From: Acetobacteraceae bacterium
Lineage (GTDB): Bacteria > Pseudomonadota > Alphaproteobacteria > Acetobacterales > Acetobacteraceae
Length of the DNA stretch: 41,279 bases
Direction of reading: 5' to 3'
Assembly: GCA_025354865.1 (NCBI GenBank)
Contig: JANXMB010000093.1
Span: 1-41,279 of the forward strand
Every line of letters starts with the position of its first letter. The first letter of the stretch is position 1. Positions 1 through 41,279 of the stretch are shown piece by piece. The notes below the pieces were generated by a model that made no database searches, had not been told where the DNA came from, and saw nothing but the letters and a program-made list of their open reading frames with translations. A program made the translations under genes and the position numbers.

Positions 1-222
1 ATGGTGCCCAATATCGAACGGCACGCAGGCCTGTTCCGAGCACTGACGGCGATCGTGGCGATCGGCGGATTGGGGCGTGCGGTGGGGTTATGGGCAGTGG
101 GCACGCCGTCGGTCCCGATGGTGGCCGCGCTTGCCATGGAATTGGCGGTGACGCCGCTGCTGTGTGCGTGGCAACACCGTGTCGCGAAACAGTGTTTGGA
201 ATTCACGACGCAGTCACGATAG
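1..222 (+). CDS. DUF4345-like small membrane protein, C-terminal part
   Basis: This is the carboxy-terminal 73 residues of a small, hydrophobic, probably multi-pass membrane protein. Two hydrophobic stretches are visible (about residues 13-32 and 37-57), and the run RHAGLFRALTAIVAIGGLGR followed by a GTP...ALAMELAVTPLL segment matches my memory of the end of DUF4345 proteins, which are usually about 120-130 residues long. The reading frame is open to the left edge, so the ATG at base 1 is probably an internal methionine and the gene begins outside the window. It ends with TAG at 220-222, 34 bases before the muramidase start. No function is known for the family. The family call is moderately sure; the truncation is likely but cannot be proven from this window. 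Confidence 0.55.
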   Translation: MVPNIERHAGLFRALTAIVAIGGLGRAVGLWAVGTPSVPMVAALAMELAVTPLLCAWQHRVAKQCLEFTTQSR

Positions 223-256
223 AGCGACAGCGTCGCAGCGGTCGGAAGGTCGCCCC

Positions 257-1126
257 ATGATCTCGATGCACGGTAGCGTTGGTGCGGGCGGGCTCAATAC
301 CCAAGAGGACGTGGAGCAGGTTCAGATACTGCTCAATCGCCATATTCAGTGGCTGGATATATCGGTCGTCGAGATTACCGGGCACGCCGATCCGCTGACG
401 ATCGGGGCGATCCGATCGTTCCAGAAGAACGCATGCGCTTTGCTGACATACGACGGGCTGGTAGCGCCGTTCGGCTTCGTCTGGAAGCGGCTCAACGAAG
501 CGGTCATTTCCAAACCCAAGCATGCGATCTTCGATGCGATGTGCTGGTATCACCCTCGGACCGGGCTGCAGGACGCCGATTACACTGCCGCTGCGCAGAC
601 CCTGAAATGCGAAAAGATCGCGATCCAGGCGGTCGCGGCGACCGAAACGAAACGTACGGCCTGGGATACCGAAGGCCGCCCCGCGATTTTGTTCGAACGC
701 CATTACTTCTATCGACTGAGCGGAAAACTCTACGACAAAACCCATCCCGACATTTCGAACCCGAAATCCGGCGGGTATGGTCTGTACCGTGCGCAATATC
801 CGAAATTGCACCGCGCGGCGGTCCTGAATGAAACAGCGGCGCTGCAATCCGCTTCGTGGGGCACGTTTCAAATTATGGGCGCAAACTACGCGGCCTGCGG
901 CTTCGAAACGGTGGACGCTTTCGTGACCGCCATGTTGGACCGGGAAATCAAGCACCTGAACGCTTTCGTATCGTTGATATCCAGCAACAACGGCATGTCG
1001 AAGGCCCTGTGCGACAAGGATTGGGCGACATTTGCGCGGCTGTACAACGGCCCGGATTATGCCGATAACGACTACGATACGAATATGGCGGACGCCTACA
1101 AACGCCTGCAAGGTCCGACGCGGTGA
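257..1126 (+). CDS. N-acetylmuramidase (PF11860-like) with N-terminal peptidoglycan-binding domain
   Basis: A predicted 289-residue peptidoglycan hydrolase. Residues about 5-85 look like a peptidoglycan-binding domain (SVGAGGLN..EDVEQVQILLN, then a TIGAIRSFQ segment). Residues about 105-285 match the N-acetylmuramidase family of phage endolysins and secreted muramidases: ILFERHYFYR places the likely catalytic glutamate at E147, and SWGTFQIMG lies at 200-208. I chose ATG 257 over the longer frame from 164 because GGAAGG sits 7 bases upstream and the binding domain begins at once. No signal peptide is visible, so export would need a holin, a dedicated secretion system or cell lysis. The last base of its final sense codon and the stop form GTGA with the next start (1123), so the two proteins are probably translated together. 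No other phage genes are visible nearby. Confidence 0.85.
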   Translation: MISMHGSVGAGGLNTQEDVEQVQILLNRHIQWLDISVVEITGHADPLTIGAIRSFQKNACALLTYDGLVAPFGFVWKRLNEAVISKPKHAIFDAMCWYHPRTGLQDADYTAAAQTLKCEKIAIQAVAATETKRTAWDTEGRPAILFERHYFYRLSGKLYDKTHPDISNPKSGGYGLYRAQYPKLHRAAVLNETAALQSASWGTFQIMGANYAACGFETVDAFVTAMLDREIKHLNAFVSLISSNNGMSKALCDKDWATFARLYNGPDYADNDYDTNMADAYKRLQGPTR

Positions 1127-1689
1127 ACAGGTTGCCATCGCGCGCGTTCTGGATCGGCGCCGTGCTGGTATCGACCGTTGCGGGCCTGTCGTATTGCGCC
1201 GTCGCGCTGCCGCCGCCGCCCGACCCCGCAGCGATGTTTCCCGATGCCGCCGGCCCGGCCAAACCGGATGGCGACCCGCGCCCGTTGCAAGGCGGTCGAT
1301 CCAATGAGCGCGTGCTGCTGTCCTACCGCTTCAAACCACTGCCGGATCGGACCGAAGCCGTCGGCGCCATTTGGTGCGGCGCGGTGCTGCGCGATCCGCC
1401 GCGCCCCCCGATCGCGCTGGTCACCATCGGCAAAGACTTTACCGAGGCCCTGTCCTGCGCCGGCCTCTCCGCTGCGGAAACCATGCCGCCGTCGGGTGCC
1501 GCCGCTCGGATTGCCCTGCTCTACCGCACGGCGTCGCCGAATGCGTCCGGCACGACCGCCATTATCCTTGTTCAGGATCCGTCCACGCAGGCTTGGTCCG
1601 TCGATGCCGCATTGTCGCAGCGACTGGCGGACAGTGCGGAGCCGACGACCATGGCCGCGATCCGGCGAGCGCTGACATCCAGCCGGTAA
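1123..1689 (+). CDS. Hypothetical exported or membrane-anchored protein overlapping the muramidase gene
   Basis: A 188-residue protein starting at GTG 1123, which overlaps the muramidase stop codon by four bases. The N-terminus is basic (NRLPSR) and is followed by a hydrophobic stretch (residues about 9-29), giving a signal peptide or an uncleaved anchor. A cysteine lies at the end of this stretch (GLSYCA), but tyrosine at -1 argues against a lipobox. The mature part is proline- and alanine-rich for about 30 residues, then a compact region of mixed strands and helices with cysteines in IWCGAV and ALSCAGLS that could form a periplasmic disulfide. I recognise no family. Coupling to a muramidase makes an immunity protein, a lysis accessory or a simple partner possible; none is shown by the sequence. 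Confidence 0.7.
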   Translation: MNRLPSRAFWIGAVLVSTVAGLSYCAVALPPPPDPAAMFPDAAGPAKPDGDPRPLQGGRSNERVLLSYRFKPLPDRTEAVGAIWCGAVLRDPPRPPIALVTIGKDFTEALSCAGLSAAETMPPSGAAARIALLYRTASPNASGTTAIILVQDPSTQAWSVDAALSQRLADSAEPTTMAAIRRALTSSR

Positions 1690-1719
1690 CCCCGCCGAGG
1701 CTATTCGGCATTCCCCACC

Positions 1720-1747
1720 TTGCCCCCACCCCCCCAACGCGTGCTAA
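1720..1747 (+). promoter_or_regulatory. Possible promoter of the SRP RNA
   Basis: TTGCCC (1720-1725) and TGCTAA (1742-1747) are separated by 16 bases and lie about 9 bases before the inferred 5' end of the SRP RNA. Both boxes are only partial matches to a housekeeping promoter, and the spacer is an unusual run of C. The call depends mainly on position. Confidence 0.3.
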
Positions 1748-1756
1748 GCACAGCGC

Positions 1757-1856
1757 GGGAGGTCGGCGGCGGACGGGCGCCTCGTCTACCCCGGTCAGAT
1801 CCGGAAGGAAGCAGCCACGGTGAGCCCACGCTCGGGTCGATGGTCGGCCTCCCACC
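1757..1856 (+). ncRNA. ffs: Signal recognition particle RNA (4.5S, small bacterial type)
   Basis: This is the RNA scaffold of the signal recognition particle. It binds Ffh and its receptor FtsY during co-translational targeting of membrane proteins. The diagnostic domain IV hairpin is plain: GGTCAGATCCGGAAGGAAGC begins at 1793 and continues with AGCC, giving the GGAA tetraloop and the symmetric and asymmetric internal loops that bind Ffh M domain. The terminal helix forms between GGGAGGTC (about 1758-1765) and GGCCTCCC (about 1846-1853), so the RNA is about 100 bases long with no Alu domain. The exact ends are inferred from this pairing. Position directly upstream of dnaX is the usual arrangement in alphaproteobacteria. 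Confidence 0.93.
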
Positions 1857-1857
1857 T

Positions 1858-1906
1858 CTAGAGCGCGATGACCGAAGGTGGCACCACCGGAGGTCTGATC
1901 GTGCGA
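1858..1906. repeat. Dispersed palindromic repeat, copy A (3' of SRP RNA)
   Basis: An imperfect inverted repeat begins at CTAGAGCGCGATGACC and has a core in which GACC and GGTC arms enclose GGTGG and CCACC. A near-identical sequence occurs in the opposite orientation at 18004-18049, between flhA and flhF; they agree at roughly 40 of 45 positions by eye. The hairpin starts immediately after the SRP RNA and could help to end or protect that transcript. This looks like a REP-type element. Confidence 0.7.
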
Positions 1907-1921
1907 ATAAACAATAGGTTA

Positions 1922-1960
1922 GGTCGCGATACGTGAGCGAGCGCGAACGCATCGCGATCT
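1922..1960. other. Inverted repeat in the dnaX leader
   Basis: GGTCGCGAT (1922-1930) pairs with ATCGCGATC (1951-1959), with one G-U pair, across a 20-base GC-rich loop. It lies 39 bases before the dnaX start. It may be a structured leader or part of the repeat at 1858-1906. Together with the SRP RNA and that repeat, it accounts for most of the 309 gene-free bases at 1690-1998; I see nothing else there. Confidence 0.4.
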
Positions 1961-1998
1961 AAACGAACAGCCGCCGCAGCGGCCAGGTAGCGCCCCGC

Positions 1999-3867
1999 AT
2001 GTCCGGCCTGTTCCAGGACGACGAAGCACCGCCGGACGAACTCCCGCCGCCGCCCCTCGATGGGCCGGGGCTTTTCGGCGATGCACCGGCCGCGCCCGAA
2101 CCGATTCACGCCACGCCATACCGGGTCCTCGCCCGCAAATATCGACCGACGACGTTCGACGACCTGATCGGGCAGGAATCGATGGTGCGCATCCTGCGCA
2201 ACGCCTTCGCCATCGGCCGCGTGGCGCACGCCTTCATGCTCACCGGGGTTCGCGGGGTCGGTAAGACCACAACCGCCCGCATCATCGCCCGCGCCCTGAA
2301 CTGCACCGGACCCAACGATACCGGCGGCCCGACGGCGGATCCCTGCGGCGTGTGCGCCAACTGCGTCGGGATCCTCGCCGATCGCCACCCCGACGTGATT
2401 GAGATGGATGCGGCATCCCGCACCGGCGTTGACGACGTGCGCGAAATCATCGAAGCCACCCGCTTTCGCCCGATGCAGGCGCGGGCGAAGGTTTTCGTGA
2501 TCGACGAAGTGCACATGCTGTCCCGCAACGCGTTCAACGCGCTGCTGAAGACGCTGGAAGAACCGCCGCCGCATGTGAAATTCGTGTTCGCGACGACGGA
2601 AATCCGCAAAGTGCCGGTCACCGTGCTGTCGCGCTGCCAGAGCTTCTCCCTCCGCCGCGTCCGCGTCTCGGAACTCCATGCCCATTTTGCCCGCATCGCC
2701 GAAAAAGAAGCGGTCGAGGTCGAGCCGGCCGCGATCGATCTGATTGCCCGAGCTGCCGACGGCTCGGTGCGCGACGGTTTGTCGATCCTGGATCAGGCGA
2801 TGGCGCAGGCGGACGGCGTTGTCACCACTGCCCAGGTCAAGGATATGCTGGGCCTTGCTGATCGCGATGCGGTGTTCGACCTGATGGAAGCCGTCATGGG
2901 CGGCAAGCCGGCGGCGGCTCTGGCGATCTCCGACAGGGCGCACGAGCGCGGTGCCGATCTGGGCACCTTGTTGCAGGACCTGCTGGAACTGCTGCACACC
3001 GTGACCCGGCTGAAATCCATCCCGTCCCTGCGCGAAAGTCAGGAGTTGCCGGAAGCCGAACGCACGCGCGGTGCCGAGATCGCGGATCGCCTCACGGTGC
3101 CGGTCTTGGCGCGGGCATGGCAGATGCTGCTGAAGGGCGTGGGGGAGGTTGAAACCGCGCCCGACCGCCGAGCCGCCGCCGAAATGGTGCTGATCCGGCT
3201 GTGCCACGTGTCCGATTTGCCGCCACCGGGCGATTTGGTGCGGCGTTTGCTCGCATCGGGGGCGTCGGCGCCTCAATCGCAATCCCCGGGGTCCAGTCCC
3301 GGCCCATCGGGCGGCGGGGTGCGGGCGGTGGCCAACGGTGCCCCGATGGCGATGGCCCCAATGGCGATGGCAGCCCCCGACAATGCGCCGCGCATGTCCA
3401 GTTTCCGCGACGTCGCGGCTTTCGTCGAATCCCAGCGGGAGGCACTTTTGCACTCCCATCTGCTGCACAACGTCCATGTCGTGCGCTTCGCACCGCCGGT
3501 GATCGAATGGCGCCAGGTAGCGGCCGCCCCGCGCGACCTGCCGTCCCGCCTCGCGGCGCTGTTGCAGGCAGCCACCAACACCCGTTGGACGATCGCGGTG
3601 TCCGCCGCCCCCGGCGAACCGACCTTGGCCGAACAGGGAATGGCCGCCGATGCGGCGCGACGGAATGTGGTGGCCGATCATCCGCTTGTTCGTGCGATTA
3701 TGGAGGCTTTTCCCGGCGCTCGGCTGGAATCCGTGGTCGATGCCAACACTGATCGCTACGGCCTGCCCGCCGAAATGCCGCTGGGCGAGCCCGACATGCC
3801 CGATTTCGCTCCGCCCGACGCGGAGCTGTTCGACGATTCCTCATCCCCTTGGGAGCTCGATGCATGA
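1999..3867 (+). CDS. dnaX: DNA polymerase III subunit gamma/tau
   Basis: The clamp-loader ATPase of the replicative DNA polymerase, which opens and loads the beta clamp and tethers the cores; 622 residues. After an acidic, proline-rich N-terminal extension of about 38 residues, the AAA+ core begins at [11 protein letters not shown]. The Walker A motif GVRGVGKT is at residues 83-90. Zinc ligands are C102 and CGVCANC (C116, C119, C122). Walker B with DEVH is at 169-172, followed by an SRC segment. A long low-complexity linker rich in A, G, P and S (about 415-460) precedes a tau-like C-terminal domain, so this is the full-length form; I saw no obvious slippery heptamer. ATG 1999 is the only start that keeps the whole reading frame. 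The stop overlaps the ybaB start as ATGA, giving translational coupling in the usual dnaX-ybaB-recR order. Confidence 0.97.
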
Positions 3868-4187
3868 AGAACCTCGCCGGCCTGATGAAGCAGGCGTCGC
3901 AAATGCAATCCAAAATGGAGGAGATGCAAACCCGCCTCCAGGCCATGGAGATCGAGGGCGAGTCCGGCGCCGGGATGGTGCGCGTGACCTTGAACGGCAA
4001 AGGCGACATGCGGCGCATCGAGATCGATCCGAAGATCGTCGATCCCGCCGACACGGAAATGCTGGGAGACCTGATCCTGGCGGCCCATCGCGACGCACGG
4101 GACAAGGCGGATGCGACCAACAAGGCCGAGATGCAGAAACTGACCGGCGGCTTGCAGTTGCCGCCGGGGATGAAGCTGCCCTTCTGA
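3864..4187 (+). CDS. ybaB: YbaB/EbfC family nucleoid-associated protein
   Basis: A 107-residue DNA-binding protein of the YbaB/EbfC family, thought to coat the nucleoid and to influence repair and expression through unspecific or weakly specific DNA binding. The family layout is visible: an N-terminal helix rich in M, Q and K ([20 protein letters not shown]), a central beta region ([20 protein letters not shown]), a helical dimer arm, and the ending LPPGMKLPF. Start ATG 3864 overlaps the dnaX stop by four bases, and GGGAG lies about 8 bases upstream inside dnaX. Length matches the family (100-115 residues). It is followed by recR after a 100-base gap, as in many bacteria. Confidence 0.95.
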
Positions 4188-4287
4188 TGCGGCACGCGCC
4201 CGGCGTTCGCCCTTTGCCTCGGCCCCCGGCCTATCCTTGGAATCCAACCCGGCGATGGGTCGGGTTGGCGTTCGACGTGGGCTGACG

Positions 4288-4881
4288 ATGGGCGGTCCCG
4301 AAATCGATCGGTTGATCGGCTTGCTCTCCCGGTTGCCCGGGATGGGGCCGCGTAGTGCCCGGCGCGCCGCGTTGAAAATGCTGCAACAACCGGAAACCCG
4401 CATGTTGCCGCTGGCCTCGGCCCTGGCGGAGGCAGCCCGAGCGGTGAAGCCGTGCGGGCGCTGCGGCAATTTGGATAGCAGCGATCCCTGCTCGATTTGC
4501 GTCGATGCCAATCGCGACCGATCGATCGTGTGCGTGGTGGAGGGGGTCGGCGATCTCTGGGCGCTGGAACGCGCGTCGGTGTTGCGCGGTTTGTATCACG
4601 TGCTTGGCGGCACCTTGTCGGCATTGAACGGCATCGGCCCAGAAGACTTGAACGTGGCACCGCTGGTGGCGCGGATCGAAGAAGGCAATGTCAAGGAAGT
4701 CATCCTCGCTCTGGGTGCGACGGTGGATGGCGCGACGACCGCGCATTGGCTGACGGATCGGTTGCGACCGCTGCCGGTGATCGTCACCCGCGTCGGGCAG
4801 GGCGTGCCGATCGGCGGGGCGCTGGATGTGCTGGACGACGGCACGCTGGCAGCGGCGTTGCGAGGCCGGCGGGCGTCGTAA
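4288..4881 (+). CDS. recR: Recombination mediator protein RecR
   Basis: RecR acts with RecO and RecF to load RecA on SSB-coated single-stranded gaps. The 197-residue protein has all family parts in order: a helix-hairpin-helix (LSRLPGMGPRSARRAALK, about residues 13-30), a four-cysteine zinc finger (C56, C59, C68, C71; CGRCGN...DPCSIC), and a Toprim domain beginning ICVVEGVGDLWALER with the conserved glutamate. I place the start at ATG 4288 rather than 4237 because homologues begin about ten residues before the helix-hairpin-helix and the result matches the usual 198-200 residues. The 100 bases after ybaB hold no gene. It converges with rsmG, leaving only 15 bases between the two stops. Confidence 0.96.
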   Translation: MGGPEIDRLIGLLSRLPGMGPRSARRAALKMLQQPETRMLPLASALAEAARAVKPCGRCGNLDSSDPCSICVDANRDRSIVCVVEGVGDLWALERASVLRGLYHVLGGTLSALNGIGPEDLNVAPLVARIEEGNVKEVILALGATVDGATTAHWLTDRLRPLPVIVTRVGQGVPIGGALDVLDDGTLAAALRGRRAS

Positions 4882-4896
4882 TATCAGCCCGCTGTT

Positions 4897-5472
4897 TCAG
4901 CGCCGCGTCACGTCCGACAACCGCAGAATCACCGCTCCCTCGCCCGTGCGGCTCGGTATCCGCTCCACCCGCATGTCCCAGACGCGGCGGGCGGCGGTGA
5001 CTTCCGCCTCGAAGCCGGCGCCTTTGTGGAACAGGCAACAGCCCCCCGCCGCCAGTTTCGGCACGGCGGATGTCAGCAGCAAGGGCAGGGCGGAGACGCC
5101 GCGCGCGGTGATCAGCGGGGCAGGGGGTAGCCCCGAATCCTCGATCCGCATGGCGTGAACGGCGGCTGGGGCGCCGGCGACGCGAATGGCCTCCCGCAGA
5201 AAGGCGGCTTTTTGCTTGTTGGATTCGAACAGATCGACATGGATACCGGCGGCGATGGCAACGACCAGACCCGGAAATCCGGCCCCCGAGCCAATGTCGA
5301 TGGCGCGGGTGACGCCGGGTGCGATGAGGGGGACGATCTGGAGCGAATCCTCTACGTGCCGGGGCCATAATGCGGCGAAGTCGTGCCGGCTGACGAAGCC
5401 CTTCAGGGCGTTCCAGTTGGCCAACAGCGCGTGCAGCGCGTCCAGTTTCGCGGCGACGTCGGCCCCGTTCAT
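4897..5472 (-). CDS. rsmG: 16S rRNA (guanine527-N7)-methyltransferase
   Basis: RsmG (GidB) methylates N7 of G527 in 16S rRNA using S-adenosylmethionine; loss gives low-level streptomycin resistance in many bacteria. The 191-residue protein shows the family signature RHVEDSLQ (38-45), the SAM-binding loop IDIGSGAGFPG (58-68), and the RGVSALPLL segment that follows the active region. The start ATG overlaps the stop of the upstream livF gene as ATGA, so translation is probably coupled to a transporter operon. That context is unusual, because rsmG commonly follows mnmG and precedes parAB. The protein itself looks intact and of normal, slightly short, length. Confidence 0.95.
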   Translation of the reverse strand: MNGADVAAKLDALHALLANWNALKGFVSRHDFAALWPRHVEDSLQIVPLIAPGVTRAIDIGSGAGFPGLVVAIAAGIHVDLFESNKQKAAFLREAIRVAGAPAAVHAMRIEDSGLPPAPLITARGVSALPLLLTSAVPKLAAGGCCLFHKGAGFEAEVTAARRVWDMRVERIPSRTGEGAVILRLSDVTRR

Positions 5473-6173
5473 CCATCTACCCCCAAATGCCGGTGCATCG
5501 TCGCGGGATCGCGCAGCAACCCGTCCGGCGCCCCGCTGTAGACGGTCGCGCCCTTGACCAGCACGACGACGCGATCTGCCAGAGACAGCACCGCCGAGAC
5601 GGTCTTGTCCACGACCAGAATGGCCACTCCGGCGTCGCGCACCAGAGCGATCGTATGCCAGATCTCGTCGCGGATCAGCGGCGCCAGCCCCTCGGTCGCT
5701 TCGTCCAGAATCATCAGGCGGGGGTTGGTCATCAAGGCGCGCCCGATGGCGAGCATCTGTTGCTCCCCGCCCGACAGATGATTGCCGCGATGCAGGATGC
5801 GTTCGGCGAGGCGGGGGAAGACGGACAGCACCCGCTCTTCGGTCCAGGCGCCACCGGGCCTAGCGGCAAAGCGCAGGTTTTCCCGCACCGACAGGCTGGC
5901 AAAGATGCCGCGTCCTTCGGGTACGGTTGCAATGCCGGCCCGCGCACGTTGGAAGGGTTTCAGGCTGGCGGCATCGACGCCGTCCAACAGGACGCTGCCG
6001 CTGCGGGGCGGCAGGAGGCCGAGCAGACTGCGTATGAGGGTTGTTTTGCCCATGCCGTTGCGGCCCATGAGGCCGACGACCTCGCCCGGGTGGATAGCTA
6101 TCTGGATATCGTGTAGTACCAAATTGGTACCGTAGCTAGCGGATAGCCCCTTGGCTTCCAGGATAGCCGTCAT
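5469..6173 (-). CDS. livF: Liv-type ABC transporter ATP-binding protein LivF (system 1)
   Basis: One of two nucleotide-binding subunits of a hydrophobic amino acid/amide-type importer at the inner face of the membrane. It has 234 residues, with Walker A GRNGMGKT (37-44), the signature LSGGEQQ, and Walker B LMILDEATEGLAP. The switch region reads ILVVDKTVSAVLSLADR instead of the more common LLVEQN form, a variant that I recall from a LivF subgroup. It overlaps the livG stop by four bases upstream and the rsmG start by four bases downstream. The substrate cannot be read from this subunit. Confidence 0.93.
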   Translation of the reverse strand: MTAILEAKGLSASYGTNLVLHDIQIAIHPGEVVGLMGRNGMGKTTLIRSLLGLLPPRSGSVLLDGVDAASLKPFQRARAGIATVPEGRGIFASLSVRENLRFAARPGGAWTEERVLSVFPRLAERILHRGNHLSGGEQQMLAIGRALMTNPRLMILDEATEGLAPLIRDEIWHTIALVRDAGVAILVVDKTVSAVLSLADRVVVLVKGATVYSGAPDGLLRDPATMHRHLGVDG

Positions 6174-6901
6174 GCTACCACATGACCCAAATACGCATCG
6201 CGCACGGCGGCGGAGGCTCTGATTTCCCCCGGCGTCCCCCGCGCCAGCATCCGCCCGTCCACCATCACCGTGACGACATCGGCCACGGCGAAGACGACAT
6301 CCATATCGTGTTCGACCAAAAGCACGGCGTGTTCCCGCGATAGATCGCGCATCAGGGCGACCAGCGGCGCGGCGTCCTCCGCCCCCGAACCGGCTAAAGG
6401 CTCATCCAGCAACAGGACGCTCGGCTGTCCCGCGAGGGCAACGGCAATTTCCAACTGGCGAAGCTGACCGTGGCTCAACGTGCCGGCGGCGTTTTGCTCG
6501 GTTCCCCGCAAGCCCACGCGGGTCAGTGCGGCAAGTGCGTCCTCGATCGGCGGTCGCACCCGATCGGCCCGTCGGAGGATGCCGCCGCTGCGGACCTGCG
6601 CAGCCAGCCGCACATTTTCCAACACCGACAGCTCCGGCATCAGATTGGTCCGCTGGAATGTGCGGCCGACCCCCGCTCGGGCGCGCCGTTCGGTATCCAG
6701 TGCGGCGATATCGACGCCGTTCAACCAGATGGAGCCTTCGGTCGGGGTCAATTCCCCGGCCAACAGATTGACCAGCGTGCTCTTGCCGGCGCCGTTCGGG
6801 CCGATCACCGCGTGCAACTCCCCCACTTGTAGGGTGAGCGACAGATCGGATACCGCCAGCAAGCCGCCAAACCGACGCGAGAGGCCGCGCGCGTCCATCA
6901 T
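6170..6901 (-). CDS. livG: Liv-type ABC transporter ATP-binding protein LivG (system 1)
   Basis: The second ATPase subunit of the system 1 importer, 243 residues. Walker A GPNGAGKST spans 34-42, the Q-loop region GRTFQRTNLMPELSVLENV is typical of LivG, the signature reads LSHGQLRQLEIAVALA, and Walker B is VLLLDEPLAGSG. The switch histidine is in VLLVEHDMDVVFAVAD. I place the start at the ATG at 6901, which overlaps the livM stop as ATGA, rather than at the upstream frame extension that has the wrong composition for this family. It overlaps livF by four bases, so the permease and ATPase genes form one tightly coupled operon. Confidence 0.93.
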   Translation of the reverse strand: MMDARGLSRRFGGLLAVSDLSLTLQVGELHAVIGPNGAGKSTLVNLLAGELTPTEGSIWLNGVDIAALDTERRARAGVGRTFQRTNLMPELSVLENVRLAAQVRSGGILRRADRVRPPIEDALAALTRVGLRGTEQNAAGTLSHGQLRQLEIAVALAGQPSVLLLDEPLAGSGAEDAAPLVALMRDLSREHAVLLVEHDMDVVFAVADVVTVMVDGRMLARGTPGEIRASAAVRDAYLGHVVA

Positions 6902-7809
6902 CGGCCGATCCCCGCAAGGCCCCGGCGCAGCAGCAACACGGCCGCCAAAATGACCGCGCCTTCGACCAGTCGCTGCCGTTCGGTGATCAGGGGCGAGAGT
7001 TCCTCCAGCAGGGTCAGGGCGAAAGCGCCCAGAATGGGGCCGTGCAGGAAACCGATGCCGCCCAGGAGAATGGCCAACAAAGCCTCGGCAGAGCGGTGCC
7101 AGCCAAGGAGGTCGGGGGCGATGAAGGCATCGGTCAACGCCGCCATGTGGCCGGCGATTCCCGCCAACATGCCCGCCACCGTAAACGCCGCCAGTTTGAG
7201 CCGCTGCACGGGATGCCCCATCGCGCGCATCCGATGCTCGTTCGCCCGAATGCCCAGTAGCGCTCGGCCGAACAGCGTGCGCATCAGCAGCCACAGCCCG
7301 GCATACATCGCCGCCAGGACCGACAGATTGAGCAGTAGGAAGACGGTGGGGCGTTGCGCTTTGCTTATGGTCCAGATCGTATCGGGGCGCTGGATGAAAA
7401 CCCCGTCCAACCCGCCGCCCAGCGGGGTGTCGTGGAACAAGAAGAACAGCATCTGTCCGAAGGCCAGCGTGGTCATCAGGAAGAAGAAGCCCGACGTCCG
7501 CAACGCCAGCGCCCCGATGCCCAATGCGGCCACCCCTGCTGTCAGCGCCGCGACCGGCAGCGAGATCAGGATCGAGACGGGACCGAGCAGATAGATGGTG
7601 TAGGCGCCGAGGCCGAAGAAGCCGGCATGGGCGAGGCTGACCAATCCCGCGCCGCCGACCAGCAATTGCAGGCTTAAGGCGAACATCGACAGGATGAGGG
7701 CGGTGGACGCAAGTTGCATGTGATAGGCGGTCGCCCAGAACGGCATGGAAGCAACGGCCAATCCGGCCAGGGCCAGGAAGGTGTTGCCGCGGCTGGTGGC
7801 GGACTTCAT
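6898..7809 (-). CDS. livM: Liv-type ABC transporter permease LivM (system 1)
   Basis: A 303-residue inner-membrane permease with about eight to nine hydrophobic segments. The family motif GGAGLVSLAHAGFFGLGAYT is near residue 50, and GILANEHRMRAMGH-like cytoplasmic loop residues (LLGIRANEHRMRAMGH) contact the ATPases. I start at ATG 7809, which overlaps the livH stop as ATGA; the frame continues much further upstream, but that part is arginine-rich shadow of livH. It ends in an ATGA overlap with livG. With LivH it forms the transmembrane channel of the importer. Confidence 0.92.
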   Translation of the reverse strand: MKSATSRGNTFLALAGLAVASMPFWATAYHMQLASTALILSMFALSLQLLVGGAGLVSLAHAGFFGLGAYTIYLLGPVSILISLPVAALTAGVAALGIGALALRTSGFFFLMTTLAFGQMLFFLFHDTPLGGGLDGVFIQRPDTIWTISKAQRPTVFLLLNLSVLAAMYAGLWLLMRTLFGRALLGIRANEHRMRAMGHPVQRLKLAAFTVAGMLAGIAGHMAALTDAFIAPDLLGWHRSAEALLAILLGGIGFLHGPILGAFALTLLEELSPLITERQRLVEGAVILAAVLLLRRGLAGIGR

Positions 7810-8666
7810 CCTCGGGCGAACAGACCGGACGGTCGGACCAGCAGCACCAGCGCCATCAATCCGCAAACGGCGATGCCGGCGAGTTGCGGGACATAGGCTT
7901 TGCCCAATGTATCGATGGTGCCGACCAGCAAGGCAGCCCAGAACGCGCCGCCGATGGAACCCAGCCCGCCGATGACGACGACGATGAACGACAGGATCAG
8001 GAAGCCGTCGCCCATATTCGGGTAGACCGATTGCAACGGAGCGGCCAGCGCCCCCGCCAACATGGCCAACGCCGTCCCCGCCGCGAAAACCAGCATATGG
8101 ATGCGCCGTGCGTCGAGGCCCAGCAGCCCCACCATTTCTGGGTTTTCCGCAGCGGCGCGGATGGATGCGCCGATGTTCGTGCGCTCCACGACCAGAACCA
8201 TCAGGCCGGCAACCGCGAGGCACACCGCCAACACCGCCAATCGATAGGCCGAGTAGGCGAACCCACCCACGATCGGGATCGAGAAATCGAGCAATTCCGG
8301 CACCGCCACGCTATGGAACTGGTTATCGACGAGGATGGAGCGGGCTTCTTCGAAAATCAGGATCAGGGCAAAGGTCAGCAAGACCTGATCGAGGTGTTCG
8401 CGGTCCCGGAAGCGGCGGAACAAGGCGGCTTCCAGAAAGGTACCAAACAGTATTCCACCCGATATCGCGGCAGGTAGGGCGAACCAGAAGCTGCCGGTCC
8501 ACCCCGCCACGACGTAAGCGAGGTAGGCGCCGATCATAAACAAGCTGCCATGGGCAAGGTTGATGACCCGCATCACGCCGAAGATCAGCGTCAGCCCGCT
8601 GCCGATCAGAAACAGCAGCAGGCCATACTGAAGCCCGTTCAGAAGTTGTGCGAGGAAGGTGCTCAC
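7806..8666 (-). CDS. livH: Liv-type ABC transporter permease LivH (system 1)
   Basis: A 286-residue inner-membrane permease of the LivH type. The N-terminus FLAQLLNGLQYGLLLFLIGS, the motif VINLAHGSLFMIGAY, and the GGLGSIGGAFWAALLVG segment near the end are diagnostic. I choose GTG 8666, which overlaps the upstream binding-protein stop as GTGA; a slightly longer start at GTG 8681 is possible and would add five residues. The gene overlaps livM by four bases. The ending VRPSGLFARG is typical of the family. Confidence 0.9.
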   Translation of the reverse strand: MSTFLAQLLNGLQYGLLLFLIGSGLTLIFGVMRVINLAHGSLFMIGAYLAYVVAGWTGSFWFALPAAISGGILFGTFLEAALFRRFRDREHLDQVLLTFALILIFEEARSILVDNQFHSVAVPELLDFSIPIVGGFAYSAYRLAVLAVCLAVAGLMVLVVERTNIGASIRAAAENPEMVGLLGLDARRIHMLVFAAGTALAMLAGALAAPLQSVYPNMGDGFLILSFIVVVIGGLGSIGGAFWAALLVGTIDTLGKAYVPQLAGIAVCGLMALVLLVRPSGLFARG

Positions 8667-9838
8667 ACCGGCATTTTGCACCCGGTGCCCGGGTCCGCCA
8701 GTGCCTCGGCGGCCGGGCCGATCACCTTGTTTTCACCGTTGCGGGCTTCCCGCAGCCAGATCGTCTGCACCGGGTTGTGCGACGCGGAAAGGGTGAACGC
8801 CCCGCGCGGACTGTCGATCTTGGTTGCTCGAATGCCGGCGGCGAGTGCTTTGACAGCCGCCGCATCGCCCTTCGTCGCAGCGAGGCCCGCCGCAAGCATC
8901 TGCCCCGCATCGTACCCCTGTACGGCATAGACGTCGGCCGAGCGGTTGGTGGCTTTGGCGAACGCCTCACGGAACCATTTGTTTTTGGCGTTATCCAGGC
9001 CGTCGCCGTAGTGCAGCGCGGTTTGAATCCCCTCGGCTGCGGCGCCTTGCGCCTTCAACACGCCCTCGGTCAGGAAGCCGGAACCGCACAGCGGGATTTT
9101 GTCGCGCAGGCCCGCCGCCGCGTAATCTTTGACGAACTGGATCGCCCCGCCGCCGGCAAAGAACGATCCGACCGCATCGACGCCGAGCCCGGGGATTTGT
9201 GCCAGCAGCGGCTGGAAGTTGGTCTCGGGGAACGGCAGGGTCAGGACATGGGTCAACTCGGCCCCGCCGGACTTCAGGCCATCCCGGAAGCCTTCCGCGG
9301 ATTCCCTGCCGGCTGCATAGTCCCAGGTGACCCAGGCCGCCTTCTTCACGCCCTTTGCCGCCAGCACCTTGCCCATCCCGTAGGCCGGCTGCCAATTGCT
9401 GAACGACGAACGGAACACCGAGGGGGAGCACAGGTCCCGCGTCGCCGCCACATTCCCGGCATTGGGAATGAACAGCGGCACCTCTTTCTCTTTGGCCGCT
9501 TGCACCAGCGCCATCACCACGCCGGAGTGCACGGTGCCGACCAACGCATCGACATTGTCGCGGCCCAGCAGGCGGTTGACGTTGGCGGGCGCCTTGGCCG
9601 GATCCGATTCATCGTCCAACCGCACCAGCGTGACCGCGCGGCCGCCGAATTTGCCGCCGTTCTCGGTCAGGCAAAGCTCGAACGCGGCGGCGATGTTTTC
9701 CCCGAGCGCGGCGAATGTGCCGGAGAACGGCAGCATCAGGCCAACTTTCAAAGGCGCGCCCTGGGCGATCGCCGGGCGTGCCAGGGCACCGATGGCGAGG
9801 CTTCCGCCGAGCACAGTGCGTCGCGATAGTTGGGTCAT
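8663..9838 (-). CDS. Liv-type ABC transporter periplasmic substrate-binding protein (system 1)
   Basis: The receptor of the first Liv-type importer, 391 residues, first gene of the operon. The N-terminus SRRTVLGGSLAIGALARPA is a twin-arginine-type signal, with cleavage probably after AIAQ, so the protein may be exported folded. The mature part begins with LKVGLMLPFSGTFAALGEN, the usual first strand and loop of the type I periplasmic binding fold (Peripla_BP_6). I chose ATG 9838 because the twin arginine motif starts five residues later; the longer frame from 9868 adds nothing recognisable. It diverges from the MaoC gene with 78 bases between starts, where the operon promoter must lie. The ligand is unknown; this family binds branched amino acids, amides and aromatic acids. 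Confidence 0.9.
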   Translation of the reverse strand: MTQLSRRTVLGGSLAIGALARPAIAQGAPLKVGLMLPFSGTFAALGENIAAAFELCLTENGGKFGGRAVTLVRLDDESDPAKAPANVNRLLGRDNVDALVGTVHSGVVMALVQAAKEKEVPLFIPNAGNVAATRDLCSPSVFRSSFSNWQPAYGMGKVLAAKGVKKAAWVTWDYAAGRESAEGFRDGLKSGGAELTHVLTLPFPETNFQPLLAQIPGLGVDAVGSFFAGGGAIQFVKDYAAAGLRDKIPLCGSGFLTEGVLKAQGAAAEGIQTALHYGDGLDNAKNKWFREAFAKATNRSADVYAVQGYDAGQMLAAGLAATKGDAAAVKALAAGIRATKIDSPRGAFTLSASHNPVQTIWLREARNGENKVIGPAAEALADPGTGCKMPV

Positions 9839-9916
9839 GATCCGATTGCTCCCGCCGTTCGTTGTCACCCGCCCTATCGCATGTTAGCCGAAGCGCCAGC
9901 AACAGGATCGAAGCAA

Positions 9917-10381
9917 ATGCTCCCTGCCAACCCCGAAGACCGCCGTTTCGAGGATTATACGGTCGGCGACGTCCTCGAATTCGGATCTATCACCCTGACC
10001 CAGGACGAGATCGTCGCATTTGCTCGGCTTTACGACCCGCAGGACATGCATACCGATCCGGTACTGGCAGCCGCCGGCCCGCATGGCAGCCTGATTGCCA
10101 GCGGCTGGCAGACCATGGGGATTATGATGCGGCTGTTCACCGCGCATTATCTGCCGAAAAACGGGCTGGCCGCGCCGGGTGTGGACGAAGTCCGCTGGCC
10201 GCGCCCGGTGTTTCCGAACGATACGTTGCGGGTGCGCGTGACCATCCTCGAAGCGCGGCGATCCCGGTCCAAGCCCGATCGTGGGGTGGTGCATCCGTTG
10301 GTGGAGGTGCTGAACCAGCATGGGGAGCAGGTGCTGACGGTGAAGCCGATCAATCTGATCCGGTGTCGCGATGGCGGATAA
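9917..10381 (+). CDS. MaoC-family (hot-dog fold) dehydratase/hydratase
   Basis: A 154-residue single hot-dog-fold enzyme of the MaoC family, expected to add water to or remove water from an enoyl-CoA or related thioester. The hydratase region reads FARLYDPQDMHTDP (catalytic-type aspartate and histidine), followed by LIASGWQTMGIMMRL, typical of this group. ATG 9917 is favoured because it starts the recognisable domain (RRFEDYTVGDVLEFG), although an in-frame ATG at 9881 exists. It diverges from the Liv system 1 operon and overlaps the next gene by 11 bases. No dedicated pathway is visible nearby, so the substrate is open. Confidence 0.88.
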   Translation: MLPANPEDRRFEDYTVGDVLEFGSITLTQDEIVAFARLYDPQDMHTDPVLAAAGPHGSLIASGWQTMGIMMRLFTAHYLPKNGLAAPGVDEVRWPRPVFPNDTLRVRVTILEARRSRSKPDRGVVHPLVEVLNQHGEQVLTVKPINLIRCRDGG

Positions 10382-10739
10382 TCCGCGACTCAACTGCCTC
10401 GAATGCCCAAGCCTCTGTTGTCGCATGGCCGGCTATGTGCGGGTCAGCCGCGACGATATTCGCCGGTTGGCCAAGCATCTGGGCGTGACCGTGCCGGCGT
10501 TCGAGGCGAAGCACATCCTGGAAACCACCCGCAAAGGCGAAAAACGGATCAAAGCCGGCTACAAATCCTGCCAATTCCTCACGGAAGGGCGGCTGTGCGG
10601 CGTGTATGAGGCGCGGCCGCAGGACTGCCGAGGCTATGTCTGCTGGAACCAGGAAGACACCACCGTCTGGGATTATGCGGCGTTCCTGCAAATGCCGGTC
10701 AAAGCGCTGCTGGACCGGGAAAGGGATATGAAGAAGTAG
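10371..10739 (+). CDS. YkgJ/UPF0153-type cysteine-cluster protein
   Basis: A 122-residue protein with the CxxCxxxCC-type cluster CLECPSLCC near the N-terminus, then CQFLTEGRLCGVYEARPQDC and CRGYVC, eight or more cysteines in the pattern of the YkgJ family (PF03692). The cysteines probably bind zinc or an iron-sulfur cluster; the role of most members is unknown. It is cytoplasmic by composition. Its start lies 11 bases inside the MaoC gene. It precedes the flagellar block by 149 bases, which contain a small hairpin at 10776-10788 but no promoter I would defend. Confidence 0.85.
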   Translation: MADNPRLNCLECPSLCCRMAGYVRVSRDDIRRLAKHLGVTVPAFEAKHILETTRKGEKRIKAGYKSCQFLTEGRLCGVYEARPQDCRGYVCWNQEDTTVWDYAAFLQMPVKALLDRERDMKK

Positions 10740-10888
10740 CCCCGCACTGGGACCGCGCGCGGCGGGTTGCAAAAAAACGCCGGGCGTTAACGGTTTCTTA
10801 ATCCCTATGCGTCACTGTCGCGTCGAACCCAACGGGATCGATGCTGACCGATGACCGGCAAAATGCCACTGCCAGGGAAGACCCGCCC

Positions 10889-12535
10889 ATGAACCCTCTG
10901 TTGGAGGGTTTGAAAGCGCTGGGTCCCGCGCGCCTCGCCGCCATGGGCGTGGTGGCGGTGGGGCTGCTGGCGCTGTTGGGCGTGCTGATCCTGCGAAGTG
11001 GCGGCGGCGGCAGTCAGATGGCGCTGCTGTATGCCGACCTCGATCTGCGGGACTCCGCACAGATTGTCGATCAATTGACCAAGAAGCACATCGGCTATCG
11101 GCTGCTGGCCAACGGGTCGCAAATCCTGGTGCCGGTCGATCAGGTGGCCGATGCCCGCCTGGCTCTGGCGCGGGAAGGGCTGCCGACGGGCGGATCGGTC
11201 GGGTATGAGCTGTTCGATCGCGGCGACGGCCTCGCTTTCACCGAATTCCAGCAGAAAATCAATGAAACCCGCGCGCTGGAAGGTGAGATCGCGCGAACGA
11301 TCAAGGCCATTCGCGGCATCCGACAGGCGCGCGTGCATCTGGTGCTGCCGCGCCGCGAACCCTTCGCCCGCGATCGCCAGGACGCCCAGGCCAGCGTGAT
11401 GCTGACCATGGCGGGCGCCCAACGGCTGGACCGGGAGGGAATCCAGGCCATCCTGAACCTGGTCGCCGCCGCCGTGCCGGGTTTGACCCCGCGCAATATC
11501 GCGGTGGTGGATTCCCGCGGCGATCTGCTGGCGCGCGCGGGCCAGCCTGTCGGTCAAAGCGCGGAAGCGGCCTCGGCCGACGAAACCCGGCGCGGTACCG
11601 AATTGCGCTTGTCCCGGGCGGTGGAAGAAATGCTGGAACGCAGCCTGGGACCGGGTCGGGTGCGGGCGGAAGCCGCTGTGCGGATGAACTACGATCGGGT
11701 GAACGAAACCAAGGAAAGCTACGATCCCGACGGTCAGGTCGCCCGCAGCTCGCAGACCGTCTCGTCCAACAGCAAAACGACCGAGGCCAATGGCACCGTG
11801 TCGGTGCAGAACAATCTGCCGAATGCCGATGCGGGCGCGCAGCCCGGCGCCGGCACCCAGGAAGGCAAGCAGGAAGAAACCACCAACTACGAAATCGGCA
11901 AGACCGTCCGCACCCTGATCCGCGAGCAGCCGCAGATCGAGCGTATCAGCCTCGCGGTGATGGTCGATGGCACGATCGATGCCAACAAGGTCTGGCAGCC
12001 GATGAACGCCGAGGACCTCGCGCGGATCGTATCGCTGGTCAAAAGCACGATCGGCTTCGACGAGAAGCGCGGCGATCAGGTCAACGTCGTCAGCATGCGC
12101 TTCGCCGAACCGGAAGCGCCTGCGCCGGAAGCCGCCGGGTTCCTGGGCATTCGGTTGGAAAAAGCCGAACTGCTGATGCTCGCGCAGACCGGTTTGATCG
12201 GCATTATCGGATTGCTCGCGCTGCTGTTGGTGTTACGGCCGATGATCAAGGGCATCACCGCCCTGTCCCCCTCGGTTGCCGCCGCCCTGAGCGCCACAGG
12301 CGACCCCGCCGCCTTGGCGGTTGGGCAAGCCGGTGCCGGTAGCGCCGCGATCGCCGGCGGTTCGCACAATCTTCTGCTGAACGGCCCCACGGAGGACGAA
12401 AGCATGGTCGATATCACCCAGATCGAAGGCCAGATACGCGCATCTTCGTTGCGAAAACTATCCGAAATGGTGGAGAAACACCCCGGCGCATCGCTGAACA
12501 TTCTTCGCGGTTGGATGGCGCGCGACAATGCCTGA
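10889..12535 (+). CDS. fliF: Flagellar MS-ring protein FliF
   Basis: FliF forms the membrane ring on which the flagellar rotor and export gate are built. The 548-residue protein has a first membrane helix at about residues 19-38 ([15 protein letters not shown]), the periplasmic ring-building domains ([44 protein letters not shown]), a Q-, N- and G-rich linker (about 300-345), a second membrane helix at about 435-455 ([19 protein letters not shown]), and a cytoplasmic FliG-binding tail. I chose ATG 10889, with AGGGAAG about 9 bases upstream, over the in-frame ATG at 10841. The gene overlaps fliG by 8 bases and opens an eight-gene flagellar block. Confidence 0.96.
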
Positions 12536-13547
12536 TTTCAAATCGGAAGATATCCGCAACATGAAAGGCGCCGAACGGGCGGCCGTCATGATGCTCGCCC
12601 TTGGGGAAGACCACTGTGCCCGCCTGTTCGGCATGATGCACGAAGACGAAATCAAGGACATTTCGGCTGCCATGGCCGCGCTTGGCAATATTCGATCCGA
12701 AACGGTCGAGAAAGTGTGCGGCGAATTCATGGAGGGCATGGGTGCGACCGGTGCGTTGAACGGCAGCTTCGAAACCACCGAAAGCCTGTTGATGAAAGCG
12801 CTGCCACGCGAACGCGCAGCCCAGATCATGGAAGAAATTCGTGGTCCGGCCGGACGGACGATGTGGGACAAGCTGGGCAATGTCAGCGAGGACGTGCTGG
12901 CGAACTATCTGAAGAACGAATACCCGCAGACCGTTGCAGTCGTGCTGTCGAAGGTGAAGCCGGAACATTCGGCGCGCGTTCTGACATTGCTGCCGGACTC
13001 CTTCGCCATGGAAGTGGTGATGCGCATGCTCCGGATGGAAACCGTGCAGAAAGAAGTGCTGGATGGCGTGGAGAAAACGCTGCGCGCCGAATTTATGTCC
13101 AACCTTGCCCGCAGTGCCCGTCGCGATGCCCACGAATTGATGGCGGATATCTTCAACAACCTCGACCGGCAGGCGGAAACCCGTTTCCTGAATGGATTGG
13201 AGGAACGGAACCGCGACGCCTCCGAACGCATCAAGTCGCTGATGTTCACGTTCAACGACCTGCAACGCCTGTCCGGCCCGTCGATCCAAACCCTGCTGCG
13301 ATCGATCGAAAAAGACAAACTGCCGGTCGCGTTGAAGGGGGCTTCCGACAAAATCAAGGAATTGTTCATCGGCAACCTGTCGGAACGCGCGGCCAAAATG
13401 CTGCGCGACGACATGGAAGGCCTCGGGCCGGTCAAACTACGCGACGTGGACGAAGCGCAGGCCGGCATCGTGCTGTTGGCGAAAGAACTCGCCGCGCAAG
13501 GCCAAATCGAGATCGCCGCCGGCAAGGACGAGGAGGTGGTCTACTGA
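12528..13547 (+). CDS. fliG: Flagellar motor switch protein FliG
   Basis: FliG is the rotor protein that contacts the stator and sets rotation direction; 339 residues, the usual length. The N-terminal domain ([16 protein letters not shown]) binds FliF, the middle domain contains [14 protein letters not shown] (the EHPQT-type motif that binds FliM), and the C-terminal domain carries the charged stator-facing helix with [20 protein letters not shown] and [16 protein letters not shown]. It overlaps fliF by 8 bases, and its stop is joined to the next start as TGATG. This is a confident call. Confidence 0.97.
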
Positions 13548-14230
13548 TGGCCTGGAACTCGCAAATTTTCGGGGAGGATTTCGACCGGCCGCGTCCGGCG
13601 AAACCGGAACCAGTGCCGACACCGCCCGAACCGGTCTACAACGCGGCGGATTTGCAGGAAGTGCGCGCCCAGGCGTTGCGCGACGGTCACGCCGCCGGGC
13701 TGGCAGAAGCCGATGGCGTTGCAGCCGCCCTGGCCAGGCATGCCCTGCTGACGATCGCCGAACGCCTCGACGGGGCGCGCGACGAAGCCAACGCCGTCGC
13801 CGAAGAAGCCGCCGAGGCTGTCGCGCGTCTGTTGATGGATGCCTTCGCTACCGCCTTCCCCGCTTTGTGCGCCCGCCACGCGGAGGGGGAGCTGCGGGCG
13901 ATCGTGCGGTCGGTACTGCCGCGATTGCGGGAAGAACCCATGATCGAAGTGCGCGCCAGCCCGCACGTCGCGCAGGCCCTGTCGGACGAAATCGCCGCCG
14001 TCGATCCCGATCTTATCGACCGGGTGCGGGTCGTTTCGACCGATGCAGTGCCGATGGGCGATATCCGCATCGCCTGGCGCGCTGGCAACGCCCGCCGCGA
14101 CACCGCCGGCTTGTGGTCCGAAATCGAAAACGTGCTGGCGCCCGCTGGGCTGTTGTCGTCGCCGGCGAACGGCAGCCGGCGTGGCGATGGATCGATCCTG
14201 ACAAGAATGGAACCTGAAAATGTCGAATGA
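13547..14230 (+). CDS. fliH: FliH-type flagellar export ATPase regulator
   Basis: A 227-residue protein in the position and with the features of FliH, the peripheral stalk-like protein that binds the export ATPase FliI. The first 35 residues are proline-rich (RPRPAKPEPVPTPPEPVY). An alanine- and glutamate-rich helical region with small residues every fourth position follows (HAAGLAEADGVAAALARHAL), then a C-terminal domain (AEGELRAIVRSVLPRL, IEVRASPHVAQ, IRIAWRAGNARRDTAGLW) that matches FliH. The start at 13547 overlaps the fliG stop (TGATG), and the end overlaps fliN by 11 bases. fliI is not in the window. Confidence 0.82.
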   Translation: MAWNSQIFGEDFDRPRPAKPEPVPTPPEPVYNAADLQEVRAQALRDGHAAGLAEADGVAAALARHALLTIAERLDGARDEANAVAEEAAEAVARLLMDAFATAFPALCARHAEGELRAIVRSVLPRLREEPMIEVRASPHVAQALSDEIAAVDPDLIDRVRVVSTDAVPMGDIRIAWRAGNARRDTAGLWSEIENVLAPAGLLSSPANGSRRGDGSILTRMEPENVE

Positions 14231-14537
14231 CATGGAACTCGCCGAACTCCCCGAACCGATGGAGCCGGCCGGGCCACGATCGGCCCGCGAACTGGAAGCC
14301 GTCTACGACATCCCCGTCACCCTGTCCGCGGTGCTCGGCAAAACGACAATGCAGGTCAGCCAACTTCTGAAGTTGGGACGCGGTGCGGTGGTGGAACTCG
14401 ATCGTAAACTCGGTGAAGCGATCGACATCTACGTCAACAACCGCCTCGTCGCTCGAGGGGAGGTGGTGATGGTCGACGACAATCGTCTGGGCGTGACGAT
14501 GACCGAAATCGTGAAGGCCGATCGGGCCCAATCGTGA
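14220..14537 (+). CDS. fliN: Flagellar motor switch protein FliN
   Basis: A 105-residue FliN, part of the C-ring at the base of the motor. The SpoA/FliN domain (about residues 27-100) is complete: YDIPVTLSAVLGKTTM, LLKLGRGAVVELDRKLGE, IDIYVNNRLVARGEVVMVDD, LGVTMTEIV. A short acidic and proline-rich leader precedes it. It overlaps fliH by 11 bases and is followed after 10 bases by the flbD-like regulator, which has GAGGGTAGG as a likely ribosome binding site. FliM is not encoded here. Confidence 0.95.
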   Translation: MSNDMELAELPEPMEPAGPRSARELEAVYDIPVTLSAVLGKTTMQVSQLLKLGRGAVVELDRKLGEAIDIYVNNRLVARGEVVMVDDNRLGVTMTEIVKADRAQS

Positions 14538-14547
14538 GGGTAGGCGT

Positions 14548-15885
14548 ATGAAAGTCCTTATCATCGGGTCGTTGGCCGGCGACCTCGGGCAGGCCGCGCG
14601 GATCGCCATTGCGCGCGGGGCGCGACTGGATCACGCCGACAACGCTGATCGGGCGATGCCGCGATTGCGTGCGGACGCGGGGCTGGACCTTGTGCTGTGC
14701 GACCTTTCGCAAGACGTTGCCGCCGTGGTCCGAGCGGTGGCACGGGAGCGGATCGCGATTCCGGTGGTGGCGTGCGGCACCAACGACGACCCCGACGCGG
14801 CGGTGCGCGCTATCCAGGCCGGTGCGCGGGAATTCTTGCCGCTGCCACCCGATCCCGACCTGATTGCCGCGATCCTGGAAGCCGCGTCCGGCGAAACGCA
14901 TGCGCTGATCGTCAACGATCCCATTATGGCTGCTGCCGTGCGGCGCGCCGAGCAGGTGGCGAAGTCCGAAGCCTCGGTGCTGATTTTCGGTGAATCGGGC
15001 ACCGGCAAGGAAATCCTGGCTCGACATATCCATCGTCGTTCGCGACGGGCGCAGAAATCCTTCGTCGCATTGAACTGCGCTGCCATCCCGGAAAACCTGT
15101 TGGAGTCCGAATTGTTCGGGCACGAGAAAGGGGCCTTTTCCGGTGCCATGGCGCGCCGCATCGGCAAGTTCGAGGCAGCGCAAGGCGGCACGCTGCTGCT
15201 GGACGAAATCTCCGAAATGGACATCCGGCTGCAAGCGAAATTGCTGCGCGCCGTGCAGGAGCGGGAGATCGATCGCGTTGGCGGCGACACGCCGGTCAAG
15301 ATCGATGTGCGCATCCTCGCCACCACCAACCGCGATCTTCCAGCGGAATGCCGGCAAGGGCGCTTTCGGGAGGATTTGTATTTCCGGCTGAATGTCGTGT
15401 CCCTCGCGGTGCCGAGCCTGCGGGAAAGGCCGGGCGATATCGCGGCGCTGTCGGAATATTTCGGGCGCAAATACGCCGATGTGAATGGGTTGCCGTATCG
15501 GCCGATTTCCCAGGCAGCCCTGATGCGGTTGATCGCGCATCCCTGGCGCGGGAATGTGCGCGAGCTGGAAAACACCATTCATCGCGCCGTTCTGCTGGCA
15601 GACGGGCGGGAGATCGGGTTGGAGGCCGTCGAACTGGGGCCGCCGATGTCGCCCACAACGACGACGGCCACCGCGCAACCGGGCGGCATCGCCGGCCTTG
15701 TCGGTCGCCGCATGGATGAGGTCGAACGCGATCTGATTATCGAAACCGTCAGCCGCACGCTGGGCAATCGCACCCATGCGGCAACGATACTCGGGATCTC
15801 GATCCGCGCCTTGCGGAACAAATTGAAGGATTACACCGCGCAGGGCATGCCGGTGCCTCCGCCACAATCGTCGTTGGCGGCCTGA
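14548..15885 (+). CDS. flbD: FlbD-type sigma-54-dependent flagellar transcription regulator
   Basis: A 445-residue enhancer-binding activator; by position and architecture it corresponds to Caulobacter FlbD, which times class II/III flagellar genes. Residues 1-115 form a receiver-like domain: the phosphoacceptor-type aspartate in LVLCDLS is present, but the N-terminal acidic pair is replaced by IIGS, so normal phosphorylation is doubtful. The AAA+ core has Walker A GESGTGKE (148-155), a sigma-54 contact loop written GAFSGA (195-200) instead of the common GAFTGA, Walker B TLLLDEIS, and the arginine-rich REDLYFRLNVVS segment. A Fis-type helix-turn-helix ends the protein (THAATILGISIRALRNKLKD). 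The likely targets are flagellar promoters using RpoN; I could not find a convincing -24/-12 site upstream of fliF. Confidence 0.9.
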   Translation: MKVLIIGSLAGDLGQAARIAIARGARLDHADNADRAMPRLRADAGLDLVLCDLSQDVAAVVRAVARERIAIPVVACGTNDDPDAAVRAIQAGAREFLPLPPDPDLIAAILEAASGETHALIVNDPIMAAAVRRAEQVAKSEASVLIFGESGTGKEILARHIHRRSRRAQKSFVALNCAAIPENLLESELFGHEKGAFSGAMARRIGKFEAAQGGTLLLDEISEMDIRLQAKLLRAVQEREIDRVGGDTPVKIDVRILATTNRDLPAECRQGRFREDLYFRLNVVSLAVPSLRERPGDIAALSEYFGRKYADVNGLPYRPISQAALMRLIAHPWRGNVRELENTIHRAVLLADGREIGLEAVELGPPMSPTTTTATAQPGGIAGLVGRRMDEVERDLIIETVSRTLGNRTHAATILGISIRALRNKLKDYTAQGMPVPPPQSSLAA

Positions 15886-15889
15886 CGCC

Positions 15890-17974
15890 GTGGCCGGATC
15901 CACCTCCTTCGCCGAGATGCTGCCGGGCTTCGCTGCCGGGGTGCGCCGCTATACGCCGGGCAGCGACATCGGCTTGGCGCTGGGCGTGGTGGCGCTGCTC
16001 TCGGTTCTGGTGGTACCGTTGCCCACCTTGCTGTTGGATATGGGGCTGGCGCTATCGATCACGGCGGCGGTCTTGGTTTTGATGGTCGCATTGTTCCTGC
16101 GCCGTCCCCTCGATTTCACTAGTTTTCCGACTTTGCTGCTGCTGACGACGTTGTTGCGGCTATCGCTGAATGTCGCGACCACCCGCCTGATCCTGTCGCA
16201 CGGCAACGAAGGCTTGAACGCGGCCGGGCATGTCGTCGCCGCATTCGGCGGTTTCCTGATGGGCGGGGACGTTGTGATCGGCCTGATCGTGTTCGCGATC
16301 CTGCTGGTGGTGAATTTCATGGTCATCACCAAAGGCTCCGGCCGCATCGCCGAGGTTGCCGCGCGGTTCAGTTTGGACGCGATGCCCGGCAAGCAGATGG
16401 CGATCGACGCCGATCTATCCGCCGGCCTGATCGACGAGAAAGTCGCCCGCCGCCGCCGCAAGGATCTGGAGGAGGAAAGCGGGTTTTACGGCGCCATGGA
16501 CGGCGCGGCGAAATTCGTGCGCGGCGATGCGATCGCGGCGTTGCTGATTACGGTGATCAACATTCTCGGCGGCCTGGCGATCGGCGTCGTGCGCCACGGC
16601 ATGCCCTTTGCCGAGGCGGCGGCGACCTTCACCACGCTGACCGCCGGCGACGGATTGGTGTCGCAAATCCCTTCGTTGCTGGTCTCCACGGCTGCCGGCA
16701 TCGTCGTGACCAAGGGCGGCACCGAGGGTTCGGCCGACGTCGCAATGATGCGGCAATTGGGTGGCAATCCGAAGCCGCTGGCGATGGCCTCCGGCGCGGC
16801 GGTCATGCTGGCGATGATGCCGGGCCTGCCGGCGCTGCCGTTCCTGGCCCTTGCCGGGCTGGCCGGTGGCGGGGCCTGGTTGCGGCACAAACACCCTGAA
16901 ATCGTCGGCGATGCGCCGGAGCCGATCCCGGTTCCCTCGGAGCCACCGATCGCCGATTCATTGCGGATCGACATGATACGCCTCGAACTCGGCTACGGAC
17001 TGCTGGCGCTAGCCGGCGGGGATACGCCACGACTGACCGAGCAGATCAAGGGTTTGCGCCGGGCGATCGCGGCGGAAATGGGGTTTGTGCTGCCCCCCGT
17101 GCGCATTCAGGACAACATGCAGCTATCGGCGAACGAATACGTCGTGCGGATCAAGGAGATCGAGGCTGGCAAAGGCGAATTGCGCCCGACGAAGTTGCTG
17201 GCGATGGATCCCGGCGGTGCCATTCCCGCATTGGAGGGGGAGGAAACGCGCGAACCCACCTTCGGGCTGCCGGCGCTTTGGATCGAAGCAGAATTGAAAG
17301 AAGAGGCTTTGTTCCGAGGATGCACCGTGGTCGAGCCGCCGAGCGTTCTGACAACGCATCTAACCGAGCTGGTGCGGGAGAATGTTGCGGAGTTGTTGTC
17401 CCACTCGGAAACCCAGAAGCTTCTGGACGATCTGCCGCGCGAGCAACGGAAGTTGGTGGACGACCTGATACCGGGCCAGTTCACGGTCGGCGGCGTGCAG
17501 CGGGTTTTGCAAACCTTGTTGGGTGAGCGGGTGTCGGTGCGCGATCTACCGACCATTCTGGAGGGGGTGCAGGAGGCTTGCGGCGCCACGATCCGCGCCG
17601 TCCCGGCCATCGTCGCCCATGTCCGGGTTCGTCTCGCTCGGCAAATCAGCGACTCCCATGTCGGGCCGCAGGGCTTTATCCCGCTGATTACCCTGTCGCC
17701 CGACTGGGAGGCCGCGTTCATGGAGGCGTTGACCGGCCCGCCGGACGACCGCCAATTGGCGATGGCGCCGAGCAAATTGCAGGCCTTCATGCAGGCGTTG
17801 CGAACGGCCTTCGATACGGCGGCGGCGGCTGGCGAAGCGCCGGTGTTGCTAACCAGCGCCGGCATTCGCGGCCATGTTCGCGCGATCGTGGAACGTTTCC
17901 GGCCCGGCACGCCGGTACTGTCGCAAATGGAGATTTTCCCCAAGGTCCGCATTCGGACGGTCGGGTCGATATGA
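15890..17974 (+). CDS. flhA: Flagellar export gate protein FlhA
   Basis: FlhA is the large export-gate component of the flagellar type III secretion apparatus; 694 residues, the normal size. The N-terminal half holds about eight membrane helices (starting VVALLSVLVVPLPTLLLDMG) and the FHIPEP-region loop with GSGRIAEVAARFSLDAMPGK followed by QMAIDADL and RRRRKDLEEESGFYGAMDGA. The C-terminal half (about 350-694) is the cytoplasmic chaperone- and substrate-docking platform. The start is GTG 15890, four bases after the flbD stop; an in-frame ATG at 15917 would shorten the N-terminus by nine residues. The gap to flhF (91 bases) holds a palindromic repeat. Confidence 0.95.
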   Translation: MAGSTSFAEMLPGFAAGVRRYTPGSDIGLALGVVALLSVLVVPLPTLLLDMGLALSITAAVLVLMVALFLRRPLDFTSFPTLLLLTTLLRLSLNVATTRLILSHGNEGLNAAGHVVAAFGGFLMGGDVVIGLIVFAILLVVNFMVITKGSGRIAEVAARFSLDAMPGKQMAIDADLSAGLIDEKVARRRRKDLEEESGFYGAMDGAAKFVRGDAIAALLITVINILGGLAIGVVRHGMPFAEAAATFTTLTAGDGLVSQIPSLLVSTAAGIVVTKGGTEGSADVAMMRQLGGNPKPLAMASGAAVMLAMMPGLPALPFLALAGLAGGGAWLRHKHPEIVGDAPEPIPVPSEPPIADSLRIDMIRLELGYGLLALAGGDTPRLTEQIKGLRRAIAAEMGFVLPPVRIQDNMQLSANEYVVRIKEIEAGKGELRPTKLLAMDPGGAIPALEGEETREPTFGLPALWIEAELKEEALFRGCTVVEPPSVLTTHLTELVRENVAELLSHSETQKLLDDLPREQRKLVDDLIPGQFTVGGVQRVLQTLLGERVSVRDLPTILEGVQEACGATIRAVPAIVAHVRVRLARQISDSHVGPQGFIPLITLSPDWEAAFMEALTGPPDDRQLAMAPSKLQAFMQALRTAFDTAAAAGEAPVLLTSAGIRGHVRAIVERFRPGTPVLSQMEIFPKVRIRTVGSI

Positions 17975-18003
17975 CCGTCTCGCGCTCCGACGCTTTGTTT
18001 GGG

Positions 18004-18049
18004 CGGGCGATTCAGACCTCCGGTGATTCCACCTCCGGTCATCGCGCGC
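18004..18049. repeat. Dispersed palindromic repeat, copy B (between flhA and flhF)
   Basis: This sequence (core CAGACCTCCGGTGATTCCAC) is the reverse-complement match of the repeat at 1858-1906, with about 40 of 45 positions shared by eye. Its GACC/GGTC and GGTG/CACC arms can fold in RNA, so a hairpin would sit inside the flagellar transcript between flhA and flhF. It could stabilise the upstream message or lower expression of flhF-flhG. Confidence 0.7.
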
Positions 18050-18065
18050 CAGCGGCCGTACGTCC

Positions 18066-18953
18066 ATGCGGCTGAAACTATACCGAGCAGCGACTGTCCC
18101 GGAGGCGATGGCGTTGGTGCGTCGGGAATTGGGGGCGGAGGCGCTGATCCTCGGCACCCGACGTGTAGTGGACGGGGTGGAAATCACCGCCGCGTTGGAG
18201 CCTCGGGAAGCCAGACCTCTGGAGACGTCCGGACGCGGACAAGCCGCCGCTTTGGTCTATCACGCGGTGCCGGATCGCTTGCGCGGCGCGCTGTCGTTCG
18301 GCGATTTCCCCACCGCGCTGGCCGGTGCACTGCCTTTCGGCACGTTGCCCTTCGGCGATGCGCCGCTGCTGCTGACCGGCCCGCCGGGCGCCGGCAAAAC
18401 CCTGACCGTCGTCCGCTTGGCCACGCGCATGGTGTTGCGGGGGCAGAAGCCGATGGTTGTCGCGGCCGACGGCAACAAGGCCGGTGCGACCGAGCAATTG
18501 CGTGCGTTCACCCGGCTGCTCGGCTTGACCATGACCGTCGCCGATGAGCCTCTGACCTTGGCGCGAGCTTTGGCGCAGCGGGAGGAGAATACGCCGGTGC
18601 TCATCGACGCACCCGGCAGCAACCCCTTCGATCCCGCCGAGTCCGACGCATTACGCGCACTGATCTCGGCTGTCGGTGCGCGGGTGGCCGTGGTCCTGCC
18701 GGCTGGGCTCGATCCCGCCGAGGCGGCCGATACCGCCACCGCATACGCCGATGCCGGGGCCGAGTTTCTGGTTGCCACCCGCCTCGATGTCGCGCGCCGG
18801 TTGGGTGGCATCGTCGCCGCCGCCGAGGCCGCGCGCCTAATCCTGACCGAGGCCGGGATCGGCCCGAACGCCGCCGACGGTCTGGTGCCGATGACGCCCG
18901 ATTTCCTCGCCGCACGCCTGCTTCGAACAGGGAACCTTCGCCATGCCGCATGA
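18066..18953 (+). CDS. flhF: FlhF, SRP-type GTPase for flagellar placement (compact form)
   Basis: FlhF is a membrane-recruited GTPase of the SRP family that marks the pole for flagellar assembly. The conserved N-terminus is clear (MRLKLYRAATVPEAMALVRR, then ELGAEALILGTRRV). The GTPase core has P-loop GPPGAGKT (105-112), G3-like DAPGSN (181-186), and G4-like TRLD (238-241). At 295 residues it is shorter than the usual 350-450, mainly because the B domain between residue 45 and the NG core is reduced to about 45 residues. The G3 motif lacks the DTAGR form, and G4 has arginine in place of lysine. No clear ribosome binding site precedes ATG 18066. It overlaps flhG by 11 bases. Confidence 0.88.
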   Translation: MRLKLYRAATVPEAMALVRRELGAEALILGTRRVVDGVEITAALEPREARPLETSGRGQAAALVYHAVPDRLRGALSFGDFPTALAGALPFGTLPFGDAPLLLTGPPGAGKTLTVVRLATRMVLRGQKPMVVAADGNKAGATEQLRAFTRLLGLTMTVADEPLTLARALAQREENTPVLIDAPGSNPFDPAESDALRALISAVGARVAVVLPAGLDPAEAADTATAYADAGAEFLVATRLDVARRLGGIVAAAEAARLILTEAGIGPNAADGLVPMTPDFLAARLLRTGNLRHAA

Positions 18954-19689
18954 TCCCCGCACCATTGCCGTTGCATCCGGCAAAGGCGGTGTCGGAAAAA
19001 CCTGGTTCGCTATCACCTTGGCGCATGCGCTGACGCGATTGGGCCGGCGCGTGCTGCTGTTCGACGGGGACCTTGGGTTGGCGAATATCGATGTGCAGCT
19101 GGGCTTGATGCCGGCGCACGATATTGGCGGCGTGCTCGAAGGGCGGGTGTCGCTGGCGGACGCGGTGATGCGCCATCCCGGCGGTGGGTTCGACATCCTG
19201 GCCGGGCGCTCCGGATCGGGGGCTTTGGCCGCGCTGGACCCCGCGAGCCTGGAGACGGTGCTGGCGATGCCTCGGAACGGCGCGGCCGGTTACGACGATG
19301 TGTTGCTCGACCTCGGTGCCGGAGTCGAGCGACCGGTGCGCCGGATGGCCGCCGCCGCCGACCTTCTGCTGGTCTTGGCAACCGAGGAGCCTACCAGCCT
19401 GACGGACGCTTACGCGGTGTTGAAGCTGCATCGGGCCGACCGGCCCTTGGGCGATTCGCGGATCGTGGTGAATTTCGCCCCTACTCAGGCTGCGGGGGAA
19501 CGGACCTATGTTGCGCTGCGGCGGGCCTGTTCCACTTTTTTGCGGTTCGAACCGGGGCTGGCCGGTGTGGTCCGTCGGGAGGACAAAGTGCGCGACGCGG
19601 TCCGCCGGCAAACGCTGCTGTTGACCCGGCATCCGGGATGCACGGCGGCGGAGGATGTGGAGGAGGTTGCCAGCCGGCTGGTTGCCTAG
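18943..19689 (+). CDS. flhG: MinD-like ATPase FlhG/FleN
   Basis: A 248-residue ParA/MinD-family ATPase that works against FlhF to limit flagellar number. The deviant Walker A KGGVGKT occupies 14-20, followed by LLFDGDLGLANIDVQLGL (switch I aspartate) and the hydrolysis-region strand DDVLLDLGAGVE. The start is inside flhF with GGGAA upstream. The adjacent flhF-flhG pair suggests one or a few polar flagella. The TAG stop is the first part of a repeated hairpin element (19689-19757). fliA, often next in line, is absent. Confidence 0.9.
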   Translation: MPHDPRTIAVASGKGGVGKTWFAITLAHALTRLGRRVLLFDGDLGLANIDVQLGLMPAHDIGGVLEGRVSLADAVMRHPGGGFDILAGRSGSGALAALDPASLETVLAMPRNGAAGYDDVLLDLGAGVERPVRRMAAAADLLLVLATEEPTSLTDAYAVLKLHRADRPLGDSRIVVNFAPTQAAGERTYVALRRACSTFLRFEPGLAGVVRREDKVRDAVRRQTLLLTRHPGCTAAEDVEEVASRLVA

Positions 19690-19757
19690 CGCGCGATCGC
19701 CGCAGGCGTGAATCGCGCGCTCAGACTATGCGCGCGATCGCCGCAGGCGTGAATCGC
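19689..19757. repeat. Duplicated hairpin element between flhG and ppx
   Basis: A 28-base unit occurs at 19689-19716 and 19730-19757 (period 41). In the first copy GCGCGCGAT (19689-19697) pairs with ATCGCGCGC (19712-19720), and CGCC pairs with GGCG inside the loop; the second copy keeps the left arm and the inner stem, but the right arm is degraded to ATCGCCCG. The pair fills the 100-base gap between two convergent genes and could act as a two-sided terminator, although no T run follows. The first copy starts on the last base of the flhG stop codon. Confidence 0.75.
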
Positions 19758-19789
19758 CCGTCGTTGTCGCGGCCGATGGGCTTCCGGGT

Positions 19790-21298
19790 TTACTCCGCTG
19801 CTCGGGCTAGTGCGGCTTCGGTTCCGGCGTCCAAACCGGCGGCTTCGGCCAGCCGCTCCAGGCGGCGCATGACGGATTCTCCGGCGAACACGCCGCGATT
19901 TTCCTGCAGGCCAAGGATCAGGCGAGTCCCTTGGATGCGCAAACGGGTGCCGCTCAGCAGGTCCGGCGTGCCAGCCGATAGCGTGTAGGCCAGTCGCAGG
20001 GCAGTTCCGAGCACCTCGGCGCGGGAAACGGAGGCGAGGTCGAGAAGGGTGCGGGCGGTGCGGAGAAACGGTGCGTCGGAATAGGCCTCGTACCGCAATG
20101 CCACCGCCAACCCCAGAAATGCGCGGGTTTGGTGATCCAGGCCGACGCCGGGTTGCCGCAGCACCCGCAGGAAGGCTTGTTCGGCGCGAAATTCCGGGTG
20201 GTCGTGGCTGCCGATGTCGGAAACCCAGCAGGCAGCGAGGCGCAAGCGCCGTTCCTGCGCGGTTTCGCCGAAAAACAACGGGCCGGTCCAGTCGAACAAG
20301 GCGTCGGGCAACGCGGGATCGCGGCCCAGGCGTTGTGCCATCTCCTGGCAGGCGGCCAGCAAAGGGTCCTGGCTGCGGATTTCGTCGGTCATGTGCCGCA
20401 TGAACCAGCCTTCGCGCAGCCCGCTTGCGCTGAATACAACGCGCTTCGCGTTGGTCGCGCGCAGCAGCCGGCGCAAGGCAATTGCGGCGTACGGCAGATC
20501 GTCGAGCCGCCGTTTGGGCGCGCCAGGCATGCGTTCCAGCGTGCGACGGCTGGCGCCGGCGATAGCGTTGGTCAGATCGCGGGCACTGGCGGCGTCGATC
20601 ATGTAATGGTGCACCATCTGCAACGCGTAGTTGGTGCGCGCCATGTGGATACGGGCCAGCGCCCGCCATGCGCCGCCGACCAGATAAAGGTCCCGGTCGG
20701 CGCCCTGTCCCAACCAGGGAACGGTCGCCATGTCCGCTTCGACGATTTCCCGCGCGGCATTGAGATCGCCGGCCGACCGGTCCGAAAGGCGAATGACGCC
20801 GAGGCGCAGGGTCTGCGACGCGCCGCGGGTGCCACCGGTCAGGCGCACAACCTCCAGCGAGCCGCCGCCGATATCGGCGAGAATCCCGTCGGCGTCGGGA
20901 ATGCCGCACAAGACCCCGTCGGCGGAATATTCCGCTTCCTCCGGCCCCGACAGAATGCGGATCGGCACATCCGGCATGTGCGCCTGCAAATTCGCCACGA
21001 ATTCCGAGCCATTCGTCGCATCGCGCACGGCGGCGGTGGCAAGCACCTCGAACGGGGAGGCACCCATGGCTTTGCCAACCAGGTAATACCGCTGCATGAC
21101 CATGAGGGCCGGGGCAATACCCTCGTCGTTCAGTCGGCCGGTGGCCTGTAGGCCGCGACCCAGCCGCAGCACGGCTTTTTCGTTGAAAATAGGAACCGGA
21201 TTGCGGCTGTTGCCTTCGTAGACAACCAAACGGACCGAGTTGGAGCCGAGGTCCACGACACCCCGGCGCGGCAGGTTGGCGGGCGGATCGTAGGGCAT
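19790..21298 (-). CDS. ppx: Exopolyphosphatase/guanosine pentaphosphate phosphatase family
   Basis: A 502-residue Ppx/GppA enzyme that removes terminal phosphates from polyphosphate, or the 5' phosphate from pppGpp. The ASKHA-fold phosphate loops are intact: VVDLGSNSVRLVVYEG near the N-terminus and ILADIGGGSLEVVRL near residue 140, with the catalytic-type glutamate in GPEEAEYSADG. The C-terminal half is helical and HD-like. It begins 4 bases after the ppk1 stop and so belongs to the same transcript, the usual pairing of synthesis and breakdown enzymes. Ppx and GppA cannot be separated by reading alone, but the ppk1 neighbour favours Ppx. Confidence 0.92.
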   Translation of the reverse strand: MPYDPPANLPRRGVVDLGSNSVRLVVYEGNSRNPVPIFNEKAVLRLGRGLQATGRLNDEGIAPALMVMQRYYLVGKAMGASPFEVLATAAVRDATNGSEFVANLQAHMPDVPIRILSGPEEAEYSADGVLCGIPDADGILADIGGGSLEVVRLTGGTRGASQTLRLGVIRLSDRSAGDLNAAREIVEADMATVPWLGQGADRDLYLVGGAWRALARIHMARTNYALQMVHHYMIDAASARDLTNAIAGASRRTLERMPGAPKRRLDDLPYAAIALRRLLRATNAKRVVFSASGLREGWFMRHMTDEIRSQDPLLAACQEMAQRLGRDPALPDALFDWTGPLFFGETAQERRLRLAACWVSDIGSHDHPEFRAEQAFLRVLRQPGVGLDHQTRAFLGLAVALRYEAYSDAPFLRTARTLLDLASVSRAEVLGTALRLAYTLSAGTPDLLSGTRLRIQGTRLILGLQENRGVFAGESVMRRLERLAEAAGLDAGTEAALARAAE

Positions 21299-21302
21299 GC
21301 GG

Positions 21303-23528
21303 TCAGTCCTGGTTCACGCGATCCTGGCGACGCGGCGCCAGCATCGGCACGGCCAGAACGGGCTCGTGCAACGCGGAGCCTCGGCCCGAAAGCGATGGAT
21401 TGGTCATGAAGTAGTCATGTGCCGAGACCGGTCGCCGGCCCGCAGCGACGCGCCGCCAAGTGCCGTCGGGACGTAAATCCCACGATTGCAACGTGTCGCG
21501 GATGTTGGTGACCATGATCTGATCGAGTATCTGGGCATGCACCGTGGCATTGTGAATAGGCACGAGGGTTTCCACGCGCCAATCCAGATTGCGCTCCATC
21601 CAGTCGGCAGAACTGATGAACAGCTTGGCATGGCGGTTCGGCAGGCCGTGCCCGTTGCCGAACGCGAAGATGCGGCTGTGTTCGAGGAAGCGGCCGACGA
21701 TCGATTTGACCCGGATATTGTCCGATAGGCCGGGCACGCCGGGGCGCAAGCAGCAGATACCGCGCACGACGGCGACAATTTTAACCCCGGCACTCGACGC
21801 CGCGTACAGGGCATCGATCAATATCCGGTCCACCAGACCGTTCAGCTTGATCCAGATGGAGGCCGGTTTGCCATCCTTGGCGAAGGCGCTTTCGCGCTCG
21901 ATCAGGTCCAGCAGGGTGTCGCGGGTGGTTAGCGGGCTGAAGCCGATGTCCTCCATCGTTTCCGGGCGGGCGTAGCCGGTCATGAAATTGAACAGGCGCG
22001 CTGCGTCGCGGGTCAGGGCGGGATCGGAGGTAAAAAAGCTCAGGTCGGTGTAAATGCGGGCGGTAATGGGGTGGTAGTTGCCGGTGCCGAAATGCGCGTA
22101 GGACCGGATGGCGCCGGCTTCGCGCCGCACGACCAACGATAATTTTGCGTGCGTTTTCAATTCGGTAAAGCCGAAAACCACCTGCACCCCGGCGGCTTCC
22201 ATCGATCGTGCCAGCCGGATATTGGCCTCTTCGTCGAAGCGTGCGCGCAATTCGACCATTGCGGTAACCGACTTGCCAGCTTCCGCCGCCTCGATCAGGG
22301 CTTTCACGATCGGGCTGTCGCGGCTGGTGCGGTACAGGGTCTGTTTGACCGCGATGACGCTGGGGTCCTGCGCCGCCTGTCGCAGGAATTGCACCACCAC
22401 GTCGAAGCTTTCGTACGGGTGATGGACAACGATATCCTTCGCTCGGATTGCCGCGAAACAATCGCCGCCGAAATCGCGGATGCGTTCCGGGAAACGCGGC
22501 GTGTAGGGGGGGAACAACAGGTCCGGGCGGTCGTCGACGATCAATTGCTTCAGATCGACCGGCGCCATCAACCCGTCCTGGATGTGGATTTCGTCCTGCT
22601 CCGCGTCCAGTTCGTCGGTCACGAGGTCGCGTAGATTGGTCGGCATATCCTGGTCGATCTCAAGATGGATCACCACCCCGCGCCGCCGCCGCTTCAGCGC
22701 GGTTTCGTAGGATCGGACAAGGTCTTCGGCTTCTTCCTCGAACTCGACATCGGTGTCGCGAATGACCCGGAACATGCCCTTGCCGGTGACCTTGAAGCCG
22801 GGAAACACCCGGTCGAGGAATAGCAGCACCAAGTCTTCCAGCAGGACAAATCGAATAGACTTGCCGGCAGCATCCAGCGGCAGCCGCACGAACCGCTCCA
22901 CCTGATTGGACAAGGGCAGTAAGCCACGCATGATCAGGCCATCGTCCTCCCGCATCAGTAGCAGTGCCATGACCAGCCCCATATTGGGGATGAACGGGAA
23001 GGGATGCGCCGGATCGACGGCGAGCGGCGTCAGCACCGGGAACACCCGCTCCATGAACCACGCGTCCAGCCAAGCCTTGTCCCGGTCGGTCAGCGTCGCG
23101 GGCTTGCAAACCTGGATGCCGTTCTTGCGCAACAGCCCGGCCAATTCCCGCCAGACGCGCTGCTGGTCGGCCAACAATGCTTCCGCTTGCGTTTTGATCT
23201 CGGTCAATTGTTGGGCGGCGGTGCGACCGTCCGAGGAGACGTGTACGCCCTTGGCCTTGGCCTGGCCCAACAGGCCGGCCACCCGCACCGAGTAGAATTC
23301 ATCGAGGTTCGAAGCGCTGATCGACAGGAATCGCACCCGCTCCAGCAACGGATGGCGGGAATTTTGCGCTTCCTCCACCACGCGATGGTTGAAATCGAGC
23401 CAGGACAATTCCCGATTGATGAAGCGATCCGGCCGCTCCAGCGCGGAAACGACGTGGTCCGGGCCTGGCGCGGGATCGTTCGCGTCGTCGTCCGGATTTG
23501 GATCGGGAGGGATGGATTGGCTGCTCAT
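21303..23528 (-). CDS. ppk1: Polyphosphate kinase 1
   Basis: PPK1 reversibly polymerises the gamma phosphate of ATP into inorganic polyphosphate. The 741-residue protein starts with an acidic extension, then [20 protein letters not shown], the family's N-terminal domain. The autophosphorylated histidine is H479 in [16 protein letters not shown], and the second essential histidine is H633 in [13 protein letters not shown]. The 154-residue spacing between them is close to that in the E. coli enzyme. The start is ATG 23528. The 117-base gap to the divergent phosphatase gene must contain the promoters of both; I saw no clear Pho box there. ppx follows directly. Confidence 0.96.
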
Positions 23529-23645
23529 GATGCAATCCTACAGGACAGGTGTGTCCGATCGCGAGAGGGGGCGCCGCCAATCGACGCAGCGCCGCTGCGG
23601 TATTGTTGTTTCGTGCCGGCCGTCCTGTTATCTCGAACCGCAGCG

Positions 23646-24362
23646 ATGATCGAATTTTCCCCTGCTCCCGCTCTCCTGCCCGACGGCCAGCGTGTTTACG
23701 CGATAGGCGATATTCACGGCTGCCTGGAACGCTTGCAGGCGCTGCACGCGGCGATTGCCAACGATCTCGCGGATCGCCCGGTGGCGGCGGCAACGGTCGT
23801 GCACCTCGGCGATTACGTCGATCGCGGCCCGGATTGCGCCGAGACGATCGATCTGCTCTCCGGCCTGGAAACCCTGGCCGGCGCTAAGGTCGTCAACCTC
23901 ATGGGAAATCACGAGGATATGATGATCCAGGCGATCGGCACCGGGCAGGCGTCGGCGGCGTCGCATTGGCTCCACAACGGCGGGGCGGAATCGCTGCTGA
24001 GCTGGCGGATCGGTCGTAACGTGCCGCAGATCGTCTGGGCGACGATGATCCCCTTCCCCCATCAGCGGTTTCTGCGCGGTCTGGCGACGTCGCACCGGAT
24101 CGGCCCGTATTTCTTTGCCCATGCCGGGGTGCGCCCGGGCGTGGCGCTGGAGAATCAGACGCAGCAGGACCTGCTGTGGATCCGGGAGCCGTTTCTGTCC
24201 TTCAAGAAGGAATTGGGCGCGGTCGTCGTGCACGGCCATACCCCGGTACGCGATCCGGTCGTACGGCCGAACCGGATCGGCATCGACACGGGTGCGGTGC
24301 TGGGCGGCGTGCTGACCTGTGCCATTCTCGAAGCGGATCGGATCGGTTTCCTGCAAGCCTGA
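23646..24362 (+). CDS. PPP-family metallophosphatase
   Basis: A 238-residue calcineurin-like phosphoesterase of the bacterial PPP type (serine/threonine phosphatase or ApaH-like). All metal-binding motifs are present: GDIHG (21-25), GDYVDRG (55-61), GNHE (87-90), and HGHTP near the C-terminus, with a further histidine in FFAHAGVRPG. I chose ATG 23646; the frame is open far upstream, but only as a shadow of ppk1. It diverges from ppk1. Substrates in this family range from phosphoproteins to dinucleoside polyphosphates and cannot be fixed here. Confidence 0.9.
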   Translation: MIEFSPAPALLPDGQRVYAIGDIHGCLERLQALHAAIANDLADRPVAAATVVHLGDYVDRGPDCAETIDLLSGLETLAGAKVVNLMGNHEDMMIQAIGTGQASAASHWLHNGGAESLLSWRIGRNVPQIVWATMIPFPHQRFLRGLATSHRIGPYFFAHAGVRPGVALENQTQQDLLWIREPFLSFKKELGAVVVHGHTPVRDPVVRPNRIGIDTGAVLGGVLTCAILEADRIGFLQA

Positions 24363-24398
24363 CAGGCGGCGCACCGAAAACGGCCGACACCGGCCCAG

Positions 24399-25580
24399 TC
24401 AGAAGGTAAACAACGGCCGGTCCGGCTTACGGCCCAACAGCACCTGCCCAACCGTTTCGAAGTGCTCGGGATGCCCCTGAATTTGCTGCGTCACCGTATG
24501 CATGTCGCGGAACCGGCGCTCGAACGGGCGGGCGCCGAAAATGGCCATCGCGCCGGCTGCCTCATACAGCGCCGCAACCACCTGCTTCGCCGATTGTATC
24601 GCGAATGTGGACGCAAGGCGGATGGCAACAAGCTCGTCCTGCGTCATGTGCCCCCGCGTGCGGGCCGCACCCCACACGTCGGATACGGTGACCAGCAGGT
24701 AGGTGCGAGCGGCCCGCAACCGAGCCTCGTTCCAGCCCACATGCGCTTGCATGACGTGGTTTTCCGATCGTGGCCGGCTGCCGCCGCGTGGCATGGACCC
24801 GGCGGCTTCCTGGACGAACGATGTCATCACGCTGCGGGCGATGCCCAGCGCAATCCCGGCGAAGCTGCCGGCGTAAAGAGTGCTAGGGGTGAAGACATAC
24901 AGATCGCCTTTGACCCGCGGCTTGGCGGAGCCGTCGCGCTTCATCGTGTAGGCTTCGGGAATGAACAGATCGCTCGCCGTGTAGCTGTCGCTGCCGGTGC
25001 CGCGCAGACCCATAGTTTGCCAGGTGTCGCGGACCTCGACCGTGGTTTTGCGGAAAAACATCGTGGCGCTGAGCGGCTTGCCGTCCTGCCCGAGGCGTTT
25101 GGACCCGTCGGGCTCGACGACCGGCACATGCGCGCCTAGCCAGGTCGCGAGGCGGGAGCCGGAGGCGAAGTCGAAGCTACCGGATAACCGATAGCCGCCT
25201 GGTACTACTTTGGCTTCCCCAGGGCCGGGACCCCAGGCCAGAATGCCCGTGTCCGGACCGAAGATGTCCGCGACGACCGCCGGTTCCAGATAGGCGGCGG
25301 TCAGTGCGCAGATATTGGTCTGCCCGACGCACCAGGCGGTGCTGGCGTCGTGGCTGGCGATTTCCTCGATGACTTGCACCAGGGATGGAGGGTCCAGCTC
25401 TGCTCCGCTATAGTCCTCCGGCTGCACGAGACGGAACAGACCGCGCTCGCGCAGGGCGGCGAACAGCGAGGCCGGAAGGTCGCGTGCTTGCTCGATTTCA
25501 TTCGCCGCAGCGTCGATCGCGGGACCGAGGTCGCGTGCGCGCTGCAGGTAATCGATTCCTTTGGTACTGAGGGTTTGCAT
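24399..25580 (-). CDS. Acyl-CoA dehydrogenase-fold flavoprotein (possible group D monooxygenase)
   Basis: A 393-residue protein with the acyl-CoA dehydrogenase fold. The N-terminal helical domain (EIEQARDLPASLFAALRERG, then LFRLVQPEDYSGAELDP), the SHDASTAWCVGQ segment, the beta domain with TWQTMGLRGTGSDSYTASD, and the C-terminal four-helix bundle are all visible. The pattern with RGTGS in the beta domain recalls two-component flavin monooxygenases (HsaA, DszC and p-hydroxyphenylacetate hydroxylase types) more than true dehydrogenases, and I see no obvious catalytic glutamate. The start is ATG 25580; the frame open to 26129 is a shadow. No flavin reductase gene is adjacent, so the reaction is uncertain. 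Confidence 0.83.
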   Translation of the reverse strand: MQTLSTKGIDYLQRARDLGPAIDAAANEIEQARDLPASLFAALRERGLFRLVQPEDYSGAELDPPSLVQVIEEIASHDASTAWCVGQTNICALTAAYLEPAVVADIFGPDTGILAWGPGPGEAKVVPGGYRLSGSFDFASGSRLATWLGAHVPVVEPDGSKRLGQDGKPLSATMFFRKTTVEVRDTWQTMGLRGTGSDSYTASDLFIPEAYTMKRDGSAKPRVKGDLYVFTPSTLYAGSFAGIALGIARSVMTSFVQEAAGSMPRGGSRPRSENHVMQAHVGWNEARLRAARTYLLVTVSDVWGAARTRGHMTQDELVAIRLASTFAIQSAKQVVAALYEAAGAMAIFGARPFERRFRDMHTVTQQIQGHPEHFETVGQVLLGRKPDRPLFTF

Positions 25581-25613
25581 GGTGCAGGACGTCCGGCGCG
25601 TTGAGCCTCGATC

Positions 25614-26138
25614 ATGGAGCAGGACCGCGATGCCTTCAACCCGAGCGCACGGGTCCGGCGGAGCGGCGTCGTGAACCGTCGGGCGGTGTTCGCGCTGTGT
25701 GTTCTGGGGGGTGTGGGGGCGTGGGCCTATCCGCGTTATTTCGGCCCGGGCGCAACATGTGCGTTGCCGACCCCGGCGGATTCTGTGCCGCATATCGAAT
25801 TGGGCAAAGGCGGCATGCCACTGTCCGTCGTGCCCGGCTGGGTCGCGCGTTTGGATCGGGCCACCAATCCGATTGCGTTCAAAGCAACCGGTGCAGCGGC
25901 CGAATTGCGCGGAGTCGCCTTCGAAGGCGGCGTGTTCGGCCGCCAGGTGGTTCCCCTCCACGGCTCGGTTGCCGCGCTCGCGATCGCCGGCAAGAAATAC
26001 GAGATCCGGAATGGTAATTTCGTGTCCGGCTGCATCGACGTGCAGGGGCTGGGGAAAATGATCGTGTTGTTTTCCAATTCCCTTACCCCAACTGCGACGA
26101 TCGTGCTGACCGACCCGCAGTTGGCTCATCTGCGGTAG
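25614..26138 (+). CDS. Hypothetical secreted or membrane-anchored protein
   Basis: A protein of 174 residues (from ATG 25614) or 155 residues (from GTG 25671). The later start has GGAG 7 bases upstream and would begin NRRAVFALCVLGGVGAWAYP, a clean signal or anchor; the earlier start adds a basic cytoplasmic tail and lacks a clear ribosome binding site. The rest has cysteines in GATCALPTP and FVSGCIDV that may pair in the periplasm, and beta-rich segments such as GGVFGRQVVPLHGSVAALAI and KKYEIRNGNFVSG. I do not recognise a family. It diverges from the flavoprotein gene across 33-90 bases and converges on xthA, with 6 bases between the stops. Confidence 0.72.
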   Translation: MEQDRDAFNPSARVRRSGVVNRRAVFALCVLGGVGAWAYPRYFGPGATCALPTPADSVPHIELGKGGMPLSVVPGWVARLDRATNPIAFKATGAAAELRGVAFEGGVFGRQVVPLHGSVAALAIAGKKYEIRNGNFVSGCIDVQGLGKMIVLFSNSLTPTATIVLTDPQLAHLR

Positions 26139-26144
26139 GCCTAT

Positions 26145-26942
26145 CTACAGCGCCAGTTCCACGCAGACCGGCACGTGATCCGACCCGCGTTCCCAGTCGC
26201 GCGCCTCGGTCAATACGGTGTGGTTGGTCAGGGCGCCGCGCAGATCGGGGGTGACCCAGACGTGATCGAGCCGGCGGCCGCGGTTCGCAACCTTCCAATC
26301 TTTGTTGCGATACGACCACCACGTATAGAGCTTCTGGTCGTCGGGCACGAAATGCCGCATGGCGTCGTAGAATCCGGCGCTCATCCAGGCGTTCAAACCT
26401 GCGGTTTCCGGCGGGGTGTGGCTGACGACGTCGAGCAGTTGCTTGTGGCTCCAGACATCGTGCTCCAGCGGGGCGATATTCAGGTCGCCGACCAGGACCG
26501 CGCGGGATAGGTCGGTGCGCGCAGCAAACCAGTTGCGGGTTTCTGCGATGAAATCCAGCTTGTGCCCGTATTTCGGGTTCTTCTCCCGATCCGGTTCGTC
26601 GCCACCGGCCGGGACGTAAAAATTGTGCAGCTCGATGGGACCGCCCGGCGCGTCGATCGTGGCGGCGACGTGCCGGCAGTCGCCCTTGCCGCACCAATCC
26701 GGCGCGATATCCAGGCGTTGGATCGGCAGACGGGACAGAATCGCGACCCCATTATAGCCCTTCATCCCGCGAAATGCGACGTGCGGGTAACCGAGTTCGA
26801 TCAGACCCGCCATCGGAAACAGCTCGTCCGGGACTTTGGTTTCCTGCAGGCATATCGCGTCGGGATCGAGTTGCGCGACCAGTTCCTTCAGCAACGGCAT
26901 GCGGAGCCGAAGGGAGTTGATGTTCCAGGTGGCGATGCGCAT
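26145..26942 (-). CDS. xthA: Exodeoxyribonuclease III (AP endonuclease)
   Basis: A 265-residue endonuclease/exonuclease/phosphatase-fold DNA repair enzyme that cuts at abasic sites and removes 3' blocks. The motifs are in order: [14 protein letters not shown] with the metal-coordinating asparagine N7, LQETK with E34, the YVPAGGDEPD loop, VLVGDLNIAP (catalytic aspartate and asparagine), LDHVWVTPDL and the final SDHVPVCVEL. The ATG shares one base with the stop of the upstream hydrolase gene (TGATG), so both are read from one message. Length is normal. Confidence 0.94.
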   Translation of the reverse strand: MRIATWNINSLRLRMPLLKELVAQLDPDAICLQETKVPDELFPMAGLIELGYPHVAFRGMKGYNGVAILSRLPIQRLDIAPDWCGKGDCRHVAATIDAPGGPIELHNFYVPAGGDEPDREKNPKYGHKLDFIAETRNWFAARTDLSRAVLVGDLNIAPLEHDVWSHKQLLDVVSHTPPETAGLNAWMSAGFYDAMRHFVPDDQKLYTWWSYRNKDWKVANRGRRLDHVWVTPDLRGALTNHTVLTEARDWERGSDHVPVCVELAL

Positions 26943-27628
26943 CAGACGACGCGGCAACGGATGGTGCCGACGCCCTCGACCGTGCCTTCCATGACGTCGC
27001 CGACCTTCACCGCCGCGACCCCTTCGGGGGTGCCGGAATAGATCAGGTCCCCAGGCGCCAGTTCGACCAGACCGGAGAGGTAGGCGATCGTTTCCGACAC
27101 GCTCCAGATCAGCAGGGAAAGGTCGGAGGTCTGGGTGACTTTGCCGTTGACCTTCAGCTCGATGGTGCCCTTGCCCGGATGGCCGCATGCGGTGGCAGGC
27201 ACGATGGCGCTTATGGGCGCGGATTTGTCGAAGCCTTTGCCCATATCCCAGGGGCGACCTTCCTTCTTCGCCTGATTCTGGATGTCGCGGCGGGTCATAT
27301 CGAGGCCGCAGGCATAGCCGTAGACATGGTCCAGCGCGCCAGCAACCGGAATGTCCTTGCCGCCTTTGCCGATGGCGACGACCATTTCCATCTCGTGGTG
27401 CAAGTCTTTGGTCTGCGACGGGTAGGGCATGTCGGCGTCGTTCAGCACCAGCGCATCGGCCGGTTTCATGAAGAAAAACGGCGGCTCCCGATCCGGATCG
27501 CTGCCCATTTCGCGGGCGTGGGCGGCGTAATTGCGGCCGACGCAGAACACGCGGCGCACGGGGAATGCGCCTCCGCCGACGACGGGAACCGAGACGACCG
27601 GCGGGGGAGCAATAACGTAATCGGCCAT
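26942..27628 (-). CDS. Fumarylacetoacetate hydrolase-family protein (fumarylpyruvate hydrolase-like)
   Basis: A 228-residue FAH-fold enzyme that cleaves carbon-carbon bonds in acyl pyruvates, or acts as an oxaloacetate decarboxylase or tautomerase. It has the [15 protein letters not shown] start of the domain, [10 protein letters not shown], the metal-binding glutamates in [14 protein letters not shown], and the aspartate in [10 protein letters not shown]. The match is closest, from memory, to fumarylpyruvate hydrolases of the gentisate and nicotinate pathways. ATG 27628 begins the recognisable protein; the longer frame to 27748 lacks family character. It is coupled to xthA by a one-base overlap. 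The nearby Rieske oxygenase cluster makes a role in aromatic breakdown conceivable, but the genes are not co-transcribed. Confidence 0.9.
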
Positions 27629-27720
27629 GAAACCAAGGTCTCCAGGGCTGGAGGAAGCGATGCAGGCTTTTACCGGGCTGTTGAACCGAGGGGAATACCG
27701 CCCTACCGGGGCGCTCGACG

Positions 27721-28815
27721 TTACCCTTCGACCACGAAGGCGCGCCATGCCGAACGCCCGGTGGCTTCGCGCAGCAATCCCTCATCGGTCAGGCGCTTCA
27801 GCAGGTCGAGCGCCGAGCGGGTGGATACGCCGATACCCTCCCCCAGGCCGCGGGCCGTCACCACGGGTTCGCGCAATGCGAAGGCCACGGCGTCCGCGAG
27901 GTGGGATCGCCCGCCGGCCTTCAACGCCGCCGCTTTGCGTTCGACCCCGATCAGCACGCCCAGTTCCCGGCGCCCGCGCAAGGCGGCCTCGGCAATGCAG
28001 TCGAGGTAGTGGATTTGGAATTCGCTGCCGGCTTTTTGCGCCAGGGCGTCGATCCGCGAAAGCGGCGCGGACCAGAAGGGCAAGGCGATGCTGCGGCCGT
28101 AGCCGTGCGCGCGCCACAGGCAGGCGGCGACGTAGGTGGCGCCCGGTTCCAGCCGATCGCCGCGTCCGCGTTCGGGTAGCCCGCCGGCAACGACCCCGGC
28201 GGCCGCCAGCAATCCGGGGGTCTGGTTGCGATTGGGCAGCGTATCCGACCAGTCGGAAAGCGCGGTTTCGTCCAAACCGCCGGCGCCGAGCAGCGCGAGG
28301 GCGGCGGGCCAGCGGTCGAGGCGGTGGTTGCCGGGCTGGGTGGCCAATTGGCGCCATAGCTTGGCGTAGTGGAGGGCGCGATCGACGATCCAATCTTGGG
28401 GGGCGGTGTCGCGATCGAGGCCGATGGCGGCACTCCAGGGCAGTTCGTTCGCCAGGGTTCCGAGGATCGAGGCGGCGGCATAGGATCCGGTCAGACCGGC
28501 TTCATGTAGTGCCAGATCGCGCGGATGTACGGTGGTTTGCAGATGGCCGAGGAAGCCCGACGCCTCGTGCAGGGATAAGCGGGCGCGCAATCCGGTCGCG
28601 ATGTCGGGGGAGGCAGCGTCGAGACCGGCTTCCAGGCGGGCGATGGCATCCTGAGCGCGTGCCAGCGGGATCGGCAGGGCGTCCGGGCGCGGCCGTTCGG
28701 CAACCGGCCAGAAGTTCGGGATGGACGCGTCGTCCTCGGGCGGCCGATCGTCGAATTGCCAGGATGGCGGCAGGAAATCTTCGTCGGGAGCGGCGGATTC
28801 GACCTCGAACGGCAC
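27721..28815 (-). CDS. Helix-turn-helix protein resembling the DUF1612/RHE_PE00001 family
   Basis: A 364-residue protein with GTG start 28815 and AAGGA 8 bases upstream. The N-terminal half holds the segment [20 protein letters not shown] followed by RDLALHEAG, which resembles the Fic-like and DUF1612-type pattern in rhizobial plasmid proteins of the RHE_PE00001 group. The C-terminal 80 residues form a winged helix-turn-helix: [20 protein letters not shown], then [17 protein letters not shown] and a final wing, as in the C-termini of Fic-type proteins. It is probably a DNA-binding regulator. It diverges from the second Liv transporter and oxygenase cluster across a 277-base intergenic region with two related dyads. 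The family name is from memory and only moderately sure. Confidence 0.6.
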
Positions 28816-28907
28816 AGGTTAAGTCCTTGATATTGAGTCGGGATCGGAGTCGAGACGGAGGCTGCGGGTCGTCTATCTTCCGTATCTCGTCCGAATCCCA
28901 CCCGGCC

Positions 28908-28972
28908 CCGATTCGCACCAAGCGGCGAATCGGTGACGGCCCCAAGTCGTGCCGATTCCCGGGCCGAATCGG
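28908..28972. promoter_or_regulatory. Two related dyads, candidate operator region
   Basis: CCGATTCGC (28908-28916) pairs with GCGAATCGG (28925-28933), and CCGATTC (28952-28958) pairs with GAATCGG (28966-28972). Both dyads share the half-site CCGATTC, and their centres are about 42 bases apart, near four helical turns. They lie between a helix-turn-helix protein gene and the divergent transporter/oxygenase cluster. They may be operators or RNA hairpins; no clear promoter boxes were found. Confidence 0.45.
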
Positions 28973-29092
28973 GCGAGGCGGTGTTCGGCGCAGAATCCCC
29001 ACGGACGCGGGGCTTTTCTGCCGCTAACGGCCGGGTACGGCTGTCAACCTCGCCGCCGAATGGTCGGCGTGCAAATCCGAATGGTGCTCGTC

Positions 29093-30286
29093 ATGAAGAA
29101 ATATCTGGCGGTTCTCGCCGCCTCGACCATGTTTGTCTCGGTCGCCCAGGCGCAATCGATCAAGATCGGCCTCAGCGGGCCGTTCACCGGCGGATCGGCG
29201 TCCATGGGCGTGTCGATGCGCGACGGGGTGAAGCTCGCCGTGGCCGAGATCAACAAGGCTGGCGGCGTGTTGGGCCGGCAGATCCAATTGGTCGAGCGCG
29301 ACGACGAAGCGCGCAACGAGCTGGGTGTGCAGATCGCGCAGGAACTGATCAATAAGGAACAGGTTGTCGCCAACCTCGGCTACATCAATACCGGTGTCGC
29401 GTTGGCGTCCCAGCGGTTCTATCAGGAAGCCGAGATTCCGGTGATCAACAACGTCGCCACCGGCACCCTGATCGCCAAACAGTTCCTGCCGCCCGACAAC
29501 AAGGCCAACTATATCTTCCGCACCTCGGCCAACGATGCCATCCAGAGTGCGATGATCGTCGATGAGGCCATTACGCGCCGTGGTTTCAAAGCGCCGGCGA
29601 TCCTCGCCGACAGCACGAATTATGGGCAACTCGGTCGGGCCGACCTTGTGAAGGCGCTGGAAGCCAAGGGCGTGAAGCCGGTCGCCGAAGAAAAATTCAA
29701 CATCGGCGACACCGACATGACCGCGCAGTTGCTGCGTGCGAAGAATGCCAACGCCGATGTTATTCTGACCTACGGCATCGGCCCCGAACTGGCGCAGATC
29801 GCCAACGGGATGGCGAAATTGGGCTGGAAACTGCCGCTGATCGGTAGCTGGACCCTGTCCATGGCGACCTTCATCGACAATGCGGGCGCAAACGGCGACG
29901 GCGCCGAAATGCCGCAGACCTTCGTCCAAATACCGACCACGCCAAAGCGCAAAGCCTTCATCGAGGCGTATCAGGCGGCCTACAAGGTGGATCGCTTCCC
30001 CTCCCCGGTGTCGGCGGCGCAAGGCTACGACAGCGTCTATTTGCTGGCCGCCGCGATTACCCAGGCGAAGTCGACCGACGGGCGTAAAATCCGGGAGGCG
30101 TTGGAGAACCTGCAAACCAAGGTCGATGGCGTCGTGACGGTCTACGACCACCCGTTCTCCGCCACCGATCACGAAGCGATCACCGCCAATATTCCGGTGT
30201 TCGGCATCGTGAAGGGCGGCCGGGTCGAGATCGCCCATCCGGAAGACATTGCCGGCGACAAGGCGTTGCGCGTGAAGGCGCACTAA
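29093..30286 (+). CDS. Liv-type ABC transporter periplasmic substrate-binding protein (system 2)
   Basis: The receptor of a second Liv-type importer and the first gene of the oxygenase-linked cluster; 397 residues. It has a Sec signal (MKKYLAVLAASTMFVSVAQA, cleaved about after residue 20), then IKIGLSGPFTGGSASMGVSM, the start of a type I periplasmic binding fold. The strands with GRQIQLVERDDEA and YGIGPELAQIANGMAKLGW are typical of Peripla_BP_6. I use ATG 29093; ATG 29081 would add four residues. The last codons and stop (RVKAH, TAA) are copied in a 30-base tandem repeat just downstream. Many members bind aromatic acids rather than branched amino acids, which fits the downstream oxygenase, but the ligand is unproven. 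Confidence 0.92.
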   Translation: MKKYLAVLAASTMFVSVAQAQSIKIGLSGPFTGGSASMGVSMRDGVKLAVAEINKAGGVLGRQIQLVERDDEARNELGVQIAQELINKEQVVANLGYINTGVALASQRFYQEAEIPVINNVATGTLIAKQFLPPDNKANYIFRTSANDAIQSAMIVDEAITRRGFKAPAILADSTNYGQLGRADLVKALEAKGVKPVAEEKFNIGDTDMTAQLLRAKNANADVILTYGIGPELAQIANGMAKLGWKLPLIGSWTLSMATFIDNAGANGDGAEMPQTFVQIPTTPKRKAFIEAYQAAYKVDRFPSPVSAAQGYDSVYLLAAAITQAKSTDGRKIREALENLQTKVDGVVTVYDHPFSATDHEAITANIPVFGIVKGGRVEIAHPEDIAGDKALRVKAH

Positions 30287-30377
30287 ACGACCTTGACGCG
30301 CGTGAAGGCGCACTAAACGACCTTGTTGCGCGTGAAGGCGCACTAACCAATCTTGTTGCGCGTGACGGCGCACTAAC
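30266..30377 (+). repeat. 30-base tandem repeat of a gene end and stop codon, about four copies
   Basis: The end of the binding-protein gene (TTGCGCGTGAAGGCGCAC then TAA) recurs with an exact 30-base period. The repeated CGTGA(A/C)GGCGCACTAA begins at 30271, 30301, 30331 and 30361. Copy 4 has one change (AAG to ACG) and the spacer varies slightly. Because 30 is a multiple of three, each copy carries an in-frame TAA. In most copies TGCGC and GCGCA can form a short stem with a six-base loop, so the message would have a string of small hairpins before livH. Confidence 0.95.
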
Positions 30378-30442
30378 CGCTTCTCTTTTGCCGCTGCCAT
30401 GGTGGGCATAGCCCCGCCATGGCGCACCACCGGACCCTCGAT

Positions 30443-31315
30443 ATGCAAATTCTCGCCCAGCTCATCGTCAGCGGCATCGCCGTCGGGATGATCTATGGGG
30501 TCATCGCGTTCGGCTATCAGTTGACCTTCGCCACCTCCAAAACCCTCAATTTCGGCCAAGGGGAGGCACTGATGCTCGGCTCCCTGGTCGGGCTGACGGC
30601 GGTTGCCTATGTCGGCTACTGGGCGATGCTGCCGATCGTGCTGGTCTTCGGGCTAATGCAGGGTGCGGTCGTGGAACGCCTGGGGGTGCGGCGGGCGATC
30701 GAAACCCGGTCGGAGGCAGGGTGGATCATGGCCACCATCGCGCTGGGCATCATCTTCAAGAATCTGGCCGAAAACATCTGGGGCCGCGATGCGTTGAAAT
30801 TCCCCTCGCCGCTGCCCGAGGCGCCGATCGGGTTCATGGGCGTCAATGTCCTGCCGATGGAAATCGCGATCGTCGTCGGCGCCCTCGGACTGATGTTGTC
30901 GATCGAACTGTTCAACCGCCGGTCCATTTACGGGAAGGCGGTGGTCGCAACCGCCAACGATCGCGACGCAGCGGGGCTGATGGGGATCGATACGTCGTTG
31001 GCGATTTCGTTCTCCTACGCGCTGTCGTCGATGACCGCCGCGTTCGCCGGCGTGCTGGTCGCGCCAGTGACCCTCACCGGTGCGTCGATGGGCGGGGCGC
31101 TTGGGTTGAAAGCCTTCGCGGTGGCTATCATCGGCGGGCTTTCCAGCGGCATGGGGGTGGTGGTCGGGGGGCTGATCCTCGGCGTAACCGAGACCCTGAC
31201 CGGCTACTATATATCGACCGGCTATAAGGATGTGCCCGGCCTAGTGCTGCTGCTGCTGGTGTTGTCGTTCAAGCCCTCCGGCCTGTTCGGCAAGGCCGCG
31301 ATCAAGAAGGTCTGA
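30443..31315 (+). CDS. livH: Liv-type ABC transporter permease LivH (system 2)
   Basis: A 290-residue inner-membrane permease with about eight hydrophobic helices. MQILAQLIVSGIAVGMIYGV is the standard LivH beginning and is why I choose ATG 30443 over ATG 30419. LNFGQGEALMLGSLVGL replaces the usual NLAHG motif region, and GGLSSGMGVVVGGLILGVTE is the conserved late segment. It follows the tandem repeat array after 65 bases and is five bases from livMG. It pairs with the LivM half of the next protein to form the channel. Confidence 0.9.
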   Translation: MQILAQLIVSGIAVGMIYGVIAFGYQLTFATSKTLNFGQGEALMLGSLVGLTAVAYVGYWAMLPIVLVFGLMQGAVVERLGVRRAIETRSEAGWIMATIALGIIFKNLAENIWGRDALKFPSPLPEAPIGFMGVNVLPMEIAIVVGALGLMLSIELFNRRSIYGKAVVATANDRDAAGLMGIDTSLAISFSYALSSMTAAFAGVLVAPVTLTGASMGGALGLKAFAVAIIGGLSSGMGVVVGGLILGVTETLTGYYISTGYKDVPGLVLLLLVLSFKPSGLFGKAAIKKV

Positions 31316-31320
31316 TCGCC

Positions 31321-33303
31321 ATGCCAATCCGCACACTCGCGATGTTCGCCGGGATCGTCGGCCTCGCGCTGTTCCCCTTCTTCGCCACCAGCCCGTACTA
31401 TCTGCATCTCGTCGTGGTGGTGGCGATCTTCTCGATCGTGACGATCGGCCTCGACATCGTGTTCGGCTACACCGGGGAGGTTTCGATCGGCCACGCCGCC
31501 CTGATGGGGATCGGTGCTTACACGGCCGGCGTGCTGGCGTTCCAACTCGGCATCGGATTCTGGCCGTCATTGCCGTTGGCAGTCATTGTTTCCGCCGCAT
31601 TCGGGGCGGTGCTGGCGCTGCCGGCGCTGCGGGTGACCGGCCCCTATCTGGCGATGGTCACGCTGGCTTTCGGCACCATCGTGCAAATCCTCATCAACGA
31701 AATGACATTCCTGACCAACGGTCCGCTCGGCATCGCGCTGAAGAAGCCGCTCTTCCTCGATCTGCGCGAGTGGGGGGGAACGATCCCGTTCCTCGATATG
31801 TCGGCTGCGCGCATGCGGGACGTGGAGTTCTATTTCGTCGTCGTGGCGGCGCTGCTGCTGACATTGGTGGTGGTGAACCGGCTGCTTGCGTCCCGCTACG
31901 GACGTGCGTTCGAGGCGTTGCGCGATAGCCCGATCGCCTCCGACTGCATGGGTGTCAGCGTCTATCGCCACAAGGTCCTGGCCTTCGTGCTGTCGTCGGG
32001 GCTGGCCGGTCTGGCGGGCGTGCTGTTTGCCTATTCCGAACAATATATCGCGCCGAATAACTTCAGTTTCGAGCTGTCGATCCAGTTTTTGCTCGCCGTG
32101 ACCATGGGGGGACGCAAGTCCCGGGTCGGCCCGATGATGGGTTCGGCGATCGTGGTGTATTTGCCCAATCTCTTGGCCGACATCGACCAGTTCCGCGTGG
32201 TGGCCGGCGGTATTGCCGCGATCGCCGTCGTCGCGGGCGGAATCGCCATGCTGCGCAAGCCCGAGGACCGCACCCGCATCGCCATCCCGGTCGTGTTATG
32301 CGTTGGGTTCTTTGCGTTCTCCCTGGCGCTGCAACGGATCACTGACTTCAAGCTGACCGTGTTCGGCATGATGATCCTGTTCGTCGTCTACTATTTGCCG
32401 GACGGGCTGTTCGGCTTCCTGCGGCAAGCCGTCGCGCAGGTCCGCCCCGCCTGGGTTCGCCTGCATCCCAGGATCGACGCCACCGGGACCCAGGCTTGGG
32501 CCGCAATGCCCGCGACGGTCGCCGAGGGCGCGCCTTTGCTCGAAGTCGGCGCCGTGGTCATGCAGTTCGGCGGTTTACGGGCGTTGGATCGGGTCGATCT
32601 GACCGTGATGCCGGGCACCATCCATGGGCTGATCGGGCCGAACGGATCGGGCAAAAGCACGATGATGAACGTGCTGACCGGCATTTACATCCCGACCGAC
32701 GGGTCGGTACGGTTCCAGGGCGCCCCGATCGCCGGCCATAAATCCCCGGAAATCGCAGCGGCCGGCATCGCGCGCACGTTCCAGAACGTGCAGTTGTTCG
32801 CCGAACTGACGTCGATCGAAAACATCATGGTCGGCCTGCACCACCGCTACCGCGGCACCGTGGCCGGCGTCGCGCTCGGCTTGCCCGGCGCCCGGCTGGA
32901 AGAAGCGGATGCAAGAGCGCGGGCGGCGAGCTTGCTGCGGTTTGTGGGGTTGCAGGATCAGGCGGATGAGGAGGCACGCAATCTCCCGTACGGGAAGCAG
33001 CGCATGCTGGAAATCGCCCGCGCGCTGGCGCTGGATCCGAAGCTGCTGCTGCTGGACGAACCCGCCGCCGGGCTGACCGCACCCGATATCGTCGAGCTGA
33101 TGACGATCGTGCGCCGTATTCGCGACGAGGGAATCACGATCGTGCTGATCGAACATCATATGGATGTCGTGATGAATTTGTGCGACACCGTAACCGTGTT
33201 GGACTTCGGCCAGAAAATCGCCGAGGGCCGCCCGGCCGAGGTACAGGCCGACGAACGGGTGATCGCCGCCTATCTCGGCAGCGCACCCGCCGACGCGGCC
33301 TGA
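31321..33303 (+). CDS. LivM-LivG fusion: permease and ATP-binding protein in one chain (system 2)
   Basis: A 660-residue fusion of two normally separate Liv subunits. Residues 1 to about 385 are a LivM permease (FGYTGEVSIGHAALMGIGAY; a cytoplasmic loop with EALRDSPIASDCMGVSVYRHK; several helices). A linker rich in A, P and T (about 385-405) follows. Residues about 405-660 form a LivG ATPase with Walker A GPNGSGKST (439-447), GIARTFQNVQLFAELTSIEN, the signature NLPYGKQRMLEIARALA, Walker B LLLLDEPAAGLT, and switch histidine in VLIEHHMDVVMNLCD. The frame is continuous, so this is not a sequencing artefact that is visible here. The extra membrane helices near 320-370 are typical of longer LivM forms. 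It sits between livH and livF. Confidence 0.92.
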   Translation: MPIRTLAMFAGIVGLALFPFFATSPYYLHLVVVVAIFSIVTIGLDIVFGYTGEVSIGHAALMGIGAYTAGVLAFQLGIGFWPSLPLAVIVSAAFGAVLALPALRVTGPYLAMVTLAFGTIVQILINEMTFLTNGPLGIALKKPLFLDLREWGGTIPFLDMSAARMRDVEFYFVVVAALLLTLVVVNRLLASRYGRAFEALRDSPIASDCMGVSVYRHKVLAFVLSSGLAGLAGVLFAYSEQYIAPNNFSFELSIQFLLAVTMGGRKSRVGPMMGSAIVVYLPNLLADIDQFRVVAGGIAAIAVVAGGIAMLRKPEDRTRIAIPVVLCVGFFAFSLALQRITDFKLTVFGMMILFVVYYLPDGLFGFLRQAVAQVRPAWVRLHPRIDATGTQAWAAMPATVAEGAPLLEVGAVVMQFGGLRALDRVDLTVMPGTIHGLIGPNGSGKSTMMNVLTGIYIPTDGSVRFQGAPIAGHKSPEIAAAGIARTFQNVQLFAELTSIENIMVGLHHRYRGTVAGVALGLPGARLEEADARARAASLLRFVGLQDQADEEARNLPYGKQRMLEIARALALDPKLLLLDEPAAGLTAPDIVELMTIVRRIRDEGITIVLIEHHMDVVMNLCDTVTVLDFGQKIAEGRPAEVQADERVIAAYLGSAPADAA

Positions 33304-33316
33304 GGGGGGCGAGGAC

Positions 33317-34039
33317 ATGCTGCGGGTTGAAAACCTTGTCGCCGGTTATGGCAAAGTGCAGGTGCTGCACGCGATCTCCCTCGAAGTGCCGAAGGGCTCG
33401 TTGGTGACTTTGATCGGATCGAACGGAGCTGGCAAAACCACCACGCTGCGGGCGCTTTCGGGCATGATCGTGCCGCAGTCTGGCCGTATCGTCCTGGGTG
33501 GACAGGATATCGCGGGGTTGCCGTCGCATAAAATCGTGCGTCGCGGCATGGCGCACTCGCCGGAGGGGCGGCATGTGTTCGGCACCTCGTCGGTCGAGGA
33601 CAATCTGCTCCTGGGTGCATTTACCCGCCTGACCGGCGGACGCGGCAAGGGCGATGTGAAGGCCGATATCGATCGCATGTATGCGATGTTTCCGCGGCTC
33701 GCCGAACGGCGGACGCAACTTGCGGGGACGCTGTCGGGCGGCGAACAACAGATGCTCGCGATGGCCCGCGCTTTGATGCTCGCGCCGGATGTGCTGCTGC
33801 TCGACGAACCGTCGATGGGTCTCGCGCCCCGGCTGGTGGAGGAAGTATTCGCCACCATCGCCCGACTGAAGGAGCAGCGCATTACGATGCTGCTGGTCGA
33901 GCAATTCGCCGCCGCCGCGCTGGATGTCGCGGATTTCGGCTACGTCCTGGAAAACGGGCGGCTGGCCGCGTCGGGGACGGCTGCGGCGTTGAAGACGGAC
34001 CCGGCGGTGCAGGCTGCTTATCTCGGCCAGGCGCACTGA
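33317..34039 (+). CDS. livF: Liv-type ABC transporter ATP-binding protein LivF (system 2)
   Basis: The second ATPase of importer system 2, 240 residues, starting 13 bases after the fusion gene with GGGGCGAGG as a likely ribosome binding site. Walker A GSNGAGKT (34-41), GMAHSPEGRHVFGTSSVEDN, signature LSGGEQQMLAMARALM, Walker B VLLLDEPSMGLAP, and LLVEQFAAAALDVAD are all standard for LivF. Because the only other ATPase domain of this system is fused to the permease, the assembled transporter would contain one LivH, one LivM-LivG fusion and this protein. Confidence 0.94.
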   Translation: MLRVENLVAGYGKVQVLHAISLEVPKGSLVTLIGSNGAGKTTTLRALSGMIVPQSGRIVLGGQDIAGLPSHKIVRRGMAHSPEGRHVFGTSSVEDNLLLGAFTRLTGGRGKGDVKADIDRMYAMFPRLAERRTQLAGTLSGGEQQMLAMARALMLAPDVLLLDEPSMGLAPRLVEEVFATIARLKEQRITMLLVEQFAAAALDVADFGYVLENGRLAASGTAAALKTDPAVQAAYLGQAH

Positions 34040-34090
34040 TCGATCGCCGCCCAACGGGTTTCCCCTTGACGCGGGCCGGGGTGCTGTTCA

Positions 34091-34152
34091 CCTTCGATCG
34101 AAGGAAGGGGGACGCACACCCCACGCGACCGTAGACCGCAAGGCCCGGTCGC
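34091..34152 (+). promoter_or_regulatory. Palindrome and hairpin upstream of the Rieske oxygenase genes
   Basis: CCTTCGATCGAAGG (34091-34104) is a perfect 14-base palindrome and could be an operator. It is followed by a stem of GCGACCG (34125-34131) with CGGTCGC (34146-34152). Both lie in the 134 bases between livF and the oxygenase alpha gene, so the oxygenase may have its own control step. I could not match the leader to a known riboswitch and found no clear promoter. Confidence 0.4.
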
Positions 34153-34173
34153 CCGCAACGCTGGAGACCGGCC

Positions 34174-35427
34174 ATGCCCGATACAATCGTGCCGTCCACC
34201 CTAGCCTCGGTTTCTGGCCATTGGCCGGCGGGGCTCAGCCGCGTGCCGTTCTGGCTCTATAGCGACCCCGACATTCTGCGCGCCGAGCAACGCAAGATCT
34301 TCGAGGGTCCGGCGTGGCATTTCCTGTGTCTCGAAATCGAGATCGAGAATATGGGCGATTACCGCACCACAGAGATCGGCGACATGCCGGTTGTCGTGGT
34401 GCGCGGCGAAAACAATGCCATCAACGCCTTCGAAAACCGCTGCGCCCATCGTGGCGCGCTGATTGCTTTCGCCAACAAAGGCACCGTCAAGGATTTCGTC
34501 TGCGCGTATCACGCCTGGCGCTACGATCTGCAAGGCAACCTCTGCTCCGTCGCGTTTCAGCGCGGCGTTGCCGGCAAGGGCGGGATGCCGGACGATTTCC
34601 GCATGCAGGATCATGGCCCCCGCAAGCTGCGCGCCGAGAGCATCGGCGGTCTGGTGTTCGGCACCGTCGATCCGGCCGCGCCGTCGCTGCGGGACTATCT
34701 GACCCCGCCGATCGTCGCGAAGATCGAACGTGTGTTCAACCGCAAGTTGGAGGTCATCGGCCGCTTCACCCAGACCCTGCCGAACAACTGGAAGCTCTAC
34801 GCCGAGAACATCCGCGATACCTATCACGCCAGCCTGTTGCACCTGTTCTTCACGACCTTCCGCATCACCCGCTTCAATCAGGCCGGCGGTGTAACAATCA
34901 GCGAGGACGGGGCGCATCATGCCTCCGCCACCATCGGTCGCACCGAGGCATCCGACGACGTCTACAAGCAACAGGACCTCCGCTCGGACGACGACGCATT
35001 CCGTCTGCACGATCCCTCGTTTCTGGATGCGGTGAAGGAGTTCGGCGACGATATACAGTTGCAGAACGTGGCGCTGTTTCCGGCGACCATGCTGCAACAA
35101 CTGCATAACTCGATCGCCGTGCGCCAGACCGTGCCGCGCGGCATCGACAGCATGGACCTGCACTGGACCTTCCTCGGGTTCGCCGACGACACGCCGGAGA
35201 TGCGGCTGCGGCGGCTGCGGCAGGGCAACCTCGCAGGGCCGGCGGGCTATGTGTCGATGGAAGACGGCTGTATTGGCGGTTTCGTCCAACGCGGCGTCGC
35301 CGCAGCGCCCGAGGAAAACGGCATCATCGAGATGGGCGGGCGCGACGCCACGTCGATGGCCACGCGGGCGACCGAGGCGTCGGTGCGCGGCTTCTGGAAA
35401 GCCTACCGCGCCATGATGGGACTCTGA
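34174..35427 (+). CDS. Rieske ring-hydroxylating oxygenase alpha subunit, terephthalate dioxygenase (TphA2)-like
   Basis: The catalytic subunit of a Rieske non-haem iron oxygenase, 417 residues. The Rieske cluster ligands are C90, H92, C110 and H113 (CAHRG and CAYHAW). The mononuclear iron site is in ENIRDTYHASLLH, with bridging D215, H218 and H223. From memory, most of the C-terminal half (RSDDDAFRLHDPSFLD, NSIAVRQTVPRG, GPAGYVSMEDGCIGGFVQRG, RATEASVRGFWKAYR) matches Comamonas TphA2 of about 413 residues. The two arginines I recall as binding the terephthalate carboxylates (R309 and R390 there) align with R317 and R398 here with the same offset of eight. GGAG lies 8 bases before ATG 34174. 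No reductase or dihydrodiol dehydrogenase gene is in the window. The substrate is inferred, not shown. Confidence 0.88.
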   Translation: MPDTIVPSTLASVSGHWPAGLSRVPFWLYSDPDILRAEQRKIFEGPAWHFLCLEIEIENMGDYRTTEIGDMPVVVVRGENNAINAFENRCAHRGALIAFANKGTVKDFVCAYHAWRYDLQGNLCSVAFQRGVAGKGGMPDDFRMQDHGPRKLRAESIGGLVFGTVDPAAPSLRDYLTPPIVAKIERVFNRKLEVIGRFTQTLPNNWKLYAENIRDTYHASLLHLFFTTFRITRFNQAGGVTISEDGAHHASATIGRTEASDDVYKQQDLRSDDDAFRLHDPSFLDAVKEFGDDIQLQNVALFPATMLQQLHNSIAVRQTVPRGIDSMDLHWTFLGFADDTPEMRLRRLRQGNLAGPAGYVSMEDGCIGGFVQRGVAAAPEENGIIEMGGRDATSMATRATEASVRGFWKAYRAMMGL

Positions 35428-35431
35428 GGCG

Positions 35432-35878
35432 ATGCTGTTCCGTCTATCCGCCCTCAATTCCGCCTATGCCGCCGCGATCGACAACGACCGGCTGGAGGAT
35501 TGGCCGGCGTTTTTCGCCGAGCAGTGTCTGTATAAGATTACGACGGCCGAGAACCATGCCGAGGGTTTGGCTGCCGGGCTGATCTACGCGGACTCCCAGG
35601 GCATGTTGAAAGACCGGGTCGCTGCGCTGCGAAAGGCCAATATTTACGAATATCATGCCTATCGCCATCTGATCGGCATGCCGACAATACTGAGCGAGGA
35701 TGCCGACGGCGCACGTTGCGAGACCCCATTCTTTGTCGCCCGCATCATGCGCGATGGCACGACCAGCCTGTTTGCCACCGGACGGTACTTGGACCTTGTC
35801 AAAGACGGGCGTTTCGTCGAGCGGATCGTGGTCTGCGATAGCGCGCGGATCGATACGTTACTGGCGATCCCGTTGTGA
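35432..35878 (+). CDS. Rieske ring-hydroxylating oxygenase beta subunit, TphA3-like
   Basis: The small, non-catalytic subunit (NTF2-like fold) of the oxygenase, 148 residues, starting four bases after the alpha stop. LNSAYAAAIDNDRLEDWPAFF, NHAEGLAAGLIYADSQGMLK, DRVAALRKANIYEYHAYRH and the ending VCDSARIDTLLAIPL agree closely with my memory of TphA3 (about 154 residues), which ends DTLMALPL. It stabilises the alpha3beta3 hexamer. The close pairing and similarity of both subunits support one enzyme of the terephthalate/benzoate class. A small direct repeat follows the stop codon. Confidence 0.88.
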   Translation: MLFRLSALNSAYAAAIDNDRLEDWPAFFAEQCLYKITTAENHAEGLAAGLIYADSQGMLKDRVAALRKANIYEYHAYRHLIGMPTILSEDADGARCETPFFVARIMRDGTTSLFATGRYLDLVKDGRFVERIVVCDSARIDTLLAIPL

Positions 35879-35883
35879 CGGGA

Positions 35884-35919
35884 TACGATTGACGCTCTGC
35901 GTCGAGTTACGATTGACGC
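35884..35919. repeat. Short direct repeat after the oxygenase beta gene
   Basis: TACGATTGACGC occurs at 35884-35895 and again at 35908-35919, a period of 24 bases, just after the stop codon of the beta subunit. It resembles on a small scale the gene-end duplications at 19689 and 30266. No function is apparent. Confidence 0.6.
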
Positions 35920-35971
35920 GCCGCGTGGGGCGCCGCATTTTGCCCGACCGCAATAGCAGGGATGCCGTCGC

Positions 35972-37189
35972 ATGGCGCTGAGCCGCACTACCCGGGTCAA
36001 TATTCTGATTGGCAACGGCCATTTCCTCTCGCATTTCTACGTCATCTGCCTGCCGCCATTGTTCCTGGCGTGGCAAAGCACCTTCGACGTCACGTTTGCC
36101 CAACTCGGCCTGACGGTCGCGATGATGTCGGGCACGACTGCGCTGTTGCAAACCCCGGTCGGCTTCCTGGTGGATCGGTACGGCGCCCGCGCCTTCCTGG
36201 TTGGCGGCACTTTGTTGATGTCGCTCTCGATCGCTGCCATGAGCCAAGCGACCGCGTTCTGGCAGATACCGCTGTTGGCGGTGCTTTCCGGCATGGGCAA
36301 CTCGGTGGTGCATCCAGCCGACTACGCGATCCTGTCCGGCTCGGTCGATCCGAAGCAGATGGGCAAATCCTTCGCGATGCATACGTTCAGTGGCAATCTC
36401 GGCGGGTCGATCGCGCCACCGGTCATTGCACTGCTGACCGTGGCGATCGGTTGGCGGCACGCCATGCTGTTGGTCGGATTGCTGGGTGTGCCCGTTGTGA
36501 TCTCGATTTTGTTGCAAAGCTCGATTCTCAAGGATCAGGCGCGCGTGGTTGCCAAGACCGGCGGCGTGTCGGTCGGGTGGCGGGAGCTGTTGTTCAGCCG
36601 CTCCATTCTGCTGTTCTTCTCCTTCTTTCTGCTGGGGTCGATGGCCGGCGGCGGGGTGCAATCCTGGATGGTGACCGTCCTGCACACGGTGAAGGGGATG
36701 GATCTGCAAATCGCCTCGACCGCATTGACGACCTACATGGTGGGCGGCACGGCCGGCGTGTTGGTGGGCGGTTGGTTCGTCGACAAGCATCGCAAGCATG
36801 TATTGGTCTTCGCGTCCGCCCTCACCACGACATCTGCCCTCACGATGCTCGCCGTCAACTGGTTGCCGCCGCTCGGCGTCGGCGTCTGGGTGCTGACCTT
36901 TGTCGCCGGGACGGCGTTGGGCGCCAGCCGCACGCCCCGCGATGTAATGCTGCGCGATGCCGCACCCCCCGGTCAGATCGGCAAGGTGTTCGGCTTCGTC
37001 AGCGCCGGGCTGCCATTGGGCGGGGCGATCACCCCGGTGCCGTTCGGTTATCTGATCGATAAGGGGCATCCCGAGCTGGTTCTGGTGCTGGTGGCGGTGT
37101 TGTTGTTGGCGAGCCTGTTTTGCGCCGGCACCGCGCGCAAAGTGGCGGCGCGGGACGAAGCCGCCGCTGCGACCGGCGCTGGGGACTGA
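35972..37189 (+). CDS. Major facilitator superfamily transporter
   Basis: A 405-residue, probably 12-helix inner-membrane transporter. NGHFLSHFYVICLPPLFLAW opens the first helix. GFLVDRYGARAFLVGGTLL is the MFS loop 2-3 motif (G-x-x-x-D-R-x-G), and its second-half counterpart is GGWFVDKHRKHVL. The pattern of the first helix recalls the fosmidomycin-resistance-like branch, but that does not fix a substrate. ATG 35972 has AGGGA 9 bases upstream. It is last in the oxygenase cluster, 93 bases after the beta gene, and could export a product or take up the same aromatic acid. Confidence 0.88.
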   Translation: MALSRTTRVNILIGNGHFLSHFYVICLPPLFLAWQSTFDVTFAQLGLTVAMMSGTTALLQTPVGFLVDRYGARAFLVGGTLLMSLSIAAMSQATAFWQIPLLAVLSGMGNSVVHPADYAILSGSVDPKQMGKSFAMHTFSGNLGGSIAPPVIALLTVAIGWRHAMLLVGLLGVPVVISILLQSSILKDQARVVAKTGGVSVGWRELLFSRSILLFFSFFLLGSMAGGGVQSWMVTVLHTVKGMDLQIASTALTTYMVGGTAGVLVGGWFVDKHRKHVLVFASALTTTSALTMLAVNWLPPLGVGVWVLTFVAGTALGASRTPRDVMLRDAAPPGQIGKVFGFVSAGLPLGGAITPVPFGYLIDKGHPELVLVLVAVLLLASLFCAGTARKVAARDEAAAATGAGD

Positions 37190-37192
37190 CGA

Positions 37193-37235
37193 GCCGATCG
37201 CTAGACCGAGAGTCAGAAGTTCGGTCGGCTGGTAT
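37193..37235. repeat. Palindromic repeat family 2, copy 1
   Basis: The right part (37208-37235, GAGAGTCAGAAGTTCGGTCG then GCTGGTAT) agrees with 37580-37607 at 27 of 28 bases. The left arm AGCCGATC pairs imperfectly with GGTCGGCT. It begins just after the MFS stop codon. Confidence 0.8.
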
Positions 37236-37328
37236 AACCGGATGGTTCGGACCCCTTACCCCGCGCCGGGAAAGTGAAAAAAGCGCAAAGAGTCTCAATT
37301 CCTGTTGGGATGCCGTGCTTTGACGGGC

Positions 37329-37381
37329 TAGACCATGATCGTTTGAGGTCGCACGCGATCTCGGCGTTGGATCATGGTCTA
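37329..37381. repeat. Long inverted repeat with 12-base perfect arms
   Basis: TAGACCATGATC (37329-37340) is the exact reverse complement of GATCATGGTCTA (37370-37381). Inside the loop, GAGGTCGC and GCGATCTC form a second stem with one G-U pair, so the whole element can fold into a long cruciform or RNA hairpin. Confidence 0.85.
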
Positions 37382-37394
37382 AGCCTTTGTTTGA

Positions 37395-37446
37395 GAGGGT
37401 GATTCACGCCCGAGGTTGAAGTCAACCTCAAGCGATCACGCTCTAG
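37395..37446. repeat. Palindrome with GAGGTTGA/TCAACCTC core
   Basis: GAGGTTGA (37412-37419) and TCAACCTC (37422-37429) form a perfect core with a two-base centre. The flanks (GTGATTCACGCCC and GCGATCACGC) extend it imperfectly. Read on the minus strand it starts CTAGAGCGTGATCG, which resembles the outer part of the repeat at 1858 (CTAGAGCGCGATGACC), so the two may be related elements. Confidence 0.75.
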
Positions 37447-37482
37447 GCGGTCCGCCCGGTCGAGATAGCACTCGGTTGGCTT

Positions 37483-37512
37483 ATACCGGTCGGCCGAACG
37501 GCTGACCGGTAT
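37483..37512. repeat. Inverted repeat ATACCGGTCGGCC / GGCTGACCGGTAT
   Basis: The 13-base arms at 37483-37495 and 37500-37512 are complementary with one mismatch around a four-base loop (GAAC). It is one of the tightest potential hairpins in this gene-free stretch. Confidence 0.8.
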
Positions 37513-37554
37513 GCGCGCAGGGTTGGCGTGGCGGCTGCGCGCGAAATCAAGAGG

Positions 37555-37607
37555 ATACCAGCCGACCGACCGCTTGCAAGAGAGTCAGAGGTTCGGTCGG
37601 CTGGTAT
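37555..37607. repeat. Palindromic repeat family 2, copy 2
   Basis: ATACCAGCCGACCGA (37555-37569) is the perfect reverse complement of TCGGTCGGCTGGTAT (37593-37607). The right part matches copy 1 (37208-37235) at 27 of 28 bases. This copy has intact 15-base arms, whereas the left arm of copy 1 is degraded. Confidence 0.85.
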
Positions 37608-37882
37608 TATTGCGTCGGCATTGCTTGGCAATGGTATCGTCTCGCGTTTTAGTGCCAGAGCCGCGTTCGGTGTTCCGATCGCGGAAAAGAGTACTTCGCC
37701 TGGCAGGTATCGATATTGCCGGCTGCGGCGATGCCGATCGGCGCCGCTCATAAACTTTCCGTGCGTCGCGATGTTGTGTGCACCGTGAATGGCAGGAATA
37801 GCGTGATAGAATCAAGGCTTTCGGGCAATCCCGGGATTGGCGGGTACAGATCGGGCGTGCATTTTTTTTGCGACAATCCATT

Positions 37883-37888
37883 TATAAT
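37883..37888 (+). promoter_or_regulatory. Possible -10 box upstream of the adhesin gene
   Basis: A perfect TATAAT lies 108 bases before the adhesin start in the most AT-rich part of the window. The expected -35 position falls in the T run with no good match to TTGACA, so this is only a candidate. Confidence 0.3.
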
Positions 37889-37918
37889 TAGGGTGATGTG
37901 TTGTATGACAGTCTTGCC

Positions 37919-37927
37919 TGTGGATAA
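37919..37927 (-). promoter_or_regulatory. Single perfect DnaA-box sequence
   Basis: TGTGGATAA is the reverse complement of TTATCCACA, the canonical DnaA box, in an AT-richer intergenic region. One nonamer on either strand has a roughly one-in-three chance of appearing in a random window this size, and no replication genes or further boxes lie nearby, so it may be coincidental. Confidence 0.3.
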
Positions 37928-37996
37928 CTGTATGGCGCCGGTCAGCGGTGCCGACCGGAAAAACACCCCGATGCAAAGGGGTAGGAGTTGCTGGTG

Positions 37997-40900
37997 ATGA
38001 AATTAGTACTCGAGCCACGCTACCTTTTCGACGGCAGCCTCGCAGCGGTCACAAAGCCCGTCGCGGATGCCGCCCATGCGGATTCAACCGGCCAGGGGGC
38101 GGACAACACCGTTGTCCTCGCCCATGTTCTCGCCACCGACTCAGGCACGACAGCGCCCGCTGCCGACGTGCCCGGTTTGGCAACGAACGCCGCTGCGCAT
38201 CAACTCCTGTTCGTCGATCCGCGCGTTGCGAACTGGCAATCGCTGGCCGGTTCGGTGTCCGGCGATACCCAGGTCGTGGTTCTCGATCCCACCAAGGACG
38301 CGGTCGCGCAGATCACCCAAACCCTGGCTAATCGGTCCGATATCCAAACCATCGGCATTCTGGCGTACGGTTCCGCCGGCCAGATGGAGATCGGCAATAC
38401 CCCCTTCGACGCCGCTGCAGTCAATGCGCATGCCGCCGATATCGCGACCTGGAGCGATCATCTCGCCGCCGGCGCCAATATTCAGTTCTGGGGATGCGAC
38501 GTTGGCGCGGGTTCGGGCGGGCAGGCGCTGCTGACCGACCTCCACTCCCTTACCGGCGCCCATATCATGGCGTCCGACACTGCGATCGGTGCTGCCTCCC
38601 TCGGCGGTCGGTGGACGTTGGATGTGTCCGATAACGGTGCTTTGGCGCCGGATGCCGTTGCCGCGCCGTTCGGTGCCGCAGCCGAAGCTGCCTATACCGG
38701 GATACTCGACACCGCCGTTCCGACCGTCACGATCTCCGGCGTGCCCGGCAACATTCTGCTCGGCGGCACATTTTCCGAAACGGTTACGTTGTCCAATACG
38801 GCGTCCCATGCCACCGGCACCGGCGCCTATTTGGAAGTCTTCGCGCCGGCCAATGGCACCGAGAATGCTGCGTTGACCTCGGCGACTTTCGATGGCCAAA
38901 GCCTTTCCATCGCATCGGTGACCTTGCAAGCCGACGGCGCGGGGCACGTATTTGCCGCCGATCCGCACATGCTCGCCGCCGATGGTAGCCAATTGTCGAT
39001 CAATGCGCCCACCGGTTTCCGCGCGGGCGATCATATGTATGTGATCGATCTGCCGGTGAGCGGCGGCAGTCTGGCGGCGGGGGCCAGCGCCGATCCGGTG
39101 CTGCTCAATTTCCAATTGGCGGATAAAGGGTCCGTCACGACGACGGGCGGCCTGTCGATTGCGGCGATCGGCGGGTTCGTCGACGGCGGCGGCGCGGCCG
39201 TGCGCGGCACCAACCCGGTCGAGGGGCCGCAAGCAACCGACAAAGGCAACGGGCTTGCGGTCGCCAATTCGAATGTGACGCTGCTAAGCGCCGAGGCGGC
39301 GATTACCTACGTCAGCACCAATACCGGCGCCACCAGCCCGACGGTCTATGAGCTGACCTTGACCTCGGCGCCGGCCCTTGCTGCCAACCCGCTGCATAAC
39401 TTCGAATATTCGGTCGCGCTGCCCAGCGGCGCGTCGTACAGCGGCTCGACGATCGAAATTGCCGGCGTCGGCGCTTCCGGCGCTACGGCGTCTGTGGTGT
39501 CCAGCGGCTCGGGGCAGATGCTCCAATTCGCTATTCCGGAACTTGCGGCCGGCGCGACGACCTTCCGGCTTTTGGTTAATGGTGCCGGCGGTGCGAGCAC
39601 GCTGCCATCGTCGGCCGACCCCTCGATCACGGTCAATGGGATATTCCCGCTCGGCGGAAAAACAGCAGATACCACCACCTATTTGGCAACATCCTGGGAT
39701 GGCACGACGCAGAGTGTGGCGTTAACGCAATTCGACACCTCCCTGGGCACGCTGGACGACGTTAAATTGTCCTTCACGGGCTACACGCATACGACTGCGA
39801 CTGCGAAGAATACCGGCGCCGCGACCGGGGCGGTGACCGCCGGTAAGTTGTCCGAGCAGATGGATATTCTACCGCCGGGCACGACGGGGGCGGGCCTCAT
39901 AGCTGCGAATGCGTTGCTTGAGGTGATTCCGGTGTCGTTGAACCTCAGTACTGCGACGAAGGTGACTGCGGGCGCGTCGGTGACGTTGCCGACTGTCGAT
40001 GCCAATGTGTCATCCTCCGTGGCCACGATCACGAATGCCACGAGCCTGCTGGCTTATGAGGGCACCGGATCGGTGTCGTTGCCGTTGCTGACCAAAGCCG
40101 TGCAGACCATCGGAACGGCCGGCGGCAATATTACCGTGAGCATTTCGTCGAGCGCCCTGGTAACGGCCAGTATCACCTATGACTATACTGTCGCGGTTGC
40201 GACGCCGGCCAGCTTCACGGCGCATGTCTATACGGACAAGACAGCCAACAACACGCAGGACGGCACCGATCCCAACCTTGCCGGTGTGACGGTGCGGTTG
40301 CTGGATGGCAGCGGCAATCCTGTCACCTCTGGCGGCGCGGCTGTGACCGGCACGACCGACGCCAGTGGCAATGTGAGTTTCACCGGGTTGACCCCGGGAT
40401 CGTATCAGGTGGCGGTTACGACCCCGTCTGGCGATACGGTGACCGAGCATACCAACGTGTCTACGGTGAACGTGCTGGCCTCCGGTGGCTCGGCCAGCGC
40501 CGTTGAGGGCTTGTTTGGACCTGCTGCCTTCACCGCCCACGTCTATACCGACAAAGCCGGCAACAACACGCAGGATGGCACCGATACCAATCTAGCCGGC
40601 GTGACGGTCAATCTGTTGGACGGCAGTGGCAATCCTGTCACCTCTGGCGGCGCGGCCGTGACCGGCACGACGGACGCAAGCGGCAACGTCACCTTCACCG
40701 GGTTGACCCCGGGATCGTATCAAGTGTCGGTTACCACCCCTTCGGGCACGACGGTTACGGAGCATACCAACGTCAGTACAGTGAACGTGTTGGGGTCCGG
40801 TGGCACCGCAACCGCTATCGAGGGCGTGTATGTGCCCGCGACCTTCACCGCTCACGTCTACACCGACAACAATGCGAACAGCACCCAGAACGGCGGCGAT

Positions 40901-41279
40901 CCCAACCTGCCCGGCGTGACGGTGCGGCTGCTGGATGGCAGCGGCAATCCGGTGACCTCGGGCGGCGTTGCCATCACCGGGACGACGGATGCGAGCGGCA
41001 ATGTCAGCTTCACCGGCCTGCCGCCGGGGACGTATCAGGTGGCAGTCGTAACACCCTCGGGCGACGCGGTGACGGAGCGGACCAATGTCTCCACCCCGAT
41101 CGTGTTGGGTCCCGGCGGGTCCGCAAGTGCTATCGAGGGCGTCTATGTCCCCGCGACCTTCACCGCTCACGTCTACACCGACAACAATGCGAACAGCACC
41201 CAGAACGGCGGCGATCCCAACTTGCCCGGCGTCACCGTCGAATTGTTGAGTGGTAGCGGCGATCCGGTCTTGGTCGGGG
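37997..41279 (+). CDS. Very large secreted adhesin-like protein with DUF4347 head and SdrD-B-like repeats (3' end outside window)
   Basis: An open frame of 1094 codons with no stop before the window end, starting at ATG 37997 with AGGAG 9 bases upstream. It begins MKLVLEPRYLFDGSLA, the LEPR motif of large surface proteins. Residues about 70-235 are a DUF4347 domain: LLFVDPRVANWQSLAG, QVVVLDPTKDAVAQI, then AYGSAGQ (Y124) where the family usually has a histidine (HGSAG), WGCDVGAG with C167, and a GGRWTLDVS ending. Residues about 240-555 resemble DUF11-type cell-surface repeats. Residues about 558-735 resemble a choice-of-anchor-E domain (LGTLDDVKLSFTG ... ITYDYTVAV). From about residue 740, SdrD-B-like domains follow with a 105-residue period. 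No N-terminal Sec signal is visible, so type I secretion is likely. Its role is probably adhesion or biofilm formation; this is inferred. Confidence 0.9.
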   Translation, partial: MKLVLEPRYLFDGSLAAVTKPVADAAHADSTGQGADNTVVLAHVLATDSGTTAPAADVPGLATNAAAHQLLFVDPRVANWQSLAGSVSGDTQVVVLDPTKDAVAQITQTLANRSDIQTIGILAYGSAGQMEIGNTPFDAAAVNAHAADIATWSDHLAAGANIQFWGCDVGAGSGGQALLTDLHSLTGAHIMASDTAIGAASLGGRWTLDVSDNGALAPDAVAAPFGAAAEAAYTGILDTAVPTVTISGVPGNILLGGTFSETVTLSNTASHATGTGAYLEVFAPANGTENAALTSATFDGQSLSIASVTLQADGAGHVFAADPHMLAADGSQLSINAPTGFRAGDHMYVIDLPVSGGSLAAGASADPVLLNFQLADKGSVTTTGGLSIAAIGGFVDGGGAAVRGTNPVEGPQATDKGNGLAVANSNVTLLSAEAAITYVSTNTGATSPTVYELTLTSAPALAANPLHNFEYSVALPSGASYSGSTIEIAGVGASGATASVVSSGSGQMLQFAIPELAAGATTFRLLVNGAGGASTLPSSADPSITVNGIFPLGGKTADTTTYLATSWDGTTQSVALTQFDTSLGTLDDVKLSFTGYTHTTATAKNTGAATGAVTAGKLSEQMDILPPGTTGAGLIAANALLEVIPVSLNLSTATKVTAGASVTLPTVDANVSSSVATITNATSLLAYEGTGSVSLPLLTKAVQTIGTAGGNITVSISSSALVTASITYDYTVAVATPASFTAHVYTDKTANNTQDGTDPNLAGVTVRLLDGSGNPVTSGGAAVTGTTDASGNVSFTGLTPGSYQVAVTTPSGDTVTEHTNVSTVNVLASGGSASAVEGLFGPAAFTAHVYTDKAGNNTQDGTDTNLAGVTVNLLDGSGNPVTSGGAAVTGTTDASGNVTFTGLTPGSYQVSVTTPSGTTVTEHTNVSTVNVLGSGGTATAIEGVYVPATFTAHVYTDNNANSTQNGGDPNLPGVTVRLLDGSGNPVTSGGVAITGTTDASGNVSFTGLPPGTYQVAVVTPSGDAVTERTNVSTPIVLGPGGSASAIEGVYVPATFTAHVYTDNNANSTQNGGDPNLPGVTVELLSGSGDPVLVG
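40214..41279 (+). repeat. 315-base tandem coding repeats (SdrD-B-like), at least four copies
   Basis: Copies begin at FTAHVYTD codons at 40214, 40529, 40844 and 41159, each exactly 315 bases (105 residues) apart; the fourth runs off the window. Each has a G-D-PNL-GVTV strand, then LLDGSGNPVTSGG, TGTTDASGNV(S/T)FTGL, PPG or TPG with YQV, and TNVST. Copies 3 and 4 share about 70 identical bases across their start, which suggests recent duplication or conversion. Copies 1 and 2 carry TDK, whereas copies 3 and 4 carry TDN. Confidence 0.95.

Follow-up and report, generated by a model that had tools for sequence, protein, structure and literature searches.

Terephthalate is a plastic monomer, and terephthalate dioxygenase starts its breakdown. 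In the terephthalate dioxygenase alpha subunit TphA2, R309 is conserved cluster-wide while N224, S243 and R390 touch the second carboxylate, and the N224-S243-R390 motif has been proposed as a marker of terephthalate-type enzymes (Kincannon et al., excerpts of PMC9060491). The same excerpts report that TphA2 converts 2-hydroxyterephthalate to protocatechuate at 100% coupling, compared to 22% for the 2-amino substrate. In P. aeruginosa JB2, hybABCD, which takes salicylate to gentisate, is clustered with the ABC-type uptake genes hybEFGHI (excerpts of PMC6050381), another case of a ring-hydroxylating oxygenase found together with an ABC importer. On the other hand, hybABCD acts on a mono-carboxylate according to those excerpts, and the solved salicylate 5-hydroxylase has M at the R390 position. 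Among titles and abstract openings, in a search mostly outside subscription journals, we recognised no report on the oxygenase lineage described below, nor one that places a Liv importer within a tph cluster.

The window analysed here is a whole stretch of 41,279 nucleotides (contig JANXMB010000093.1, positions 1 to 41,279 of the forward strand) from the Acetobacteraceae bacterium assembly GCA_025354865.1. Between positions 29,093 and 37,189, genes for an Liv-type importer, a two-subunit Rieske oxygenase and an MFS carrier follow each other as ORFs with the expected Pfam domains (Table 1). From 28700 to 38100, sigma-70-like sites numbered 0 against 2.0 expected and terminator-like sites 9 against 7.3 expected, and an Rfam scan of the window at gathering scores returned 0 matches.

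Table 1. Positions in the window of the importer, oxygenase and carrier genes, selected alpha-subunit codons and the adjoining HTH_13 gene.
Feature	Position	Strand	Evidence
HTH_13 protein adjoining LivK	27721-28815	-	Pfam
LivK, periplasmic binding protein	29093-30286	+	PF13458
LivH permease	30419-31315	+	Pfam, NCBIfam
LivM-LivG fusion, permease + ATPase, 660 aa	31321-33303	+	Pfam domains
LivF ATPase	33317-34039	+	Pfam, NCBIfam
LivF-alpha spacer, junction of homology block	34040-34163	none	DNA homology with relatives
Rieske oxygenase alpha subunit, TphA2 sister lineage	34174-35427	+	Pfam, phmmer, tree
Alpha N298 codon	35065-35067	+	
Alpha R317 codon	35122-35124	+	
Alpha R398 codon	35365-35367	+	
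Rieske oxygenase beta subunit	35432-35878	+	Pfam; PDB match
MFS carrier	35972-37189	+	Pfam; linkage to alpha-beta in relatives

The alpha subunit matches the TphA2 structures 7vju and 7q04 at E ~1e-151 (phmmer; 55% identity) and the salicylate 5-hydroxylase 7c8z at E 1e-88, and the top PDB match of the beta subunit is the terephthalate dioxygenase beta chain 7q04_A. The Rieske CxH-CxxH motif, the His-His-Asp iron site and the domains PF00355, PF00848 and PF00866 are all present, as in two-subunit ring-hydroxylating oxygenases. Like TphA2-TphA3, the query has an alpha-beta pair. In the alignment, a constant offset of 8 relates its R317 and R398 to R309 and R390 of TphA2, and its iron ligands to their TphA2 counterparts (H218/H210, H223/H215 and D364/D356). 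S243 is kept as S251, whereas N224 is replaced by T232 and the ring-contacting I290 by N298, so that two of the three N224-S243-R390 motif residues are retained. The R309 position holds R in 69/69 alignment rows and, across these rows, does not discriminate terephthalate enzymes by itself. On the other hand, R390 and S243 are kept in 58/58 rows of the TphA2-like superclade, while R390 is present in 0/11 rows outside it. Since R390 is distributed in this way, the substrate of the oxygenase is likely of the para-dicarboxylate type, although N298 replaces the ring-contacting I290. Judged from the same rows, the R309/R390 pair marks a set wider than the terephthalate clade, and is therefore, taken by itself, no sufficient basis for annotating an enzyme as a terephthalate degrader. 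With T232 for N224 and N298 for I290, the pocket differs from that of a proven enzyme, and the I290-to-N298 change in the query's sublineage poses a concrete, testable substrate question. The predicted alpha structure, computed with six rows, has a pLDDT of 34, too low for a usable model.

In a 60-row tree, alpha sits in a 36-row clade (UFBoot 98/SH-aLRT 92) that is sister to an 18-row terephthalate-type clade, itself with moderate support only (82/73). This tree omits 9 rows, namely long branches and outside rows including the salicylate 5-hydroxylase, and the 69-row tree has an identical layout; both represent selected loci rather than all database matches, with tblastn pieces under 330 residues left out. 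Forcing the query's 7-row sublineage, a group chosen after tree inspection, together with the 18 terephthalate-type rows was rejected (p-AU 0.0008), and 14 columns, N298 versus I290 among them, consistently separate the two sets. On the trees and the AU test, we reject membership of the terephthalate clade (TphA2/TpaAa). The oxygenase agrees with a published group that adjoins the terephthalate cluster and lies outside it, as compared by description only.

Unlike TphA2-TphA3, the query pair lacks linked TphA1, TphB, TTT or IclR genes. Across the genome, PF00848 has one match, PF00175 has two (CysJ and a PaaE-like FAD/2Fe-2S protein) and PF04166 has two, both above the PdxA cut-off; the latter two proteins share 33.5-38.7% with six TphB-type proteins, compared to 46-61% among those six. 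Neither a TphA1-type reductase nor a TphB-type dehydrogenase was found when the genome was searched by PF00175 and PF04166, and tblastn of the 9 kb around alpha and a Pfam scan of genes of the window likewise gave none. PcaG and PcaH are encoded in the genome, both above cut-off. The original prediction, made from this DNA alone, had described seven genes in order on the plus strand, a terephthalate dioxygenase-like oxygenase whose R317 and R398 match R309 and R390, and no visible tphA1 or tphB homologue, all of which holds in the alignments and domain searches, the last now genome-wide for PF00175 and PF04166. It had also ascribed a TTT-type or MFS uptake system to described tph clusters, and a TTT binding protein in tph operons agrees with excerpts of PMC8556258. 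Its placing of alpha with the terephthalate enzymes, however, gives way to a sister lineage.

The Liv genes form a self-standing four-gene ABC importer found in several Acetobacteraceae genera. Their subunits and Pfam domains are those of the branched-chain amino acid importer LivKHMGF, and the subunit set is held in common with the E. coli-type system (PRK15404, PRK10740, PRK11301, PRK11300 and PRK11614). Unlike in that system, LivM and LivG are fused (BPD_transp_2 at residues 28-286, ABC_tran at residues 422-582), and all five NCBIfam matches fall below the model cut-offs, with LivK reaching 112 bits against the 477 set for PRK15404. Of 23 related LivK loci, 18 have this gene complete, and in all 18 it is again a fusion, of 649-667 aa. 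LivK predicted alone has a pLDDT of 36, likewise too low for a usable model; its closest PDB sequences are 4q6w and 4mpt, which we take to be Bordetella proteins, one of them presumably solved with 3-hydroxybenzoate.

Since LivF and alpha lie on the same strand with a 134-base spacer, read-through transcription is possible, and the original prediction had joined importer and oxygenase into one uptake-plus-hydroxylation cassette. Our comparison with relatives corrects this tempting reading. Neither alpha nor the MFS gene was seen in any of the 23 LivK loci read (some contigs short; LivF complete in 18, more than 1.2 kb beyond LivF in 14), a set that excludes L137 and L138 (36-37% LivK identity) and the scar locus L139. 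The query LivK, TphB and a TphA1-type reductase were each found in 0/24 loci of oxygenase relatives (some contigs short; 15 with flanks of 4 kb or more in either direction), counted from 30 Acetobacteraceae relatives in the query's clade after leaving out 6 with about 1.5 kb each side. The threshold was 150 bits, or 60 bits for alpha in Liv loci, and genes in relatives were called by a simple codon-score script, not a trained gene finder. Among 249 family genomes, LivK at 75% identity or more occurs in 21, the query-lineage alpha in 14 (the unplaced split match of G120 not included) and both in 3, all of the query's genus; the other two carry the genes on different contigs. MFS matches at E <=1e-60 occur in 108/249. 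The alpha-beta-MFS unit is common to the query and two relatives, G270 and G266, and DNA homology to their oxygenase-MFS block begins at 34154 (L039/G270) and 34163 (L188/G266), 11-20 bases upstream of the alpha start codon. Because the shared block is alpha-beta-MFS with its edge at alpha, Liv and the oxygenase look juxtaposed. In G270, the HTH_13 homologue adjoins a LivK-LivF deletion scar, and no Liv genes were seen beside this homologue in G266, G269 or G156. Given the separate occurrence in relatives and the homology edges, we reject a conserved cassette that includes Liv, and the importer appears to be an unrelated neighbour of the oxygenase rather than part of one system.

A recently assembled operon, in which one aromatic acid is both the ligand of LivK and the substrate of the oxygenase, would fit the short same-strand spacer, the nearest PDB relatives of LivK and the alpha match carried by 5/5 genomes of the query's genus with LivK at 62% identity or more (alpha in 23/33 overall). 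Liv-type genes also lie near related oxygenases (L214, L057 and L058), and in L046 a PF13458 binding-protein gene is directly upstream of alpha; together with hybEFGHI (excerpts of PMC6050381), the first three show that an ABC importer close to such an oxygenase is no novelty in the wider oxygenase family. Against the locus counts, the rarity of genomes with both genes and a homology block that begins at alpha and not at Liv, we consider such an operon unlikely. We give somewhat better than even chances to two separate units, a LivK-LivH-LivM/G-LivF importer and a two-subunit TphA2-like Rieske oxygenase with its MFS carrier, the latter for a para-aromatic dicarboxylate other or broader than terephthalate. 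Substrate, reductase and route are what we infer for the second unit: the oxygenase would act like a terephthalate 1,2-dioxygenase, with R317 gripping the carboxylate at the reactive end and R398 and S251 the distant one, and electrons would come from an unlinked reductase, for which the PaaE-like protein is a candidate. Since no TphB was found, we propose a 2-hydroxy- or 2-amino-type substituent, with which the product would regain aromaticity spontaneously as protocatechuate, a possible substrate for ring cleavage by the PcaGH encoded in the genome. Our best guess is that the oxygenase acts on a para-dicarboxylate, which may carry a substituent at position 2, and yields protocatechuate without a dehydrogenase. 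A bolder version, which we regard as a long shot, is that a free-standing Acetobacteraceae alpha-beta lineage derived from terephthalate-type clusters lost dehydrogenase and reductase because the product of its 2-hydroxy-/2-amino-type or heteroaromatic para-dicarboxylate substrate collapses spontaneously to protocatechuate, with N298 (perhaps also T305) reading the ring substituent and a general PaaE-like reductase feeding the enzyme.

Other substrates for the oxygenase fare less well than this para-dicarboxylate. An anthranilate- or salicylate-type mono-carboxylate oxygenase is suggested by AndAc being the top NCBIfam model of alpha, but alpha reaches 412 of 750 bits and beta 145 of the 230 set for AndAd, the 3 AndAc-like and 4 salicylate-5-hydroxylase-like rows lack R and S at the R390 and S243 positions, and the tree placement also argues against it, which makes this reading very improbable; AndAc identity itself is rejected on score and residues. 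A true terephthalate dioxygenase, with reductase and dehydrogenase encoded elsewhere, would account for the retained R317, R398, S251 and iron ligands. It would also suit the deep members of the sister lineage, which are linked to TphB-like genes, most of them also to TTT binding-protein genes; the one on a plasmid of Variovorax WDL1 has a linked TphA1-like gene as well. We nevertheless find it doubtful, given the PF00175 and PF04166 results, the N298 that stands for I290 and the 14 columns that set the sublineage apart from the 18 terephthalate-type rows.

Gene calls and domain matches bore out the predicted order of seven genes, namely the binding protein LivK, LivH, a LivM-LivG fusion, LivF, the Rieske alpha and beta subunits and an MFS carrier. 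The original prediction that these form one uptake-plus-hydroxylation cassette did not hold up among the relatives examined, where LivK and the oxygenase lie apart. When we read 23 loci of LivK relatives (L114-L136; 62-89% identity), the LivM-LivG fusion was complete in 18, and neither the oxygenase nor the window's MFS was found in any. Conversely, the 24 loci read around Acetobacteraceae relatives of the oxygenase contained no match to the window's LivK, TphB or a TphA1-type reductase, with a TTT binding protein in one and the window's MFS in two (genomes G270 and G266). Within the window's genus, all five genomes with this LivK at at least 62% identity also carry an alpha match, which is present in 23 of the 33 genomes overall; LivK and alpha are on separate contigs in the four such genomes besides the window's. 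The linkage of this Liv operon to the oxygenase is seen in the window alone, and the importer is apparently an independent neighbour.

Alignment with relatives delimited one DNA-homologous block spanning the oxygenase and MFS genes, and 108 of the 249 family genomes contain MFS relatives (E <= 1e-60). In G270, of the window's genus, a LivK fragment is joined to a LivF fragment beside the HTH_13 gene, with LivH and LivMG gone; this deletion scar suggests that Liv once stood next to HTH_13 in that lineage. The G270 alpha gene (L039, on contig G270:C104; 93% identical to the window's) is on another contig than the scar, and we found no Liv match in the 438 bases upstream of it, to the contig end, nor any Liv gene beside the HTH_13 homologues of G266, G269 and G156. 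On the other hand, the TphA2-like genes of L057 and L058 have a different Liv operon within ~10 kb, alpha in L046 directly follows a PF13458 binding-protein gene, and a related oxygenase (40%) is paired with Liv genes in L214. Together, these loci show that Liv-type importers recur near such oxygenases. In L057 and L058 (genus g16), the alpha-beta genes are TpaAa-like (67-68% to RHA1 TpaAa) and accompanied by a TTT binding protein; neither TphB nor a TphA1-type protein was matched within 9 kb. In L189 (G275), alpha-beta (88%) is near PhzF-like, TPP-enzyme and MFS genes, the last different from the window's.

Features in the window and the Liv scar of G270
Feature	Position	Strand	Remarks
Second Liv-type operon	5469-9814	-	ATPase, two separate permeases, binding protein (Pfam)
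Gene within second Liv-type operon	6170-6901		Probable second ATPase, by position
Acyl-CoA-dehydrogenase-fold gene	24399-25652	-	
HTH_13 gene	27721-28815	-	
Seven-gene feature	29093-37189	+	
Homologous block	34154/34163 to 37196/37191		Begins shortly 5' of alpha start, ends shortly 3' of MFS stop
DUF4347 and SdrD_B repeat protein	37988-41279	+	Runs off contig
Tandem unit of 315 bases	40213-41269		Within DUF4347/SdrD_B gene
LivK-LivF scar (G270)	L139:9529-9888		

To place the alpha subunit, we compared 69 sequences (67 distinct from loci and two PDB chains). Closest in the tree were G270 (93%), then G266 and G275 (88%), followed in the same seven-row sublineage by G269, G267 and G077 (77%). These seven fall in a 36-row clade. 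Its deep members come from a Variovorax WDL1 plasmid (59%) and from four Rhodospirillales/Enhydrobacter loci, and all five have a TphB-like gene and TTT binding-protein genes (35-52%) in linkage. The sister of this clade comprises 18 rows including TphA2 and R. jostii RHA1 TpaAa. The window's alpha falls in this sister lineage of the terephthalate clade, and grouping the seven with the 18, a constraint picked after the tree was seen, was rejected (p-AU 0.0008). Complete tph-type clusters are present in Acetobacteraceae (L059 in G202, L061 in G062), and their alphas share 65% identity with TphA2 and 54-55% with the window's alpha. The oxygenase fits the AromaDeg group "related to terephthalate dioxygenases, substrate unknown", by the group description in section 14 of PMC4250580 rather than by a tree with its representatives.

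The TphA2 arginines R309 and R390 aligned as claimed with R317 and R398. R309 is conserved in 69/69 rows, which indicates an "aryl carboxylate family" only; Kincannon et al. describe it as kept cluster-wide (PMC9060491). R390 is found in all 58 rows of the TphA2-like superclade and none of the 11 outside, and S243 in the same 58 and two outside. At the N224 position, 33 of the 36 rows in the window's clade have T, and the remaining 22 superclade rows have N. In TphA2, I290 packs against the ring of the substrate (PMC9060491); this position is N solely in the window's seven rows, and N298, T305 and L310 of the seven occur in no other row of their clade. The 18 rows have 133 fixed columns; in the seven, 111 of these are fixed for the same residue and 14 for another one. 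With R390 and S243 retained and I290 replaced by N, contacts to the far carboxylate are largely retained and one ring contact is altered.

We searched the genome (4.76 Mb, 190 contigs, the window being all of C45) for partner enzymes. PF00848 matched only the window's alpha. Of two PF00175 proteins, one was read as CysJ from its sequence, and the other is PaaE-like (389 bits vs the TIGR02160 cut-off of 420.8). Both PF04166 proteins score above a PdxA cut-off and are 33.5-38.7% identical to TphB-type proteins. PcaG and PcaH both exceed model cut-off, and the genome also encodes a LigA/LigB-like pair, in which LigB passes for two class III extradiol subfamily models and LigA falls short for its own; this genome could therefore use protocatechuate. 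TphA2 makes protocatechuate directly from 2-hydroxyterephthalate (PMC9060491). The boldest reading the evidence allows is that the oxygenase may work dehydrogenase-free, oxidising a putative 2-substituted para-dicarboxylate to a product that yields protocatechuate without TphB. The nearest NCBIfam models to the acyl-CoA-dehydrogenase-fold gene are HsaA and the p-hydroxyphenylacetate 3-hydroxylase oxygenase, both below cut-off, and in L190 and L191 a 45% relative of this gene is close to the oxygenase.
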